A stretch of 64,000 nucleotides of DNA from Pseudohongiella sp. (GTDB lineage Bacteria > Pseudomonadota > Gammaproteobacteria > Pseudomonadales > Pseudohongiellaceae). The stretch spans positions 1 through 64,000 of the forward strand of contig JAUSCD010000035.1 in NCBI GenBank assembly GCA_030651695.1. Direction: 5' to 3'. Positions 1 through 64,000 of the stretch are shown one piece after another. Under the pieces are notes generated by a model that was not told the DNA's origin, ran no database searches, and was given only the letters and a program-made list of their open reading frames with translations. A program made the translations under genes and the position numbers. How positions within the stretch are numbered: position 1 is the stretch's first letter; every line of letters begins with the position of its first letter.

Positions 1-1
1 C

Positions 2-106
2 AAAAGAAAGATGCAGGCGATCGGTGCGGCGATGAGAAAGCTTATACAGATTTGTTATGGTGTGTTGAAACACCAGAGCAGATACCAGCCACAAGCAGCA
101 TTTTGA
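2..106 (+). mobile_element. IS110-family transposase, C-terminal end only
   Basis: The frame from base 2 to the TGA at 104-106 encodes about 34 residues with the look of the C-terminus of IS110/IS116/IS902 transposases: basic residues, then IGAAMRKLIQICYGVLKHQ, then a short tail. In IS110 proteins this segment follows the catalytic Ser domain and is normally the last part of the protein. The rest of the gene lies before the window. The stop is only about 25 bases from the first recognisable codon of a DUF924 gene in the same orientation, so the right end of the element probably lies near 107-130. No terminal inverted repeat is visible, which is normal for IS110. Identification rests on motif recognition over a short stretch. 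Confidence 0.65.
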
Positions 107-130
107 AGGGGCTTGTGGCTGGTTGGGGGA

Positions 131-481
131 GATGGTATCTCGCGCAACATTTATCGCGACACCGCGCAGGCTTTTGCTCAAGATCCGATGGCGCTGGTTC
201 TGGCTCAGGAAGCGGTAGCTGGCGGTGCCTTGCCTGGATTAAACGAAGTTGAGCGCAATTTTCTGCTGATGCCGTATATGCACAGTGAGTCAAAAGCCAT
301 TCATGCGCAGGCAGAGGTTCTGTTTCGTGAGTTTGCACCCAAAGGTAATTATGAGTTCGAGTTAAAACATAAAGTCATCATCGATCGTTTTGGCCGTTAC
401 CCGCATCGCAACAACATACTGGGGCGCCAATCGACTGCAGAGGAAATTGAGTTTCTGAAGCAGCCAGGTTCCGGTTTTTAG
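131..481 (+). pseudogene. DUF924 family protein, 5'-truncated remnant
   Basis: From about 131 the frame reads DGISRNIYRDTAQAFAQD, later FLLMPYMHSESKAIHAQ, and ends with FGRYPHRNNILGRQSTAEE. These are the C-terminal landmarks of the DUF924 (YPO-type) family: a D-x-x-SRN-x-YR helix, the P-[FY]-MHSE motif and the FGR-[FY]-PHRN-x-x-LGR motif. The family is normally around 180 residues and the N-terminal third is missing. In-frame upstream sequence is instead the end of an IS110 transposase followed by a stop, so the gene looks split or beheaded by insertion. An ATG at 113 could start a 122-residue product, but its first residues resemble nothing in the family. Function of the intact family is unknown to me. 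Confidence 0.7.
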
Positions 482-611
482 GCTGATCTTGTAGAGACAA
501 GCAAAACCTGCGGCATATTGACACAGCTCATGGAATTCCGTGAAAACGAGCGCATACTTGTTAATGCCAGTTAGATATAACCTTATTCTCGTTTATCGCA
601 GGAATCCATTT

Positions 612-2378
612 ATGCACGGTCAGTCAGTCAGAACACCGGGGAAAAGCACGCCCTACAAATTCAGCACAAAAACCGCATTTTGGGCTGCCAGTCTGTTAGC
701 TGTTTCAGCCATAGGCCAAAGCAGTTTTGCTGCTGATGCAACAGACCAAAACTGGAAGCATTTTCGGCAGGCGCTTGGACAACCGGCATTGATAGGAGCA
801 AACGCCGATCACGAGCTCGCCAGCACTGCGTACAGACCTGTTCCCGCGTTCAGCCAAAGCGATCTTGACACCAATAAACTGCGACTCGGCTTTGATCTGT
901 TTCACGAACGCAGACTGTCTGTTGATAATTCTGTGGGTTGCAATAGCTGTCATTCAGGAATGTTTGGCGGAACAGACGGTCGGGTGGTCTCAGAGGGCGC
1001 CAACGGTGCGCTCGGCAAACTGAATGCACCGACTACCTTCAACGCTGCTTTTAACTTCCGTCAGTTCTGGGATGGGCGTGCGATCACTTTGGAGGAGCAG
1101 GCATTAGGGCCTATTGAAAATGAATTGGAGATGGCCCATGACCTTGGCACCGTGCTGACGATGCTACAGAACAACGAGAACTACTCTGCTGAGTTTTCCA
1201 GTGTCTATGATGACGGGGTGACCATACACAATATGGCAGACGCCATCGCGTATTTTCAACGCGTGAACTTTACCCGGGCTGGCACGCCTTTTGTGCGTCA
1301 CCTTGAGGGCGAAGAAGGCCAACTCAGCGAACAGGCCTTGCGCGGCTGGCAGCGTTTTGATGAGGTGGGTTGCGCCAGTTGTCACAATGGCATCAATCTG
1401 GGTGGCAACTCCTATCAGCAACTGGGCTCAGTGTTTTCCTGGTTCGAAGAGCACCGGGTAGCTGGCCCCAATGACATTGGCTTGATGGGACGCTCAAATC
1501 GATCAATCGATCAGCATGTTTTCAAAGTCCCGACATTGCACGGGGTAGCGGAGACAGCACCGTACTTCCACAATGGCAGCGTGGAAACACTGGAACAAGC
1601 GGTCGAAGAAATGGCAGAGCACCAACTGGGCCGTATGCTGGGCCAACAGGACATTGATGATATCACTGCCTTCCTTCGCTCGCTGGGCGGCCGCCCGATG
1701 GGCATGGCGATGGGAAACGCCGGCATGGGACGTGGCATGGGCATGAGTCGTGAGATGGGTAGCGGGATGGGTAGCGGGATGCAAGGCGGAATGGGCGGTG
1801 GCATGCGAGGTGGCATGCGAGGTGGCATGGGCATGCGCGGCGCAGCTGATGCTGCATCTGCTGCAGAACCAACAAGTGACATCGGGGCATCTGGTTTGAA
1901 ACAGGAAAATTCCCATCACCTTGCCTACCTTGCCGCTCTTGAAAACGCAGATACAGCGAAGGAAAAAATGCTGAGTGAGATGCGCAGGATCCACTCCGGA
2001 GAAGTTGCGCACTTTGATTTTCTTCAGTATCAGCATCTGGAGTTAATACGCTACGCAAGTGCATTGCATCATCCGCCGTCAGAGCTGTCTGAGGACTCGC
2101 GCGCTCAATTGGCCTATGCTGCAGAAACATTGTTGGCAGAAACCCATAAACTGGAATGGATCATTGCGGATTTTCTACGGGCAGAAGCAATGCTCAAGAT
2201 ACTGCAGACCCATGTCGATCAGCCTGAAACCGGCGCATTGGAAGCACAGATTGGCAACGTAGCTTCCCTACTTGAAGAAAACCGCGCAATAGCACGTCAA
2301 ATGCTGGATCAAATGGCCGCATCGGAGATTGACAATCTGTCAGGAAAACTTGGGCAGCTTTACACCAGCAGCTTGTAA
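612..2378 (+). CDS. Di-heme cytochrome c peroxidase (CcpA/MauG-type) with Met/Gly-rich C-terminal extension
   Basis: 588 residues. A basic N-terminus and hydrophobic stretch to about residue 41 form a signal peptide, so the protein is periplasmic. Two c-type heme sites, CNSCH (110-114) and CASCH (254-258), with the family's FWDGR and TAPYFHNGS motifs, mark the bacterial di-heme peroxidase/MauG fold, which reduces H2O2 or oxidises a protein partner. The heme domain ends near residue 360. There follow about 50 residues made almost wholly of Met, Gly and Arg, then a predicted helical domain of about 150 residues that I do not recognise. The ATG at 612 is preferred over 540 because AGGA lies about 11 bases upstream and the signal peptide then starts properly. 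A hairpin terminator follows. Confidence 0.85.
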   Translation: MHGQSVRTPGKSTPYKFSTKTAFWAASLLAVSAIGQSSFAADATDQNWKHFRQALGQPALIGANADHELASTAYRPVPAFSQSDLDTNKLRLGFDLFHERRLSVDNSVGCNSCHSGMFGGTDGRVVSEGANGALGKLNAPTTFNAAFNFRQFWDGRAITLEEQALGPIENELEMAHDLGTVLTMLQNNENYSAEFSSVYDDGVTIHNMADAIAYFQRVNFTRAGTPFVRHLEGEEGQLSEQALRGWQRFDEVGCASCHNGINLGGNSYQQLGSVFSWFEEHRVAGPNDIGLMGRSNRSIDQHVFKVPTLHGVAETAPYFHNGSVETLEQAVEEMAEHQLGRMLGQQDIDDITAFLRSLGGRPMGMAMGNAGMGRGMGMSREMGSGMGSGMQGGMGGGMRGGMRGGMGMRGAADAASAAEPTSDIGASGLKQENSHHLAYLAALENADTAKEKMLSEMRRIHSGEVAHFDFLQYQHLELIRYASALHHPPSELSEDSRAQLAYAAETLLAETHKLEWIIADFLRAEAMLKILQTHVDQPETGALEAQIGNVASLLEENRAIARQMLDQMAASEIDNLSGKLGQLYTSSL

Positions 2379-2391
2379 CAAGTCTGAAATC

Positions 2392-2427
2392 GCCGGCAGG
2401 TCTCGCGCAACTGCCGGCTGTTTCTGT
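2392..2427 (+). terminator. Hairpin terminator after the di-heme peroxidase gene
   Basis: An exact 8-bp stem (gccggcag at 2392-2399, ctgccggc at 2411-2418) is followed by a moderately T-rich run. It starts 14 bases past the stop codon and lies between two convergent genes. The U tract is interrupted, so strength is uncertain. Confidence 0.55.
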
Positions 2428-2436
2428 CAGCACAAA

Positions 2437-3729
2437 TTACAACCCACCTAAAAAATCCAGCGCCAGGGCCGTCATGGCCGTCACTCCAACCGGCAAAGCT
2501 CTTTCATCCGCATAAAAATACGGTGAATGGTTCGGGTGAACCAGGGATGGATCATCCGCACCTATACCCAGAAAAAAGAACACACCCGGCACTTCATTGG
2601 CATAGTAGGAAAAATCCTCAGCACCAGTAATCAATGAGGCTTCGGTGAAGCGCTCGCCTGCAACACGCTGCAGGGTAGGAGCCATTTGACGGGTAAGCGC
2701 AGGATCGTTGTAAGTCACCGGATAGCCCAGACTGATGTCAACATCTACTGTAGCACCTGCACTGGCTGCAATCTGTGTTGCGGTACGTTCTACACGCTCA
2801 TGGATCTGACGCCTTGTTTCAGCATCAAAGGTGCGCAGCGTGCCGATCATTTCCACGCTGTCGGGAATGATATTGCTCCGCAGGCCGCCGTTGATTGCAC
2901 CTACAGTTACTATTGACGGCGTTAATGTGCTGTCCAGTTGCCGGCTGGTAATAGTCTGCAATCCCAGCACTATTTGCGATGCCACAACAATAGGATCAAT
3001 GCCAGCCCACGGTGCTGCGCCATGTGTTTGCCGACCGTTGACGCGAATCGTAAATGAATCGCTGGACGCCATCGTACCGCCCTCTCGCACAGCAATCTGT
3101 CCCGCAGGAATTGGCCACACATGCAGACCAAAAACCGCATCGGGTTTGATGGTGTCGAATAGCCCCTCTTTTAACATTAGCTCGGCGCCGCCCTCTTCAC
3201 CCTGTGGCGCACCTTCTTCTGCAGGCTGGAAAATGAACATGATGGTGCCGGGTAATTCGTCTTTCATACCGGCCAGCACACTGGCAGCTCCCATCAGAAT
3301 AGCCATGTGATTATCATGACCACAAGCGTGCATCACGCCTACGTCCTGACCGTTGTATTCGGTGCGGACACGTGATGCAAAAGCTACATCAGCGCGTTCC
3401 TCCACCGGCAGGGCATCCATATCAGCACGCAACGCAACCACCGGCCCGGGGCGCCCCCCCTTTAGAATACCCACAACGCCAGTGTGTGCAATGCCAGTCT
3501 GCACTTCCATCCCCAGAGCCTCAAGATGCTCTGCAATAATCCCGGCGCTACGGAACTCACGGTTACCCAGTTCAGGATGCTCATGAAAATCACGCCGCCA
3601 CTCTATGACCTGAGGCATCACGGCTTCTATTTGCACGCTGACTGCGTCAGACACTCCGGGCAACTGCGCCTGGGCAATTCCTGCCTGCAAAGCGATCAAC
3701 ATCGGTAACAGCAATCGTTTTCTACTCAT
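2437..3729 (-). CDS. Exported M20 family amidohydrolase (N-acyl amino acid / hippurate hydrolase type)
   Basis: 430 residues. A signal peptide ends near ALQAGIAQAQ. The mature protein carries the M20D subfamily landmarks: HACGHDNH (metal ligands), FQPAEEGAP with the Glu pair, FGLHVWP and GAEDFSYYA near the C-terminus, plus a dimerisation domain in the middle. Characterised relatives (hippurate hydrolase, IAA-amino acid hydrolases, N-acyl-L-amino acid amidohydrolase) split an amide bond between an acyl group and an amino acid using two metal ions. Substrate cannot be told from the sequence; a periplasmic location suggests scavenging of acylated amino acids. It ends convergently with the peroxidase gene, and the PH-domain gene ends 5 bases upstream of its start, so the two probably share a transcript. 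Confidence 0.88.
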   Translation of the reverse strand: MSRKRLLLPMLIALQAGIAQAQLPGVSDAVSVQIEAVMPQVIEWRRDFHEHPELGNREFRSAGIIAEHLEALGMEVQTGIAHTGVVGILKGGRPGPVVALRADMDALPVEERADVAFASRVRTEYNGQDVGVMHACGHDNHMAILMGAASVLAGMKDELPGTIMFIFQPAEEGAPQGEEGGAELMLKEGLFDTIKPDAVFGLHVWPIPAGQIAVREGGTMASSDSFTIRVNGRQTHGAAPWAGIDPIVVASQIVLGLQTITSRQLDSTLTPSIVTVGAINGGLRSNIIPDSVEMIGTLRTFDAETRRQIHERVERTATQIAASAGATVDVDISLGYPVTYNDPALTRQMAPTLQRVAGERFTEASLITGAEDFSYYANEVPGVFFFLGIGADDPSLVHPNHSPYFYADERALPVGVTAMTALALDFLGGL

Positions 3730-3734
3730 GGAAT

Positions 3735-4160
3735 CTATTCCCCCTGTTTCCGGTTGATCAGTTCTCTCAGTTCATGCGGATCTGGCAGACCAACAACCTC
3801 AATCTCAGGTAGATCGCCGGCGGTAAATACTGACACCGAGCCGACATTAAAAATACGGTTCATGAAGGACTGATAGATCCTGACCGTTCGGATACCATCT
3901 ATTTCCAGTTCAATACGATCCTTACTGAGCAAACCTTTTGTCAGCACCAGATCATTGCCGGTTAGCTCCAGCCTGGTAGAAAGACATTTCAGATACCAGA
4001 CCAGTAAAATAACAATACCAACACCTAAAGGTATCAACAGCACGGAGAAAATAAACCCGAAGGGATTACTTCTGAACATGGCAGGTCGTTCAGAAAATGT
4101 GGTTCGCAATATATTCTCCCGTAAGCATTCAGAAAAGCCGGAGTGCAGCTTTGACTTCAT
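3735..4160 (-). CDS. Small membrane protein with bacterial PH (bPH2/YdbT-like) domain
   Basis: About 141 residues from the ATG at 4160; ATG 4184 and TTG 4193 are also in frame and no start has a clear ribosome site. A short N-terminal region with AMFRSNP is followed by one long hydrophobic segment (GFIFSVLLIPLGVGIVILL) and then a beta-rich domain: LELTGNDLVLTKGLLSKDRI, then IRTVRIYQSFMNRIFNVGSV. This is the pattern of YdbS/YdbT-like bacterial Pleckstrin-homology domains, which sit at the cytoplasmic membrane; their ligand is generally unknown. It is transcribed towards the M20 amidohydrolase, with a 5-base gap. Confidence 0.7.
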   Translation of the reverse strand: MKSKLHSGFSECLRENILRTTFSERPAMFRSNPFGFIFSVLLIPLGVGIVILLVWYLKCLSTRLELTGNDLVLTKGLLSKDRIELEIDGIRTVRIYQSFMNRIFNVGSVSVFTAGDLPEIEVVGLPDPHELRELINRKQGE

Positions 4161-4215
4161 GTCGAGGCTACCGGCAATTAACATAACAGGCAAGTTTCAG
4201 TGACATAAATCTGTC

Positions 4216-4818
4216 ATGCAGTTCGATTATATTGAGCACATGTCAAAAACTATGACAAACCGCATACAAATACTATTTGCCCTGCAAAGGCTGGATGAGG
4301 CGGTATTCTGCAGAGTAAATAATACGAGGTTTTCGCGCCGGTTGTTCCGGACGATTTCAGGCAGCGCTGATGGCCCTTTTTACTTGCTGGCAGCCGCACT
4401 GAGCTGGCTGTGGCTGCGGGACTCGAGCCTGCAGTTTCTCAGTTTGTTAACACTCAGTTTTGTCACCGAACGCCCCCTTTATTTCATTCTGAAAAACGGC
4501 TTGAAAAGAAACCGGCCAGCACAAGCCATCCCCGGATTCGTCAGCATTATAGTGCCCTCTGACCACTTCAGTTTTCCGTCCGGTCACACATCGGGCGCGT
4601 TTATTTTCGCTACAACATTGATGCTGACGTTACCCGAATCAACTGGTGTATCCATCATCAATTTGAATCTTATTGCCATTTCCGCGATCTACTGTTGGGC
4701 GATGCTGGTAGCCGCTTCGCGTGTGATGCTGGGCGTACACTTTCCCGGCGACACCATAGCAGGCGCAGTATTAGGCACAACAACAACGTTCTCCATTCAA
4801 ATTCTGGTGCTGTTATGA
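4216..4818 (+). CDS. PAP2-family membrane phosphatase
   Basis: Up to 200 residues; ATG codons at 4240 and 4252 are alternative starts and none has a strong Shine-Dalgarno. The three catalytic motifs of PAP2 acid phosphatases are present in order: KNGLKRNRP (K-x6-RP), SFPSGHTSG (PSGH) and ASRVMLGVHFPGD (SR-x5-H-x3-D), each beside membrane helices. Such enzymes dephosphorylate phosphatidic acid, phosphatidylglycerol phosphate or undecaprenyl pyrophosphate on the outer face of the inner membrane. The stop overlaps the start of the next gene by ATGA, so PAP2 and the glycosyltransferase are translationally coupled and probably act on the same lipid-linked or glycolipid substrate. Confidence 0.85.
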   Translation: MQFDYIEHMSKTMTNRIQILFALQRLDEAVFCRVNNTRFSRRLFRTISGSADGPFYLLAAALSWLWLRDSSLQFLSLLTLSFVTERPLYFILKNGLKRNRPAQAIPGFVSIIVPSDHFSFPSGHTSGAFIFATTLMLTLPESTGVSIINLNLIAISAIYCWAMLVAASRVMLGVHFPGDTIAGAVLGTTTTFSIQILVLL

Positions 4819-5927
4819 AAGTTCTTTTTGGCGTGCAAGGTACAGGTAACGGACACATTTCCAGAGCCCGTGCTATGGCACCTGCTCTGAGAGAGCAAGA
4901 TATAGAGGTTGATTTTCTGTTCAGCGGCCGCCCTGCTGATCGTTACTTCGACATGGATATTTTTGGAAACTACGATCTGAGAACTGGATTGAGTTTTGTT
5001 GTCAAAAACGGGTGCATCGACTACTGGCAAACAATGCGCCAGGCAAAACTGCTCAGTTTCTGGCGAGAAGTAAACAAGCTGGACCTCTCGGCATACGACC
5101 TCGTGCTGACCGACTTTGAACCTGTCACTGCATGGGCTGCAAAGCGGGCTGGCAAACCAAGTATAGGGATCAGCCGTCAATATGCTTTCCACTATGACAT
5201 ACCGAAAGTAAAATCCACTGTGGGCGATCTGATTTTCTCGCGTTATGCGCCGGCAACAGTAGAGCTGGGCTGCCATTGGCACCACTTTGGACAGCCGCTA
5301 CTTCCGCCAATTGTCGAGAAAAGTCCGTATGACATTGAGCCTGATTCACAAATGATTCTGGTGTATCTGCCATTTGAGAACCTGCAGGCCCTTATCAACA
5401 AACTGAAGCAGCTTCCGGCCTACCGTTTTGAGGTTTACCATCCTGAAGCGCTCAGCAACCAGACTCAGGATAACGTGCATATATACAAACCAGGCAGAAA
5501 AGAATTCCAGAGAGCAATGGCACGCTGCGGCGGTGTGATTGGCAATGCAGGTTTTGAGTTGGCAAGTGAAGCACTGCAGACCGGCGCACCGCTGTTGGTG
5601 AAGCCATTACACGGGCAAGTTGAGCAGCTATCCAACGTGATGAATCTGAAATTGCTGGGTCTGGCGGAAAGTATGGATGACATTGACCTTGGCATCATGA
5701 GTAAATGGCTGCAGAATCGCCATCCAAAACAGGTGATCTATCCGGATGTTGCCAGTGAAGTTGCTTCCTGGATTGCCCGGCACGGCAGCAAAAGCTCCCA
5801 AGACAACCTTGAGGAACTGAGCGCGGGATTGTGGAAAAAAGTGGAACCGATTATTGCCGACAATTCCCTGCTTTGCGATAACCAGCCGCCAGTGCCTGCT
5901 GTTCACTTGCAAACTCAACACGGTTGA
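4815..5927 (+). CDS. Glycosyltransferase of the MJ1255/VC2487-like family (GT28-type fold)
   Basis: 370 residues from the ATG at 4815, which sits in the ATGA overlap with the PAP2 gene. The N-terminus FGVQGTGNGHISRARAM is the glycine-rich loop with the GHxxR motif typical of MurG-like GT-B glycosyltransferases. The C-terminal half has CGGVIGNAGFELASEAL, the usual nucleotide-sugar-binding GG-x-x-T/N-x-x-E pattern, and a PLHGQVEQ loop. It resembles the conserved MJ1255/VC2487 group, whose acceptor is not established to my knowledge. Soluble or peripheral, no signal peptide. Its 3' end overlaps the oppositely transcribed endonuclease gene by 77 bases. Confidence 0.75.
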   Translation: MKVLFGVQGTGNGHISRARAMAPALREQDIEVDFLFSGRPADRYFDMDIFGNYDLRTGLSFVVKNGCIDYWQTMRQAKLLSFWREVNKLDLSAYDLVLTDFEPVTAWAAKRAGKPSIGISRQYAFHYDIPKVKSTVGDLIFSRYAPATVELGCHWHHFGQPLLPPIVEKSPYDIEPDSQMILVYLPFENLQALINKLKQLPAYRFEVYHPEALSNQTQDNVHIYKPGRKEFQRAMARCGGVIGNAGFELASEALQTGAPLLVKPLHGQVEQLSNVMNLKLLGLAESMDDIDLGIMSKWLQNRHPKQVIYPDVASEVASWIARHGSKSSQDNLEELSAGLWKKVEPIIADNSLLCDNQPPVPAVHLQTQHG

Positions 5928-6735
5928 TGTCGCTGATCTGGTGGTAGCTCGGACATCCTTCCGGCAAGTGGTAAACCTTACTGTTGAGATTGCCGCGTAC
6001 ACCTGCAGCAACTTCAGGTTCTGGTGCAAATACCCATTCCCGTCCTTGTGAAACAAACGGATTGGGATGCCCCATGATACGAGCTATACGTCGGTCTCTT
6101 TCGATGTCCCACTGTGTTACCGGAAACTGATTATGCCAGCGCATCATAGTGAGTTGCTGACTCTCACTCATCGGCAAGTTGTAGCGCTCAGACATATAAA
6201 AGTAAATCCGCGCTATTTGTCCCTTTACCGCATCAGCCGGTTCAGCGAGTCTTTGGCTTGAATCGACTTCGAACTCACAGGCGCCAAATTGTGAAGGATC
6301 ACCTGCAATCTCACCAAAACGATAATTGGAGCGAACAGCATTGATCTCACCGATGGCAGGTACCAGATTGTGCAGATCAGCCTCCATCCGATTAAACACC
6401 GGATCGGTGCGATTGCAGTTTTCACGCCCTCCGTTTCGCCAGCATAACCTTGGCTGGCCAAACTGAGACGCCGGCACCACGTGCTCCCATTCAGTTCGTG
6501 CGGCACGCTCTTGCTGAGAGCGAATCTCATACCCGCAGGAGGAAAAATCGATACGTCCACCCGAGCTTCCAACCCACTGCCAGCTACAGCCGCAGTAGAA
6601 ATCGCCGTCATCGTTTCTATCAAAATACACAGATTGGCGAAGGTCGATTCGGGCCTGATCAAATGTTTGTGGCGGCTCTTGAAAAGAGCACCCCGACAAC
6701 AGCAACAGCCATACTACCCATAAAGCTCTTTTCAT
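5851..6735 (-). CDS. Endonuclease I (EndA/NucM-type) lipoprotein with C-terminal Ada-type metal-binding domain
   Basis: 294 residues. The start MKRALWVVWLLLLSGCS is a lipoprotein signal with Cys at 16, so the protein should be anchored on the periplasmic side. The nuclease domain has EWEHVVPAS, the His-containing core of the beta-beta-alpha-metal endonuclease I family (EndA, NucM, Vvn), followed by DLHNLVPAIGEINAVRSN with the Asn metal ligand. The last 45 residues (GNLNSKVYHLPEGCPSY, then AAGYRKAGNC) match the pattern of the Ada Zn-binding domain often appended to secreted nucleases. The likely role is non-specific degradation of extracellular DNA or RNA. Its last 77 bases overlap the end of the convergent glycosyltransferase, and the Ada-type domain lies inside that overlap. 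Confidence 0.85.
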   Translation of the reverse strand: MKRALWVVWLLLLSGCSFQEPPQTFDQARIDLRQSVYFDRNDDGDFYCGCSWQWVGSSGGRIDFSSCGYEIRSQQERAARTEWEHVVPASQFGQPRLCWRNGGRENCNRTDPVFNRMEADLHNLVPAIGEINAVRSNYRFGEIAGDPSQFGACEFEVDSSQRLAEPADAVKGQIARIYFYMSERYNLPMSESQQLTMMRWHNQFPVTQWDIERDRRIARIMGHPNPFVSQGREWVFAPEPEVAAGVRGNLNSKVYHLPEGCPSYHQISDINRVEFASEQQALAAGYRKAGNCRQ

Positions 6736-6788
6736 TGTCTGATGTCAGTTTCCGGTAGTTATGGCTGTTCCATTTATGGCTGTTCTAT

Positions 6789-8117
6789 TTATGGCTGTTC
6801 TATGGGCATAGATGAATAACGCTCGTAATAGCGCTGGTACAACTCCTGCTGTGTGCCAAAAAGATCCAGCAGGCGACCCTGAATAAATGCCTCCTGCAAT
6901 TGGTTGGTGCGCATATCAAGGGCATCCCCGATAGAGATAAAAAACGTGGCGTCTTTACCGACGGCAAGTGTTCCGATCCTGTCGTCTACGCCCAGAATCT
7001 CGGCATTGTGTCGGGTGATCATTGATAACGCAATTTCCCGGTCCAGACCATAGCTGGCAGCAGTGCCAGCAAAAAATGCCAGGTTGCGTTGGGAATCCAG
7101 TGACGTTTCGCCGCCGCCTATGCCAACAAGAATACCCGCATCATGCAGCATAAACGGCACTTTGAATGGTTCATCCACGTCGTACCATTCCTGAGCCGGC
7201 AACTGGTGTACAGATTCGTAAATTACCGCTACGGACTCAGCAAGCAACAGATCTTTGATTTTGAGCGCATCACGGCCGCCTACGATTACGATATCCTGCA
7301 CGCCATAAGCACGCGCAAACTGAATGCTTGCGACCATGTCACGTGCATTGTTGCTGTGAATAAAAAGTTTGGCGTCACCGGTAAACAAAGGCTGCATCGC
7401 CTGCAAATTAAGATTCACAGGATTCCCGTTGTAGATACGCGCGTTCTGAAACAGGTCATGCAGCATTTGTGTAAGATACGGGTACTCTTTGTTGTCAACC
7501 GTATCAAACGCGCCGGTGACCTCATTACGCTCCCGTCGGGTTCTGGCAGGCCAATCCATATGCATGGCGGCATCGGCTTTTAACATCGCATCTTCCCAGT
7601 TCCAGCCATCCAGTTTGACCACACTGGAGCGACCCGCAATCACACCACCTTGTGGCGTAATCTGCGCGGTCAAAATGCCGTTAAAACGGAAAGTCGGGAT
7701 CAGCTCTGAATCTGTGTTGTACGCGATGGCGGAGCGCACACTGGCGTTGATATCACCAGTTTCAACGACATCATTGGTGGCGCGAAGATTGGCAACTTCT
7801 GACAAACCAAGTGAAGTATTTGGCAGCACAAATCCCGGATAGACATGTTGGCCCTGAAGATCAATCACCTGATGGTTAAAAAACTCGCTGCGATTGGCAT
7901 CAGTTCCTATATAGGTGATCACACCGTCATCAAATGCCAGCACACCTTGGTTAATAACGCTGCCATCTCCGACGTGAATCACAGCATTGGTAATAGCAAT
8001 CGGATTCTGTTGTTCTTCTGCCGGCTTCGGCACTATTGCCAGTGACAATGGCGCCAGTGACAGTGGCATGGTCAACATTAAAATCGAGCTCAGGATAAAC
8101 ACGGATTGTTTGCGCAT
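6789..8117 (-). CDS. Exported amidohydrolase-fold protein lacking the HxH metal site
   Basis: 442 residues from the ATG at 8117, 4 bases after the stop of the upstream amidohydrolase; longer upstream frames would overlap that gene out of frame. It begins with a basic residue and two hydrophobic runs, a signal peptide. The beta-sandwich (ITNAVIHVGDGSVINQG) and the C-terminal TRHNAEILGVDDRIGTLAVG with GKDATF are those of the imidazolonepropionase-like amidohydrolases. However, the strand-1 motif PGFIDxHxH is replaced by PGFVLPNTS, and the late metal-binding Asp region reads VGIGGGETS. The protein therefore probably does not bind the usual metals and may be a structural or regulatory partner of the two other amidohydrolases in the operon. 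Confidence 0.75.
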   Translation of the reverse strand: MRKQSVFILSSILMLTMPLSLAPLSLAIVPKPAEEQQNPIAITNAVIHVGDGSVINQGVLAFDDGVITYIGTDANRSEFFNHQVIDLQGQHVYPGFVLPNTSLGLSEVANLRATNDVVETGDINASVRSAIAYNTDSELIPTFRFNGILTAQITPQGGVIAGRSSVVKLDGWNWEDAMLKADAAMHMDWPARTRRERNEVTGAFDTVDNKEYPYLTQMLHDLFQNARIYNGNPVNLNLQAMQPLFTGDAKLFIHSNNARDMVASIQFARAYGVQDIVIVGGRDALKIKDLLLAESVAVIYESVHQLPAQEWYDVDEPFKVPFMLHDAGILVGIGGGETSLDSQRNLAFFAGTAASYGLDREIALSMITRHNAEILGVDDRIGTLAVGKDATFFISIGDALDMRTNQLQEAFIQGRLLDLFGTQQELYQRYYERYSSMPIEQP

Positions 8118-8121
8118 AATC

Positions 8122-11061
8122 TTACTCCTGTGCACCGGTGATTTTGTTGATGATACGCGCCCTTTCGTCTGCGATCTGTTGGCGCAGCTGCCGATCGCGC
8201 TCACGGTCGAAATACGCAATGCCGTCCACCCAGGTGGTTTGCGCCTGCGCATACACCGACAGAGGATGATCATTCCACAGCACAAGATCGGCATCCTTGC
8301 CCACCAGAATACTTCCCATACGATCGTCAATATGCAGTAATTTGGCCGGATTCAGCGTGATCATTTTTAAAGCATCCGACTCGCTGACGTTGCCATATTT
8401 GACCATCTTGCCGGCTTCCTGATTTAACCGGCGCGACATTTCGGCATCGTCCGAGTTCAGCGCAACAACTACACCAGCCTGCTGCATCAATGCTGCGTTA
8501 TAGGGGATGGCATAACGTACTTCCCATTTGAAAGCCCACCAATCCGAGAAAGTGGAACCTCCGGCACCATGCGCGGCCATTTTATCTGCCACTTTGTAGC
8601 CTTCCAGAATATGCGTGAAGGTATTAATCCTGAATCCAAAGCTTTCAGCCATGTGCATCATCATATTGATTTCTGACTGAACATAAGAGTGATTGGATAC
8701 GTAACGCTCGCCCTTGATGATCTCCAGCATTGCCTCATTCACCAGATCACGTCGAGGTATGCTGGCACTGCGTCGCTGAGCGTTTGACAGATCGTTGTAG
8801 GCATTCCAGCGCTGTTCATAAGCCTGGGCCTCAGTAAAGGCGTTCACAAACACCTGCTCAACACCCATTCGTGTTTGTGGATAACGGATGGATGCCGGGT
8901 TGGTGCTGCGTTTGACGTTTTCGCCAAGGGCAAACTTGATAAAAAGCGGCGCGTTTTCAATCTGCAACTGTGCAGGAGATAATCCCCAGCGCAGTTTTAT
9001 CAAAGACGATTGTCCGCCAATCGGATTGGCAGAGCCGTGAAGTTGTTGCGCTGCAACAACTCCGCCCGCAAGGTTACGGTAGATATTCACGTCCTGCGAA
9101 TTCACCACATCCTGCATACGCACCATACTTGAATTGGTTGCGACTTCGTTGATGCTGAACAGTGCAATATGTGTATGTTCATCGATGATGCCGGGCGTCA
9201 GATGTTTACCGCTGCCATCTACTTCCAGCGCATTGCCGGCCGAAAGGTTTTCACCCACAGCAGCAATTTTACCATCGCGAACCAGTACATCAGTGATCAG
9301 CACACCCATGTCTTCATTGGTCCAGACGGTAGCACCGCGAATCACCGTATCCTGACGCGTGGGCAGAGTCTCACTACCGTAAGGTGCAAACGGGTAAAGC
9401 ACAGCTGAAGGCAGTGCGGGGACGCCGTTATCAACTGAGGCAGCAACCGAAGCTGATTCAGGAAGGTCCGCGCTGCGGGTTAATGTCCAGCTGATAGTTT
9501 CGCCTGCAGGGGTCTGGCCGCTGCCCTGCCAGCCTTGGGCATTCGGCCAGCCGCTGAGACGGGTCGTGCCATTGTCACCGGGCAAACTGAAACTCAGATT
9601 GATCAACTCATTGGTCAGATTAAAATTCAGCCGGGCATTCTCGATGGCATCACCGGTGGCGGTATCAACAAGTTTTGCATCAGCACGGCCGGTTTTGAAC
9701 TCCACCGCAAGAGTTAAAGCACGATTGCCTGCGTTGAGATCGTAACGACCGCGACGCTCATCAGACTGTGCCCCCAGAACAAAGCGCTCACCTTGCACCC
9801 AGTTCTCGAGCACAACTGTATTGCTATCAAACATGGGTCCGGAAGTGACCAGCAAATTGGCCAGCATCCCATTTTGCAGACTGCCGGTTCTGTCCTGCAT
9901 CCCCAGCAACTCTGCCGGCACACGCGTCAAGGCATCTATTGCAACCCCAGAGGGCAAACCATTTGTTACCGCAAGACGAAGGTTCTCATGAAACTTGTCC
10001 CCCGAACCCGCGCTGGTGATAGCAAAACGGACACCCTGCTCGTGCAGGAGGCGCAAATTGAAAGGCGCCAGCTCCCAGTGTTTCAGATCGGTAAATGACA
10101 CTTCATCGGCTACAAAAGTGTCAGCAACTTCCGGTTTATCCGGATAATTTACCGGAACAATCAACGGCGCACCGGTGGCGGCGAGTTCCGCTGCGCGCTG
10201 GTAACCATCCGTGCCGGTTTTGATGATGTATTGAATTCCGAACTCCTGAGCAACATTGTTTGCTGTCAGGGCCTGATGCCAGTTATTCACTTCAATGATC
10301 TGCGGCAAACCACGATTTTTGATCCAGGCTTCCAGAGATTCATCAACAAACGGACGGGGAGAATGTTGCTCAAACCATTGCGCGTCGAGAAAGGTCTGGC
10401 GCAGCAAAGCGATCGATCCCATCATCGAGACAGGCACAGTCTGACGTGAACTGCCTTTGTTAAGTGAGTAGTGCGCGGCCGCATCTGGTAACAAAACCGA
10501 CTCGTTGGCGTTTTTGCTGCCAAGATTCACTAACACAGAGGTGCCACGTGCAATACCATCAGCGCGCAAACTGAGCACTGTCGAAAAGCCCTGCCTGCGC
10601 AGCGCTTCGCGCTGGGCCTCGTCGGGCTTGAAGTCCGCAACTGCCCGATAGTGTGACCGGATTGCATCATTGGCGTTGTAAGCCTGACCGCTTGATTCCA
10701 CTACTTCAGCGCCGCCGCCGGCAGCGGGCCGTCCGGGCGCAGGCACACCGTATACGCTGTGCATATCGATCAGGCCCGGATAAATATATCGCCCGCCCAT
10801 ATCAATGGAAAAAAAGCCATCTGGGACGTTTGATGATGAATTGATACCAATGATCAACCCGTCACGGATCAGCAATGTGCCATTTTCAAGCACATTGCCG
10901 TCGGGCTGATATATATTGGCGCCTGTCAGCGCAAGGGCGTTCGGACGCAAGTCGGTTATGCCATTAGGTGTTGCCGTTTCCTGCGCAAATAAAATATTGC
11001 TACCCGCCACCAGAGCGACGGCAAATATCAGCGCTATCCGGCTAAAGTGATGCACGATCAT
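8122..11061 (-). CDS. Large exported tandem amidohydrolase (979 residues)
   Basis: The protein has a signal peptide ending near AGSNILFAQE and two amidohydrolase units. The first (about residues 40-450) has the strand motif PGLIDMHSVYGVP, where only one of the two HxH histidines is left. A beta-rich linker (about 450-570) follows. The second unit has the complete TPGIIDEHTHIAL motif, later AHGAGGS, VALNSDDAE (metal-binding Asp) and a GKDADLVLWNDHPLS C-terminal sandwich. Half of the protein therefore looks catalytic and half not. A purine-rich ribosome site (GGAGCGGGAA) precedes the ATG at 11061. It is the middle gene of an operon with 42 bases upstream and 4 bases downstream. The substrate is unknown; periplasmic cyclic amides or peptides are possible. 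Confidence 0.82.
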   Translation of the reverse strand: MIVHHFSRIALIFAVALVAGSNILFAQETATPNGITDLRPNALALTGANIYQPDGNVLENGTLLIRDGLIIGINSSSNVPDGFFSIDMGGRYIYPGLIDMHSVYGVPAPGRPAAGGGAEVVESSGQAYNANDAIRSHYRAVADFKPDEAQREALRRQGFSTVLSLRADGIARGTSVLVNLGSKNANESVLLPDAAAHYSLNKGSSRQTVPVSMMGSIALLRQTFLDAQWFEQHSPRPFVDESLEAWIKNRGLPQIIEVNNWHQALTANNVAQEFGIQYIIKTGTDGYQRAAELAATGAPLIVPVNYPDKPEVADTFVADEVSFTDLKHWELAPFNLRLLHEQGVRFAITSAGSGDKFHENLRLAVTNGLPSGVAIDALTRVPAELLGMQDRTGSLQNGMLANLLVTSGPMFDSNTVVLENWVQGERFVLGAQSDERRGRYDLNAGNRALTLAVEFKTGRADAKLVDTATGDAIENARLNFNLTNELINLSFSLPGDNGTTRLSGWPNAQGWQGSGQTPAGETISWTLTRSADLPESASVAASVDNGVPALPSAVLYPFAPYGSETLPTRQDTVIRGATVWTNEDMGVLITDVLVRDGKIAAVGENLSAGNALEVDGSGKHLTPGIIDEHTHIALFSINEVATNSSMVRMQDVVNSQDVNIYRNLAGGVVAAQQLHGSANPIGGQSSLIKLRWGLSPAQLQIENAPLFIKFALGENVKRSTNPASIRYPQTRMGVEQVFVNAFTEAQAYEQRWNAYNDLSNAQRRSASIPRRDLVNEAMLEIIKGERYVSNHSYVQSEINMMMHMAESFGFRINTFTHILEGYKVADKMAAHGAGGSTFSDWWAFKWEVRYAIPYNAALMQQAGVVVALNSDDAEMSRRLNQEAGKMVKYGNVSESDALKMITLNPAKLLHIDDRMGSILVGKDADLVLWNDHPLSVYAQAQTTWVDGIAYFDRERDRQLRQQIADERARIINKITGAQE

Positions 11062-11103
11062 GGTTCCCGCTCCTTGTGGTTATAATGTTTTGTGCTCAGA
11101 TTA

Positions 11104-12396
11104 TCAGTTGACGTAGACGATGCCTTGCTTCATTACAAACTGTACGTTTTGCAAAGTCTCTATGTTGTTTAGCGGATTGTCCTGCACGGCAATAATGTCT
11201 GCACTTTTGCCAGCTTCTATGCTGCCGATCTGTGACTGCATGCCTAACACTTCAGCCGCAATCGATGTTGCGCTTAACAAGGCTGTGTCTTCCGGCATAC
11301 CCGCTTCAACCATGTACGCAAATTCGCGGGCATTCTGTGCGTGCGGGAACACACTGGCATCTGTACCAAATGCAATCTTGACCCCGTAACGATAGGCGCG
11401 CCCCATGGTGTCCTGAATCAAAGGCCCTATTTCGCGCGCTTTGGGCACTACCAGGGGATGGTAGTAACCTTCAATTTCAGCCTGTTCGGCAACGTATTTA
11501 CCGGCAGAGATCGTCGGAATATACCAGGTACCGTGTTCGACCATCGCCGCCATCACTTCATCATCCATGTATGTGCCATGCTCAATGGTATGAACCCCGG
11601 CGCGGATGGCCCGCAGCATGCCTTCTTTGCCGTGTGCATGTGCCGCCACGTGCATACCGTAGTCGCGCGCCGTCTCCACTACAGCTTCCAGTTCATCCTG
11701 CATAAACTGCGGATTCTGTCCGTTGGCAGCCACACTGAGCACACCACCCGTCGCGGTAATTTTGATGTGATCAGCACCGTTTTTATACTGCTGCCGCACA
11801 GCCTCGCGGGCCTGTGCCGGGCTATTGATCACACCTTCAGCCGGTGTCGGCTCACCCATCAGATCACTGCGCCAGCCATTGGTAGGATCAGCATGACCTC
11901 CGGTAGTTGCCAGACTTTTACCCACTGTGATAATGCGAGGCCCTGCAACTTTGTTCTGATTGATCGCATCGCGCAGAGCGATGTTTACCCCGGTACCACC
12001 AAGCTCACGGATAGTAGTAAATCCTGCCTCCAGTGTACGACGCGCGTTGACCGCTGAATTGAACGCGATGTCAGCAGGATCAAGTGTGAATCGATTGAGC
12101 GTTGAGTTGGGTGCTGTTTCACTTTCGATGTGTACGTGCAGGTCAATGAGACCGGGCAGCACTGTTTTATCCGAGAGATCCACCAGCACATCATCGGCAC
12201 CGGGTTGTTGAAACCCACGGCTGACCGACTGAACCAGCCCACCTTCCACCACGATAGTCATCTCTCGCTGTATATTGCTGCCTGTACCATCCCAGAGCGC
12301 GCCGGCATGGATATAGGTGGTTTGAGCTGAGGAAGTTGCCGGCAGTATAACCAGCGCGGAAGCGAGAGCGCCCAAGGCAATCAAATGTGTACTCAT
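11104..12396 (-). CDS. Exported imidazolonepropionase-like amidohydrolase (prolidase-like)
   Basis: 430 residues with a signal peptide (ALASALVILPATSSAQ). All metal-site motifs are present: GLIDLHVHIES (HxH), HIKITATGGVLS (carboxylated Lys), HVAAHAHGKEG and HTIEHGTY (His ligands) and FGTDASVFPH (Asp). This is the amidohydrolase subgroup that includes Xaa-Pro dipeptidase-like and imidazolonepropionase-like enzymes of environmental bacteria. It is the first gene of the three-gene amidohydrolase operon and the only one with a fully conventional active site. AGGAA lies 6-7 bases before the ATG at 12396. Confidence 0.88.
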   Translation of the reverse strand: MSTHLIALGALASALVILPATSSAQTTYIHAGALWDGTGSNIQREMTIVVEGGLVQSVSRGFQQPGADDVLVDLSDKTVLPGLIDLHVHIESETAPNSTLNRFTLDPADIAFNSAVNARRTLEAGFTTIRELGGTGVNIALRDAINQNKVAGPRIITVGKSLATTGGHADPTNGWRSDLMGEPTPAEGVINSPAQAREAVRQQYKNGADHIKITATGGVLSVAANGQNPQFMQDELEAVVETARDYGMHVAAHAHGKEGMLRAIRAGVHTIEHGTYMDDEVMAAMVEHGTWYIPTISAGKYVAEQAEIEGYYHPLVVPKAREIGPLIQDTMGRAYRYGVKIAFGTDASVFPHAQNAREFAYMVEAGMPEDTALLSATSIAAEVLGMQSQIGSIEAGKSADIIAVQDNPLNNIETLQNVQFVMKQGIVYVN

Positions 12397-12598
12397 AACA
12401 TTCCTTTTTGTTTTTTATTAGTGCAGCCCCCGGAGGCCAGCCGGGCAAAGTGAACGCATTCAGCCTTCAGTCGGAGAGTAAACTCCACCATGCATTAATT
12501 CAACGCATAGCGTCCTCTGCACACCAATGAGGAGCAAAACAGTATCTTTTTCAGAGATATTTCAGGTTTTCCTGCACGTTCGCAGCGGCTCACATGCC
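12397..12598. other. Intergenic region upstream of the amidohydrolase operon
   Basis: About 200 bases between the amidohydrolase start (12396) and the end of the metallo-beta-lactamase gene (12599), both on the minus strand. It should hold the operon promoter. I see no clear terminator or riboswitch. Short plus-strand frames that run through it into the lactamase gene are antisense shadows. Confidence 0.4.
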
Positions 12599-13540
12599 TC
12601 AGTTTCGACCCTGCAGCAACTCGCGCTCTGCCTGCACCCTGCGCTCAAAGTCGGCCTTCCTGTCGGCAATGTAGTCAGCCCATGGCTGCTGTTGCAGCAA
12701 AGGATGAGGGCGCAATTGCACACGCATCTGATGCTCAATGCCGGCGAAAGGCATCTGAGGATGCCCGGTGAGATAAATATCCGCCTGCAGTTTTGCCATA
12801 TTGTCGAACCCGAACAAAGCATCTTCCACCAACGTCGGAAACCGCGGATTGTCTATCAGTTGCACTCCGTCGTTGGGCCCGTTGCAACCAAAAAATACCA
12901 CTTTCACGGTTTCCCCTGAATCCACTGTGTCCATGCCCCATGTGGTACAACCCGGCGAGTGACCGGGCGCCCATGTTGCCGTCAGCGTGACACCTCCAAG
13001 CGCAATGGTCTCGCCATCCTGCAAACGTCTGTCCACCCTTACCGGCTCCCAACCTTCAAAACCTAGTGGCGACAGATCCTGCCCTGCTTCCAATGCGTCT
13101 GCATCAGCGTCCATCACAAACACCTGCGCACCAGTCATGCGCTTCATGATGGCATGGCCCTGAATATGGTCAAAATGCGCGTGACTGGACAGAATGACTT
13201 TTATATCACCCATGCGGAACCCAAGGGCTTCCACACTGTTTTTGATTGTTGCTGTCATGCTCTGCACGCCGGTATCAATCAGAAAATGCCCATCCGGCGA
13301 TGTAATCAGATAAGAAGCAATATTGCTGGCACCCACATAATAGATATTGCCCAGAATACGGAACGGTTCGACGGGTTCAGACTGATGCGTATGAAAAGAC
13401 TGTCCATTGGCGATTTTTTCCTGTGCTGTCAGCAAATCAAGCCGCCCCGGCTGGCCCCTGTTTTGCCCGTCAGCATTTTGCGCCTGCGTCGTAAATGCAG
13501 CTGCAAACAAAATTCCCATAAAAATTGCTGAATACTTCAT
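12599..13540 (-). CDS. Subclass B3-like metallo-beta-lactamase
   Basis: 313 residues from the ATG at 13540, with a signal peptide (MKYSAIFMGILFAAAFTTQA). The zinc ligands of subclass B3 enzymes are all visible: SSHAHFDHIQG (H116, H118, D120, H121), APGHSPGCTTW (H196) and YLTGHPQ (H263). The B3 N-terminal layout (PFRILGNIYYVGASNIASYL) and the NPRFPTLVEDALFGF helix also fit. B3 enzymes use two zinc ions and no cysteine ligand, and they hydrolyse penicillins, cephalosporins and carbapenems in the periplasm. Environmental B3 homologues vary in activity and some act on lactones, so resistance is an inference. It lies upstream of, and in the same direction as, the amidohydrolase operon. Confidence 0.85.
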   Translation of the reverse strand: MKYSAIFMGILFAAAFTTQAQNADGQNRGQPGRLDLLTAQEKIANGQSFHTHQSEPVEPFRILGNIYYVGASNIASYLITSPDGHFLIDTGVQSMTATIKNSVEALGFRMGDIKVILSSHAHFDHIQGHAIMKRMTGAQVFVMDADADALEAGQDLSPLGFEGWEPVRVDRRLQDGETIALGGVTLTATWAPGHSPGCTTWGMDTVDSGETVKVVFFGCNGPNDGVQLIDNPRFPTLVEDALFGFDNMAKLQADIYLTGHPQMPFAGIEHQMRVQLRPHPLLQQQPWADYIADRKADFERRVQAERELLQGRN

Positions 13541-13603
13541 ACACTCCCTCATGAACTTTCTTCAATTAAATTTGCAACATTGCCACGGCGTCGATGACAG
13601 GCA

Positions 13604-14224
13604 TTACTGCAGAAGCATGGCTTTTTTCCATCGCACAGAACTCAGATACATCTGGTAAGCGTGCGCAGCGGCGGCAATTAACAAACTGATCAGCGCGAAC
13701 AGATACTGATCACCGCTTAGCTGAAGAATAAGGCCCAGTGCAGCAAGCAGCAGGACAATCAGCATAGCCGGGAAAAAATCTCTGAGGGTAGCTGGTGGAA
13801 TGGCAGCGAAATAGCTGCTGTTTTCCTGTTCGAGGCGTGCGCGGCGTAAAATTGATTGCAAGGTTGCAGGCATCACTGCAAATAACATGGCGAGCAATAC
13901 AAACCAGACGGGCAAATAATCCAGCCCAAGACTGGCGATCAGTGTAAATTCCAGCAGACCTATGCCAAACGGAATCACTGAATCCCCGGGAGTTGGTGTC
14001 CAGGTAAAACGCATGGTAACGCTACTGTATAGCAGCCAGATCAGGATAATACCCATCAACGTGACAATGATCTGCAGCCAGGCCAGCAGCGACTCCCCGG
14101 TAAACGACAGCAGCATGGGTTCGGCTCTGATATGAGCCCACAATAACTCTAGTGCCAGCGCCTGAATGATGCTGAGCAGGGTCAGCAGTACCATTGGCAT
14201 CTGTTGTTTGGCGCGTTCACGCAT
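13604..14224 (-). CDS. Polytopic membrane protein of unknown function
   Basis: About 206 residues from the ATG at 14224, which has GGTGG about 5 bases upstream; a GTG at 14233 is the other option. Roughly six hydrophobic helices are visible, for example VLLTLLSIIQALALELLWAH, IIVTLMGIILIWLLYS, WFVLLAMLFAVMPA, AMLIVLLLAALGLILQL and LFALISLLIAAAAHAY. I recognise no family motif. It lies 63 bases upstream of the metallo-beta-lactamase start on the same strand. Confidence 0.65.
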   Translation of the reverse strand: MRERAKQQMPMVLLTLLSIIQALALELLWAHIRAEPMLLSFTGESLLAWLQIIVTLMGIILIWLLYSSVTMRFTWTPTPGDSVIPFGIGLLEFTLIASLGLDYLPVWFVLLAMLFAVMPATLQSILRRARLEQENSSYFAAIPPATLRDFFPAMLIVLLLAALGLILQLSGDQYLFALISLLIAAAAHAYQMYLSSVRWKKAMLLQ

Positions 14225-14288
14225 ACTTTCCACCCGATTTTTTATTTTTTGATATTTATTATCTCAGCAGCTGCTTGCCAGTTCAGGT

Positions 14289-14726
14289 CTATTGCTGCAG
14301 ACCGCGCCCGTAGGTTTCTATAAATACCGGCGGCATACGACGGGCCTTGCCACTACTTAATTCGATGCAGACAAAGGTGCTGCGCGCACGCAATAAAGTT
14401 ACCTGATCAGCGGCTCTGAATATCTGGAAATGGCGTGTCAGCCGCAACTTGTTATCTGACTCGAAAATCCAGGTTGCTACAACAACTTCATCACCAAGAT
14501 AAGCTGCTGCCAGATAATCAATTTCATGGCGCAGCACCACCATTGCTCTATCCAGTTCTCTGTATTCTGAGACTCCCAGCCCCAGTGATTCGGAGTGGCG
14601 CCAGGCACAGCGCTCCAGCCATTGGACATAGGCTGCATTGTTGACGTGTCCCAGTTCGTCAATATCACTGGTATCCACTGTGATCGTCACAGTAAATGGC
14701 GTATCTCTGTCCCAATCCACGTGCAT
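14289..14726 (-). CDS. Acyl-CoA thioesterase of the 4HBT (YbgC/FadM) family
   Basis: 145 residues from the internal ATG at 14726; the longer frame adds 13 residues not typical of the family. The hot-dog signature is DIDELGHVNNAAYVQWLE with the conserved Asp and the GHVNN turn, followed by the long central helix and LRHEIDYLAAAYLGDEV. Proteins of this type hydrolyse acyl-CoA or 4-hydroxybenzoyl-CoA thioesters in the cytoplasm. Substrate is unknown. It is divergent from the KtrA gene. Confidence 0.82.
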   Translation of the reverse strand: MHVDWDRDTPFTVTITVDTSDIDELGHVNNAAYVQWLERCAWRHSESLGLGVSEYRELDRAMVVLRHEIDYLAAAYLGDEVVVATWIFESDNKLRLTRHFQIFRAADQVTLLRARSTFVCIELSSGKARRMPPVFIETYGRGLQQ

Positions 14727-14878
14727 CAGTTTTCCTTTTGAGCAAAACAAGCCTGAGCATAACAAAAATTTTTACGCTTTTGTTACGGACGCCCAACGAT
14801 TTACAGCAGAAACCTTACACATCTCTGCACTACCCTGCAGTTATCAAATCCGCAGTCATCTGAATGAGTACCTGCTGT

Positions 14879-15553
14879 ATGAACAAGCGCCGCATCGCCG
14901 TCATAGGACTTGGCCGCTTTGGTGCCACCATGGCACAGGAAGCACAAGCAAATGGCATGGAAGTTTTGGCCATGGACATCAATGAAGACAAAGTGAACGA
15001 AATAGCCGATCACGTCAGCGAAGCCATTATCGCTGACAGCACCAATGCTAAAGCAATTGCCGCCATCGACTGGCGCCAGTTTATTACCGTTGTTGTAGCA
15101 ATAGGCAGTGATATCAAAAACAGCATGATGACAGTGATCCATTTGCAGGAAGCCGGAGTGCCCGATCTGTGGTGCAAAGTGCAGGACAAATATCATGCCT
15201 CGCTGATGAAAAGACTGGGTGTACAACGCATCATCAGTCCGGAAGAAGAAATGGCAAAACGGGCCAGCCTGTCGCTGCGCTTTCCGGACATGTCGCAACA
15301 GATGCTGCTCGGTGACTCACAATACCTGGCAGAAGTAAAAATCATGCAGCGGGTGGATAAAAACGACTTTCTCCATGCAATCCGTCGTCAGGGTCACCAA
15401 CTTGTGGCTATCAATCACAAACAGGATAAACACTATCAACCGGCTACAGAAGTTCCAGTCTGCCTTTACCCCGGTGACAGTGTACTGCTGCTGAGCAATG
15501 CCAACGAATCCAAAACACGCGAAGGCTTTGTATGGCCATCTCTCACGTCGTAA
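14879..15553 (+). CDS. ktrA: Potassium uptake regulatory subunit, KtrA/TrkA type
   Basis: About 224 residues starting at ATG 14879; an ATG at 14864 would add five residues. The N-terminal RCK domain has the Rossmann motif IAVIGLGRFGATMAQE, an acidic residue after strand 2 (MDINED) and a single regulator unit, as in KtrA and unlike the doubled TrkA of E. coli. The C-terminal TrkA_C domain starts near residue 135. KtrA binds nucleotides (ATP/ADP, NAD) and gates the KtrB channel from the cytoplasm. Its last 22 bases overlap the KtrB gene, so the two are coupled. Confidence 0.87.
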   Translation: MNKRRIAVIGLGRFGATMAQEAQANGMEVLAMDINEDKVNEIADHVSEAIIADSTNAKAIAAIDWRQFITVVVAIGSDIKNSMMTVIHLQEAGVPDLWCKVQDKYHASLMKRLGVQRIISPEEEMAKRASLSLRFPDMSQQMLLGDSQYLAEVKIMQRVDKNDFLHAIRRQGHQLVAINHKQDKHYQPATEVPVCLYPGDSVLLLSNANESKTREGFVWPSLTS

Positions 15554-16854
15554 GTCACCACAGTTTCTGGCGCTCGGCCGGTGGCGTATTGCTGAAGTTT
15601 TTTGCCAGCGGTGCCATGCTTGGCACTCTGCTGTTAATGCTGCCGGCATCACGGCAGCAAGACCTGCCGCTGCTGGATATATTTTTTACCGCTGTCTCTG
15701 CCATCACAGTCACCGGCCTGATCACAGTGGATACTGGCAGCAGCTACAGCTGGCTGGGGCAAGTGATTATTGCATTGTTAATCCAGGCTGGCGGGTTGGG
15801 CTATATGTTGATTGGCACAATCACCTTACTTGGCAAAGACAAGTTTGTTTCATTACGGCGTCAATCTGCCTTAGGTGTCACCGTTCAGATCAATGATGGT
15901 TTGTCTCTGTTTAGCCTGATTCGTTTTGTGAGCGCATTTTCATTGATACTGATCAGCGTATTGACGCTGGCACTGGCCATTTTCTGGATTCCCGCTTACG
16001 GCTGGGGCGAGGGTTTGGGCAAAGCAGCGTTTCACGCTGTATCAGCATTTAACAATGCCGGATTCGCTTTATTCCCGGATTCATTGATGTCAGCGGCTGG
16101 CGGACAGCCGGTGCTTTATGTACATGCTCTGGGTTTCATTCTTGGTGGAATAGGATTTACGGTTATTTATGAAATTGCTCAAGGCAGCCGGCTCAGTATC
16201 CACACCCGTATTATGATCTATGGCTCTATTTTTTTGCTGGGCACAGGCACACTGGGCTTGCTGCTGTTTGAAGCCGGCAATGATTCACTGGGCACAGGCA
16301 GCGAACGCCTAAGCCATGCATTTTTTCAGGCTGCAACCACACGCACTGCGGGATTTAATTCGGTGGACATTGCATCTATGAGCAATGCCAGCCATGTGTT
16401 CATGATGATTAACATGGTGATTGGTGCCGGCCCGGGCTCAACGGCGGGGGGCCTGCGCCTGACAACGTTTGTATTGTTGGTAGCTGGACTGACAGCAGCG
16501 CTGCAGGGACGTCAGACCACACGCCTTTTGGGCAGAACCTTACAGGTGGAAAACCTGCTGCGTGCATCAGGCATTCTGATACTGACTTTGGCATTGCTGT
16601 CCGTGATCAATCTGATGATACTGGCGCTTGAGCCAGAGCTGGACGCCATGGCCTTGATTTTTGAAATGGTGTCTGCCCTGGGTACAGTAGGTTTGTCGCT
16701 GGGTATCACGAGCTCACTCGGAGCACCGGCAAAACTGCTTGTCATAACCGTGATGATGATAGGCAAAGTATCACCTGTCATTCTTTTTGGAGCATTGACA
16801 GGACGACGTGGCAGTCCGCTGCGATATGCTGGCGGGGAGATCGCTACAGGCTGA
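15532..16854 (+). CDS. ktrB: Potassium transporter membrane subunit, KtrB/TrkH family
   Basis: 440 residues with about eight to ten membrane spans arranged as four M1-P-M2 repeats. The four selectivity-filter loops can be seen with their single conserved Gly: AITVTGLITVD, AFNNAGFALFP, TTRTAGFNSVD and ALGTVGLSLG. This is the SKT superfamily (KtrB, TrkH). A length near 440 and a single RCK partner favour Ktr. The complex takes up K+ using Na+ or the membrane potential and serves osmotic adaptation. It starts 22 bases before the KtrA stop. Confidence 0.9.
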   Translation: MAISHVVSHHSFWRSAGGVLLKFFASGAMLGTLLLMLPASRQQDLPLLDIFFTAVSAITVTGLITVDTGSSYSWLGQVIIALLIQAGGLGYMLIGTITLLGKDKFVSLRRQSALGVTVQINDGLSLFSLIRFVSAFSLILISVLTLALAIFWIPAYGWGEGLGKAAFHAVSAFNNAGFALFPDSLMSAAGGQPVLYVHALGFILGGIGFTVIYEIAQGSRLSIHTRIMIYGSIFLLGTGTLGLLLFEAGNDSLGTGSERLSHAFFQAATTRTAGFNSVDIASMSNASHVFMMINMVIGAGPGSTAGGLRLTTFVLLVAGLTAALQGRQTTRLLGRTLQVENLLRASGILILTLALLSVINLMILALEPELDAMALIFEMVSALGTVGLSLGITSSLGAPAKLLVITVMMIGKVSPVILFGALTGRRGSPLRYAGGEIATG

Positions 16855-16906
16855 CTTGAAAACGGGTACTGTATAATCAGGCTGGTGTTGAAACTGACTG
16901 ATTGTT

Positions 16907-17581
16907 TTATGTATCAAGAAATCGGTAGCCAACGCCAGGCTCAGTCTCTATGAATGCGGGATTGCTGGCATCATCACCCAAACGCGCTCTGAGCCTGGCC
17001 ACCAGAATACGCAGATAATGCGATTGCTCATCATAGGCAACACCCCAAATCTGCTGACCTAACCATGACTGGGTGAGCAGCTGCCCGGCATGCTCAGTCA
17101 GCAACCTGAGCAAGGCATACTCCTTTTTAGAAAGTTTGATCTCAGCGCCGTTTAACGTGATCTGACGATTGACATAATCAATAACAAGACCTCTGGCATT
17201 GAAAGTCCTGGCTGCACCTATCGCGGACGATTGCAACAGACGCCTGATCCTGGCCAGCAGCTCCATTACACCAAACGGCTTGACTACATAATCGTTGGCA
17301 CCGCTATCGAGCGCAGCAACTTTGTCAGATTCCTTACTTCGAACTGACAATACAATGAGCGGCACCCCAGAAAACTCACGAATCTTGCGCAACACATGTT
17401 GTCCGTCCATATCAGGCAAACCCAGATCCAGAATAATAAGATCCGGCTGTGACAGGCCAGCCTGAGCGATCGCATCGTGCCCGTTTGCGGCAGACACTAC
17501 ATCATAACCCTGCGACCCAAGACTGATGCCCAGAAACTTAACTATCTGTGGTTCATCATCAACAATCAGAATTCTGGCCAT
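16907..17581 (-). CDS. kdpE: OmpR-type response regulator, KdpE-like
   Basis: 224 residues. The receiver domain has VDDEP, LDLGLPDMDG (phosphorylatable Asp) and VVKPFG (Lys), and the C-terminal winged helix (about residues 130-224) has LSKKEYALLRLLTEHAG and SHYLRILVARLRARLGDD. The sequence is KdpE-like throughout. In enterobacteria KdpE activates the kdpFABC K+ ATPase under K+ limitation. No kdp genes lie here; the convergent neighbours are ktrA/ktrB, so regulation of Ktr is the natural guess. It lies 18 bases downstream of the kinase gene. Confidence 0.88.
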   Translation of the reverse strand: MARILIVDDEPQIVKFLGISLGSQGYDVVSAANGHDAIAQAGLSQPDLIILDLGLPDMDGQHVLRKIREFSGVPLIVLSVRSKESDKVAALDSGANDYVVKPFGVMELLARIRRLLQSSAIGAARTFNARGLVIDYVNRQITLNGAEIKLSKKEYALLRLLTEHAGQLLTQSWLGQQIWGVAYDEQSHYLRILVARLRARLGDDASNPAFIETEPGVGYRFLDT

Positions 17582-17599
17582 GGCTGAAATACAGTCTCT

Positions 17600-18688
17600 C
17601 TACGTGTTCTGGGCTATCGGCAGTTCAATTCGCATGCAAGTGCCGGACTCTCCACTCAAGGTATCAAGAATCATCACTTTGCCTCCGTGTGCACCAATCA
17701 TACCTTTGGCGATCGCCAGCCCCAAACCCTCCCCGGCATGATGCTGATCACCTCGTCCCAGGGTCTCAAAAAAATCAAATGCTGTTTCACGCTTGTTTTG
17801 CGGAATACCCGGACCATGATCAACGATATCTATCACGATAGCCTTATCCGCCTGACGCGCGGCAATTAATACCGGCTCGTCGGATTTATTGAACTTCACT
17901 GCGTTGTCTACCAGATTGTAAATTGCCTGCTCCAGCAAGGCCGGATGGACGGTGAGCTGCGATAAATTATCGGGCAGACTGATCTCCAGACGAGCATCAG
18001 GCCAGGCACGCAGAATACGCTTTCTGACCACGTGAATGATTTCAGGCAGAGCAATGGATTGCCGGTCAATGGGCAGATCACCGTAACCCAGTCGTGTCAT
18101 GTCCAACAGATTCTGGATATATTTTTCCAGGCGTCTTGCCTCTTCGAGAATTGATCCGATCAACTCAAGCTGATCCTGCTCGCTAAGATCCTTGCGCAAA
18201 TCGATCAGGCTGGAACCTGCGCCAATCATTGTCGCCAGCGGCGTTTTCAGGTCATGAGACAGCGACGATGTTAATGCCGAGCGCAGCAGCTCCCGATCTT
18301 TGTCAGCTCTGGCCCGCGTTAGCTCACGTTCGATGCCAGCCTGCCGGTCGATGCGCCGGCGTAACAAATCTGTCTGATGGCCAATCAGAATGGACACCGA
18401 CATGAAAACCAGCGCTGTCACCACGTCGTATAACTCAGACATCTCAAAGCTGAAACGGGGCTCGGTGAAAAAGAAGTTAAAACACAGTGCGCTGGTCAGT
18501 CCGCAAATAATTGCGCTGACCAGATCAGCCCGCGTTGCAAATACGGTGACCAACAGGAGAAACAGCAGCAAGGGTATGCTGTAGGCTACTGTTGGCACTA
18601 AAAGCACCAGAAGCAAAGCCAGCACTAATGGGGCGGCGACTGCTGTCAGCACGCTCCACACACTGATATTGTATAAACTTCTTATCAT
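17600..18688 (-). CDS. Short KdpD-like sensor histidine kinase without the N-terminal cytoplasmic domains
   Basis: 362 residues, against about 890 for E. coli KdpD. It starts with four closely spaced hydrophobic helices (the DUF4118 module: IPLLLFLLLVTVFATRADLV, LCFNFFFTEPRFSF). A coiled stretch follows, then the HisKA domain (SSLSHDLKTPLATMIGAG, phospho-His) and the ATPase domain (NLVDNAVKF, DHGPGIP, GEGLGLAIAKGMIGAHGG). The KdpD sensor and universal-stress-like domains, which bind c-di-AMP and ATP in other species, are absent. Sensing must therefore come from the membrane part or the C-terminal half. It is upstream of and probably co-transcribed with kdpE. Confidence 0.85.
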   Translation of the reverse strand: MIRSLYNISVWSVLTAVAAPLVLALLLVLLVPTVAYSIPLLLFLLLVTVFATRADLVSAIICGLTSALCFNFFFTEPRFSFEMSELYDVVTALVFMSVSILIGHQTDLLRRRIDRQAGIERELTRARADKDRELLRSALTSSLSHDLKTPLATMIGAGSSLIDLRKDLSEQDQLELIGSILEEARRLEKYIQNLLDMTRLGYGDLPIDRQSIALPEIIHVVRKRILRAWPDARLEISLPDNLSQLTVHPALLEQAIYNLVDNAVKFNKSDEPVLIAARQADKAIVIDIVDHGPGIPQNKRETAFDFFETLGRGDQHHAGEGLGLAIAKGMIGAHGGKVMILDTLSGESGTCMRIELPIAQNT

Positions 18689-18812
18689 GACAGAGCTCTG
18701 CGGTGTCGGTTTGATACACGGATATAGCAGCAGTATGCATCAGCGGATGGCGGCATGCACCTTCATGGTTTATGCTTTGACCTGAAGTGACTCGATAAAC
18801 GGGGATTGTAAC

Positions 18813-19634
18813 GTGGAACTTGTAGTTTTTGATCTGGACGGCACTCTCCTGGGCTCCGACCATCGCATCTCGGATTTCACTGCGGAAACACTCAAGCTGC
18901 TGACCGTCAACAATATTGCATACACGGTAGCCACCGGGCGCAACCTGCATTCAGCTCAGGAAATAATTCATGGCCACGGTTTCCTGTTACCACATGTTTA
19001 TATCAATGGCGTGATTGTATGGGATCCGGGCAAAGAGGCATTGTCGCTTGGCAATTTTCTGAGCAATGCTGAAGCTGAGCATGTTATTCGCGCCGCGATT
19101 TCTGAAAACGTCACACCGTTTGTGCACTGTGTGACCGAAGATCACAAACACTATATTTTCCATCCACCGGTATTGCAGGAGTTTGAGCAACGGCTGCTGG
19201 ACATGTTTTATTCACGCCTTTCGGCCAACGTATTGCCGCTGTCTGAGTTACCGGCCAAAGCTCAAATCACCAACATCAGCATGTTAGGTTCAAGCCAGTC
19301 TGTTGTTGCCATTGAAATGCATATCTCAAATGAAAACCACCTGGTGTCCTACTCGGGCATGGCCATGGAAAACAAGGATCTGAAGTGGCTGGATATTCAT
19401 CACAGCCAGGCCAGCAAAGGCAATGCCTTGAAACAACTCGGTACCAGCCTGGGAGTCAGTCGCATACTATGTTTTGGTGACAGCGACAACGACCTGAGCA
19501 TGTTTGCCATGGCGGATGAGGCTTACGCACCGGCGAACGCCAAAGAAGAAGTGAAAGCAGCCTCAACCGGTGTTATCGGGCATCATAACGAAGATGGCAT
19601 TGCCCGGTTTTTGCGTGATCGGTTTAATCTCTGA
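18813..19634 (+). CDS. Cof-type HAD phosphatase
   Basis: 273 residues from a GTG start at 18813 with a G-rich ribosome site upstream. It has the HAD motif 1 VVFDLDGTLLG (nucleophile Asp), a C2B cap in the middle, the SKGNALKQLG Lys and motif 4 FGDSDNDLSMF. These are the marks of Cof/YbhA/YidA-like sugar- or nucleotide-phosphate phosphatases, which act on a broad range of small phosphates such as flavin, pyridoxal and sugar phosphates. Cytoplasmic. It is divergent from the KdpD-like kinase gene. Confidence 0.85.
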   Translation: MELVVFDLDGTLLGSDHRISDFTAETLKLLTVNNIAYTVATGRNLHSAQEIIHGHGFLLPHVYINGVIVWDPGKEALSLGNFLSNAEAEHVIRAAISENVTPFVHCVTEDHKHYIFHPPVLQEFEQRLLDMFYSRLSANVLPLSELPAKAQITNISMLGSSQSVVAIEMHISNENHLVSYSGMAMENKDLKWLDIHHSQASKGNALKQLGTSLGVSRILCFGDSDNDLSMFAMADEAYAPANAKEEVKAASTGVIGHHNEDGIARFLRDRFNL

Positions 19635-19674
19635 CACTTGGCATACCGCACCACCCGCTGATCTCACAGCCCGA

Positions 19675-20721
19675 TTAGTCAACTGACAGCCCATCGACGC
19701 GCGCGATGGCAATACCGCTTTCACCGGCAACGGAATAAAGCAGATATACCGTGCCATCTTCTTCAAATATCGCAGGATCTCGCAGTTGATTGGCGGGTAC
19801 TGTAATGTCGCCACGCACCGACGGTATTAACGGCAAATCTGCGCCTTCCCAACTGCGTTCAGGTTTTAACACTTCTATCGTTTCCGATTCAGCCCACTGA
19901 TTCCAGTCATCACCCATAATGATCGCAGTCAGCAAAATGCTTTCCGGCGCATGACCCACTTGTGTCCAGAACACATACAGCGTATCGCCTCTCACCAACA
20001 CAGCTGAGTGACGCATATCATTGTTAAAAAACCGCGGGCCTTCTTCAAATGATGTGTAACCATCGTGCGAGCGATAAAAAAATCCGGGCATCGCCAATCC
20101 GTACCAGTAGTTTTTGTAAAAGAACGTGCGAAAATAAGGTCGCCCGAGTATTTCCGCATGCCCCACAAAATCAATGCCGTTTGCAGATGTAGCCAGCCTC
20201 GTCACCTGCACCATAGGTTCGCGCCCATGCAGATACATCACCAACTCATTTTTGTCTTCTCGCACAATCACATCAGGTGATGCAATATGTGCATAAGCTG
20301 GCACCACACTATCTTCAGGTACTGAACACGGCGGACAAGTTTCGGGGAAATACGAGTCAGCCAGCGTCAGTGTGCCGGGCGAATAAACCGTCCACGGCCC
20401 GGTTGGTTCGTCAGCGTAAGCCAGACGGATGTACTCGCCTTTATGCTCTGCAAAATAAAGGTAATATTTACCGAGCGGGCTCTCCACCCAATCCGGTACT
20501 TTAATCAGTGACGGGCCTTGTATGTTGCTGCCCATACGCGTGTCCATGTCAGCAGTAATAATCGGATGATCAAGCAGACGCGTCACGCTGACCTGCGAGA
20601 GATCCTGTGCATACAGACTCACATTTAAAGCACAACCTGTCAGCACAGCAATTGCGCCTTTAGACAATCCGCCCCGACCGCGCACATTGCCATTGCAACG
20701 AATTCCAGAGAAAACAGACAT
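19675..20721 (-). CDS. Lipoprotein with a five-bladed beta-propeller, GH43-like
   Basis: 348 residues. The N-terminus ends in AVLTGC, a plausible lipobox, and GGAG lies 8 bases before the ATG at 20721. The body shows repeated motifs seen in GH43/GH32-like propellers: GPSLIKVPDW, GKYYLYFAEHKG, IRLAYADEPTGPW, ASPDVIV, TLYVFWTQVG and DPAIFEEDGTVYLLYSVAGE. I cannot assign the three catalytic acidic residues with certainty, so hydrolase activity on a glycan is a guess. It is divergent from the enoyl-CoA hydratase gene. Confidence 0.65.
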   Translation of the reverse strand: MSVFSGIRCNGNVRGRGGLSKGAIAVLTGCALNVSLYAQDLSQVSVTRLLDHPIITADMDTRMGSNIQGPSLIKVPDWVESPLGKYYLYFAEHKGEYIRLAYADEPTGPWTVYSPGTLTLADSYFPETCPPCSVPEDSVVPAYAHIASPDVIVREDKNELVMYLHGREPMVQVTRLATSANGIDFVGHAEILGRPYFRTFFYKNYWYGLAMPGFFYRSHDGYTSFEEGPRFFNNDMRHSAVLVRGDTLYVFWTQVGHAPESILLTAIIMGDDWNQWAESETIEVLKPERSWEGADLPLIPSVRGDITVPANQLRDPAIFEEDGTVYLLYSVAGESGIAIARVDGLSVD

Positions 20722-20836
20722 ACTGTGCTCCGCCCGACTGTTGTAATTTATTCCACACGATATTTGTTGGCCGTCGCTAATGCTACAGTAGTTACGACAT
20801 GATCAGCTTATATAACACTTTTACAGGAGCCGGCAA

Positions 20837-21736
20837 TTGACCTACTCAACACAATCACAAGCCATTCAACCATACACCACGCTTGTGTACGACATTGAAG
20901 ATCGCATACTCACAATTACACTCAACCGCCCCGACCAGCTCAATGCGTTCACTGTCACCATGGCCAATGAGCTGATTGATGCCTTCGAACGCGCCAGTGC
21001 TGACGACAATGTTGGTGCAATTGTTGTCACCGGAGCAGGCAGAGCATTCTGTGCCGGCATGGATTTGTCCGTAGCAGGCAACGTTTTTGGTCTGGATGAA
21101 ACCATGCAACCCAGCCCGCAAGAGCTGGAACAGAGATTTCATGACGAAGATATGATCACCGGAGTACGCGACACCGGCGGTCGGGTATCGCTGTCCATAT
21201 ACAACTGCAACAAACCTGTCATCGCTGCCATTAATGGTGTTGCAGTCGGCGTCGGCGCCACCATGACGCTTGCGATGGATGTGCGTCTGATGGCGGAGTC
21301 CGCCAGAATCGGTTTTGTGTTCGGGAAAATTGGCATAGTCCCTGAAGCCTGCTCAACCTGGTTTTTACCCAGACTGGTTGGCATATCACAAGCGCTGGAT
21401 TGGGTTTACACGGGCGAGCTGATCAACAGCAGCATCGCCGTCACTGCAGGCCTGGTAAAAGCAGCTGTGCCAGCCGAAGAGCTGTTAAACACTGCAAAAG
21501 CACTGGCACGAAGTTACATTCAAAACCGTTCACCGGTAGCGGTCGCGCTGGCGCGGCAAATGATGCTGCGCAACCCGGCGCTGCCGCATCCCGTTGATGC
21601 ACACAAGGTGGAATCATTGGCGGTTTTTTACACCAGCCAGGGCGATGGTAAAGAAGGCATCAAAGCTTTCCTCGGCAAACGCGACCCTGCGTTTACTGGT
21701 CGCGCTTCTGTGGATATTCCTGATGTTTTTCCGTAA
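20837..21736 (+). CDS. Enoyl-CoA hydratase/isomerase (crotonase) family protein
   Basis: 299 residues from a TTG start at 20837, which is supported by AGGAG 7 bases upstream. The crotonase fold is clear: ITLNRPDQLNAFTVTM, the first oxyanion-hole segment GAGRAFCAGMDLS, the second GVAVGVGATMTLAMDVRL, and a Glu in GKIGIVPEACSTW at the position of the catalytic acid. Enzymes of this type hydrate or isomerise 2-enoyl-CoA thioesters in fatty-acid or amino-acid breakdown. No other beta-oxidation gene is nearby, so the substrate is open. It ends at a structured intergenic repeat region. Confidence 0.87.
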   Translation: MTYSTQSQAIQPYTTLVYDIEDRILTITLNRPDQLNAFTVTMANELIDAFERASADDNVGAIVVTGAGRAFCAGMDLSVAGNVFGLDETMQPSPQELEQRFHDEDMITGVRDTGGRVSLSIYNCNKPVIAAINGVAVGVGATMTLAMDVRLMAESARIGFVFGKIGIVPEACSTWFLPRLVGISQALDWVYTGELINSSIAVTAGLVKAAVPAEELLNTAKALARSYIQNRSPVAVALARQMMLRNPALPHPVDAHKVESLAVFYTSQGDGKEGIKAFLGKRDPAFTGRASVDIPDVFP

Positions 21737-21780
21737 GTGTTTTGGAGTTGTAATTTCAGGGTGCGGTCGCAGCGGGAGTG

Positions 21781-21849
21781 TGGTGCCGCGCTAACCAAGC
21801 GAAGGTGGCAAGTTAACGCGCCATTGTGAAAATAAGACAAGCGGCACCA
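21781..21849. repeat. 9-bp inverted repeat upstream of the large hairpin
   Basis: Tggtgccgc (21781-21789) and gcggcacca (21841-21849) are exact reverse complements 51 bases apart. The sequence lies within the 379-base gap between two convergent genes (21737-22115) that has no gene of its own. A gtgcggtcgc motif at 21761-21770 recurs almost exactly near 22059-22067, so the whole gap appears to be built from related pieces. Confidence 0.6.
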
Positions 21850-21872
21850 AACGCGTACTGAAGTTAAATCCG

Positions 21873-22070
21873 AAGTGAGCAATGGTAGCGGGCAGCAGCG
21901 CCGGACCAATCAGGCCGCGCTTATCCTCTGATGTTCCGACCGAATCAGCGCGAGCATTGTCCGAGTCCCGAGCGGCGCAGCCGCGAAGGTCGAGTTGCGC
22001 AGCGCCGGTCGGAACATCAGAGGATGCGGCCGGTCCGGCGCTGCTGCCCGCTACCGTTGCGGTCGCACTT
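21873..22070. repeat. Large imperfect inverted repeat in a convergent intergenic gap
   Basis: The left arm (about 21873-21942) and right arm (about 22006-22070) are reverse complements over more than 50 bases with a few mismatches and a short insertion in the left arm. They share a ggtagcgggcagcagcgc block and a cctctgatgttccgaccg block. The loop of about 63 bases itself contains a GC-rich palindromic part. No open frame of merit crosses it. Such a structure could stop transcription from both sides, or be a non-autonomous mobile repeat (MITE-like) or a structured RNA. It separates crotonase (+) from the DUF305 gene (-). Confidence 0.8.
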
Positions 22071-22115
22071 TAAGCAAAGTATTACACCCGCCTGCTATTA
22101 CACTCCCTATGCGTT

Positions 22116-24536
22116 TCAACGCAAGCGCGCAGCAATGTCTCTAACAGTAGAAGCCAACTCAACATAACGCTTCTGTGTGATACCCTCGCGCGAATTAGCA
22201 TTAGCCGCCAAAGCACCAGCCAACGCCTCCAGCTGATCCGCAGCGGCAGCATCCTGCCCGTTACCAAGAACTGCCGCAGCACGATCCAACGCTGCACCTA
22301 AAGCCTCATCCTGCGACGGAGAAATCGCATCATCACGACGCAACTGATCCATATAGGCACGCGCTACAACCGGCTCAGCCGGCCAGGCAATCTGACGCTG
22401 CTGCTGCGGATTATGCAACACAGCTGTTGCTGTCAGATTGGCCGCTGCAATTTCATTCTCAGAAAGAAAATTACTGGGCGTCAGCTCTAACACATCAACA
22501 CCACGCGCAATTTCTGTTCCGTAAATCACACCCTTGTACCAGTAAGAAGACCAGTAACCACCCATCACCAGCTCTTCAGAATCTATCGGGCCGCGATCGA
22601 AATAAGCAATTTCACGCGGATTGGATGAGTCTGTAAAATCCATCACAGAAATACCACCCTGATACCAGGATTGCACAAACAGGTCGCGGCCTGGAACCGG
22701 CACCAAAGAGCCATTGTGTGCCACGCAGTTTTCCTGCTCAGTTTGCGGTGCAGGCATTTTGTAATGCGCGCGGAACTCAAGCTTGCCATCAACGATGTCA
22801 TAAATGGCATTGCCACCCCAGTTCATCGGATCAAACGAACGACAACGCGCACGTGAACCACCACCCCACTCATCGGTGAACAGCACTTTGGTACCGTCAT
22901 TGTTGAATGTCGCTGAGTGCCAGTAAGCAAACCCTGTATCAATCACCTGATCCATTCGCTGTGGGTTCAAAGGGTCTGAGATATCAAACAAAATACCGTT
23001 ACCTGAGCAAGCGCCGGCTGCCACACCCAACTGCGGGAATGCAGTGATATCGTGGCAATGGTTAGTCTCTCCTGTTCTGTTGGTGCCCGGACCGTGGTCA
23101 CCACCTTCCCACAAAGACGCGATAACACCTGTTGCCGCATCGGTAAACACCTGGGGACGACTGACTATGCGCGAATCCTGCGGATTGGCGACAGGGATCT
23201 CAACTACTTCAATGCGGAAACGTGCAGAGTTTTCGTCTTTGAACGGAGACTCATCAACACACCCATCGAGCTCATCGCCCGGACGCACATAACTGGTTCC
23301 TGATATGTACACCAGCAGCTTGCCGTCATCGTCGGCATCCTTCACCACTGTATGTGTGTGCGAACCACGGCAGGTCTGTACAGCCGCTACCTGTACCGGC
23401 ATCCTGAAATCGCTGACGTCAAATATGCGTATACCGCGGAAACGCTCACCACTGACGCGCTCTGCCACACCTTCAAGTCCGCAATCCAGACGACCACGGT
23501 TTTGCTCTACTGACATGATCAACAGATTACCAACAACAGACACATCACCCTGCCCGCCGGGACAAACTACAGAACTCAGATGGACGGGTCTCAACGGATT
23601 GCTGATGTCATAGGCGTTAAATCCATGATAGTTACCAGCGATCATCACATCGCCTGAAAACGCCATATCCGTATTGGCAAAGTCCAGCAGGCTGGGGCGT
23701 GGCTCAGCCTTCTCATCGTCTTCTCCTGCCACTTCACCAGCCGGATTGAGCCGGCTCATTGGCAAACCCATTGGATTTGCAGGATCAAAAAAACCGTCAG
23801 GCTTGGGCAGTGCCGCTACCAGGTTCATGTTCATCGACGCCTGGGCTGCATCGTAGTATCCCGCACCTAATCCAACACGCGGATCAGGAGAGAACGTTGC
23901 CAGCATGCCTGCCATACGCTCGATTTCACTGTTCTGTTCGGTTTTGACTTCCGATATGAACTCAAACAGCACAGGATCCTGCGCGGTACCAGCCTTCGCC
24001 AGCAGCTCATCGACCATGGTGATAGCACCCTGATGATGTTTGATCATGTACTGCATAAACAAGGTGTCAAACTGGTTACCTTGCGCAGCGCGCAAATTGG
24101 CCAGTTCAGCGTCAGTCAACATACCCGCCATGGTTGAATGACCACTGTGGTGAGCATGGGCAGAATGATCCATGGCGGGCGGTGTCAATGGCTGGCCGTT
24201 TTGGGTGAGCCAGTCACGCATAAACTGCATTTCGTCGTCCTGTGAGGCAGCGATACGCTGACCCAGTTCGCGGACCTCCGCACGCTCGCTGCGACCATCT
24301 ATCATGGCCGTCATGATAACGGCCTGATTGTGATGCATGATCATGTCTTGCATAAAAGTGACATCAGCTGCAGTGATTGATGTGCCTGCTAACGCGGACG
24401 CCTCTTCAACACTGATCTGCCGGCTGGCCTGCCCGGGGGCGCCTGGCTGAATAATAGGCGGCTGTGCTGCAACATGAGAAGCAGCAAGCAAAGTTAAGGC
24501 CGAAATGGCGATTGAAAGCGATGAACGACGTTGCAT
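22116..24536 (-). CDS. Exported tandem-DUF305 and LVIVD-repeat protein
   Basis: 806 residues with a signal peptide (ALTLLAASHVAAQ). Residues about 45-210 hold two DUF305 units with the motifs FMQDMIMHHNQAVIM and FMQYMIKHHQGAITM, joined by a His/Met-rich linker (MDHSAHAHHSGHSTM). DUF305 is a ferritin-like four-helix family whose His and Met residues suggest copper or other metal binding. The remaining 580 residues contain LVIVD-type beta-propeller repeats (GIRIFDVSDFRMPVQVA, ISDPLNPQRM, VMDFTDSSNPREIAYFD). It is probably a periplasmic or surface protein. Enzymatic role unknown; metal handling or adhesion are possible. It ends at the large inverted repeat. Confidence 0.82.
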   Translation of the reverse strand: MQRRSSLSIAISALTLLAASHVAAQPPIIQPGAPGQASRQISVEEASALAGTSITAADVTFMQDMIMHHNQAVIMTAMIDGRSERAEVRELGQRIAASQDDEMQFMRDWLTQNGQPLTPPAMDHSAHAHHSGHSTMAGMLTDAELANLRAAQGNQFDTLFMQYMIKHHQGAITMVDELLAKAGTAQDPVLFEFISEVKTEQNSEIERMAGMLATFSPDPRVGLGAGYYDAAQASMNMNLVAALPKPDGFFDPANPMGLPMSRLNPAGEVAGEDDEKAEPRPSLLDFANTDMAFSGDVMIAGNYHGFNAYDISNPLRPVHLSSVVCPGGQGDVSVVGNLLIMSVEQNRGRLDCGLEGVAERVSGERFRGIRIFDVSDFRMPVQVAAVQTCRGSHTHTVVKDADDDGKLLVYISGTSYVRPGDELDGCVDESPFKDENSARFRIEVVEIPVANPQDSRIVSRPQVFTDAATGVIASLWEGGDHGPGTNRTGETNHCHDITAFPQLGVAAGACSGNGILFDISDPLNPQRMDQVIDTGFAYWHSATFNNDGTKVLFTDEWGGGSRARCRSFDPMNWGGNAIYDIVDGKLEFRAHYKMPAPQTEQENCVAHNGSLVPVPGRDLFVQSWYQGGISVMDFTDSSNPREIAYFDRGPIDSEELVMGGYWSSYWYKGVIYGTEIARGVDVLELTPSNFLSENEIAAANLTATAVLHNPQQQRQIAWPAEPVVARAYMDQLRRDDAISPSQDEALGAALDRAAAVLGNGQDAAAADQLEALAGALAANANSREGITQKRYVELASTVRDIAARLR

Positions 24537-24643
24537 TGTTCTTGATCTCCGTGAACAAGTTCATTAATTGCACAAAAGGCTACAACGGAATGGCGCAGGA
24601 ATCTACTGTCAGAAGTGCGTATTCCGGCAGGTTTTTTACATTT

Positions 24644-25504
24644 TTATGTCTCTTTGTCCCAAACCATCACCTGATAACGGGTCCATCCGCGTTTCAGACA
24701 TATCTGGAGCGCCGTGCCACCGGCCAGATTGTGCCAATACGACCACGGCACAGGCACCCGAGTGAGCTGGCTAAGTGTTGTCAACAGCAGTGGGTGAAAT
24801 GGCCGCGTGTACGCTGACAAATCGTTAGTGTCAGTCAATCTGAAACCAGCTTGTCCGGCTGCAGCGTCAGCCTCCAATGCTGTGACCAGGTTATTCAGAT
24901 GCCAGCCACGTTTGAATCGGTTGACCCAAAAGGATGCGGCAGAATGGTCTGTTGCTGACGCCAGAAAGTCATCGCATATTATCAGTCGTCCACCTGGCTT
25001 GAGCTGCCGGGCCGCCATCGCAAAGAATGAACCGGCATTGCGGGCGTGCACAAAAGATTCTATCGCGAAGGCCACGTCAACTGGCGCTATATCCGGCATG
25101 TCAGCGAAATCACCCTGCAAAAACCGGCACTGCTGATCCAGGCCTGAGGCCAACGCTCTTTTGTGGGCCAGTTGCTGCTGCCCGGAACTGATGGTGACAC
25201 CCGTGATATGCACCGCCAATGCCTTTGCCAGCCAGGTCGACGTTCCACCGACCCCGCAGCCGAGATCCAGCACAGTTGTCGGTTCCGGCTCGCGGCTGAT
25301 GCAGGGGATGATTGCTTCCGCAACCAACTGGTTAAGGTAGTTGAAAGCCTCCGCTTTGTTGGTCACTCCCGGCGCCCAGATTGCCCGGTGAATTGCTGCC
25401 ACTTCACCACTGCCTCCCAGCGCCAGGAATTTTCCGGTATTTTTGTCGTAATAGGCTGCTATATCGCCAGCATTTACCGCCTGATCTTTGCTGGAAACCG
25501 ACAT
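24644..25504 (-). CDS. SAM-dependent class I methyltransferase
   Basis: 286 residues from the ATG at 25504, which has AAGGTGG upstream; a GTG at 25513 is alternative. Motif I VLDLGCGVGGTSTWLA binds the SAM adenosine/methionine, followed by ITGVTISSGQQQLA, FLQGDFADMP (acidic loop) and LKPGGRLIICDDF. The N-terminal YYDKNTGKFLALGG segment resembles small-molecule methyltransferases acting on sterols, tocopherols or polyketide-type phenols. Substrate is unknown. It lies alone, divergent from the MAPEG gene. Confidence 0.8.
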   Translation of the reverse strand: MSVSSKDQAVNAGDIAAYYDKNTGKFLALGGSGEVAAIHRAIWAPGVTNKAEAFNYLNQLVAEAIIPCISREPEPTTVLDLGCGVGGTSTWLAKALAVHITGVTISSGQQQLAHKRALASGLDQQCRFLQGDFADMPDIAPVDVAFAIESFVHARNAGSFFAMAARQLKPGGRLIICDDFLASATDHSAASFWVNRFKRGWHLNNLVTALEADAAAGQAGFRLTDTNDLSAYTRPFHPLLLTTLSQLTRVPVPWSYWHNLAGGTALQICLKRGWTRYQVMVWDKET

Positions 25505-25625
25505 GTCCGCCACCTTGTAAAAACGTCACTTGTGTATTGCGTCCGCGCTGCCTATGATCGGCGACATCAGGCAGATAGTACAGCCTGAATCCTGGCGGCT
25601 GAAATAATTATTAAAAGGAAAAACA

Positions 25626-26009
25626 ATGGAACTCGTCGCGATTGTGGTGTTGTTGTCTCTGGTTCAGTACACAGTGTTTGGTGCCTTGGTGGGCAAAGCC
25701 CGCATGAAGTATAAAGTGGAAGCTCCGGCTGTTACCGGCGATCCTGTTTTTGAACGCTATTACCGCGTGCACATGAACACACTCGAAAGTCTGGTGTTAT
25801 TTGTCCCGTCAATTTTCATCTTTGCAATGTATGTGCGGCCGGACCTGGCAGCAGCACTGGGCGTGGTTTTTATTGCCGGCCGTCAGCTTTATCTGCGCGC
25901 CTATGTTAAAGACCCCAAATCTCGCGAGCTCGGTTACGTACTGACGATTCTGCCTTCTGCCATTCTGGCAATTGGTGGAATCATTGGCGCTGCGCTGCGA
26001 CTGGTTTGA
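25626..26009 (+). CDS. MAPEG family membrane protein
   Basis: 127 residues, four hydrophobic helices. The family motif is visible as FERYYRVHMNTLES (E-R-x-x-R-x-H-x-N-x-x-E), which in MAPEG proteins (microsomal glutathione S-transferase, leukotriene C4 synthase) helps bind glutathione in the membrane. Bacterial members may conjugate glutathione to lipophilic electrophiles. A purine-rich AAAAGGAAAAAC precedes the ATG. It lies 64 bases upstream of the CDP-alcohol phosphatidyltransferase gene in the same direction. Confidence 0.83.
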   Translation: MELVAIVVLLSLVQYTVFGALVGKARMKYKVEAPAVTGDPVFERYYRVHMNTLESLVLFVPSIFIFAMYVRPDLAAALGVVFIAGRQLYLRAYVKDPKSRELGYVLTILPSAILAIGGIIGAALRLV

Positions 26010-26073
26010 TTCGCTCCCCGCACCATAAACCATGCAATAGCGTGACCAGATATACCGACTTGCAAGGACACCG

Positions 26074-27189
26074 GTGAGCGGCATCAAGACAGAAACAAGC
26101 ACAATTGCGCTGGCAGGATTCGCTGGTTTACTGCTATGCGCATTGGGCCTTGGCTCATTTGTCTCACCAGAGGCGGCGCTGTGCTGGGCATTGGTGAGCA
26201 CACTGATATGGATGCTGGTCTGGCAGCAGACACACAGCCGTTTGCAGGGCAATCGCGCAGACGCCTCATCACCGCTTTTCTCCGACCTTGGCTGGGCCAA
26301 TCGCATGACAATAGGTCGTGGCTGGCTGATCGCGGCCACAGGTGGTTTTCTGGCAATCCCTGACGCCTTGCCCGAGCAACCCATACTGGTGTGGATAGCG
26401 GCTGCCGCCTATTCAATTGCTGCCATTTTTGACCGGCTGGATGGTTTTGTTGCACGCAAAACTCAACGCGGCAGTTTGCTGGGCGCAGAGCTCGATACTG
26501 TGTTTGATGCGTTGGGCCTGATAGTTGCGCCTTTGCTGGCACTGCAACTGGGCAAAATACATTGGTCATATCTGCTGGTAAGTGTTGCCTATTACTTGTT
26601 TATGCTGGGCATCCAGTACCGCAAACGGAGTAACAAAGCGGTCTATCCGCTGGCATCCAGCAAACTGCGCAGAACCTTGGCTGGCTTCCAGATGGCTTAT
26701 GTTGCTGTTGTATTGTGGCCGCCTTTCCAGGCTGAAGTGACCGTTCTCTCCGGATTTGGTTTTATGCTGCCATTACTGGCGGGATTTTTAGTGGACTGGT
26801 TTGTGGTAAGCGGTCGTATTAATCCGTATGACATCAAAACCGCTCACCTGTTCGGGAGAATACAATTGATAGTTGACACTGTGCTGCTACCAGCTCTGCG
26901 CCTGTTGATGCTTCCTGCTGTTTATTATATTGCCGCCCACTCGCAATGGAACGTTATCAGCTTACTGATCGCCGGCCTGGCCATGTTGATGATTGTTCCC
27001 GGACTGGCCGGGCGAGCTGGCGCCATGGCACTCATGATGCTGCTGGCGTGGACCGTACCGGCGCCCATAACCGAATCAGTCATGCTACTGGTACTGTTCA
27101 GTGCAATTGCCATCGTACTTCTTGGTTGCGGCCGCTTCAGTCTGTGGCAGGCGGACGATGACTGGGTCAACCGTCAGGATGGTGCCTGA
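26074..27189 (+). CDS. CDP-alcohol phosphatidyltransferase family protein
   Basis: 371 residues from a GTG start. The catalytic signature D-x2-DG-x2-AR-x8-G-x3-D-x3-D is complete: FDRLDGFVARKTQRGSLLG, then AELDTVFDALG. About ten hydrophobic helices surround it, more than the six of PgsA or PssA, so it has an added C-terminal membrane part (about residues 240-371). The family transfers a phosphoalcohol from CDP-diacylglycerol or CDP-alcohol to an acceptor. The stop codon shares one base with the ATG of the next gene (TGATG), giving tight coupling to the flippase-like protein. This favours a role in making a membrane lipid. Confidence 0.85.
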   Translation: MSGIKTETSTIALAGFAGLLLCALGLGSFVSPEAALCWALVSTLIWMLVWQQTHSRLQGNRADASSPLFSDLGWANRMTIGRGWLIAATGGFLAIPDALPEQPILVWIAAAAYSIAAIFDRLDGFVARKTQRGSLLGAELDTVFDALGLIVAPLLALQLGKIHWSYLLVSVAYYLFMLGIQYRKRSNKAVYPLASSKLRRTLAGFQMAYVAVVLWPPFQAEVTVLSGFGFMLPLLAGFLVDWFVVSGRINPYDIKTAHLFGRIQLIVDTVLLPALRLLMLPAVYYIAAHSQWNVISLLIAGLAMLMIVPGLAGRAGAMALMMLLAWTVPAPITESVMLLVLFSAIAIVLLGCGRFSLWQADDDWVNRQDGA

Positions 27190-28235
27190 TGCCACAGTAT
27201 CGCTGGTTAGGTTTATTACTCTGGCTGATTGCTCTGGCATTGGTATCGTGGACGTTAAGCCATTTACCGCTGGAAGATATCGGCCAATCACTGTCAGCGC
27301 TTGGATGGGAACAATGGTCGGTGTGGGCGCTGGTGAATGGGCTGGTGATTATTATCGCAACAGTGCGCTGGCAAGTGCTGCTGCGCATGCTGGGGCACAG
27401 CGTCGGTTTTTTTGATCTGGTGGTGATCAAACAAGCCGGACAAACCATCAGCTTTATCACGCCCGGCCCCCAGTTTGGCGGCGAGCCTCTGCAAATATAC
27501 TGGTTATATAAACGCACAGGCATGGGCATTCATAGCGCTGTGTTAGCGCTGGGTATAGACCGCTTTTATGAACTCTGGATCAATTTCCTGGTATTGATGA
27601 TGGGAGTGATTCTGTTGCTGTTATCTCCCGGGTTCGGAGCGCACACGGGAGCCAACAACTGGCAACAGATTCTGGTGCTGATGAGCGTTTTATTACTGCT
27701 GCTGTCGGCGCTGGCGTATGCAGCGGTAAGACAGCCCCAACTGATCTCAGGTCGTCTGGAAAAACTCAGCGCACGCTGGCTAAGCAACCCCCGCCTCATG
27801 AACCTGGACCATCACTGGCATTCCATGGGTGCCGATTTGCGACTTGCTGTTGCCACAAAAAAACCGGCGCTGCTCAAGGCCCTCATGTTATCCGTGCTGG
27901 TCTGGGTGTTGATTGCGCTTGAGATGTGGCTGGTGCTGGGCTTTTTTGATATCACACTGGAGATCAGTGGACTGGTGCTGATTCTGGTTGCGATGCGGTT
28001 GGCCTTGCTGCTGCCGTTGCCGGGCGGCATAGGCACTCTTGAAGCATCTGTATTCTGGTCATTTCAATTGCTGCAGCTATCACCGACAGCCGCATTGGCA
28101 GTGATTGCTATCATGCGACTGCGCGACGCTCTGGTTTTGATTGCCGGTCTGGCATGCCTGCGCGTTGCTCAGAACGGTTCCGCGCAAGCGACGCCGGTGA
28201 TTAGTATGCCTTACGGTAAGCCGCCCAGCACGTAG
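27189..28235 (+). CDS. Flippase-like membrane protein (lysylphosphatidylglycerol synthase TM region / UPF0104 family)
   Basis: 348 residues, about eight membrane helices. The N-terminal LSHLPLEDIGQSLSALGWEQW, the loop SFITPGPQFGGEPLQIYWLYK and the later RLALLLPLPGGIGTLEASVFW match the MprF-like N-terminal flippase domain found alone in many bacteria (UPF0104/YbhN-like). In MprF this part moves aminoacyl-lipids across the membrane. There is no synthase domain. Directly coupled to the CDP-alcohol phosphatidyltransferase, it may flip that enzyme's product. The last 35 bases overlap the end of the convergent pterin-synthase-like gene. Confidence 0.8.
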   Translation: MPQYRWLGLLLWLIALALVSWTLSHLPLEDIGQSLSALGWEQWSVWALVNGLVIIIATVRWQVLLRMLGHSVGFFDLVVIKQAGQTISFITPGPQFGGEPLQIYWLYKRTGMGIHSAVLALGIDRFYELWINFLVLMMGVILLLLSPGFGAHTGANNWQQILVLMSVLLLLLSALAYAAVRQPQLISGRLEKLSARWLSNPRLMNLDHHWHSMGADLRLAVATKKPALLKALMLSVLVWVLIALEMWLVLGFFDITLEISGLVLILVAMRLALLLPLPGGIGTLEASVFWSFQLLQLSPTAALAVIAIMRLRDALVLIAGLACLRVAQNGSAQATPVISMPYGKPPST

Positions 28236-28578
28236 CATTTTCCCAAAGCTTTACGTTCAATGTTCCGGTACCCGGCGGATTGATATTGTCCAGCATGCGT
28301 TCGCAGATAATACGGCTGAAATGTTCGATGCTGGGATTCAGCCCTGCAAACTCAGGCTTGTCGTTGAGCAAGCTATCCCGAAAATCATCGACGATGCTGT
28401 TTAACGCAGCTTCAATTTCTACGATGTCGACAAGATAACCATGTTTGTCCAGTTCGGCCGCTTCAATACTGATCTCGGCAACGTAGTGGTGAGCGTGCGG
28501 AAAGTTTTCACTACCCCAGTCGCCTCCGATCAGAAAATGGTTGGCGATAAAATCCTTGGTGACGGCTACGGTATACAT
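28201..28578 (-). CDS. 6-pyruvoyl-tetrahydropterin synthase / QueD homologue with Glu at the catalytic Cys position
   Basis: 125 residues. The T-fold is recognised from FIANHFLIGG (first zinc His), NFPHAHHY (HxH zinc pair), the Asp in LVDIVEIEAALN and the PSIEHFSRIICERML segment with the conserved Glu-His. In QueD and PTPS the HxH is preceded by a catalytic Cys (C-x3-HxH). Here that position is Glu (E-x3-HxH), as in the PTPS-III group that cleaves the dihydroneopterin side chain to feed folate synthesis. It is therefore neither a standard QueD nor a standard PTPS. It is the last gene of the ribA-reductase-dehydrogenase operon, 16 bases after the dehydrogenase. Confidence 0.82.
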   Translation of the reverse strand: MYTVAVTKDFIANHFLIGGDWGSENFPHAHHYVAEISIEAAELDKHGYLVDIVEIEAALNSIVDDFRDSLLNDKPEFAGLNPSIEHFSRIICERMLDNINPPGTGTLNVKLWENATCWAAYRKAY

Positions 28579-28594
28579 GGATATTCCTTCTGAA

Positions 28595-29617
28595 TTAGTC
28601 GTAAACGAACAGAGCCTGCAAAACCTCTTCAGGCTTGTTATGCAGCAATTTGTACAGATCGTCAGCTTGCGCCAGCGCTCTGCGATGTGTGATCAGTGTT
28701 TGTGGCTGCAGACGCCTGATCATTTCCCAGGCGATTTCAAAGCGGCGTTTCTTGTCCCAGCGCCCGCTCAAGGCAGGCGCAAGCGTGCTGACCTGACTGG
28801 TAGAAATTCTCAACCGGTTACGGTGAGCGTCTCCCCCGAGAGCTATCAGGGCAGATTTATTGCCGTACCAGCTGCCAATTACAATACGACTGTCAAAACC
28901 ACTCAAACCAATCGCAAGATTCAAAGCATCGGGAACACCACTGACTTCATAAATCAGATCAGCGCCTGTTTCCAGCAACAGTTTTGACTTGAAATTGTCC
29001 AGATCGCCGCGCGGATCATAACTACCGGTGGCGCCAAGTGTTATGGAGGTTTCTCGTCGCTTGCTGATGGTATCCAGCGTATACAATGCAGCCAGCGGAC
29101 AAGCAGCAAGAATGCCAGATAACAATAAACCCACTATCCCTTGTCCCAATACAACAACGCGCTCACCAACCACAGGCGCGCCGTCCTGCACCAGATTCAC
29201 AGCGGTTTCCATATTTGGCAGAAACACCGCTGCCTGCGAATCCACGTCATCAGGCACCAGAATCAACTGGTCTGCGGTAGCAGTAAAATGTGACACATGG
29301 GGCTGAAATGAAAACACACGCTTACCCAACCAATTGCCAGCAACGTCTTTACCCGCGGATATCACTTCACCGACGCAGGCATAACCGTACTGCAAAGGAT
29401 ATGAAGCCTGTGATGCCAGCGAGGCCAGACTGGCATCCAGACTCATCTGATCCGGGAGCTGTCCGCGATAAACCAGCATCTCGGTGCCCGCGCTGATGGC
29501 CGAGCAAATACTCCTGACCAGCAGCTGATCAGGTGCCGGCTCTGCCATAACCATTGACCGCACCTCAAGGGACAATGGTGCGGTAAACCATAGCTGCTGG
29601 AGTAAACCGGTCATCAA
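28595..29617 (-). CDS. Zinc-type medium-chain dehydrogenase
   Basis: 340 residues. The MDR fold is clear: CSAISAGTEMLVYRG with the catalytic-zinc Cys, YPLQYGYACVGEV, KRVFSFQPHVSHF with the His ligand, the Rossmann motif VVLGQGIVGLLLSGIL and a Glu-containing GADLIYEVSG. The structural-zinc four-Cys loop of horse-liver-type enzymes is absent. The layout resembles BchC/threonine-dehydrogenase-like members. Oxidation of a hydroxyl on a ribityl or pterin side chain would fit its operon. It overlaps the reductase gene by four bases (ATGA). Confidence 0.8.
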   Translation of the reverse strand: MMTGLLQQLWFTAPLSLEVRSMVMAEPAPDQLLVRSICSAISAGTEMLVYRGQLPDQMSLDASLASLASQASYPLQYGYACVGEVISAGKDVAGNWLGKRVFSFQPHVSHFTATADQLILVPDDVDSQAAVFLPNMETAVNLVQDGAPVVGERVVVLGQGIVGLLLSGILAACPLAALYTLDTISKRRETSITLGATGSYDPRGDLDNFKSKLLLETGADLIYEVSGVPDALNLAIGLSGFDSRIVIGSWYGNKSALIALGGDAHRNRLRISTSQVSTLAPALSGRWDKKRRFEIAWEMIRRLQPQTLITHRRALAQADDLYKLLHNKPEEVLQALFVYD

Positions 29618-30345
29618 CTATTTCCATCGGTGGCGGGCACAGTGATGTTGTACTGCAATTTCCCCCACATAATCAAATCGTCGCCCAGCATACCGCTGAA
29701 CATCGGGGAGATTTGCGGCAACTCTTCTTTGGAGCCAAATTCCAAATCTGCGACAGCCTTATAGCCACCCACAAGTCGGGGCGCTACTGTCAACACCATG
29801 GCATCCACCAGTTTCTGTTTCAAAAAACCGGTAATCACATTAGCTCCGCCTTCCACCATCAGACTGTGGATACCACGCTGCTTTAACTCGAGCATCGCTT
29901 CATGCAGACAGACACGCCCTCCGGCGTCGCCGGGGAGACGAATAATTTCCAGATCAGTATGTTCTGGCGAAAGGCCGCCTGAGCTTGTCATAACCCAGCA
30001 GCGCTTGTCCGACAAATGGCATAATCTCGCATCTGGCGGGATTCTGAGATTGGCATCCAGCACAATCGGCTGCGGGTCAGGGCCGGGACACTGACGCACA
30101 TTAAGGCGCGGATTGTCGGACAACACAGTGCCGATTCCGACCAGAATCCCATCATGAATACTACGTAGCTGGTGAGTCAGCATGAGCGACTGATCACCGC
30201 TTAGCGCCAGCGATTCACCAGAGTGAAGTGTAATACTGCCGTCCCAGCTCTGAGCATAACTCAGGGTGACAAACGGACGATCTTTGTGCCGGCACTGCAC
30301 GCGCTGTTCAATAATCCAGCGCTCGATTTGCTGGTTGAGGCTCAT
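29614..30345 (-). CDS. RibD C-terminal-type reductase, stand-alone
   Basis: 243 residues of dihydrofolate-reductase-like fold. The motifs RPFVTLSYAQSWDGSI, DGILVGIGTVLSDNPRLNVR and LMVEGGANVITGFL are those of the reductase domain of bifunctional RibD. That domain uses NADPH to reduce the ribosyl of the GTP cyclohydrolase II product to ribityl. The deaminase domain is missing, so the product would remain a 2,5-diamino pyrimidine unless a deaminase lies elsewhere. It overlaps by four bases both with the upstream GTP cyclohydrolase II gene and with the downstream dehydrogenase gene. Confidence 0.85.
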   Translation of the reverse strand: MSLNQQIERWIIEQRVQCRHKDRPFVTLSYAQSWDGSITLHSGESLALSGDQSLMLTHQLRSIHDGILVGIGTVLSDNPRLNVRQCPGPDPQPIVLDANLRIPPDARLCHLSDKRCWVMTSSGGLSPEHTDLEIIRLPGDAGGRVCLHEAMLELKQRGIHSLMVEGGANVITGFLKQKLVDAMVLTVAPRLVGGYKAVADLEFGSKEELPQISPMFSGMLGDDLIMWGKLQYNITVPATDGNS

Positions 30346-30995
30346 TGGTCCCTGTGACGGAATGAATTCATCGGCATCATGTGATCCATGCGCTTGACCT
30401 TGGTAAGGAGGTAGGCTTCGTTGTCAGCGTTAACCGGAGCTTCAAGCGACACGCGCGAACTGACTCTGATACCTTCGGCCTGCAGCGCCGCAATTTTTAA
30501 CGGGTTATTAGTCATCAGTCGTACCGAGCTGACGCCCAGATCTTCGAGGATACAAGCTGCCAGCGAATATTCTCGCTCATCAGCCTTGTGTCCCAGCATC
30601 AGATTGGCATCCACTGTGTCATAACCCTGATCCTGCAAATTGTAGGCATCCAGTTTGGCCATCAGACCGATGCCACGACCTTCCTGACGCAGATATACAA
30701 TCACGCCATGGCCCTTTTCCGCAACCATGGCCATGGAGCGCTGCAACTGCTCACCGCAGTCGCATCTGCGGGAGCCCATCACATCGCCGGTGAAGCACTC
30801 TGAATGGACCCGCACCAGCACGTCATCGCAGGTAGAAACTTCTCCCATGCAAAATGCCAGATGCTCTTTGTTGTCAATCGAGTTGGTGTAGTACACCAAC
30901 TGGAAGTCACCGTGTTCGGTCGGAATACGACCCGAGGTCATGCGAGTGACCGTCGGTTTGGTTCTGGAAGTCTTGATAACACTGATATTTGACAT
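30342..30995 (-). CDS. ribA: GTP cyclohydrolase II
   Basis: 217 residues from the ATG at 30995; the frame runs 49 codons further upstream, but those residues are not family-like. The zinc site is C-x10-C-x-C (SECFTGDVMGSRRCDCGE) and the catalytic region reads VIVYLRQEGRGIGLMAKL, with the Tyr and Arg of the ring-opening mechanism. The enzyme opens GTP to 2,5-diamino-6-ribosylamino-pyrimidinone 5'-phosphate, releasing formate and pyrophosphate. It lacks the RibB (DHBP synthase) domain and no other riboflavin gene except the reductase is here. As the first gene of a four-gene operon it may serve a pathway other than flavin. I see no FMN riboswitch in the leader. Confidence 0.9.
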   Translation of the reverse strand: MSNISVIKTSRTKPTVTRMTSGRIPTEHGDFQLVYYTNSIDNKEHLAFCMGEVSTCDDVLVRVHSECFTGDVMGSRRCDCGEQLQRSMAMVAEKGHGVIVYLRQEGRGIGLMAKLDAYNLQDQGYDTVDANLMLGHKADEREYSLAACILEDLGVSSVRLMTNNPLKIAALQAEGIRVSSRVSLEAPVNADNEAYLLTKVKRMDHMMPMNSFRHRDQ

Positions 30996-31146
30996 AGTGC
31001 GGCATACTACGGCCCTGCCTTTTATTAGGCAAGCGACCGCTCCTGTTAGCTTGTGGTTGTTGACTGATACGCTCACCACTGCCTTCCGGTTTAATGGCAG
31101 ACAAAATAGCTGGTGGAATGTTGTTTGAGCATTTGCATACAATGGC

Positions 31147-31192
31147 GGCCCTATAGCTCAGAGCGGACCCTGCTTTGCTCCCAGATCTCTAT
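31147..31192 (+). other. Stretch resembling the 5' half of a tRNA-Ala
   Basis: The sequence contains cctatagctcag followed, at nearly the spacing expected in a tRNA, by ccctgctttgc. Bacterial tRNA-Ala(UGC) genes read ctatagctcag and then cctgctttgc, in the D-arm and anticodon arm. The D-loop is shortened, the anticodon stem does not close and no T-arm or CCA end follows, so this is not a working tRNA. It may be a decayed fragment or coincidence. It overlaps the TTG start of the glycosyltransferase gene. Confidence 0.3.
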
Positions 31193-32236
31193 TTTATAAT
31201 TCCCGGAAACCTGCACACACTGACTGGTGGTTATGCCTATGACCGCGAACTCATTGCCGGCCTTCAGAGTCTGGGCATCAGGGTTCATCATATCACTGTG
31301 TCAGCGCGATACCCTCTTCCTGACGCTGAAGCGGAAGCAGAAACGGCGCGTCTGATAGCGGCCATACCGGACAACGCGGTAATATTGGCCGACGGTCTTG
31401 CATACGGTGCTATGGATAACATTGCCCGCATAGAACATCAACGGCTGAAAATCATCGCCCTCTGTCATCACCCACTGGCCTTTGAGTCCGGACTCGATAC
31501 CCGATTGCAATCACATTTATTCAAATCGGAGAAAGCAGCACTGGAACTTGCGAGAGCTGTTGTTGTTACCAGCCCGGCCACCGCCCGACTTCTGAGCAAT
31601 GCTTTTGGGGTTGCTGAAAACAAAATCACGGTGGCCCTGCCTGGCACTCAAAAGCAGGCTTTTGCCCCGTGCATGGGGCATCCGCCTGTGCTGCTGACTG
31701 TAGCCACACTTATCCAGCGCAAAGCCCATGACGTGCTGATTGATGCCTTGTCGCGTCTGACTTATCTGGACTGGAGCGCGCGTTTTGTCGGCGGCGACCA
31801 ATTCGATCCGGAGTGGGCAGCATTTTTGAAAAAAAGGACTGAGACACTTGGCCTTGCCGAGCGTATCAGCTTTGTGGGTAACGTCAGTGATCTGAACCCG
31901 GAATATGCCAATGCCGATGTGTTTGTGCTGCCATCCAGATTTGAAGGCTACGGTATGGTATTCGCCGAAGCACTTGCTGCCGGTTTGCCGATTGTTGCAG
32001 CGCGTGCCGGCGCTGTTCCCGATGTCGTGCCTGAAACTGCAGGCATGCTGATTCCACCTGACGACGCCACCAGACTGGCTTTTGCATTGCATACCATGCT
32101 GACTGAACCGCAACAGTATCAGGCACTGAGACTGGGTGCGCAGCAGGCGGCTGCAAGCTTGCCAGACTGGCAACAGAGCGCCGCACAAGTTGCAGATTTG
32201 CTGCAGACCATTAACGCTACAGGACAAGACACATGA
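31175..32236 (+). CDS. GT4-family glycosyltransferase
   Basis: 353 residues. The only usable start in frame is the TTG at 31175, since a stop lies seven codons upstream. The N-terminal IIPGNLHTLTGGYAYDREL is the acceptor-side loop, and the C-terminal half has the donor-binding TLIQRKAHDVLIDAL and the E-x7-E motif FEGYGMVFAEALAAGLP of GT-B retaining glycosyltransferases. It should transfer a sugar from a nucleotide-sugar in the cytoplasm. It is divergent from the ribA operon and its stop overlaps the methyltransferase start by ATGA, so sugar transfer and methylation are likely consecutive steps. Confidence 0.85.
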   Translation: MLPDLYFIIPGNLHTLTGGYAYDRELIAGLQSLGIRVHHITVSARYPLPDAEAEAETARLIAAIPDNAVILADGLAYGAMDNIARIEHQRLKIIALCHHPLAFESGLDTRLQSHLFKSEKAALELARAVVVTSPATARLLSNAFGVAENKITVALPGTQKQAFAPCMGHPPVLLTVATLIQRKAHDVLIDALSRLTYLDWSARFVGGDQFDPEWAAFLKKRTETLGLAERISFVGNVSDLNPEYANADVFVLPSRFEGYGMVFAEALAAGLPIVAARAGAVPDVVPETAGMLIPPDDATRLAFALHTMLTEPQQYQALRLGAQQAAASLPDWQQSAAQVADLLQTINATGQDT

Positions 32237-33030
32237 GTGGATTTTCAATTGACTGGCTGGATCTGCGTGAACCAGCAGACTTTGGAGCCAGAGACAAAAA
32301 TCTCGCCGCGCAGCTGGTTGATTTTCTGCAAGCTGACACAGAGATTTCTCCGATTGTTGTAGATCTGGGGTCAGGCACCGGTTCCACTCTCAGAGCACTG
32401 ACAAAGCTGGGCGCGCACAGATGTGTCTGGCGACTGGTGGATCATAATCCTGCGCTTTTGAACGAAGCCCTCCGCCGACACGGGCAGGATGAAATTGTTG
32501 AAGACTACGAAGCTGACTTGCTGGATGTGAGCTCTTTGCCATTGGGCGGCGCATCACTACTGTCGGCATCAGCGCTGTTTGATCTTGTGTCCGGACAAGT
32601 TGTTGACGCTGTGGTCGCCCGCATAAAAAAACAAGGTACAGCTTTTTATGCTGCGCTTAATTATGACGGCCGCACTGAATGGACTCCGGCCCACGCTTTG
32701 GACAAGGTCGTACTCGCAGCCTTCAATCTGGATCAGCAACGTGATAAAGGCATGGGGCCTGCACTGGGCCCGGAGTCTGCAGCTTACTTAAAAGCTGCGC
32801 TTGAAGGTGCCGGGTATACTGTTTACACCGGCGACAGCCCCTGGCAGCTGGGTCCGGATCAACAGGCACTAATGGCGGACTTGATACGCGGCATTCGTTC
32901 AGCGGTGTCTGCAGACTACGGGCTGGATCAACAAGCGCTGGATGAATGGGAAAACTTTCGCCTGGCACATGTCACTGATGGCCGCTGCCTGATCGGCCAC
33001 TCGGATGTGCTTGCGTTTGCCCACATCTGA
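32233..33030 (+). CDS. SAM-dependent methyltransferase
   Basis: 265 residues. Motif I is PIVVDLGSGTGSTLRAL; an acidic end of strand 2 (WRLVDHNPALL), a YEADLLDV loop and ALFDLVSGQVVDAVV complete the Rossmann-fold methyltransferase. The substrate is not evident. It is translationally coupled to the GT4 gene and ends one base from the end of the convergent LTA-synthase-like gene. I infer that it belongs to the same pathway as the ribA operon on the opposite strand. Confidence 0.8.
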   Translation: MSGFSIDWLDLREPADFGARDKNLAAQLVDFLQADTEISPIVVDLGSGTGSTLRALTKLGAHRCVWRLVDHNPALLNEALRRHGQDEIVEDYEADLLDVSSLPLGGASLLSASALFDLVSGQVVDAVVARIKKQGTAFYAALNYDGRTEWTPAHALDKVVLAAFNLDQQRDKGMGPALGPESAAYLKAALEGAGYTVYTGDSPWQLGPDQQALMADLIRGIRSAVSADYGLDQQALDEWENFRLAHVTDGRCLIGHSDVLAFAHI

Positions 33031-33031
33031 A

Positions 33032-34699
33032 TCAATGAGAGAACGTTTCCACAAAACGGTTTCTAACAATATCCATGGGCCACACAGGGGCATTATCGGC
33101 TGGCAACATTCCCGGGGTCCATTGCCAATCAGCGATCGCTTGCATAACAGCGGGATCCGAACTGATGATGTGTGTCATCACATCCGGCACTGAGGCGCCA
33201 TCTGCAATCAGCGGCATGGGTTGATGATCTCCCAATATGAATACCACCAGGTCCTCATCTCCGTATTCGATCACATACGACACCAGAGTCCTGATGACAT
33301 ACTCAACCGAATCGCGGTACTGACTCATTAACAAATCCCGATCAGCCCACACCTGATCGGTGCGCGGGCCGCGACGCGCCTGCTCGTTAAATTCGGAACC
33401 GTCTGTAATCAGATCCCAGTCAATAAGATCAGGGACCGGAGTCCAGGGCGCGTGCGAGGAAATCAGAGCGATTTCAGCCATGATGGGTTTGCGATCCTGT
33501 AAATTGCGCTCTTGCTGAACCCGGGCAAGTGTAAACTGGTCAGGCATGGTGACATAATTGAACGGCAGCCCGCGATAATCCAGCGCAGACGCATCGTACA
33601 ACTTGTCGTACCCGAAATATTGCCCTTCCGGCCATGCCATGGTGATTGCAGGCATTACACCCAGAGTGCGCCACCCGGCTCGCTGGAATAACCGGATCAA
33701 CGTTGGTCGCTGACTCATCATCAGCGCGTCATAACGCAGCTGGCTGTCAATCCACAAACCCGACATCGCCGTGCCGTGTGCCAGCCAACTTAAACCGCCG
33801 ATGGTTGAAGATGCAAGGAAGGCGCTTGATGACGCATAACCGCCGGCAACCAAGGCGTCAGTTGCCTCATTCAAAAGCGGACGAATTGCTGGTGCATAGC
33901 GCTGACTATCCAGCAGCACGCGACCATAAGATTCAACAAATATCACCAGTACATCCTTGCCCTGTAAAGCGCCAAACAGCTGGTCTCCCGCAACATTGTC
34001 ATACACGTCCTGTTTGATGATTTCACGAAACTCCTGCAGCTCTGCAATGCTGTTTACGGCAGTGCGCATGTGCATAGTGAGCTGATCTATAAAATAACGC
34101 GACGCTCCGCCCCAGCCGTTAGTAAACGCCACACTCCAGAGAACCAGATACAGAGCCAATGCACTGCCGGACCATCTCAGAGAGACGCTCTTAAGCAAAT
34201 GCTGTATCCGTTGCAACGAAAAATATGTCAGCACAAAAATCAACAGCACCAGCATGGTTGCAATCGATGCCACCAACAACGCTCCAGCGAACCCGATACT
34301 GGACGCCAGCAAGTTAAACCCGTCAGACAACAGATACGTATCCAGCACCGGATTAAACGGGCGCGCAAAAACCATAAAAGCAGACATATCCGAGAGCCGG
34401 AAGATCAGACCCGCGGCAATCACAATCGCAGACAACCAAAGGCTCAAGCGCCCGGCCATCGCAGGCAGCAACAACAGCGCTGAAAAAACCACGACTTCCA
34501 GCGGTACATAAAGGATGTACCACCACTGCAGCCAGTCCAGGCGATTGGGAATTACAAAAATCGAAAAAATAAACCAGATCGCCAGCAGATTCAGGACAAT
34601 CTGACTGGTCGGGTGTCGATAAGTCCGGAGCAGGAGGTTCATAAGGAAAAGAGCTGCATGCGAGGGTTCTTTCAAAAAGTTGGAAAAAAGATGCGCCAC
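33032..34699 (-). CDS. LTA-synthase-like membrane sulfatase-fold transferase
   Basis: 555 residues from a GTG at 34699 with GGAAGG four bases upstream; an ATG at 34642 has no ribosome site. About five N-terminal helices anchor a large periplasmic domain. That domain has DVLVIFVESYGRVLL (first metal Glu), SSTIGGLSWLAHGT (nucleophile Thr/Ser region), and FILGDHQPMPLI near the C-terminus (metal Asp-His). This is the alkaline-phosphatase-superfamily layout of LtaS, OpgB and EptA-type enzymes, which transfer phosphoglycerol or phosphoethanolamine from a lipid to a glycan on the periplasmic side. With a CDP-alcohol transferase and a flippase nearby, decoration of a lipid or glycan is likely. Confidence 0.78.
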   Translation of the reverse strand: MAHLFSNFLKEPSHAALFLMNLLLRTYRHPTSQIVLNLLAIWFIFSIFVIPNRLDWLQWWYILYVPLEVVVFSALLLLPAMAGRLSLWLSAIVIAAGLIFRLSDMSAFMVFARPFNPVLDTYLLSDGFNLLASSIGFAGALLVASIATMLVLLIFVLTYFSLQRIQHLLKSVSLRWSGSALALYLVLWSVAFTNGWGGASRYFIDQLTMHMRTAVNSIAELQEFREIIKQDVYDNVAGDQLFGALQGKDVLVIFVESYGRVLLDSQRYAPAIRPLLNEATDALVAGGYASSSAFLASSTIGGLSWLAHGTAMSGLWIDSQLRYDALMMSQRPTLIRLFQRAGWRTLGVMPAITMAWPEGQYFGYDKLYDASALDYRGLPFNYVTMPDQFTLARVQQERNLQDRKPIMAEIALISSHAPWTPVPDLIDWDLITDGSEFNEQARRGPRTDQVWADRDLLMSQYRDSVEYVIRTLVSYVIEYGDEDLVVFILGDHQPMPLIADGASVPDVMTHIISSDPAVMQAIADWQWTPGMLPADNAPVWPMDIVRNRFVETFSH

Positions 34700-34829
34700 C
34701 GGGCCTTCCGGTATACGTCCGGCGCAGTATACCGGATGAGAATTATTGTCATACAGGAAAGACTATAGGTAAACTCGGGTCTCCTACTTGATATGCCACA
34801 CCCAATCTATAAACAACAATTGAGGACTG

Positions 34830-35831
34830 ATGACGATGACTGATCATACACAAGGTAAACACCGCTCTCCTGTGTTAAGCCGTCGCCACTTTATTGGCGC
34901 CAGCCTTGGAGCCGGTGCCGCATTGGCATTTAACCCCGGTTTTCTGGCGTTTGCCCAGGAAGCTGCACTGATTACACGCGCCATACCTTCAACAGGAGAG
35001 CTGATTCCTGCTGTTGGTCTGGGCAGCTCCGCCACCTTTGCTCAAGTGGCACGCAGCGAAGACATCAGTGCGCTGCAATCGGTTTTTGCACGTATGGCGG
35101 AACTGGGAGGTCGCGTATTTGATACGGCCCCCAGCTACGGCGCGTCAGAGGAAGTCGCAGGGCAGATTGTTCAGGGCCTGGGTCTGCAGGAAACCCTGTT
35201 CTGGGCTACCAAACTCAACGTTGCGGGTCGCGGCGGCAGCCCTGCCGATCCTGCCGCGGCACGGGCTCAGTTGGAGACCTCCTTCCAGCGCATCGGCAAA
35301 CCCGTGATTGATCTGATTCAGGTTCACAATATGGGCGATCCCGCCGTGCAGTTGCCCCTGTTACGCGAACTCAAGGAGCAGGGCCGCATCCGTTATGTGG
35401 GGATAACCACTACATTTGAAGAGCAGTATGACAGTTTGATTCAGGTAATGCGGAATGAACCGCTGGACTTCATCGGTATTGATTACGCTGTGGACAATCG
35501 CGATGTTGAAGAGGTAATTCTCCCGCTGGCCATGGAGCGCGGCATTGCAGTATTGAACTACGCCCCCTTCGGCCGCACGCGTTTGTGGGCCCGGGTGGGC
35601 GACAGACCGGTACCTGATTATGCACACGAGTTTGATGCCCACACCTGGGGCCAATTTTTCCTGAAGTTCGTACTGGGCCATCCTGCCATCACCGCTGTGA
35701 CGCCTGCTACCAGCCGGCCAGGCAATATGGAAGACAATATCGGGGGTATGCTGGGAAGACTTCCGGATGCTGCTATGCGCCAGCGTATGATTGCGACCGT
35801 TGAGGCGCTGCCCGCGGCACCTTCAGCCTGA
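34830..35831 (+). CDS. Tat-exported aldo/keto reductase
   Basis: 333 residues. The N-terminus has the twin-arginine signal LSRRHFIGAS followed by a hydrophobic stretch ending near AFAQEA, so the folded protein is exported. The AKR active site is present: VFDTAPSYGASEEV (Asp and Tyr), FWATKLNV (Lys) and DLIQVHNMGD (His). The Tat route fits a cofactor-bound NADP(H) enzyme or a reductase using another donor, since free NADPH is absent from the periplasm. A hairpin terminator follows the stop. Confidence 0.87.
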   Translation: MTMTDHTQGKHRSPVLSRRHFIGASLGAGAALAFNPGFLAFAQEAALITRAIPSTGELIPAVGLGSSATFAQVARSEDISALQSVFARMAELGGRVFDTAPSYGASEEVAGQIVQGLGLQETLFWATKLNVAGRGGSPADPAAARAQLETSFQRIGKPVIDLIQVHNMGDPAVQLPLLRELKEQGRIRYVGITTTFEEQYDSLIQVMRNEPLDFIGIDYAVDNRDVEEVILPLAMERGIAVLNYAPFGRTRLWARVGDRPVPDYAHEFDAHTWGQFFLKFVLGHPAITAVTPATSRPGNMEDNIGGMLGRLPDAAMRQRMIATVEALPAAPSA

Positions 35832-35854
35832 GTAGCATCGCGAATGGACATAAT

Positions 35855-35897
35855 AAAAGGACGGGAAACCTGTGCTTCAGGACTTCCTGCCCTTTTT
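35855..35897 (+). terminator. Hairpin terminator after the aldo/keto reductase gene
   Basis: Aaaaggacgggaa and ttcctgccctttt form an imperfect 13-bp stem ending in a run of five T. It begins about 24 bases past the stop. A second small GC palindrome (35904-35919) stands just before the stop of the convergent kinase gene. Confidence 0.6.
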
Positions 35898-35919
35898 GTC
35901 CGACGCGCTGACGAGCGCG

Positions 35920-38085
35920 CTAATAATTATCAAGCACCATTCTCAATTTTTCCGCCAATGCTCTCAGACGGAATGGCTTGCTGAGCAGGTGCACGCCCGG
36001 GTCGAGTCGTCCGTGGTGAACAATGGCGTTTTCCGTGTAGCCTGACATGTACAACACTTTCAACCCAGGCTGCAATTTCACGGCTTCAAGCGCCACCTCC
36101 TTGCCTGAAATGCCTCCAGTCAGCACCACATCGGTAAACAACAGATCAAACTGGTTACCGGCACGAATCAAATCCAGTGCACCCGCGCCGTTACTGCATT
36201 CTGTAACCTGATAACCCAGGCCTTTCAAACTTGCGGATGCGTAGTGCCGCACCAGATCATCATCTTCCACCAGCAATACGCGCTCGCTGCCGCCCCGATT
36301 GACCCGACTTGATGACGATGACTGCCCACCGCGGATAGTCGCGTCAGACTTTGATGCAAGAGGCAGGTACAGCCGCACTGTCGTTCCTTCTCCCGTCTCA
36401 CTATAAATTTTTACGTTGCCTTGCGACTGGCGTGCAAAACCATACACCATCGCCAGACCAAGTCCTGAGCCTTTGCCCTCGGCTTTGGTGGTAAAAAACG
36501 GATCAAACACGCTGGCCAACACATCGGCAGGGATTCCGTATCCGGTGTCAGATACAGCGATAACGACGTAGTGCCCTGGTTTTAACTGATTACGTTCGCC
36601 GTACTCCTCGTCGACCTCGATATTGGCTGCTTCAATTGTCAGTTTGCCGCCATCCGGCATGGCGTCACGGGCATTCAGAGACAGATTGATCAATGCATTC
36701 TGCAGTTCATGTGGATCAACCAGAGCTTTGCCGAGATTGTCATTCACTATCAGCTCTATCTGGATATTTTCCTTGACCGTTCGTCTCAGTAAGTGTTTTA
36801 CCTCGGCCACCAGTTCGTTTACGTCGGTGGCGCGCGGATCAAGCGGCTGGCGTCTGGCAAATGCCAGCAAGCGGTGGGTCAACTCTGCGGCGCGCTCACC
36901 GGCCAGACGGATGACATCGGCCTGACTGCGTATGTGCTCTGGTTTGTCATGCAGGTGCTCCAGCACGTCATCGATGTTTCCGAGTATCACCGTTAACAGG
37001 TTATTAAAATCATGTGCAATACCTCCGGTAAGCTGACCCAGTGCGTCCATCTTATGCGACTGACGCAGTTGCGCCTCCACCTGTTGCCGGGCACGCAATT
37101 CCTCCAGCGCAAATTTTTGCGCTTCAACAGTCTGTCGTTGGCGACCCACTACAATAATGATTCCTATCGATATGCCAATAAACAGGGCCATTATCAAACC
37201 CCCAATCCCGACACTGGCCACCAGACGCCGCCGCCAGTCCTGCAAAGCAGCAAACTCTGACATATTGGCATACACAATCAGTTGATCGTTCCATGTGTAA
37301 CGGAATGCTGATATGCGGGGGGCGTTCTGTAAGTAGGTCAGGTCAACCGTCCGGCCACCCACTTCGGTATTATTCAACTCGATAAACTGCGAGGTGTCTG
37401 TTATGTCGATTGCCATCAACTGCGCCTCAAAGGGGCTGCGTGCAATCACATGACTGTCTGCGGTCAGCAATCCAACCGCACCATCGTCGGGTCTGATTGC
37501 GTCGTAAAATACCAGCAAGTGCTCCATGGACAACAATGCCACCGCGACGCCGGCAAAACTTCCGTCTTCAAAAGGCACACGCCGGCTTACCGGGATCACC
37601 CATTGTCCACGATGGCTGCCAAATTCCGCCAAACGGGGTTTTGAAACCAGCACATTCGCTTGCAGCGACAGAGGCTCCAGGAGCGTGGCTTTATGGAAAA
37701 GAAATTCCTCAGTAGAAGATTGATCAACCGGTTCCGGATCTGCATCTTGTGAGCTGACAACAACACGCCCTGCGCTATCAATCACATAAAAGGCATAGGT
37801 GTTGGAAGAGATAGTCTGGCGGTTTATGGCTACCTGATGCATTGCTTCACGCGCCTGCTCAGTGTCGAGTCCGATGCGTAAAGCCTGTAATGTCAGCTGC
37901 GACAAGTTCAGGTCCAGCGCGCGCAAAGTCTGCTGCGTGTGTTCTTGCAACGCTGTCGCAACCAATTCCAGATCAGTGTATGCCTTTTCCATCACCCGTT
38001 CGCGATCGTCGCTTGCCAGCAGGTAGATGGTCACAGACAGCAGCACTGCAATAAACAGATTACTGGCCAGAAACAATATTTTCAT
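35920..38085 (-). CDS. Hybrid sensor histidine kinase with periplasmic Cache-like domain and receiver
   Basis: 721 residues from the ATG at 38085 (GGAG seven bases upstream; a TTG at 38091 is also in frame). The order is: TM helix (about 1-25), periplasmic dCache-like sensor (about 30-275), second TM helix ([20 protein letters not shown]), coiled segment, HisKA with [17 protein letters not shown], HATPase with DTGYGIP and [13 protein letters not shown], and a C-terminal receiver with [13 protein letters not shown] and [11 protein letters not shown]. No DNA-binding partner is adjacent, so the output regulator must lie elsewhere. The ligand is unknown; Cache domains often bind small carboxylates or amino acids. 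Confidence 0.87.
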
Positions 38086-38223
38086 TTGCAATCTCCCTCG
38101 CCGACCGTAATACGTTGCTGCCGGCTTCCAGCCAGCAGTTTGATAGAACCAGTTTTGTCAGACCCAATATACTCCTTTAAGGCGAATATTTATCTATGAA
38201 ATTGCGCCCAACAGCCAATGAAC

Positions 38224-38252
38224 TGATGCAGCGGTATGTACCGCCTTCATCA
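38224..38252. terminator. Hairpin between the RNase J-type gene and the kinase gene
   Basis: Tgatg-x2-gcggta pairs with taccgc-x3-catca around a two-base loop, directly after the stop of the RNase J-type gene (minus strand). No U tract follows, so termination would be inefficient. The remaining 38086-38223 holds only the kinase leader. Confidence 0.35.
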
Positions 38253-38260
38253 AGCGCATC

Positions 38261-39625
38261 TTATCCAAAAGTTTTTTCAAGCCTGTCCGTCTTTTCATCA
38301 AGCCAGAGACGCCCAACCGGGGCGGCTTTACGCTTTATTGTGGAACGTACAATATCAAACAGGTCGCCATTGACTCCCTGCAACTGGAAAGGAACATTTG
38401 CAGCCCTGGCAATGGCTGCGTTACATCTTATATGATCTGCCTCGCCATGCACCGGGATGGCGATTCGCGGCTTTACCCACCGATACATCTGCAATAATTC
38501 GTCTGCACAGGGATGACCAGACGCATGCAAGGGTCTGCTGTTGTCATCCAGGTGTGATGCGTGAGTAACGCGGATATTGCGACTTTCGAAAGACTTGATC
38601 AGCCGTTCTACATCTGCCTCGTTCCCCGGAATTGTTTTGGCACTGAAAATGACGTGATCGCCAGCCGCAAGACTGATATCCGGATGAGTGTCCATCGCCA
38701 GTCTGTGCAGGGCAGCATTCGGCTCACCCTGACTGCCCGTTGCCAAGACCAGGGTTTCAGACGGAAGCAGATACCCCAAGTCGGTGTTATTTACCGGGAC
38801 AAAATTATTTTGCAGATAGCCGGCTGATTTGGCACATGAAGTCATATTGTGCAGCGAGCGCCCCAGTAACCCGAGGTAGCGCCCGGAGACATGTGCCACA
38901 TTGCCTAAAGTCTGCAAGCGCGCAATATTACTGGCAAAACATGCGACCACAACACGCCCGGAAGATTCACGTACTTTGGCCAGCAATCCTTCAAACAACT
39001 CACCTTCAGACACTGAACTACCGCTGTGGTTGGCGTTGGTGGAGTCACACACAATGGCGTCAATACTTAAATCTGCCAATGCACGGTAAAGCCCGGGGTT
39101 GATCGCCTCGCCCACAACCGGCGCAGAATCCAGTTTCCAGTCGGCAGTGTGCAGCACTGTGGCAACAGGGGTGCTTATCAGCAGCGCATTGGTTTCAGGT
39201 GTGGAATGCGTAATCGGCAGCCAGCGGATTTCAAACGGCTCAAGACTAAGCACTTCATTTTCATTAACCGTAATTACCAGTGCAGAGATGCCTTTTTGCC
39301 GCAGCTTCCGGATCAGCACCTGACGAGTAAATGCCGTTGTATAAATGGGACATCGGAACTGATCCCACAAATGTGCCAGCGCGCCGATGTGGTCTTCATG
39401 CGCATGGGTGGCAATTATTCCAACAAGGGACTGATGACGACTACTGATAAACAATGGGTCGGCCATCTCGACACGATTGCCAGTCTGGCCCGGTGACTTT
39501 TCAAACGTCACACCACAATCGACCATCAACCATTTGCCGGCATGGCCGTACAAATTCAGATTCATGCCGATTTCGCCACATCCACCCAGGGGAAGAAACC
39601 AGAAATCTTTGTGCGTAGGTTTCAT
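38261..39625 (-). CDS. RNase J-type metallo-beta-lactamase/beta-CASP nuclease
   Basis: 454 residues. The start FLPLGGCGEIGMNLNLYG and the metal motif ATHAHEDHIGAL are those of RNase J. The beta-CASP part has HTADWKLDS, VCDSTNANHSG, VVVACFASNIARL and LATGSQGEPNAAL, and the last metal His appears in HASGHP and IPVHGEADH. RNase J is a 5'-to-3' exonuclease and endonuclease acting on RNA. At 454 residues it lacks the C-terminal domain of the 550-residue enzymes of Bacillus and alphaproteobacteria. It lies six bases downstream of the VanX-like gene. RNA targets are unknown; a few homologues instead act on DNA. Confidence 0.85.
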   Translation of the reverse strand: MKPTHKDFWFLPLGGCGEIGMNLNLYGHAGKWLMVDCGVTFEKSPGQTGNRVEMADPLFISSRHQSLVGIIATHAHEDHIGALAHLWDQFRCPIYTTAFTRQVLIRKLRQKGISALVITVNENEVLSLEPFEIRWLPITHSTPETNALLISTPVATVLHTADWKLDSAPVVGEAINPGLYRALADLSIDAIVCDSTNANHSGSSVSEGELFEGLLAKVRESSGRVVVACFASNIARLQTLGNVAHVSGRYLGLLGRSLHNMTSCAKSAGYLQNNFVPVNNTDLGYLLPSETLVLATGSQGEPNAALHRLAMDTHPDISLAAGDHVIFSAKTIPGNEADVERLIKSFESRNIRVTHASHLDDNSRPLHASGHPCADELLQMYRWVKPRIAIPVHGEADHIRCNAAIARAANVPFQLQGVNGDLFDIVRSTIKRKAAPVGRLWLDEKTDRLEKTFG

Positions 39626-39631
39626 CAGGGA

Positions 39632-40417
39632 TCAACGTACAGGGAAATCGAAATACTCATCCGGGAAAGGCTCGTCAATCAATGTGTAATGCCACCACTC
39701 CTGGTCATAGTTACGGAATCCTGCTGCTTCCATGATTTCACGCAGCAAGTGCCGGTTTTGCAGAACATCGGGGCCAACTACAATGTTATCGGTATGTGAG
39801 CGCGGATCAAAGCAGTCATAGCCTGTGCCCATGTCAATGCTATTGTCCGGGAAACGCTCACTGGCATCCGCCCGGCAATCGTATTGTTGCGCCAGGGGAT
39901 CCGCGTCAGGTATCGATGAACCAAGCGGCACCAGTGTCAGATCAACTGTACTGCCACGACTGTGGCCCGACCGCTCAGCAATGTAACCGAGTTCGAACAA
40001 CCGGGCCTTTGGGACTTCAGGATAGTAACTGAGCAACATGAGCTCATCGCCCAGATCTGCGCCCCATCTCATAAAATCATTAACAGCTGTCTGAGGCCGA
40101 TAGCAGTCGTAAAGTTTTAACGAAAGCCCAAGCTGATTGACCATAGCCTGCACTTCGACCAACGCGAACGCAGCCGGGGTTGTCAGAATACACTCAGGTG
40201 CTTCGTAAGCAGCAACCGGGCGCCCAAGAAAATTGTTACTGCCGAAATAACGCATATCCTGCTGAATACTGCCATCCAGTTCGGATATCCTCGAAAAACC
40301 ATCGTGAAGGCCGGCGGCAGCAAGGGGAATTGGAGTGTTCTGATCAATTGTTGAATCACCCGAGCACTGCGTCAGGGCGACCAGGGAAAACACAACAAGG
40401 CACGTGCGCAATTTCAA
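39632..40417 (-). CDS. D-alanyl-D-alanine dipeptidase (VanX/DdpX-like, M15D)
   Basis: 261 residues from a TTG at 40417, chosen because GGAGGG stands seven bases upstream and the signal peptide then starts properly (MKLRTCLVVFSLVALTQC). A lipoprotein Cys at 18 is possible, though Gln before it is unusual. The M15D motifs are complete: LYDCYRPQTAVNDF (Arg), RSGHSRGSTVDLTL (Zn His and Asp) and DQEWWHYTL (catalytic Glu and Zn His). The enzyme cleaves D-Ala-D-Ala in peptidoglycan turnover or scavenging; in VanX this gives glycopeptide resistance, but no VanA/VanH-like genes are nearby. Periplasmic. It probably shares an mRNA with the RNase J-type gene. Confidence 0.87.
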   Translation of the reverse strand: MKLRTCLVVFSLVALTQCSGDSTIDQNTPIPLAAAGLHDGFSRISELDGSIQQDMRYFGSNNFLGRPVAAYEAPECILTTPAAFALVEVQAMVNQLGLSLKLYDCYRPQTAVNDFMRWGADLGDELMLLSYYPEVPKARLFELGYIAERSGHSRGSTVDLTLVPLGSSIPDADPLAQQYDCRADASERFPDNSIDMGTGYDCFDPRSHTDNIVVGPDVLQNRHLLREIMEAAGFRNYDQEWWHYTLIDEPFPDEYFDFPVR

Positions 40418-40754
40418 TTCATTACCCTCCGGATTAGCAATACAAGAGCAGGACCAGGCAAAAGGCACGGCCCGCATGACCACAGTCAGCTCAGATGTTC
40501 AGTGAGAATGCCCATCACACGCTTACTTGTAAATAGCGGGACCAAATCCGGTTCGCCGCTGACTTTAGCCTGATTGTTTGCAGAAACAGACGTTAAGCGT
40601 CTGGCAGGTATGAAAAAATGCCGTTTAGCGTGCCTAATAGCACAAAAGCACTACATCGTCACTTCCCCCCCCTGTTCAGAGCTGGTCAATACGGCTGGGA
40701 CTATGCCAGAATGAGGCCTTCTACAAGGAATATCCGGTTGGAGGCAGTGACAAG
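40418..40754. other. Intergenic region before the small membrane protein gene
   Basis: About 340 bases between the divergent VanX-like gene and the 41-residue membrane protein gene. The only structure noticed is a cagacg-ttaag-cgtctg inverted repeat at 40587-40603, a possible operator or hairpin. A 62-codon plus-strand frame starting at 40618 has no ribosome site and no protein-like pattern. Confidence 0.4.
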
Positions 40755-40880
40755 ATGGCCAATAAGAAAAGCGACAAACCCAAGAAATTTTTTGGGTTCG
40801 AAATGAGTGACACCGTGAGCTACATCATTGTTGCTGTGCTGGCAATTATTCTTATTCGACAGATTATGGTTTTGTTCTGA
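40755..40880 (+). CDS. 41-residue single-pass membrane protein
   Basis: ATG at 40755 preceded by GGAGG ten bases upstream. The 41 residues begin with a Lys-rich cytoplasmic head (MANKKSDKPKKFFGFEMSD) and end in one long hydrophobic segment (SYIIVAVLAIILIRQIMVLF) interrupted by a single Arg, then TGA. Charge pattern, strong ribosome site and lack of any competing frame argue that it is a real small protein. No family recognised. It could be a subunit or regulator of a membrane complex, or a small stress protein. It stands 152 bases before the LeuB-type gene in the same direction. Confidence 0.6.
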   Translation: MANKKSDKPKKFFGFEMSDTVSYIIVAVLAIILIRQIMVLF

Positions 40881-41032
40881 TCCTTCCCGGCTGTTTCAAT
40901 AAAAACTCCTCAATGGCCAACCTCCGGCCACGTTAGCCTGTTTCTTGTTCGGACCGAGCTGAACGTGATAGATTACGCGCCTTTTCTGGCCACTTCATAT
41001 CTGCAAATATATACCGAATACAAGGAATCCGC

Positions 41033-42142
41033 ATGAGCCACTATAAAATTGCATTGCTGGACGGTGATGGCATCGGCCCTGAAATAATGAAAGAAGCTGT
41101 CAAGGTCATGAATCTGGTAGCTGAACGCAACAAAATTACCTTCGAGCTGATCCATGCACCGTTTGGCGCCAGCGCTTATTTTGAATGCGGCCACCCGTTT
41201 CCGGAGCAGACCAAAAAAATCTGTGATGAAGCCGATGCGATCCTGAAAGGACCGATTGGCCTTAACCATGAAGACTCCAAAAAGATTCCGGTTGATATGC
41301 AACCCGAACGTGGTGCATTGCTGCCACTTCGTCGTCGTTACAATACCTATGCCAACTTCCGTCCGGTATTCCTGCCTAAAGGTCTGGCGCATTTCTCTCC
41401 GTTAAAAGCAGAAATCATTGGCGATGGCATCGACATCATGATTATTCGTGAACTGGTCGGTGGCCTGTATTTTGGCGAAAAAGAAACCGGCGTGACAGCC
41501 GATGGCGTTCGCTTTGTAAAAGAAGTGCTTGAGTACGATGAAATCCAGATCAAGCGTATTGCCAAAGTCGCGTTTGAAACGGCGATGAAGCGCAAAAAAG
41601 TGCTGCACAACATCCATAAAAGCAACGTCCTGAAGTCCAGCGTGCTGTGGAATACGGTAATGGAAGAAGTGGGCAAGGACTACCCGGAAGTCAAAATCGA
41701 ACATATCCTGGTGGATGCAGCAGCAACTTATCTGTGTCTGAACCCGGGCCGTTTTGATGTCATGGTCATGGAGAACATGTTTGGCGACATTCTGAGCGAT
41801 CAGGGCGGCGGCATTTTGGGTTCGCTGGGCCTGATGCCATCCGCCTGTCTCGGTGATGACAAAGCCTACTACGAACCTTCTCATGGATCTGCGCCGGATA
41901 TCGCCGGCAAAAACATCGCCAACCCCTACTCCATGATCGGCTCAGTAGCCATGATGCTGGAGATGAGTTTTGGCATGGATCAGGAGGCCAAAAATGTCTG
42001 GCATGCCATGCAAAGCGTATTTGCCGATGGCTACTCGACTGCAGATCTGTCTAAACCCGGCACCGGCGTCACCATGATTGATACTCCCGCGTTTGGTGAC
42101 CGGGTGGTAGACGCGTTGCGCAAAATGCCTGTTCCAGCCTGA
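41033..42142 (+). CDS. Isopropylmalate dehydrogenase-type enzyme (LeuB family)
   Basis: 369 residues. The isocitrate/isopropylmalate dehydrogenase fold is clear: IALLDGDGIGPEIMKEA, NTYANFRPVFLP (substrate Arg), IIRELVGGLYFGEKE, VDAAATYLCLNPGRFDVMV, NMFGDILSDQ (metal Asp pair) and EPSHGSAPDIAGKNIANP (NAD loop). REL-x-GG-x-YFG is the LeuB form rather than the isocitrate REN-x-EG form. It oxidatively decarboxylates a 2-alkylmalate using NAD+. The LeuA2-type gene 1.5 kb downstream would supply such a substrate. A strong terminator follows. Confidence 0.85.
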   Translation: MSHYKIALLDGDGIGPEIMKEAVKVMNLVAERNKITFELIHAPFGASAYFECGHPFPEQTKKICDEADAILKGPIGLNHEDSKKIPVDMQPERGALLPLRRRYNTYANFRPVFLPKGLAHFSPLKAEIIGDGIDIMIIRELVGGLYFGEKETGVTADGVRFVKEVLEYDEIQIKRIAKVAFETAMKRKKVLHNIHKSNVLKSSVLWNTVMEEVGKDYPEVKIEHILVDAAATYLCLNPGRFDVMVMENMFGDILSDQGGGILGSLGLMPSACLGDDKAYYEPSHGSAPDIAGKNIANPYSMIGSVAMMLEMSFGMDQEAKNVWHAMQSVFADGYSTADLSKPGTGVTMIDTPAFGDRVVDALRKMPVPA

Positions 42143-42161
42143 CAATCAAACCATACGCAAT

Positions 42162-42199
42162 AAAAAAGCGTCGCTGAGCCAACTCTGCGACGCTTTTTT
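42162..42199. terminator. Bidirectional rho-independent terminator
   Basis: Aaaaaagcgtcgc (42162-42174) and gcgacgctttttt (42187-42199) are exact complements around a 12-base loop, with A and T runs on both sides. It lies between the convergent LeuB-type and RDD genes and should stop transcripts from either side. Confidence 0.9.
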
Positions 42200-42225
42200 A
42201 TTGCTGCAACCCGCTGCACAGAACG

Positions 42226-42801
42226 TTAAAACGGTCTTGCATCTTTGGGTAGCAGCACGGTTTTGGTCCGCGACACTTTCTCATGCAAAGCATCACGATC
42301 TTTGTTTGTGTACATGTAGAAGTAACCTAGCCCAAGGCACCAGAAACAAGGCCAGGCCAAGGCATAGCGGATAAGAGCCTGACGCAAACTCATGGTGTGG
42401 TTGTTCACGTCAACTGCTCGGATACGCCAGGCAATCATACCCAGCGTCTGACCGGTGCGAAGCCAGAACCAGACATAAAAATAAGTCATGGTCGATACCA
42501 TCATGATGAGCTGCAACAATGACAACAGCCACGGCGTCACGATTTCGCCATCAACCAGTTGACTGGTGTTATCGCCAAACAAACCGTAAGTGAAAATGAT
42601 CACATAGCCGCAGATAAACCAGACGGATGCCACAAGAAACATGTCATACAGCAACGCCGCCAACCGACGTGGCAGACCTGCGCGTGGCAATGACGCCAGC
42701 TCAGAGTCTGAGATAAGGCGTCGGACGATTTTATTGCTGGCGGGACTCTTGTTTGCAGGGCCGTTATCTGACGGCTGATCAGGATTGGAAGTATTGGGCA
42801 T
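42226..42801 (-). CDS. RDD family membrane protein
   Basis: 191 residues. The RDD signature sits at the start of the first helix: AGLPRRLAALLYDMFLVAS, with the Arg and the Asp in place. A second helix, the loop W-x2-TGQTLGMIAWRI and a third hydrophobic region (RYALAWPCFWCLGLGYFYM) follow. A polar head of about 40 residues precedes the membrane part. RDD proteins have been linked to ion or small-molecule transport and to salt tolerance, but the role is generally unknown. It lies 84 bases downstream of the unknown exported protein gene. Confidence 0.8.
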   Translation of the reverse strand: MPNTSNPDQPSDNGPANKSPASNKIVRRLISDSELASLPRAGLPRRLAALLYDMFLVASVWFICGYVIIFTYGLFGDNTSQLVDGEIVTPWLLSLLQLIMMVSTMTYFYVWFWLRTGQTLGMIAWRIRAVDVNNHTMSLRQALIRYALAWPCFWCLGLGYFYMYTNKDRDALHEKVSRTKTVLLPKDARPF

Positions 42802-42885
42802 ACGGTAGTTTCCGGGCTACTGGGTAGTGAGACCGGCAAGTATAACGCACCCAACCCGGATTCGACGCAGACTGACTGAACCGGA

Positions 42886-43563
42886 TCAGAAAACAACCGG
42901 CGCAGGCAGCTCCGCAGATTCAGCCTCAGACTGAATGGGCTCGGCCGGTTGTGCGGCGTTTGGAGCAGTCTGCGGCAACATCATCTGGCGCAGTCGTTCC
43001 AACTCATCAATCGACGACGCAGGTTCTTCGGCTGCGTTTAACTCTTCTTCTGATAATAAATCATCGGCGAAAAACACCAGATTGAAGGTTGTGCGCGCAT
43101 CTCTCATGCAAAGGATTGTAAATGATGTGCCCGTTCGCTCCGTCCGGAACTCGTTCAGACTACCGTACAAAACCTCATTACAGTCGGGATGTTGCAAGGC
43201 CTGTCGACCCGCCCTGCGAATCAGGTCTGTGAATGCGGAATGCCTGGGTAACAACCACAGCCGGTCGGTACGCAGTTCGCGGGACAGCGGTTGTTGCGCC
43301 GGCGCCTCGCCAGTCGTTGCGGGCTGGGCAGCAGCCACAGCGGCAGCTATAGCCTGTTCACTCAACACAGGTGTGGCTTCCTGTGCGCCAGCGTCCTGCC
43401 CCGCTTCCTGGGCCACTGACAATCCGGACAGCAGGAAAAATAACAACAGTGCTGACAATAACGCCAGCACTACCCGCGGGAAACCACAGAAAGCGGCCTG
43501 GTTCAGAGATTTCCTGTCGGAATGGTAGTGGCATGTTTTCATGACACTGCTATCGACCATCAC
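42886..43563 (-). CDS. Exported protein of unknown function
   Basis: 225 residues from ATG 43563; an ATG at 43542 would also serve. A hydrophobic segment VVLALLSALLLFFLLSGLSVA with a likely cleavage near AQEAG makes it a secreted or anchored periplasmic protein. A low-complexity Ala/Gln/Pro region follows, then a compact domain with FTDLIRRAGRQALQHPDCNE and GTSFTILCMRDARTTFNLVF; its two Cys could form a disulfide. The C-terminus is acidic and Ala/Pro-rich. I recognise no family. It is divergent from the LeuA2-type gene. Confidence 0.6.
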   Translation of the reverse strand: MMVDSSVMKTCHYHSDRKSLNQAAFCGFPRVVLALLSALLLFFLLSGLSVAQEAGQDAGAQEATPVLSEQAIAAAVAAAQPATTGEAPAQQPLSRELRTDRLWLLPRHSAFTDLIRRAGRQALQHPDCNEVLYGSLNEFRTERTGTSFTILCMRDARTTFNLVFFADDLLSEEELNAAEEPASSIDELERLRQMMLPQTAPNAAQPAEPIQSEAESAELPAPVVF

Positions 43564-43614
43564 AGCAGGAACTTGAACCCCTGTTTCGCATTTTCGACCA
43601 TATAGACCGCAGAC

Positions 43615-43643
43615 TTATGATCGGATTCAGTATCTGCTAGAAT
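43615..43643 (+). promoter_or_regulatory. Possible sigma-70 promoter of the LeuA2-type gene
   Basis: A ttatga hexamer (43615-43620) and tagaat (43638-43643) are 17 bases apart. The -10 is good and the -35 weak. The start codon follows 36 bases later with AGGAAA in between. Prediction by eye only. Confidence 0.35.
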
Positions 43644-43679
43644 CCCCGCCCTTGAATAAGCCCAGGAAACAGACAAGGC

Positions 43680-45218
43680 ATGAACGCACCGACGCAAGGC
43701 AGACACGTTCAACTTTTAGACACCACCCTTCGCGACGGCGAACAGACTCAAGGCGTCTCCTTTGCAGCCAAAGAAAAGCTGCAGATTGCCCGCGCCTTGT
43801 TGCAGGCGCTGAAAGTCGATCGTATTGAAGTGGCTTCCGCGCGGGTATCTGAAGGTGAAAAACAGGCCGTCAAAGACATCAATGTCTGGGCAGCACAGGA
43901 AGGACTGCTGGAGCGAGTCGAAGTTCTGGGCTTTGTTGACTATACGCTGAGTGTCAACTGGATTCGTGACGCCGGCGGCAAGGTTATTAACCTGCTGGCC
44001 AAAGGCAGTGAAAAACATTGCCGCGAACAACTTGGCCGCACCCTGCCGGAACACATCGAAGACATCAAGCGCACCGTGGCCTACGCCCAGGACAACGGCC
44101 TGCTGGTCAACATGTATCTGGAAGACTGGTCCAACGGCTACAAGGACAGTCCGGATTACGTTTTTGGCCTGGTTGAAGGCGTTAAGGACACCGGCATCCG
44201 TCATTTTATGTTGCCGGATACGCTGGGAGTAATGACGCCGGATGATGTGTTCAATGCACTGTCGGACATGACAACCCGCTTCCCTGAGCTACGTTTTGAT
44301 TTTCACCCCCACAATGACTATGGCCTGGCCACAGCCAATGTCATGGCGGCTGTCAAAGCGGGCATAGACACTGTTCATTGCACCATCAATTGTCTTGGTG
44401 AACGCGCGGGCAACGCCTCTCTGGCAGAAGTGGCTGTAGTACTTAAAGACAAATTGCACATGCGACTGTCTATAGACGAAACCCGCATAGCCATGCTGAG
44501 CCGCATGGTGGAAAATTTTTCCGGCAAGTGGATAGCCGCCAACACCCCGATTGTTGGCGCAGATGTGTTTACACAAACGGCCGGCATCCATGCCGACGGG
44601 GACTCCAAAGGCGGCCTGTACATCACCGCCCTGCGTCCTGAACGTTTTGCCCGCAAACGCACCTATGCCCTCGGCAAAATGAGTGGCAAGGCGTCGCTGG
44701 CCAACAATCTGGAAGAGCTGGGGCTGGAACTTTCCGAGGAAGATCAGCGCAAGGTTCTGCAGGAAATCGTCAAACTGGGCGACTCCAAAGCCATCATCAC
44801 TTCCGATGACCTGCCGTTTATCATTGCCGATGTCCTTGAAAGCCGTGAATATCGCTACATCGAACTGCTCAACTGCTACATCAGCAGCGGCATGGACGTC
44901 GACAGCACGGCCAGCATTCGTGTCAGCATCAACGAAACAGTCTACAACGCGACCGGCTCCGGCAATGGTGGTTTTGCTGCATTCATTGAAGCCATGAGTC
45001 AGATCCTGCAAAAGCTGGATTTCACCATGCCAGCCCTGCTTGACTACGAAGTACACATTCCGCGCGGTGGCAATACCAGCGCGTTGACAGAATGTATCAT
45101 CACCTGGAAAGTTGAGGAGCGTGAGCTGAAGACACGCGGCGTGGACTCAAACCAGGTGCTCGCCGGCGTAAAAGCCACCATGCGCATGATCAATATGCGC
45201 ATGCATGCGCTGAGCTGA
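43680..45218 (+). CDS. 2-isopropylmalate synthase-type enzyme (LeuA2 / citramalate synthase-like)
   Basis: 512 residues. The catalytic TIM barrel begins LLDTTLRDGEQTQGVSFAA (metal Asp, catalytic Arg and Glu), and the metal His pair is in FHPHNDYGLATANV. TINCLGERAGNASLAEV follows, with the conserved Glu. The linker contains QTAGIHADGD, and the C-terminal about 130 residues form the LeuA allosteric dimer domain. It condenses acetyl-CoA with a 2-oxo acid; 2-oxoisovalerate (leucine) or pyruvate (citramalate, isoleucine) are the likely substrates. The sequence pattern is that of the LeuA2 group rather than E. coli LeuA. No leuC/leuD are in the window. Confidence 0.82.
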   Translation: MNAPTQGRHVQLLDTTLRDGEQTQGVSFAAKEKLQIARALLQALKVDRIEVASARVSEGEKQAVKDINVWAAQEGLLERVEVLGFVDYTLSVNWIRDAGGKVINLLAKGSEKHCREQLGRTLPEHIEDIKRTVAYAQDNGLLVNMYLEDWSNGYKDSPDYVFGLVEGVKDTGIRHFMLPDTLGVMTPDDVFNALSDMTTRFPELRFDFHPHNDYGLATANVMAAVKAGIDTVHCTINCLGERAGNASLAEVAVVLKDKLHMRLSIDETRIAMLSRMVENFSGKWIAANTPIVGADVFTQTAGIHADGDSKGGLYITALRPERFARKRTYALGKMSGKASLANNLEELGLELSEEDQRKVLQEIVKLGDSKAIITSDDLPFIIADVLESREYRYIELLNCYISSGMDVDSTASIRVSINETVYNATGSGNGGFAAFIEAMSQILQKLDFTMPALLDYEVHIPRGGNTSALTECIITWKVEERELKTRGVDSNQVLAGVKATMRMINMRMHALS

Positions 45219-45343
45219 CTGCAGTGGTAGAGCAGCAGCAGGCGGCAGCCTCGCGCTGCTTGTCTACGGCCGGTGGTATAAGGGTCAGCGTATTGTTCCC
45301 AGAAATACCTCAGCACGTAAAAGAGCGGCGGGGGTTTCGGGGC

Positions 45344-46417
45344 TCAAACCCGGCGCAGCAGATATATACCCAGAAATGCGCACAGAAGAATCGGCGCCAG
45401 CACCGCCACAAATGGACTGATGCCATACAGAATGGTCGCCGGCCCCAACGTCCGCTGCACGATCGTGAAGCCCAGCCCCATCCCAATGGCAACAAACACC
45501 CGATAGCCCATCGTCGCCTCACGCAACGGACCGAATACAAACGACACTGCCAGCAACACAAGACTCAGAGTAGCCAAAGGTTGTAGCAGCTTTTTCCAGA
45601 ACGCCAGGTAATAACTGCTACTGTCCAGGCCTTCACTGTCGAAGTAACGCGCAAATTGATACAGACCGCTGATCGACTGACGATCAGGACGTACCAGCAA
45701 CACACTCAACAGCTCAGGTGACATATCAATCTGCCACTGCAACTGCTGATGCTGACGGGCGAACAGACGGCCTTCAGTGAATCGAGTCTCCACAACATCA
45801 CTCAACATCCAGTACGGGCGGGTGCCATTCTCCACATAACGTCCCTCGCTGGCGAAACTGCTGCGTAGCAAGCGTCGGCGATCGTCCAGCTCGAAAACGG
45901 TCACACCGAACAGCTCGCGCCCACCAGGAGCAATAGCATTGATATGAATATACTCATTGCCGATTTTGCGCCAGTCACCATCTTCACTACTGATAGCCTG
46001 ACCGCCACTCATAATCAGGGCGCGCTCGCTCTGAGCTTTTTGCTGCAGTGCAGGAGCAATCCACTCCCCCAGCACCAGACTGAATAACATCACTCCCAGC
46101 ACCGGCAGCAACACCCAACCGACCAATACAGGCGTCCGTATACCGGATGACTGCATTATCAGGAGCTCCTGGCTTGATGCCAGCACACCCAGACCAATTA
46201 GCGCGCCGCCCAACGCCACATAAGGCAGCAGCTCGTATACGCTGGTCGGCAATGTACGCAGCACATAAACGATGGCATCGGCTGCCGAATAAAACCGATT
46301 GGTGCTGGCCATTTCATCCGCCAGAGTGAATACCAGATCGATGACAGAAATCACGCCCAGCACCACCAGCATCGCAGCAAGAACAGTTCTGGAGAGATAT
46401 CGCGCGAGCATAGGCAT
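45344..46417 (-). CDS. lptG: LPS export permease LptG
   Basis: 357 residues from the ATG at 46417, two bases after the lptF stop. The LptG/YjgP-YjgQ layout is present: RYLSRTVLAAMLVVLGVISV (TM1), TLPTSVYELLPYVALGGALIGLG, a long periplasmic beta-jellyroll (about residues 120-270) and three C-terminal helices. With LptF and the cytoplasmic LptB ATPase it extracts lipopolysaccharide from the inner membrane and passes it to LptC. The presence of LptF and LptG indicates an LPS-bearing outer membrane. Confidence 0.9.
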   Translation of the reverse strand: MPMLARYLSRTVLAAMLVVLGVISVIDLVFTLADEMASTNRFYSAADAIVYVLRTLPTSVYELLPYVALGGALIGLGVLASSQELLIMQSSGIRTPVLVGWVLLPVLGVMLFSLVLGEWIAPALQQKAQSERALIMSGGQAISSEDGDWRKIGNEYIHINAIAPGGRELFGVTVFELDDRRRLLRSSFASEGRYVENGTRPYWMLSDVVETRFTEGRLFARQHQQLQWQIDMSPELLSVLLVRPDRQSISGLYQFARYFDSEGLDSSSYYLAFWKKLLQPLATLSLVLLAVSFVFGPLREATMGYRVFVAIGMGLGFTIVQRTLGPATILYGISPFVAVLAPILLCAFLGIYLLRRV

Positions 46418-46419
46418 GT

Positions 46420-47541
46420 TTATGCCGCCCTCTTTATTGCCGGGCGGCTGACCCGGGGCAAACGCCTGCGCCCCCTGGTCAGCAGCCAGATCCCGCCGGA
46501 TGCAAACGCAACATGCACCCACCACAATCCAACAATGGCCGGCAGATCACCGTCTTCCAGAGCGTCACGCGAGACCTGCAGCAACATGAAGTACAAACCG
46601 TACAGCAGCGCCGCCGGCACCAGTCGGGCAAAACGCCCCTGGCGCGGATCAACCCGGCTCAGCGGTACCGCGATCAGCGTTAACACAGGGATCAGCAGGA
46701 TGACAGAAATGCGCCACTGCAGCTCTGCGATATGACCCATTTCGCCTGAGCCGATCAGCATCATGGTGGGCATCGCCTTTTCTTCAAGAACCGCAGCAAT
46801 CATGCTCTGATCAGGCAACAACAAACCCTGTTGTTCAAATGCCGTCACCGCATAGTCTGCAGCGCCAGGTGTTCCATCATAAAAATAACCATTTTCCAGC
46901 AGCATGAACCGCCTGCCGCTGGCCCTGTCCAGGATAGGACGGGCCGTTTCTGCCACCATCATGCGCAGACCCGACTCCCCTTCCGGCGGATTAGGATCAC
47001 GAATGACGACAAAAGCATTATTGAGTTGGCGACCGGCGGCGGTCTCGGAAATTGACTCTGAATACGTCACTCGTTGACCACGATTAAACTCCTGGAACTG
47101 CCCCGCCACTATCAAATCGATTTCTGTAAGCTCATCCTGTGACTGCCTGAGCGCCTCGGTCTGCTGCAGACCAGCGGGAGCCACGTACAAACTCAGAAAA
47201 CCCAACATGGCTGTCAACACCAGCGCAAAACTCATGGTCATGCCCAATAACTTGCCGCGACTGAACCCACAGGCGTGCAGCACCACCAGCTCGTTTTCGG
47301 CGTACATGCGGCCATAAGCCAGCAACACCGCAAGAAAAAAAGCGAATGGCACAATTATCAGCAGAAACTCAGGCAAGCGGTACAACATCAGCATCAGCAG
47401 AATGTCTGTAGTCATCTGACCGGCAACGGCATCTGCCAGATATTGCAGGAAACGGGAGGTAAACGAGACCACCAGCAGAATCAGGGCGACCGCAAAGGTC
47501 ACCTGAATAACCTGACGGGTAAAATAGAGCAGCAGGATCAC
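46420..47541 (-). CDS. lptF: LPS export permease LptF
   Basis: 373 residues from a GTG at 47541; a TTG at 47574 would overlap the upstream gene. It has the same design as LptG: TM1 (VILLLYFTRQVIQVTFAVAL), YRLPEFLLIIVPFAFFLAVL with the adjoining YGRMYAENELVVLHACG, a periplasmic jellyroll and a C-terminal three-helix set (RISVILLIPVLTLIAVPLSR). It is immediately upstream of lptG in the same operon. A thioesterase gene precedes it by 13 bases. Confidence 0.9.
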   Translation of the reverse strand: MILLLYFTRQVIQVTFAVALILLVVSFTSRFLQYLADAVAGQMTTDILLMLMLYRLPEFLLIIVPFAFFLAVLLAYGRMYAENELVVLHACGFSRGKLLGMTMSFALVLTAMLGFLSLYVAPAGLQQTEALRQSQDELTEIDLIVAGQFQEFNRGQRVTYSESISETAAGRQLNNAFVVIRDPNPPEGESGLRMMVAETARPILDRASGRRFMLLENGYFYDGTPGAADYAVTAFEQQGLLLPDQSMIAAVLEEKAMPTMMLIGSGEMGHIAELQWRISVILLIPVLTLIAVPLSRVDPRQGRFARLVPAALLYGLYFMLLQVSRDALEDGDLPAIVGLWWVHVAFASGGIWLLTRGRRRLPRVSRPAIKRAA

Positions 47542-47554
47542 TGTGGATTTCCCA

Positions 47555-47989
47555 TCAGAAATCAGACTCGCCAACCAGGCTCAAAAACGCCAGTGGCACA
47601 GGGGCAATCTTGTGTTTGTCAAAATCGAAAAACACCACCCCCTGCTTGGCGTTGCACACAACCCGTTCAAGAGCAGAGTTGGTAATCTGGAAACAGATAT
47701 CGCAGCCATATTTGTTAAATCGTGTGACACCTACTTCAATCACCAATATGTCTTTGGCAAAGGACTCTGAGCGATAATCAATGGCCATATCAGTCACCAC
47801 CATACCGAGCCCGAAAACGTTGGCTTCTGTTAATCCCAGGCTGGCCAGAAACTGCAACCGCGCCTCGTGCAGAATATGCACCATCGCCACACTGTTCAGG
47901 TGTTTGGCATAGTCGAGGTCGCTAAAGCGCACAGGATGTTCCATAGTGAACAAAAATTCCTCGGGCATGCTGACTTTGACTCGTGCCAT
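47555..47989 (-). CDS. Thioesterase-superfamily (4HBT) protein
   Basis: 144 residues from the ATG at 47989, with GGAG six bases upstream. The hot-dog signature VRFSDLDYAKHLNSVAMVHI has the catalytic-type Asp. The rest is beta-rich, with YRSESFAKDILVIEVGVTRF. It is likely an acyl-CoA or acyl-ACP thioesterase. Its position in the lptF-lptG operon hints at a link with acyl-group supply for the envelope, which is inference only. It is divergent from pepA. Confidence 0.78.
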   Translation of the reverse strand: MARVKVSMPEEFLFTMEHPVRFSDLDYAKHLNSVAMVHILHEARLQFLASLGLTEANVFGLGMVVTDMAIDYRSESFAKDILVIEVGVTRFNKYGCDICFQITNSALERVVCNAKQGVVFFDFDKHKIAPVPLAFLSLVGESDF

Positions 47990-48153
47990 AAATTCTCCGT
48001 GCGGGTGATTCAATCAGGCCCGCGATTTTAATCGCCACAGCGGCTAAAGTACACTTAGACCGCCACCATTGCCATGTCGACAGCTATTCTCTAGCATGTC
48101 AGTCACTTATGAACATCGCTTCGCTTGTGTCACTAGCCAACAAAGGATTATTT

Positions 48154-49641
48154 ATGAAATACCAGGTTCACAGCAGCAAATCACTGGACAAAAAAACCGA
48201 ATGCCTGGTTCTGGCAGTCTGGGAAAAAACCGGACCCGACCACTCTCCCCTGCTCGATGAAAGCCTTTCAGCTCTTGCCAATGCTGTATTCAAAGCAGGG
48301 GATATCAAAGGCAAAACGGGCGAAACCCTGCTGATACCAGCACATTCACATGCCAAAGCTGAACGTCTGCTGCTGGTCGGTGCAGGCGACGCAGCCAGGT
48401 TTGACGCCCGCGCCTACCGCAAAGCAGTACGCGCCGCCGTGCAAGCGCTTAACAAAACGCCAGCCCGGTCTGCCGTTATCACTCTGCCCCAGCTCAAGAT
48501 CAAGGACCGGGATGCTGCCTGGGCCATCACGCAGCTGACACTGGAGTGCAGTAATGCCCAGTACCGTTATGACCACACAAAAAGCAAAAAAGCTGAGGCC
48601 CTGCATTTAAAAAGCATCAGCATCACTGTGCCTGTTGCTATCAGCAAAAAACAGGCGGATGACGCAATACGTGCCGGTGAAGCTATCAGCCTGGGCATGA
48701 GTACCGCCCGCGAGCTTGGCAATCTGCCTGGTAATATCTGCACACCGGGTTATCTGGGCAACAAGGCTACCGAACTGGCCAGCCGCTACAAGTCTGTGAA
48801 GGTGAAGGTGCTGGGTGAAAAGCAGATGGAGAAACTCGGCATGGGCTCGCTGCTCTCTGTTGGTCGTGGATCCAAAGAAGAGTCCCGTCTGATTGTGATC
48901 GAATACAGCGGTGCCAGCAAAGCCGACAGCAAACCCTACTGTCTGGTGGGTAAAGGTATTACCTTTGATACCGGCGGCATCAGTCTGAAGCAGGGGCTGG
49001 GTATGGACGAAATGAAATTCGACATGTGCGGAGCTGCCTCAGTGCTTGGCGCCATGGAGTCTGTTGCCGAGTTAGGATTGCCGATCAATGTCGTGGCTGT
49101 GATTGCATCTGCCGAAAACATGCCATCCAGCACTGCTACCAAACCGGGCGATGTGGTTACCAGTATGTCAGGTAAAACCATCGAGGTTCTTAATACCGAT
49201 GCCGAAGGCCGACTGGTGTTGTGTGACGCGCTGACATATGCCGAGCGCTTCAAACCCAAAACTGTTATCGATGTTGCGACACTGACCGGTGCAGCCGTCG
49301 CCACGTTTGGCGAAGTAAACACTGCAATGCTGAGCAACCATCAGCCTCTGGCAAAAGAGCTGCTCGAACTGGGAGAGCACACGCTGGACCACGTTTGGCA
49401 GTTGCCGATGAACGAAGAGTATCAATCGCTGCTGGACAGCAATTTCGCGGATATCGCAAACATAGGCGGACCGAAAGGCGGCACCATTACTGCGGCATGT
49501 TTCCTGTCGCGATTTACCGAAAAATTCCACTGGGCACATCTGGATATCGCAGGCACCGCCTGGCTGGGCGGAGGCCAAAAAGGAGCTACGGGACGACCGG
49601 TCCAACTGCTGGTTGAGTACCTGCGCCAACAAAAACCGTGA
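48154..49641 (+). CDS. pepA: Leucyl aminopeptidase (M17)
   Basis: 495 residues from the ATG at 48154 (AGGA six bases upstream). The N-terminal macro-like domain (1-160) is followed by the catalytic domain. Metal and catalytic residues are in GKGITFDTGGISLKQG (Lys, Asp), MKFDMCGAASVLGAM (Asp) and the family hallmark VLNTDAEGRLVLCDAL (Asp, Glu, Arg). It removes N-terminal residues, Leu by preference, and in some bacteria also acts as a DNA-binding architectural protein. Its divergent placement from lptF/lptG is the common gammaproteobacterial order. Confidence 0.93.
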   Translation: MKYQVHSSKSLDKKTECLVLAVWEKTGPDHSPLLDESLSALANAVFKAGDIKGKTGETLLIPAHSHAKAERLLLVGAGDAARFDARAYRKAVRAAVQALNKTPARSAVITLPQLKIKDRDAAWAITQLTLECSNAQYRYDHTKSKKAEALHLKSISITVPVAISKKQADDAIRAGEAISLGMSTARELGNLPGNICTPGYLGNKATELASRYKSVKVKVLGEKQMEKLGMGSLLSVGRGSKEESRLIVIEYSGASKADSKPYCLVGKGITFDTGGISLKQGLGMDEMKFDMCGAASVLGAMESVAELGLPINVVAVIASAENMPSSTATKPGDVVTSMSGKTIEVLNTDAEGRLVLCDALTYAERFKPKTVIDVATLTGAAVATFGEVNTAMLSNHQPLAKELLELGEHTLDHVWQLPMNEEYQSLLDSNFADIANIGGPKGGTITAACFLSRFTEKFHWAHLDIAGTAWLGGGQKGATGRPVQLLVEYLRQQKP

Positions 49642-49779
49642 CCTTGCAAACACACGCATAAAATAGCCAACCGGACTATATCAAACATCCTGCTTTGCAG
49701 AGTAGACTCAGCCAGATTGAGTATATAGAGCGTCAATCATGACGCTCTCATGGCAGTTACCTACCTCCAGGATGTAGGC

Positions 49780-51312
49780 ATGAAACAGGCATTGATGAAG
49801 GTGTCAGGACGTCTTGCTGCCGTAAAAGCCAGCGCAGTTGCTATTACCCTGTTTGCGGTTGCTTTTTTTGTGGTGGACGACTTTGCTTTGTGGGTAGAAC
49901 TGCTGCTCGCATCGCTTGTTGTACTCGGGCTTATTGTTTTCTGGATATATCGTTCCGAGCTCAACTCCATCCGCCTCGATCTGACGTCAAAAAACAAATC
50001 ACTGCGTGATTCTGACCGGAGCACCCGCCGACTTTTCAACAACGACGTCCTGACTGGTCTGCCCAACCGTACACGCTTCCGGGATTCACTTGCCGGCAAA
50101 CTTGGCCAGGCCCGCGACCAAGAGCGCCATCTTGCTATCGGTATTTTGTACCTCAACAACCTCGAGACCATTCAGGACATTCTTGATGACGATGCGGGTG
50201 ACGAACTGATAGTTCAGTTCACTGACATTCTGACCAGCGAATTTTCACACTATCAGGGATACTTCGGATCAGGTCAGTTTGCTTTTATGCTGGATGAGGT
50301 GCAGGATCGTAAAACAGCTTTTTCGCAGATGCTGCGGGTCATAAAAACTGTCAGTAGAGACATAGTGGTAGCAGATCTGCCAATTCGACTACAGGTCATA
50401 GGCGGGGTTGCTATTTGCCCGGGCGATGCAGATTCCGCCACAGGTCTGATACAAAAAGCCAAACTGGCAATGACCAATGCCAAAAAAACCGGTGCACAAC
50501 TTCTTTTCTACAACAATTCCATGGCCCCGGACCTGCAAAAGATACAACTGATTTCAGATCTGAAAACCACCCTCTCGGAAAATAAGCTGATGTGGGCGTT
50601 ACAACCGCAGTACGATGTACAAACCAAACGCATTGCAGGTGCGGAACTGCTGGTACGCTGGCGCCACCCGCAGTACGGCTGGATACCTCCCGCCGACTTC
50701 GTAGTATGGGCCGAACAAGTGGCTGTTGTAGGGCAGATAACAGACGCCGCTGTCGATCAGGCCTGTCGCATCATACAACACATGAAAAACCACAAAGGCG
50801 AGTTTGGTTTGTCCGTGAACCTGTCGTCAAATGATCTGGCTGATTCAGCCAAAGTGGATCACATCATTTCATGCTGCGCCAATTTCGCCGGTTTTCTTAC
50901 CCTCGAGATTACAGAAACCGCCTTGATGAAAGACATGGATGCTGTGGTATTGAATGTCAGCAAACTCAAACTGGCTGGTATCCGGCTGTCGCTGGACGAC
51001 TACGGAACAGGCTTTTCATCACTGGAGTATTTACAAACGTTTATTTTTGATGAAATCAAAATAGACAAAATGTTTACCAGTGACCTTGCGCAAAATGACC
51101 GCAACCAGACGCTGACACTGGCCAGCATCGAACTGGCACATAGCCTGGGAGCAAAAGCAGTTGCTGAGGGAGTAGAAGATAAAGAATCTGCTGATATGCT
51201 GATTGCTATGGGCTGCGATGTGTTACAGGGTTATTATATAGGCAAACCCATTGTGGTCACCGACATCAAAGACCATCTTGATGCCTATGAGCGCTTGTCC
51301 CCGCCAGGGTAA
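49780..51312 (+). CDS. EAL phosphodiesterase with degenerate GGDEF domain
   Basis: 510 residues from the ATG at 49780 (AGGAT upstream). Two N-terminal helices (about 14-55) anchor it. The GGDEF domain starts DVLTGLPNRTRF, but its signature reads GSGQF, so it should not make c-di-GMP. The EAL domain has GAELLVRWRHP, SVNLSSNDL, LEITETALM, SLDDYGTGFSSLEYL, DEIKIDKMF, AKAVAEGVED and LQGYYIGKP. The catalytic Glu, Asn, Glu, Asp-Asp, Lys, Glu and Gln are all present, so it probably hydrolyses c-di-GMP to pGpG. The GSGQF domain may bind GTP as a regulator. Confidence 0.87.
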   Translation: MKQALMKVSGRLAAVKASAVAITLFAVAFFVVDDFALWVELLLASLVVLGLIVFWIYRSELNSIRLDLTSKNKSLRDSDRSTRRLFNNDVLTGLPNRTRFRDSLAGKLGQARDQERHLAIGILYLNNLETIQDILDDDAGDELIVQFTDILTSEFSHYQGYFGSGQFAFMLDEVQDRKTAFSQMLRVIKTVSRDIVVADLPIRLQVIGGVAICPGDADSATGLIQKAKLAMTNAKKTGAQLLFYNNSMAPDLQKIQLISDLKTTLSENKLMWALQPQYDVQTKRIAGAELLVRWRHPQYGWIPPADFVVWAEQVAVVGQITDAAVDQACRIIQHMKNHKGEFGLSVNLSSNDLADSAKVDHIISCCANFAGFLTLEITETALMKDMDAVVLNVSKLKLAGIRLSLDDYGTGFSSLEYLQTFIFDEIKIDKMFTSDLAQNDRNQTLTLASIELAHSLGAKAVAEGVEDKESADMLIAMGCDVLQGYYIGKPIVVTDIKDHLDAYERLSPPG

Positions 51313-51341
51313 TTCCAGTCACATCCGAACCTGATTCCGTC

Positions 51342-52235
51342 ATGCCGCACTCAGCCACTACTGGCAAACATTTAAACAGAGCCATTCTTTTGCTGGTCGC
51401 CGGCAATTTTATGGCGATCATTTCCGATGTCATTGTGAAGATAATGGGCTCTGATGCCCCGATCTTCCAACACATTTTTGTGCGCACGCTGGTCATTCTT
51501 GCTTTGCTGTTATCGCTGCACAGACAGTTTGACTGGCAGACACCCATGGCTGGTCTACGCTTTCATCTGCTGCGCGCCTTTTTTAATTTTGTCGGTATGA
51601 TTTCCATTATCACGGCGCTCACCTTGCTGCCGCTGGCAACGGCGAATGCGGTGTTCTATCTGGCACCCATTCTGGTCATGTTGCTGGCGGTACTGATGTT
51701 CAAAGAACGCCTGACACGCTGGAGTGTGCTCGCCGTGATCAGCGGATTTATCGGCGTGATTGTGATTCTGCGACCGGTTGAGCTTGGCTGGGGCGCTCTG
51801 GCCGCACTGGCAGGCGCGTGGTCGCTGGCATTCAGCGCAGTGCTGGTGCGCAAACTGCCTTCGCATCAGTCTACGGTGCACAAACTGTTGATGAGCAACC
51901 TGCTTGCCCTGCCACTGGTTACGGCATGTTTTATCTGGGAGTTTGTGACACATGAAACCGGCTGGCATCGTGGGGCAATCTTTGCGGCTATCGGCTCTTC
52001 AGTTTTTGCAATGGCATACAGCATCAGCGTCCTGAAAGCCTATAAAAGTGTGGATGCAAATCAGGTCACGAGCGCAGAATATACCGGCCTTATCTGGGCA
52101 GCGCTGATAGGCTGGGTCTGGTTTGCCGAAGTGCCGGATATCTGGTTTTTGCTCGGCAGCGCGCTCATCGTGATTCCGCTGGTACTTCTGAGCATTGAGC
52201 AAAACAGGCGACTGCGCCCGCTGCCGAAGCCGTAA
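51342..52235 (+). CDS. EamA-family (DMT) transporter
   Basis: 297 residues with ten hydrophobic helices in two EamA repeats. Typical motifs are LRAFFNFVGMISIITALTLL followed by PLATANAVFYLAPILVMLLA, GVIVILRP at the end of repeat one, and SVDANQVTSAEYTGLIWAAL in repeat two. Family members move amino acids, nucleosides or other small metabolites, usually outward. Substrate cannot be deduced. It lies 29 bases downstream of the EAL gene, possibly in one transcript. Confidence 0.87.
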   Translation: MPHSATTGKHLNRAILLLVAGNFMAIISDVIVKIMGSDAPIFQHIFVRTLVILALLLSLHRQFDWQTPMAGLRFHLLRAFFNFVGMISIITALTLLPLATANAVFYLAPILVMLLAVLMFKERLTRWSVLAVISGFIGVIVILRPVELGWGALAALAGAWSLAFSAVLVRKLPSHQSTVHKLLMSNLLALPLVTACFIWEFVTHETGWHRGAIFAAIGSSVFAMAYSISVLKAYKSVDANQVTSAEYTGLIWAALIGWVWFAEVPDIWFLLGSALIVIPLVLLSIEQNRRLRPLPKP

Positions 52236-52244
52236 AACATCCTG

Positions 52245-53501
52245 CTATGCTTCCGCCAGCTCCTGCGCCAGCTGTGTAAATGCATCAACCCATCTGGTGG
52301 TGGTCCCGATATCAACTGCGTCCGGCCAGATATCACCGGGGTGATGAAACAACGGGTTGCTCCCCAGCAGCGACACAAAATGCCCTCCCCCATCAAATAC
52401 GTTTCGAGCTTCGCCCAGTGGGCGCGAGCCTATCGGCGTCTCTACACCTGGCACCAACCCATGCTGAGCCAGCACGCCCTCAACCAGATCCTCCAGTTCA
52501 TAATCAGAATACTGAAGCCTGATAACTGATCCTTTGGCAGCAAAATTTGCCCCCAGATGCATCCACACGGCCGCATCTTTGATCAGATCCGGATTTGCAT
52601 GCAGATATTGATCAAGGCCAAGATGACCAAGTTCATGGCCGGTATTGGCAGTAAAAAGCACATCACAACGCGGCTGACTCAAACTGAAAGCGCGAGCGAT
52701 TTCGAGAAATGCGGCGATGCCACCGCCGCGCTCGGACGCACACTGCCACCAACCACTGCGGGGCGTCATCACAACCAGTGGCGGCAGCCCCGGCTGACTG
52801 CCTGCGACACGGGCGCTAACATTATATGCCGTCACTTGTTCGCGTTCCGCCCTCGCAATGACCGTGACTGGTTCGCGACTGGCCATCAGCACCTGAATAT
52901 CTGGCCATCGCGCATGACCAATCTGAAGCACGGGCGGGCCTACCGGGCTCCGGAAATCTTCAGCATTGATGAGCGCTGCGCCATCTGCCGGATAACTTTG
53001 TTCGCTGACAACCAGGATCGCTCTATAAGACCCATTACGTCTCGCCTGATCCAGCAGAGTGTGCTGGGGGCTCACTGTGCTCGCCGGCACCATCACCACG
53101 CCAATGTCAGCATCCACCCCGCTACCCAACTCCGCCATCACACCTGTCACACCTGCTGCATCGGTATAGTGGCAATCGTATAAAGGCACACCGTCAACCT
53201 CAAAACCCGGCGTGGTCAGTCTGCCGTCTTCAATTTTTACCCTGCTCATTTCGAGCGGATCCAGATTGGTTTCGATCCCCATGGCCAACATACGATCCTG
53301 CATCCAGCGCGCACTGATGTTGTCGACGTCAGACCCCGTGCGATGTATGCCTTGCTCTGAGTACTCACGGATGATGTCCGATATACGCTGGTGGCTATTG
53401 CCCGAAGGTTGAGCCAGAGCGATTGATGACCATTGCGGCGTGCTGATAACCGCACAAACAGACAGGGTATGCTTCAGGAACAGCCGGCGTGACGTGTGCA
53501 T
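52245..53501 (-). CDS. Exported M28-like peptidase-fold protein with altered metal site
   Basis: 418 residues from the ATG at 53501 (GGAG five to six bases upstream). The N-terminus SRRLFLKHTLSVCAVIS is a Tat-like signal. The mature protein has an M28 aminopeptidase-like plan with an inserted PA-type domain (about residues 120-240). Where M28 enzymes have an H-x-D start of the zinc site and a D-N-x-S-G turn, this protein reads TPRSGWWQCASERGGGIAAF. The Glu-Glu pair appears as FTANTGHELGHLGL. It may use other residues for metal or be a non-catalytic binding protein. It converges on the EamA gene. Confidence 0.7.
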   Translation of the reverse strand: MHTSRRLFLKHTLSVCAVISTPQWSSIALAQPSGNSHQRISDIIREYSEQGIHRTGSDVDNISARWMQDRMLAMGIETNLDPLEMSRVKIEDGRLTTPGFEVDGVPLYDCHYTDAAGVTGVMAELGSGVDADIGVVMVPASTVSPQHTLLDQARRNGSYRAILVVSEQSYPADGAALINAEDFRSPVGPPVLQIGHARWPDIQVLMASREPVTVIARAEREQVTAYNVSARVAGSQPGLPPLVVMTPRSGWWQCASERGGGIAAFLEIARAFSLSQPRCDVLFTANTGHELGHLGLDQYLHANPDLIKDAAVWMHLGANFAAKGSVIRLQYSDYELEDLVEGVLAQHGLVPGVETPIGSRPLGEARNVFDGGGHFVSLLGSNPLFHHPGDIWPDAVDIGTTTRWVDAFTQLAQELAEA

Positions 53502-53699
53502 ATGTAGCTCCGGATACAGCAACTTGGGTACGTCGAGCATGCCTCGGTGCCCGGAGCAAGTAAAGTCCAGACGCCTGCGGCTGACTGAATGACGCCGACG
53601 GTCGGCATTGCGCGCTGCAGCAGCCCCCAAAGCTGCACAGCAGCAGAGCATCGGTTATACTCCCCAGCTTTCCGAAACACGAGTCAACCGGGCCAAACC

Positions 53700-56510
53700 A
53701 TGGATAAAACCTATCAACCCCAGCAGATCGAACGCCAGTGGTACAGCACCTGGGAAGAGCGTAATTACTTTGCACCGTCAGGAAAAGGCGATTCTTACAG
53801 CATTGTGATACCTCCGCCGAATGTCACCGGCCGTCTGCACATGGGTCATGGTTTCCAGAACGCCATCATGGACGCGCTGATCCGATATCACCGCATGATG
53901 GGCAATAACACACTGTGGCAGGTAGGTACCGACCATGCCGGTATTGCCACGCAGATGGTGGTTGAACGTCGTCTTGAACGCGAAGGCCTCAAGCGTAAAG
54001 TCCTTGGTCGCGAAAAATTTCTGGAAAAAGTCTGGGAATGGAAAGAAGAATCCGGCGGCATGATCACCCAGCAAATCCGTCGGCTGGGCGGTTCTATTGA
54101 CTGGTCACGTGAACGCTTCACCATGGACGAAGGCCTGTCTGCAGCGGTGGAAGAAGTGTTTGTTCGCCTGTATGACGAAGGGTTGATTTACCGGGGCAAT
54201 CGTCTGGTGAACTGGGACCCGAAATTACACACGGCTGTTTCCGATCTGGAAGTTCTGGCCGAAGAAGAAGACGGCTTTTTCTGGTATTTCAAATATCCGC
54301 TGGCCGATGGTGCATTAACCGACGGTGGTGATAATTTTATTACCATCGCCACCACCCGTCCTGAAACGCTGCTGGGTGACACCGCAGTAGCGGTAAATCC
54401 GGAAGACCCACGATTTAAATCACTGGTTGGCAAATGGATAGACCTGCCCCTGTGTGATCGTCGGATTCAGATTATTGCTGACGATTACGTTGATCCTGAA
54501 TTTGGTACCGGCTGCGTAAAAATCACACCGGCACACGACTTCAACGACTACGAAGTTGGCAAACGCCATAATCTGGAGATGATCAACATCTTCACCATCG
54601 ACGCGGCCATCAATGAAAATGCACCGGAAGCTTTCCGTGGCATGGACAGATTTGACGCACGAAAAAAACTGGTGGCTGATATGGATGCCGCTGGTCTGAT
54701 GTTGAAAGTCGAACCACATAAATTAAAAGTGCCTCGTGGTGACCGTACCGGCGCTGTGATCGAGCCCTACCTGACCAATCAGTGGTATGTAGCGGTTAAA
54801 GCACTGGCTGAGCCTGCGATCAAAGCTGTTGAAAACGGCGATATAGAATTTGTACCCAAACAGTGGGAGAACACCTATTTTGCCTGGATGCGCGACATTC
54901 AGGACTGGTGTATTTCCCGGCAACTGTGGTGGGGCCACAGAATTCCGGCCTGGTATGACGCTGAAGGTAAAATCTACGTTGGACGCAGCGAAGCGGAGGT
55001 GCGCGAAAAATACAGCCTGTCTGCAGACCTGCCACTGAACCAGGATGAAGACGTACTGGACACCTGGTTCTCATCTGCATTGTGGACATTCTCAACGCTG
55101 GGCTGGCCTGACGATCCGGAAACCTTAAAAACGTTCCACCCGACCAATGTGCTGGTCACCGGATTTGACATCATTTTCTTCTGGGTTGCCCGAATGGTGA
55201 TGATGACCCTGAAGTTCACGGGTCAGGTACCATTCAAAAAGGTTTACATCCACGGCCTGATCCGCGATGGTCAGGGACAGAAAATGTCCAAATCCAAAGG
55301 TAATGTTCTGGACCCGATAGATCTGATCGATGGTATCGGCCTGGAAGACCTGGTAGCCAAACGCACTGAAGGGCTGATGCAGCCGCAGCTGGAACAAAAG
55401 ATCGAGAAAAACACAAGATCCGAGTTCCCCGACGGCATCACCGGTTATGGCACTGACGCGCTGCGTTATACCTACTATTCGCTGGCATCTACCGGTCGCG
55501 ATATAAAGTTTGATCTGGGTCGCATGGAAGGCTTCCGCAACTTCTGCAATAAGATATGGAACGCCTCACGTTACGTGATCATGAATACCGAAGAAAAAGG
55601 TATTCAGTTCACAGCAGTTGATGTGGTGTCATTAAAAGATGACAAAAACCTGAGTCTGGCTGACCGCTGGATTCTGTCCCGGCTGCAGCAGACCGTGGCG
55701 CAGGTTCATGAACACATGAGCAGCTTCCGCTTCGATTTGATGTCGCAGGTGATTTACGACTTCTTCTGGAACGAGTATTGCGACTGGTATGTGGAGTTGT
55801 CAAAACCTGTGCTGTGGGATGCCGACAACCAGCCGGAAAAAGCACGCGCTGCACGTCTGACCTTGCTCACCGTGCTGGAAAGCAGCCTGCGTATGCTGCA
55901 CCCGCTGATGCCCTTTATCACTGAAGAGATCTGGCAGAAAATTGCGACATTGATCGGCACTGACACCGCCAACACCAGCGTCATGCTGCAGGCGTATCCG
56001 GAAGTGGACAGCTCATTGATCAACACTACTGTTGATGCCGACATTGAATGGGTTAAAGGTGTGATAGTCGGTGTGCGCAATATCCGCGGCGAAATGAATA
56101 TTCCACCAGGCAAGGCCTTCCCTGCCCTGCTGCGCAAAACCGGCGCAGAAGACCAGCGTCGTCTGAACGAGAACCTGCAGAATCTGCTGAAGCTTGCCAA
56201 ACTGTCTGAGTTGCGTTGTCTGGCAGAAAACGAAATCGCACCAGTGAGTGCGACCCAGCTGTATCAGGACATGGAGATTCTGGTGCCGCTGTCAGATCTG
56301 ATAGATAAGGACGCGGAGATTGCGCGGCTGGAAAAAGAAATCGCCAAGCTGGACAAAAATCTGCAAGGCATCAACGGCAAACTCAGCAACGATAAGTTTG
56401 TGCAGAATGCACCGGTTGAGCTGGTTGATCAGGAACGGGAGCGTCAGCGGGCTGCACAGGCAGCGATTGACGCTTTAAACGAGAAACTGGCAGCTATCAA
56501 AGCGCTCTGA
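53700..56510 (+). CDS. valS: Valyl-tRNA synthetase
   Basis: 936 residues from the ATG at 53700. The class I signatures are [16 protein letters not shown] (HIGH-type, here HMGH) and [14 protein letters not shown] (KMSKS). An editing CP1 domain lies between them ([15 protein letters not shown]), the anticodon domain carries [10 protein letters not shown], and the last about 70 residues form the ValRS coiled coil ([17 protein letters not shown]). It charges tRNA-Val and edits Thr-tRNA-Val. The length is normal. In many relatives pepA-holC-valS are adjacent; here other genes separate pepA and valS and holC is absent. Confidence 0.97.
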
Positions 56511-56525
56511 GAAAAACACCCGCTG

Positions 56526-57011
56526 ATGACAACACCGACTTACACATGGGCAAGACTGCAGGAATTGTCTGGCCCGGATGTCCACCAAATCTTACGGGCG
56601 CGCGAGTCGGTGTTTATTGTTGAACAGAACTGTCCCTATCAGGACGCCGACGACTGCGATACCCATGCATGGCATATGGTCGGGCGCGTCGATGGCAAGC
56701 TCGCGTGTTATATACGTGTGCTAGATCCCGGTCATAAGTACACTGAGCCTTCAATCGGTCGTGTACTGACAACCGCTGAATTCCGTGGTTTGCGTCTTGG
56801 GCGCCCGATGATGCTGGAAGCTATCCGGCAAACCAACCTGTTATTTCCCGGTCTTAACATAAAAATTGGTGCCCAAGCTTATCTGCGTGCTTTTTATGTC
56901 TCACTTGGTTTTGAACAAATCAGTGACGAATATATGGAAGATGGCATCCCTCACATCCTCATGCTTTGGCGCTATCCTGCCGATACCAAGTCTGAAGCCA
57001 GTCAGATATGA
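56526..57011 (+). CDS. elaA: GNAT acetyltransferase, ElaA family
   Basis: 161 residues. The ElaA pattern is clear: ILRARESVFIVEQNCPYQDADDCD, then HAWHMVGRVDGKLACYIRVLD, IGRVLTTAEFRGLRLG (acetyl-CoA loop) and GAQAYLRAFYVSLGFEQ. ElaA proteins are GNAT-fold N-acetyltransferases of unsettled substrate. It starts 15 bases after the valS stop and may be read through from it. Confidence 0.87.
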   Translation: MTTPTYTWARLQELSGPDVHQILRARESVFIVEQNCPYQDADDCDTHAWHMVGRVDGKLACYIRVLDPGHKYTEPSIGRVLTTAEFRGLRLGRPMMLEAIRQTNLLFPGLNIKIGAQAYLRAFYVSLGFEQISDEYMEDGIPHILMLWRYPADTKSEASQI

Positions 57012-57030
57012 ATCCCGAGTGCAGTAGCAA

Positions 57031-57075
57031 AGCCTGCGCATAAGGGCATACACTGCAGGCTACTTGCCAGTTTTA
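57031..57075 (+). terminator. Weak hairpin terminator after elaA
   Basis: Agcctgc (57031-57037) pairs with gcaggct (57055-57061), followed shortly by a T-containing run. It lies 20 bases after the elaA stop and before the binding-protein gene. Confidence 0.4.
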
Positions 57076-57106
57076 TTGTAAATAGACATCAGGAGTCAGG
57101 GCTCGC

Positions 57107-58279
57107 ATGGTCAACCTGCGACGTGCTCATTTATTATATCTGGTAGCGGTGCTGTTCAGCGTGCTACTGGCGCTGATGCCTGCACGCAGCATTCTGGCAC
57201 AGAACAACAGCGGGAATAGCGCTGATATCAATACCCCCATTGATGTTGCTATTGCCGGCCCTATGGTCGGTACGAGTTTTGCCGTCGGCATACAATTCAG
57301 AACGGGCGTGCACGCCGCCATACAACATCTGACTGAAGGAACGCTGCTCGGGCGCCCCATCAGAATCACAGAATACAATGATGCTTGCAGTCGCGAGATT
57401 GCAGAAAAACTCGCTCTGGACCTTGTGCAATCCCCTCCCGCTGTTGTAATCGGACATTCATGTTCCGCAACTACGCTGGTAACAGCGCCGATATATACTG
57501 AACATGGCGTCGTGCAAATCTCCCCTGCATCTACCGCGCCTGCCATTACAGAGATGGGGATAAGCACCTTGTTTCGCATGATCGGGCGGGATGATATTCA
57601 GGGCAGACTGGTCGCAGACCGCATCATGACCAGGCACGCAGGCCAGAAAATTGGCCTTTTCAGATTTGCAACTGAGTACTCTGTAAGCCTCCATCAAGCT
57701 GTTACTGAAGAATTGGCCCGGCACGGTATTGACCCCACGCTTATTGTGGACAGCACCGCCTCCGCAACATCCTACCTGGATGAAATCATGCAGCTCATGG
57801 AAGCCGACATTGGAGTATTGTTTATTGTGGGCGGCGGTCTGGACAGTGGCGTCATAGCCCGTCAATCAAAACAGATCGGCGCGACATACTCCATCATTGC
57901 CAGCGACACTCTGGTATCCACTGTATTTAGCGACACCGCCGGAGAGGCCGGTGATGGCATACCATTCATGTTCCCTTCCGATGCCGCCAGCCTGCACGAA
58001 ACTGACAGAACCCGGGCAGCACTGGCAGCCATCCGCGCCATGGGTGTTGAACCGCATGGCTTCACCTTGCTGTCGTATGCTGCGGCTGAGGTCTGGCTTG
58101 AGGGCGTTAATCGCGCAGGCTCTACTGAGGCGGAGGCCGTTGCTGCCGCTATCCGCCAGGCGCCAATGCTGACCGTTCTCGGCACAATTTCCTTTGATGG
58201 AAAAGGAGACATCCAGACTGACTACCCAGCCTACTCCTGGTTCACCTGGAGAGAGGGGCAGCGTGTCCCGGTTGATTGA
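57107..58279 (+). CDS. Periplasmic binding protein of the branched-chain amino-acid (type I) fold
   Basis: 390 residues with a signal peptide (LYLVAVLFSVLLALMPARSILA). The mature protein has the type I periplasmic-binding layout of LivK: VDVAIAGPMVGTSFAVGIQF, IQHLTEGTLLGRPIRITEYN, VVIGHSCSATTLVTAPIYTE and FRMIGRDDIQGRLVADRIM. No ABC transporter permease or ATPase follows. Instead the next gene, overlapping by 17 bases, is a membrane diguanylate cyclase with a large periplasmic domain. The binding protein is therefore probably a ligand receptor for that enzyme rather than a transport component, like TorT for TorS. Confidence 0.85.
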   Translation: MVNLRRAHLLYLVAVLFSVLLALMPARSILAQNNSGNSADINTPIDVAIAGPMVGTSFAVGIQFRTGVHAAIQHLTEGTLLGRPIRITEYNDACSREIAEKLALDLVQSPPAVVIGHSCSATTLVTAPIYTEHGVVQISPASTAPAITEMGISTLFRMIGRDDIQGRLVADRIMTRHAGQKIGLFRFATEYSVSLHQAVTEELARHGIDPTLIVDSTASATSYLDEIMQLMEADIGVLFIVGGGLDSGVIARQSKQIGATYSIIASDTLVSTVFSDTAGEAGDGIPFMFPSDAASLHETDRTRAALAAIRAMGVEPHGFTLLSYAAAEVWLEGVNRAGSTEAEAVAAAIRQAPMLTVLGTISFDGKGDIQTDYPAYSWFTWREGQRVPVD

Positions 58280-60128
58280 GCATGACAAGATTGCCGATGA
58301 GGCGATTGATACTGACGTGATTAAATCAACGCCCGGACAGCCCGGCTCATCATCACGCCTGCTGAGACCGGGGATACGCGCCAGTTTTATAATTGGCATT
58401 ACCGTGATGGTTCTGCTGATGTTGATAGTCACCGCTACCGCGATTTTCACTTCTGCAAGCACGACCCGAGGCGTCAATGGCATTGTGCAGGAACAGTTGC
58501 CGGCCACACTTTCCAGCATGCGCCTTGCTCGCGCAGGTGATGCGTTGGCTGCCAGCGGGGACTATCTGATTGCAGTCCGCTCCACTCAGGAGCGTAGTAA
58601 TGCACTCGCCCGATTAGATCAGGCGCAGCAAGCGATGAACCAGATGCTTGCTGAACTGACAGGCACTGTTGGTCCGGAAAACACTTCGCAAATTGCCCGG
58701 CTCAGCGGTGAAATCAATCACAACCTGAGCAATTTGAGTGTCATGGTTGACGACCGACTTGCACTGATAGAAGCACAACGAGCGCAGCGCGGTGAACTCC
58801 AGTCATTGCTGCAGGCATTGCAACAACTGGCAACCTATCGCGTCAGAATTGTTGAAAGCGACAGCGCGGTAATGAGTGCATTGGCTCAGCGGCCAACAGT
58901 CCCGCTGGAACAAATTGGTGAAATTGCTGCAAGAACAGCCCCGCTGATTCCGCTGGCAAGATTTTATGCCCAGGTTGAATCAATTGGCAGCCGCATTCTG
59001 GTCGCAGCACAGGACCCGTCTCTGACTGCTCTGTCACTTTCGGAAGAATTGATCAGCACGCTGCTGACCAATGCACTGGCCACTCTGTCGCGTCTACCGC
59101 CTGAGGTCGCTGACGAGTTTGACGAGTTATACAACCGGCTGAAAATGCTGGCTCAGTCAGACAGCGGCCTGCCTCAACTCAGACGCCGCGAACTCGGTCT
59201 GCTTGCCCAGGGAGACATCTGGAATGCCCAGAACCAACAAATCCTCGCGCAACTGGATAACCTGACCAGTGATCTTGTCGACCATGAACTGGCAGCGATT
59301 TATGATGCTTCGGCCTCGGTATCGAGCGTGAATCTGACCACATTCTGGTTATTGCTTTCTGTGGCGATTACCGGCGTAATCAGTCTGGCTATGTTCTTCT
59401 ATTTTCATATCCTCAAGGATTTGCTGGCACGACTGACTTTTCTGAGTCAATCCATGCAAGACATAGCTGCCGGACAATACAACGTGGCTTTGCCGCCATC
59501 AGGTGCAGACGAGTTAGGGCGCCTGGGCGCAGCTGTTCAGCAATTTCATGAAGTCGCCATCAGCGCAGCTTTGCGTGAAGAAAAACTGCAAACCCTGAAC
59601 CGGCAACTGGCCGAGTTGTCTATCTCGGATTCGCTGACCGGACTGGCAAACCGCAGGCATTTTGATGAAGTGCTGGCAGAAGAATGGAACCGTTCCACAC
59701 GGCACGCTCATTCGATGGCCATATTGATGATTGACGCTGACCATTTCAAAGCGTTTAACGACCTTTATGGTCATCAGGCCGGTGATGATTGCCTGCAAAG
59801 TATCGCTGCAGTTATCAAGGCGCGTGTCAATCGACCCGGCGATCTCGCCGCCCGCTACGGTGGCGAGGAATTTAGTGTTGTATTGTCTGAATGTGACCGC
59901 GATGGCGCCCTTGCTGTGGCAAACACGATTCATCAGGCTATTGAAACACTAAACCTGCAGCATAAAAACTCTGTGTATGGGCATATCACCGTCAGCATTG
60001 GCGTTGCATCAACAATTCCTGCGCCGACCCAGTCTGCAGCCGAACTGCTTAAACAGGCAGACCTGGCGCTATACGAGGCCAAGGCGGCCGGGCGCAACCG
60101 GGTCACGTTACGGCAAGTGGATATCTGA
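58263..60128 (+). CDS. Membrane diguanylate cyclase with TorS-like periplasmic sensor and HAMP
   Basis: 621 residues from the GTG at 58263, chosen because GAGAGGGG lies just upstream and the overlap with the previous gene is then only 17 bases; an ATG at 58194 would overlap by 86. Order: short basic tail, TM1 (SFIIGITVMVLLMLIVTATA), all-helical periplasmic domain (about 60-360), TM2 (FWLLLSVAITGVISLAMFFY), HAMP (LSQSMQDIAAGQYNVALP), then GGDEF with ISDSLTGLANRRHFDEVL and RYGGEEFSVVLSECD. The catalytic GGEEF is intact and the product-inhibition I-site RPGD lies five residues before it. It should make c-di-GMP in response to the binding protein's ligand. Confidence 0.88.
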   Translation: MSRLIEHDKIADEAIDTDVIKSTPGQPGSSSRLLRPGIRASFIIGITVMVLLMLIVTATAIFTSASTTRGVNGIVQEQLPATLSSMRLARAGDALAASGDYLIAVRSTQERSNALARLDQAQQAMNQMLAELTGTVGPENTSQIARLSGEINHNLSNLSVMVDDRLALIEAQRAQRGELQSLLQALQQLATYRVRIVESDSAVMSALAQRPTVPLEQIGEIAARTAPLIPLARFYAQVESIGSRILVAAQDPSLTALSLSEELISTLLTNALATLSRLPPEVADEFDELYNRLKMLAQSDSGLPQLRRRELGLLAQGDIWNAQNQQILAQLDNLTSDLVDHELAAIYDASASVSSVNLTTFWLLLSVAITGVISLAMFFYFHILKDLLARLTFLSQSMQDIAAGQYNVALPPSGADELGRLGAAVQQFHEVAISAALREEKLQTLNRQLAELSISDSLTGLANRRHFDEVLAEEWNRSTRHAHSMAILMIDADHFKAFNDLYGHQAGDDCLQSIAAVIKARVNRPGDLAARYGGEEFSVVLSECDRDGALAVANTIHQAIETLNLQHKNSVYGHITVSIGVASTIPAPTQSAAELLKQADLALYEAKAAGRNRVTLRQVDI

Positions 60129-61316
60129 CGACAAAAACAATTGCGCCAATCTGGTTTGCAATGACGAGAAGTCCCCAAACCGCTCCAGTTTGGTATTGAT
60201 TGTCAGCGCCACAGCCAGCGATTGGTGCCCGGCACTGGAAGGATAGACCGCCAGCCAAGCCATTGCGCCTTTAGATACACCACCATGATGAGCATAAGCT
60301 GCCGCTTCATTCCAGCGCCATGTCAGGGCATAGGATTGTTCATTGATCTCACCGCTACTCAGGCGCTGAGGTTGCCAGAACTGCGCGCGGGTTTCGGCGC
60401 TGATAAACTCAGTATCCAGCCAGGCTGAACCAAGGCGTACAAGATCCTCCGGCCGGGACATAAATCCGCCGCCCGGCAGTTTGTTGCTCAGATCAACAAA
60501 TCGCCAGGGTTTGGCATGATTGTCCCTCAACTGGTAAAACTGAGCGCTGTCAGCCGTCACCTTGTCCGGCACGGGCGATTGCAACGCCAATGGCATCAGC
60601 ACCTGCTCATCCATCAATTGCGTGAACGGTTTACCGGCCACCTCCTGCAGCACACTGGCAATCAGCAACGCTCCAAATGACGAATACTCGAAATCACTTC
60701 CGGGGGTAAATCGTTGCGGGCTGCCATCAAACAGAGCCAAACCTTGCCGCACATCAGTATGTGCACGGCGCAGGGCTATGGATTGATACAAACCCAGGAT
60801 ATCCTCATTGGTGCCATACTCTGGCAAGCCCGCCGTGTGCGAAGCCAATTGTCTGAGCGTCAGCGCATGCCAGCCGGGGTTCGGCAGGTCGTCAATATAG
60901 TTACCAATGGGCTCATCCAGTGATACTAAACCTACGCCCACCATGCGAGCCAATAAAGTACCGGTTACTGGTTTGGAGGTTGAACCTATACGGTACAGCG
61001 TACTACTGGTAGCGGGCACGGAAGCCCCGATATCTGCCCAACCAACAGCACCGCTCCAGACCAGTGTGCCATCAATAGCAATGGCTGCAGACAGCGATGG
61101 CACTCGCAAAGCCGCCTGATAATCAAGCAGCAGCTGACATGCTTCATCGGCAATGTGCCGGACAGATGGATCTGTTACCCCAGAGTGACAGGTTTTCGCC
61201 TCTGGCACGGTTTGCCAACCCCAAGGCGCCCGCAATCCGGCTTTATCTTCAGCAAAATAACCATAAACAGGCCATACCAGATAAAGTACAGCAACCAGCA
61301 CGGGTAAAAAAAACAT
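60108..61316 (-). CDS. Serine hydrolase of the class C beta-lactamase / S12 family
   Basis: 402 residues from the ATG at 61316 (AGGAG nine bases upstream; ATG 61322 and GTG 61337 are alternatives). One N-terminal hydrophobic helix exports or anchors it. The penicillin-recognising active site is complete: YRIGSTSKPVTGTLL (S-x-x-K), FEYSSFGALL (Y-S-S form of Y-x-N) and YAHHGGVSKG (H-x-G form of K-T-G). Such proteins include esterases, D-aminopeptidases and carboxypeptidases; most are not resistance enzymes. Its end overlaps that of the diguanylate cyclase by 21 bases. Confidence 0.87.
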   Translation of the reverse strand: MFFLPVLVAVLYLVWPVYGYFAEDKAGLRAPWGWQTVPEAKTCHSGVTDPSVRHIADEACQLLLDYQAALRVPSLSAAIAIDGTLVWSGAVGWADIGASVPATSSTLYRIGSTSKPVTGTLLARMVGVGLVSLDEPIGNYIDDLPNPGWHALTLRQLASHTAGLPEYGTNEDILGLYQSIALRRAHTDVRQGLALFDGSPQRFTPGSDFEYSSFGALLIASVLQEVAGKPFTQLMDEQVLMPLALQSPVPDKVTADSAQFYQLRDNHAKPWRFVDLSNKLPGGGFMSRPEDLVRLGSAWLDTEFISAETRAQFWQPQRLSSGEINEQSYALTWRWNEAAAYAHHGGVSKGAMAWLAVYPSSAGHQSLAVALTINTKLERFGDFSSLQTRLAQLFLSSDIHLP

Positions 61317-61398
61317 AAACATTAACTCCTGAACCACCCATAAAAGAAGTTAAAGTTTGCTGGCTGCGACACCGTGAAGTCTTGCCGATTTCAAAAAA

Positions 61399-62499
61399 CT
61401 AGCGCCGATTCTGAACGCCGCGGCGATAATCTCCGGGAGCCTGTCCGGTATGAGCCTTGAACGCTCTGTTAAACGGACCGATAGAGTCATATCCCAGCGA
61501 CAGTGCGATCGTTAGAACGGGAGTGTTGACCAGAGCCGGATCTGCAAGTTGCTCGCATGCATCACGCAAGCGGAGTTCATTCAGAAAACTGTTAAAGTTG
61601 CGATGTCCCAATGCATGATTGATAAGTCGCCGAAGCTTGTGTTCCGGGCATTCTAACTGCCTTGCCAATTCACCAATGGTGAGGGCATTTTGCTGATAGC
61701 GTTTATCAGCGATAAATGTGTCCAGGGCCTGCTTTAAATTCAGATAAGCTGGATCAAGTCGGGGCAGATCCTCTGATCCGGCAGCCACAGATTCCGTGGC
61801 AGCTGTCTCCAGGCGCTCTTTCGATGAAGCAGTCAATGGCTGATACCGCAAAGTGAACAGCCAGAACACGGTACCAACAGTGACTGACAACATCACCACT
61901 GAATTTACCAACCCAAACCAGACTGCATTGCGAAAACGGTCATCAACAAGCTCGAAAATGACCAACACTGTGCTGTACAGGCCAACTACAAGAACGACCA
62001 TTATCCGGGCGCGTCGGCGGTTGTCGAGCAGATCATCCGCAAAGCCCCGAAGCGCCACATAGACCGTGTGCAATATCAATACCAGACCCAGGACATGTAT
62101 CATATCGTGAACGGGACTGACCCCTGCCTGCACTCCCAGTACATACAGAAAAACCATAGAAAGAAGCACCAAGAGTGCTTTCAGCACACGTGGCCAGTTT
62201 TCCGGGCGAAAATCGTCATCAAATACGTATCGGATCAGAAGCCAAAACAAGATTGCGAACGCGTCTGTCAGTACCAGCAGAAGATTACGGAGCAAGCCAT
62301 ATTGCTGGTCCGGGATTGGCGCAGTCAGCATCACAAGCGCTGCGGCAATGATACCGCAAGCCATAAGAAGGTGTTTTACCCGGCTGGATGGCTCGCGGAG
62401 CAACAAGGTTCCTAACAAGAGCACTTGACCCAGAATCATCGCACGAAGCATCAGATCGAATACGGCAAGCGTTGGCAGCGGAGTCAGATCCAGTTCCAT
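61399..62499 (-). CDS. AraC-family regulator with N-terminal membrane domain
   Basis: 366 residues. Seven or so hydrophobic helices occupy residues 1-220 (LMLRAMILGQVLLLGTLLL, LLVLLSMVFLYVLGV, IMVVLVVGLYSTVLVIFEL). The C-terminal about 110 residues form the AraC DNA-binding domain with two helix-turn-helix units: LTIGELARQLECPEHKLRRL, and IALSLGYDSIGPFNRAFKAH with the closing GQAPGDYRR. It is a membrane-tethered transcription factor that could sense an envelope or lipophilic signal. It is upstream of and in the same direction as the S12 hydrolase gene, a likely target. Confidence 0.87.
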   Translation of the reverse strand: MELDLTPLPTLAVFDLMLRAMILGQVLLLGTLLLREPSSRVKHLLMACGIIAAALVMLTAPIPDQQYGLLRNLLLVLTDAFAILFWLLIRYVFDDDFRPENWPRVLKALLVLLSMVFLYVLGVQAGVSPVHDMIHVLGLVLILHTVYVALRGFADDLLDNRRRARIMVVLVVGLYSTVLVIFELVDDRFRNAVWFGLVNSVVMLSVTVGTVFWLFTLRYQPLTASSKERLETAATESVAAGSEDLPRLDPAYLNLKQALDTFIADKRYQQNALTIGELARQLECPEHKLRRLINHALGHRNFNSFLNELRLRDACEQLADPALVNTPVLTIALSLGYDSIGPFNRAFKAHTGQAPGDYRRGVQNRR

Positions 62500-62561
62500 T
62501 TAACAGTTATCGCCGGGAGGGTTAGCGCAGTGAGCATGATCGTCTGATTCTTGCACGATTC

Positions 62562-63722
62562 TCAATACAAGATCAAAAAGTTACCATCCGGCTTCACCAT
62601 TACTGCAACAAAACTACGGTCCGGGATTTCCAGCTCTTCCAACTCAGGTAGAGGCACCCGATTACCTTCGATATCGAACAGGGCACGACGCAGAAACCCG
62701 CCGCTGAAAAAACCACCGCCTTCGCCCCAGGAAATCAACTTGTAACCGGCACCATTAAAGGCCATCGCGGGGTGTTTTTCGCGTGCAGCAGCAGGTTCTG
62801 CAGATACCAGTTCAGGCATGGAGTTGTCAGACATATTCAACTTTACTACCTGGCTTTGGCTCTCATACGCCAGCCAATGATCGCCTTCTTCGTCGCGGAC
62901 GATATCATTAGTGCTGACAGGACAGGACGATAACTCCCATTCACTCAGCGCGTGCACTGGCTGATAAGACGTTTGTATATCACTGTGGGCATTTCTGGTC
63001 ACAACAAGCCGCTGCATGTGTCGTCCGGTATTGTTGATCGCAGAGCGGTACGCCACAATCAGCTCTCCCTGCTGATTAAACTCGGCTGCCAGTCCGCAGC
63101 AGGCGCAAGCACCCAGGGCCGCGTCGGCGATCATCACCTCTTCACCAAAGGTGCTGCCATAATCCTGCGACTCCAGCATAAATACCGAGCGCTGGTCTTC
63201 CCGGCTCACATCACCCGCCCCCCACACAATTGCGATGCGATTGCTGTAGCTTGAAATTTCAGCTGCGGCGTCAATGCCCTCCATGTTTTGTTCAACGATC
63301 GGACGTGGGGACTCAAAAGAAGATTTTTCTATGTTAGAGCGCGTGTAGACAAACTGTGACGGCCTGTCGACGAACCACAGAACATGCACCCTGCTTTCGC
63401 CGTCGATAGCGAGGTTGGCGCGATAGATTGGATCCTTGTAATTAAATGGCTCCTCGGAGACTTTCATCTCGGGTTTCCAGGATCCGGCGAGGTTGTCGTA
63501 ACGCGTGTAATACAGGTTACCCAGATATAGTCCGTTGTCAGGAAATTCCGGGCGGAAATATAGCAGGTGAGTGTCACCCCACTCATCGAACATGATCCGC
63601 GGATGGATACCGTCGTTCGGGACTCGCTGTAAATCAACAGAGGGTGGAGCAGACGGATCCGAGCATGCCGCCAGCAGTACCAGAACCAGACCGGCAAGTG
63701 CTGTACTAAAAGTTTTGTTCAC
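62562..63722 (-). CDS. Lipoprotein with sialidase-like beta-propeller
   Basis: 386 residues from a GTG at 63722 (GAGGA eight bases upstream). LVLVLLAACSD is a classic lipobox with Cys at 20. The body consists of repeats with Asp-box-like or BNR-like elements: IMFDEWGDTHLLYF, LAIDGESRVHVLWFVD, RIAIVWGAGDV, SQDYGSTFGEEVMIADA, HWLAYESQSQVV. I infer a six-bladed propeller as in exo-sialidases, but cannot identify the catalytic Arg triad, Tyr and Glu with confidence. It carries a CACCG pair of Cys. Surface or periplasmic; enzymatic role unproved. Confidence 0.65.
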   Translation of the reverse strand: MNKTFSTALAGLVLVLLAACSDPSAPPSVDLQRVPNDGIHPRIMFDEWGDTHLLYFRPEFPDNGLYLGNLYYTRYDNLAGSWKPEMKVSEEPFNYKDPIYRANLAIDGESRVHVLWFVDRPSQFVYTRSNIEKSSFESPRPIVEQNMEGIDAAAEISSYSNRIAIVWGAGDVSREDQRSVFMLESQDYGSTFGEEVMIADAALGACACCGLAAEFNQQGELIVAYRSAINNTGRHMQRLVVTRNAHSDIQTSYQPVHALSEWELSSCPVSTNDIVRDEEGDHWLAYESQSQVVKLNMSDNSMPELVSAEPAAAREKHPAMAFNGAGYKLISWGEGGGFFSGGFLRRALFDIEGNRVPLPELEELEIPDRSFVAVMVKPDGNFLILY

Positions 63723-63791
63723 GTCTTAAGTCCTCGTACCAATATCATCGTTTTTGTCCGGCAGAGGGCGTAAACAATGCAAACGTGAAGA

Positions 63792-63820
63792 TGCGGGAGC
63801 GCCTCAGAGGCACTCCCGCA
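63792..63820 (-). terminator. Hairpin terminator after the SYLF-domain gene
   Basis: Tgcgggagcgcctc and gaggcactcccgca form a 14-bp stem with one G-U pair and almost no loop. It lies 17 bases downstream of the SYLF gene stop on the minus strand. The following T run is weak. Confidence 0.6.
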
Positions 63821-63836
63821 GTATCGCTGTTCCCGT

Positions 63837-64000
63837 TCAGGGCACGATATGGGTGATTTTGGTACCTTCAACACTAACACCAGCCATCAAACCCTGCTGA
63901 TTGAAGATAAATGCGTAAGCATCGTCCTGAATGGAGGTCGAAGAAATGTTCGCCGCCGCTCCTTCATTCATCACCACCACAGTTGGTCCTACACCCACTT
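63837..64000 (-). CDS. SYLF (Ysc84/DUF500)-domain lipid-binding protein, C-terminal end only
   Basis: The minus-strand frame entering from the window edge ends in TGA at 63837-63839. Its 54 residues, including AYAFIFNQQGLMAGVSVEGT, match the C-terminus of SYLF-domain proteins, where a tyrosine- or phenylalanine-rich strand leads to KGLFAGVSLEG. SYLF proteins bind phosphoinositides or other lipids; bacterial members are exported and of unknown role. The start is outside the window. Confidence 0.7.
   Translation of the reverse strand, partial: VGVGPTVVVMNEGAAANISSTSIQDDAYAFIFNQQGLMAGVSVEGTKITHIVP

Follow-up and report, generated by a model that had tools for sequence, protein, structure and literature searches.

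Within COG0720, the PTPS-IV group, recognized by its FGPAQ signature, has PF00925 and PF01872 genes in its neighborhood, according to the accessible part of the AGeNNT report of 2017 (PMC5445326). The PTPS homologue of our window (the whole 64,000-nt stretch analyzed, positions 1 to 64,000 of Pseudohongiella sp. contig JAUSCD010000035.1) is surrounded by the same PF00925 and PF01872 families and shares with PTPS-IV this link to GTP cyclohydrolase II and RibD. It differs in having WGSENFPHAHHY in place of FGPAQ, its accompanying dehydrogenase (ADH) and the PTPS-IV-associated ADH fall in different main branches of the ADH tree, and the accessible part of PMC5445326 names no glycosyl, methyl or lipid genes around PTPS-IV. 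The FGPAQ signature was found in 12 of 102 PTPS homologues collected.

Another relative is SCO6650 of Streptomyces coelicolor (PDB 3d7j), which occurs with GTP cyclohydrolase II SCO6655 and was the top PDB match of the window PTPS by sequence and by fold, but the two proteins are 22% identical in the fold alignment. A locus of Streptomyces fungicidicus contains genes for a CDP-alcohol phosphatidyltransferase (CDP-OH), ADH, PTPS, a GT4 glycosyltransferase, a methyltransferase (MT), a flippase, creatininase and RibA. The study of SCO6650 reportedly found neither zinc nor the triad in the protein, detected no PTPS activity and named no pathway product.

Two further systems are similar by function. 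Cyanobacterial pterin glycosides (biopterin glucoside and cyanopterin, the latter carrying a methylated sugar) have a sugar on a GTP-derived pterin; their synthesis begins with GTP cyclohydrolase I and true PTPS, and we know of no lipid transferase or flippase in these routes. The phosphatidylinositol mannoside route combines a CDP-OH synthase with GT4 enzymes (PimA/PimB) acting on a lipid-linked headgroup, but the headgroup genes in the window point to a GTP-derived ring and not to inositol. The preliminary description of this DNA knew of no described pathway with such a gene set. It holds in that we found no product or activity reported for the locus; however, RibA and RibD families near PTPS-IV were in print in 2017 (PMC5445326, accessible part) and the SCO6650 structure was in the PDB. 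On balance, we favor a dedicated locus, distinct from those that make riboflavin, folate and queuosine, for a GTP-derived and probably pterin-like methylated glycoside that would be lipid-tethered in many hosts.

Organization of the locus and its proteins

The nine-gene neighborhood (26074-34699) outlined in the preliminary description was recovered with all nine open reading frames intact and correctly placed. Its features are:

26074..27189, + strand: CDP-alcohol phosphatidyltransferase family membrane protein (CDP-OH); Pfam PF01066, 60.1 bits (cut-off 22)
27189..28235, + strand: LPG_synthase_TM / flippase-like membrane protein; PF03706, 117.7 bits (cut-off 33.4); TIGR00374, 85.9 bits (cut-off 43.2)
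28201..28578, - strand: PTPS-fold protein; PF01242, 92 bits (cut-off 22.4); alignments; AlphaFold2
28595..29614, - strand: MDR dehydrogenase (ADH), BchC-like; NCBIfam/Pfam, alignments, tree
29614..30345, - strand: stand-alone RibD C-terminal (reductase) domain protein; PF01872 (RibD_C), 141.7 bits (cut-off 24.1)
30342..30995, - strand: GTP cyclohydrolase II (RibA); TIGR00505, 253.3 bits (cut-off 205.85); Pfam GTP_cyclohydro2, 232.4 bits (cut-off 23.3)
30996..31040, - strand: non-coding block preceding ribA; window aligned with five relatives
31175..32236, + strand: GT4 glycosyltransferase; PF13692 (Glyco_trans_1_4), 106.4 bits (cut-off 27)
32233..33030, + strand: class I SAM methyltransferase (MT); family alignment, AlphaFold2 fold
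33032..34699, - strand: LtaS-like sulfatase-superfamily membrane protein, optional accessory; PF00884 (Sulfatase), 32.7 bits (cut-off 25)

The junctions read from the sequence were as tight as had been claimed, with ATGA couplings at RibA/RibD reductase and GT4/MT, TGATG couplings at RibD reductase/ADH and CDP-OH/flippase, and convergent ends that overlap by 35 bases (flippase and PTPS) or touch (MT and LtaS-like). The ADH frame is also open from TTG 29617. The block upstream of ribA was partially conserved among the six aligned sequences, and a promoter-like TTGCCT-17-TAGTAT lying 8 bases before the ribA ATG may possibly indicate a near-leaderless start; this element was absent from the sites returned by a consensus promoter scan. 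Because the own genome (3.86 Mb) has few copies of the families (matches for 2 PTPS, 2 RibD_C, 3 CDP-OH and 3 GTP cyclohydrolase II) and the set recurs across phyla, its grouping is more than chance.

RibA is a GTP cyclohydrolase II by family score, and the alignment retained Cys67/78/80, the zinc triad, as well as Arg141 and Tyr118, the catalytic arginine and the residue that allows deformylation. The RibD reductase scored slightly below the NCBIfam TIGR00227 cut-off (148.3 vs. 150.15), and its PDB matches were mostly RibD and 2,5-diamino-6-ribosylamino-pyrimidinone phosphate reductases. Pfam gave RibD_C only for this 243-aa protein, and the absence of the N-terminal deaminase domain ruled out a bifunctional RibD.

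In the PTPS homologue (AlphaFold2 pLDDT 96.5), His14, Glu85 and Glu113 were invariant across 37 aligned sequences, and alignment and model show that the fold and, in Glu113, the pterin-site glutamate are retained. The Cys of CxxxHGH and an Asp-His dyad, the catalytic residues of QueD/PTPS-I and true PTPS, are replaced: the QueD Cys position corresponds to Glu24 (derived from alignment numbering) and Asp-His aligns with Arg-Asp. These replacements, together with a TIGR03367 score of 43.1 vs. 89.25, ruled out both identities. PTPS-III, whose motif is given as ExxHGH in the accessible part of PMC5041015, was likewise rejected since ENFPHAH in the window puts Glu one place further (ExxxHxH), as was PTPS-IV by signature, FGPAQ being read as WGSEN. 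Besides, the metal site varies among homologues from HxH to NxH or HxA, and therefore the PTPS reaction is not predictable from known PTPS enzymes.

The best NCBIfam match of ADH was BchC (TIGR01202) at 67.8 bits, so far under the cut-off of 291.25 that a true BchC was ruled out, and the Pfam match was also below cut-off (ADH_zinc_N, 23.7 vs. 31.8 bits). The usual catalytic zinc ligands are apparently missing from the aligned ADH. PDB matches of GT4 include D-inositol 3-phosphate glycosyltransferase and PimA/PimB-type enzymes. MT matched Methyltransf_25 below cut-off (22.7 vs. 27 bits), and the closest folds to its AlphaFold2 model (pLDDT 96.0) were general, partly uncharacterized methyltransferases. 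The translation of CDP-OH contains the full catalytic motif, DRLDGFVARKTQRGSLLGAELDTVFD (DxxDGxxAR...GxxxDxxxD in CDP-alcohol phosphatidyltransferases), and both PDB sequences matched by CDP-OH were phosphatidylserine synthases. The LtaS-like protein, compared with named families such as LtaS, OpgB and EptA, had no NCBIfam family match and, with E set at 0.01, matched no sequence of the PDB.

Distribution of the gene set

Sequence comparison established the gene set, its conservation, the altered PTPS site and the separate housekeeping copies. The neighborhood extends beyond very close relatives, as the idea in the preliminary description requires, into other phyla, with a core in Archaea. All or nearly all of the set of eight (RibA, RibD reductase, ADH, PTPS, GT4, MT, CDP-OH and flippase) was found in Gamma- and Alphaproteobacteria, in Opitutales, in Actinomycetota and in some Chloroflexota. 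As named loci we took the 80 with the most similar ADH out of at least 585 relatives; among the 45 of these that were at least 17 kb long, PTPS was present in 45, GT4 in 44, RibD in 35, MT and flippase in 33 each, RibA in 32 and CDP-OH in 29. The locus is common, with ADH carried by 19 of 299 Pseudomonadota genomes in an even draw. The 18 loci of this draw contained PTPS and GT4 in all cases, RibD and MT in 16 each, and RibA, CDP-OH and flippase in 7 each, and 20 control stretches from the same genomes yielded one GT4 in total. RibA was missing from 11 of the 18, and at these its step would fall to other RibA genes. CDP-OH and flippase were each missing from 11 as well, and 14 of the 21 Chloroflexota-labelled loci of at least 17 kb lacked CDP-OH. 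Because of these gaps, the anchor may represent an add-on or else a neighboring module.

All eight genes were present in Rhizobium and Agrobacterium records, and seven in Microbacterium (without RibA) and Streptomyces (no RibD within the stretch). Five haloarchaeal loci kept ADH, GT4 and MT, mostly PTPS, and in three cases CDP-OH; RibA, RibD and flippase were not seen at any of the five. In three Haloarcula records, one of them examined directly, a gene for GTP cyclohydrolase IIa (315.7 bits, cut-off 306) adjoins ADH or overlaps with it, which we read as a probable replacement of the first step and count as support. Two Methanomassiliicoccaceae MAG loci had ADH and PTPS only. Fusions joined GT4 to MT (L035, L143, L147) and RibA to RibD (L099, L111, L113). 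Nine Chloroflexota loci have a phosphatase-family gene (PF04029, identity checked for L107) between ADH and PTPS, and in a tenth, cut locus it follows ADH. In Streptomyces, RibA carries Met in place of Tyr118 and adjoins a creatininase-family gene, reportedly the arrangement expected from the SCO6655 work if the ring initially keeps its formyl group; this association was a single case, and at L143 RibA has Tyr beside a creatininase-like gene. The LtaS-like gene, taken as a core part in the preliminary description, proved optional: it was present in 12 of 24 non-Chloroflexota named loci of at least 17 kb, none of the 21 Chloroflexota-labelled ones and 2 of the 18 sampled Pseudomonadota loci.

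Proposed pathway and alternatives

From these data we infer the reactions, their order, the pterin nature of the product and the lipid anchor as follows. By family knowledge, RibA would convert GTP to 2,5-diamino-6-ribosylamino-pyrimidinone phosphate, and the stand-alone reductase would reduce the ribosyl moiety to a ribityl chain, with no deamination step. ADH may then oxidize a side-chain hydroxyl, while the PTPS-fold protein would hold the 2-amino-4-oxo ring and aid its reshaping or closure. We regard a pterin as the likeliest result: oxidized at C2', the chain would carry the ketone that GTP cyclohydrolase I forms as its Amadori intermediate, and once this had condensed with the 5-amino group, dihydroneopterin phosphate would arise on a route bypassing that enzyme. 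Since the genome already has GTP cyclohydrolase I, a second dihydropterin route is not needed for folate. GT4 and MT could make a methylated glycoside, to which CDP-OH would attach a phosphatidyl-type anchor in many hosts including Pseudohongiella sp.; the flippase-like protein may turn the compound outward, and in some hosts the LtaS-like enzyme might pass a phospho-headgroup to an outer acceptor. The preliminary interpretation stands as far as GTP ring opening is joined with glycosyl, methyl and lipid-type transfer; the LtaS-like core does not, and nothing in the analysis speaks for a ribitol-phosphate-like polymer. We advance only tentatively the broader idea of a core across Bacteria and Archaea that turns GTP into a pterin independently of GTP cyclohydrolase I; this pterin would be glycosylated, methylated, phospholipid-anchored and flipped outward, possibly as an envelope redox or signaling group.

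A rather unlikely alternative is that the product of ADH, PTPS, GT4 and MT, together with RibA/RibD, is a methylated pterin glycoside that stays soluble, and that CDP-OH and flippase (plus LtaS-like) form a separate, traveling lipid module. The 18/18/18/16 occurrence of the former four against 7 each for CDP-OH and flippase in the even draw fits such a division, and pterin glycosides are known from cyanobacteria (PMC13259868, accessible part). However, CDP-OH adjoins the core far more often than its rate of 3 per genome would give: it does so in gamma- and alphaproteobacteria, in Actinomycetota, in some Chloroflexota and at three of the five haloarchaeal loci. It is improbable that no pterin ring is formed and that GTP yields another small molecule, for example a modified pyrimidine or an antibiotic like toxoflavin. 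Toxoflavin synthesis also starts with RibA and RibD homologues, and ring closure at the locus is a step that we propose; on the other side, the PTPS fold and conserved pterin-site Glu suggest a pterin or open-ring pterin analogue.

Our favored pathway could be extended by letting the LtaS-like enzyme move phospho-X from phosphatidyl-X, made by CDP-OH and turned by the flippase, to osmoregulated periplasmic glucan or a similar acceptor, a quite improbable addition. An MdoH-type glucosyltransferase gene (identity checked for L034, L129 and L148) adjoins ADH in 7 of 18 sampled Pseudomonadota loci, two further sampled stretches have a cut MdoH-like match at the edge, and 15 of the 80 named loci have the LtaS-like gene; but MdoH occurred in 1 of these 80, was not found in the window's own locus and rarely shares a locus with CDP-OH or LtaS-like, whose product also has the family and PDB results given above.

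F420 synthesis also begins from a RibA/RibD-type intermediate, and this counts for an F420 role, as does the unpublished role for PTPS-IV stated in the accessible part of a 2016 review (PMC5041015). Such a role is very improbable and unlikely for this genus: CofH (TIGR03551) exceeded its cut-off in none of 15 genus assemblies (own and 14 others), 14 of which carry ADH, and among 35 family genomes it was missing in 21 of 26 with ADH and present in 5 of 9 without. The one PTPS-IV-branch genome covered (G077) likewise had no CofH over cut-off. Equally hard to credit are plain housekeeping riboflavin genes, since, even though RibA passes its family cut-off with its residues kept and the reductase passes that of Pfam, the second riboflavin set that was sought is present on contig C6, where a full-length RibD frame lies together with a second GTP cyclohydrolase II and, in a 382-residue frame, a third match to that family, and the genome has separate housekeeping genes for GTP cyclohydrolase II, RibD, PTPS-family protein and GTP cyclohydrolase I.

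Possible implications for pterin biology

To our knowledge, a membrane-tethered pterin would be the first one known. According to the accessible part of a 2026 review, membrane crossing of bacterial pterins is unexplained and no efflux system has been identified (PMC13259868). Flippase-like and lipid-type transferase genes beside pterin-like genes make pterin export directly testable, in a locus that is common and has a core in Bacteria and Archaea. In the records consulted, proteins of PTPS-IV and its sister branch carry the annotation 6-carboxytetrahydropterin synthase, and the window protein is without that enzyme's catalytic residues; the pathway would supply functions for PTPS-IV and its sister branch.

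The cluster and its own genome

Translation of the window located all nine genes of the cluster where the preliminary description had placed them (within 26074-34699), and all were intact. The four tight junctions claimed there could also be read from the sequence: ATGA at RibA/reductase and at GT4/methyltransferase, and TGATG at reductase/dehydrogenase and at CDP-alcohol phosphatidyltransferase (CDP-OH)/flippase. Likewise, of the convergent ends, the flippase and PTPS genes overlap by 35 bases and those of the methyltransferase and LtaS-like genes touch. ARAGORN found no tRNA in the window, and no Rfam match reached the gathering threshold in 24000-36000. The following features were observed around the cluster (L numbers denote individual loci compared).

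30996-31040: non-coding stretch of approximately 40 bases upstream of ribA, conserved in part among five relatives, with a promoter-like element 8 bases from the ribA ATG; the transcript would be near-leaderless
24644-25513: second SAM methyltransferase, weakly similar to cyclopropane-fatty-acid synthases, just beyond the cluster edge and retained in near relatives L047 and L049
34830-35831: aldo/keto-reductase-like gene after the LtaS-like gene, from a reading of the translation
39632-40483: VanX-like, putative D-Ala-D-Ala dipeptidase-like protein, from a reading of the translation

The 3.86 Mb genome (G000), in which the window lies on contig 35, contained three GTP cyclohydrolase II matches (the window, C6:98151 and C6:101337, C6 and C15 being other contigs), a full-length, 416-residue RibD frame on C6, two PTPS-family genes (C15, 133.9 bits; window, 91.2 bits), three CDP-OH genes and a gene for GTP cyclohydrolase I. 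Because these other copies exist, the window set is additional to the housekeeping genes. The separate riboflavin set that the preliminary description proposed looking for was thus found on C6, and it ruled out RibA and the reductase as the housekeeping riboflavin copies.

Distribution of the gene set

The neighbourhood was not limited to very close relatives, a possibility raised in the preliminary description, and both the scan of named genomes and the plasmid records reached other phyla. A search of 95 genomes gave a dehydrogenase (ADH) match of at least 131 bits in 45, and the scores left a gap from 131.3 down to 50.2 bits. Of these 45, 42 came from the 59 genomes of the same family, counting the window's own, and 3 from the 36 that represent other families in the order. 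All eight genes other than the LtaS-like one were present, in rearranged order, at L037, L038, L039, L040 and L042, for example. At L061, from Methylomonas sp. LW13, each of the eight except MT was detected. Among named genomes, at least 585 confirmed dehydrogenase relatives were found, and the best 80 of these, kept for comparison, span Pseudohongiella, Cellvibrio, Methylomonas, Saccharospirillum, many Chloroflexota, Opitutales and Thermodesulfobacteriota, as well as two Methanomassiliicoccaceae MAGs with ADH and PTPS only. These 80 are the best-scoring relatives and are biased to the window type; they include very near relatives and short contigs, one MAG contributes two loci (L050 and L051), several are the same contigs as loci compared under genome handles, and the record names Klebsiella pneumoniae and Rhodoferax among them are MAG labels that are not trustworthy. 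The Chloroflexota-labelled loci were poorer in cluster genes (see table).

Occurrence of cluster genes at dehydrogenase-selected loci. Columns: named loci of at least 17 kb from the best 80 of at least 585 (n = 45); Chloroflexota-labelled loci of all lengths within the same best 80 (n = 30); even Pseudomonadota sample (n = 18); plasmid-record loci kept, among 30 matches listed (n = 14). A dash marks a count not tabulated.
Gene; named; Chloroflexota; Pseudomonadota; plasmid
ADH; –; –; –; 14
PTPS; 45; –; 18; 13
GT4; 44; –; 18; 13
RibD; 35; 15; 16; 7
MT (methyltransferase); 33; –; 16; 13
Flippase; 33; 13; 7; 4
RibA; 32; 14; 7; 4
CDP-OH; 29; 8; 7; 8

When 299 Pseudomonadota genomes drawn evenly were searched with a dehydrogenase profile of 14 rows, 19 had a match. 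The 18 loci counted from these leave aside the cluster's own genome and also L158, where a second ADH copy of genome G353 lies without any other cluster gene. As controls, 20 stretches of 19.5 kb, picked arbitrarily from these genomes, held one GT4 in total, a figure that understates the general background because the profiles came mostly from cluster members; own-genome copy numbers, the better guide, give by arithmetic about 0.2 PTPS, 0.2 RibD_C and 0.3 CDP-OH in 18 such stretches.

Fifteen of the 30 dehydrogenase matches listed in plasmid records were examined, and 14 were kept after L134 (Nonomuraea; two ADH matches, no PTPS found, no annotation) was dropped from the counts. The taxa were Haloarcula, Halomicrococcus, Methylosinus, Rhizobium, Microbacterium, Thiodictyon, Rhodobacterales, Nonomuraea, Agrobacterium, Streptomyces, Arthrobacter, Natronorubrum and Haladaptatus. 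The dehydrogenase matches also included 55 Enterobacter plasmid records, which were excluded as unrelated: identity was 25.5% in all 26 of the rows listed, and identical values belonged to a Citrobacter record annotated YcjQ. The five haloarchaeal loci in the plasmid set had ADH, GT4 and MT in all five, PTPS in four (the fifth match was weak) and CDP-OH in three, and RibA, RibD and flippase were found in none of them. Gfo/Idh/MocA oxidoreductases were observed at two Haloarcula loci (L127, 8691-10427; L139, 6933-8900), the latter fused to an aldo/keto reductase. The gene set may be able to move, since a Microbacterium plasmid of 59 kb that carries seven of the eight genes (L131) is typed as mobilizable.

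The dehydrogenase tree (77 rows, thinned set) resolved two groups, each with an SH-aLRT of 100. The first comprised the window type, Chloroflexota and haloarchaea, and the closest named relatives of the window were two Pseudohongiella MAGs and isolate LSUCC0112; the second comprised alphaproteobacteria, Actinomycetota and the sampled Pseudomonadota loci. PTPS homologues of the first branch mostly carried WGxENxPHxHHY or a near variant, those of haloarchaea diverging more, and the FGPAQ form (PTPS-IV), seen in 12 of 102 homologues examined, accompanied the second branch.

Signs of one pathway and its putative product

Several features of gene content speak for a single pathway: RibA-RibD fusions (L099, L111, L113) and GT4-MT fusions (L035, L143, L147), a GTP cyclohydrolase IIa in the place of RibA, a creatininase-family neighbour and a phosphatase gene. 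For example, the dehydrogenase of Haloarcula halophila is preceded, where RibA would be, by a GTP cyclohydrolase IIa above the family cut-off, and the two are also paired in two further Haloarcula records. At nine Chloroflexota loci a phosphatase gene of the PF04029 type (family checked for L107) separated dehydrogenase and PTPS; at a tenth, it followed the dehydrogenase and the locus ended there. In an alignment of 71 RibA sequences (including the window's, contigs fetched twice and the C6 copies), Tyr118 was present in 69, one ended earlier and the Streptomyces RibA had Met; the gene of the latter adjoins a creatininase-family gene. Work on S. coelicolor SCO6655 reportedly found that this change of Tyr leaves the ring formylated, so that a creatininase-family deformylase is then needed. 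The creatininase-family proteins at cluster loci fall below all NCBIfam cut-offs, ArfB included, and a deformylase role for them is putative. L143, which has Tyr at 118 yet carries a creatininase-like gene, weakens the association with Met118.

RibA and RibD reductase activities yield 2,5-diamino-6-ribitylamino-pyrimidinone phosphate, which the cluster enzymes would be expected to make; no deaminase domain was found in the operon. On paper, the dehydrogenase could then oxidise C2', upon which the ring would close to dihydroneopterin phosphate. This BchC-like protein has GYA and SAISAGTE, and apparently is without the usual GHE and Cys zinc ligands. When the window PTPS homologue was aligned with QueD, Arg-Asp stood at the catalytic Asp-His and Glu24 at the Cys position; His14, Glu85 and Glu113 were invariant in 37 PTPS sequences and the HxH pair varied. 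Its AlphaFold2 model (pLDDT 96.5) matched best SCO6650 (3d7j), which is said to have no zinc, triad or PTPS activity, then QueD and PTPS, and weakly dihydroneopterin aldolase. With the QueD catalytic residues replaced, Glu113 kept and the fold matching, the homologue very probably binds a pterin-like ring without performing the known PTPS reaction, as judged from alignment and model. GT4 and then the methyltransferase would modify the putative pterin; the confident methyltransferase model matched general methyltransferases only, with no substrate indicated. CDP-OH would anchor the product through a putative lipid tether, and the flippase would turn it.

Envelope neighbours and published proposals

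Optional members, namely the LtaS-like enzyme and, at other loci, MdoH, cytochrome b561 and YceI, suggest a role in the envelope. The LtaS-like gene, included in the preliminary description, was not borne out as a core member by locus counts (12 of the 45 named loci of at least 17 kb, from the best 80 of at least 585; 2 of the 18 sampled Pseudomonadota loci). Other accessories in the latter sample were MdoH-like (9), cytochrome b561 (6), YceI (3) and creatininase (2). It appears improbable that the LtaS-like enzyme passes a phospho-headgroup to an osmoregulated periplasmic glucan or similar acceptor, a proposal favored by MdoH lying next to ADH at 7 of the 18 loci. MdoH-type glucan glucosyltransferase genes were observed adjoining or close to the core, chiefly at second-branch loci (L034, L070, L129, L148, L150-L153, L155, L156; cut matches at the edges of L144 and L147), hinting at a link to periplasmic glucans. 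Also observed beside the core were cytochrome b561 (PF01292, checked for L135; L070, L082, L130, L132, L135, L148, L150, L152, L153, L155, L156) and YceI (PF04264, checked for L044; 16 loci, some being one contig fetched twice, plus L144 and L147). A small protein of approximately 110-145 aa, hydrophobic by eye and with no Pfam match (L088 tested), recurred in Chloroflexota and haloarchaea (L088, L093, L097, L098, L103, L104, L105, L110, L115, L116, L121, L124, L127, L139, L140), its gene directly adjoining CDP-OH in L139 and L140.

A passage of a 2016 review, referring to unpublished work, has PTPS-IV taking part in F420 synthesis (PMC5041015). For this genus such a role was rejected: CofH exceeded its cut-off in 0 of 15 genomes and the dehydrogenase was present in 14 of them; the PTPS-IV branch entered this search through a single genome, G077, in which no CofH match exceeded the cut-off. 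The portion of a 2017 network paper on PTPS-IV neighbours has PF00925, described as GTP cyclohydrolase I including FolE2, and PF01872 adjoining PTPS-IV, and names no lipid, glycosyl or methyl genes there (PMC5445326). No description of the gene set was found in the open-licence literature, within which the cluster is, as far as found, uncharacterised. The pterin ring and lipid tether of the product are proposed and unproven; the cluster itself is real, and it is either ancient or widely transferred.
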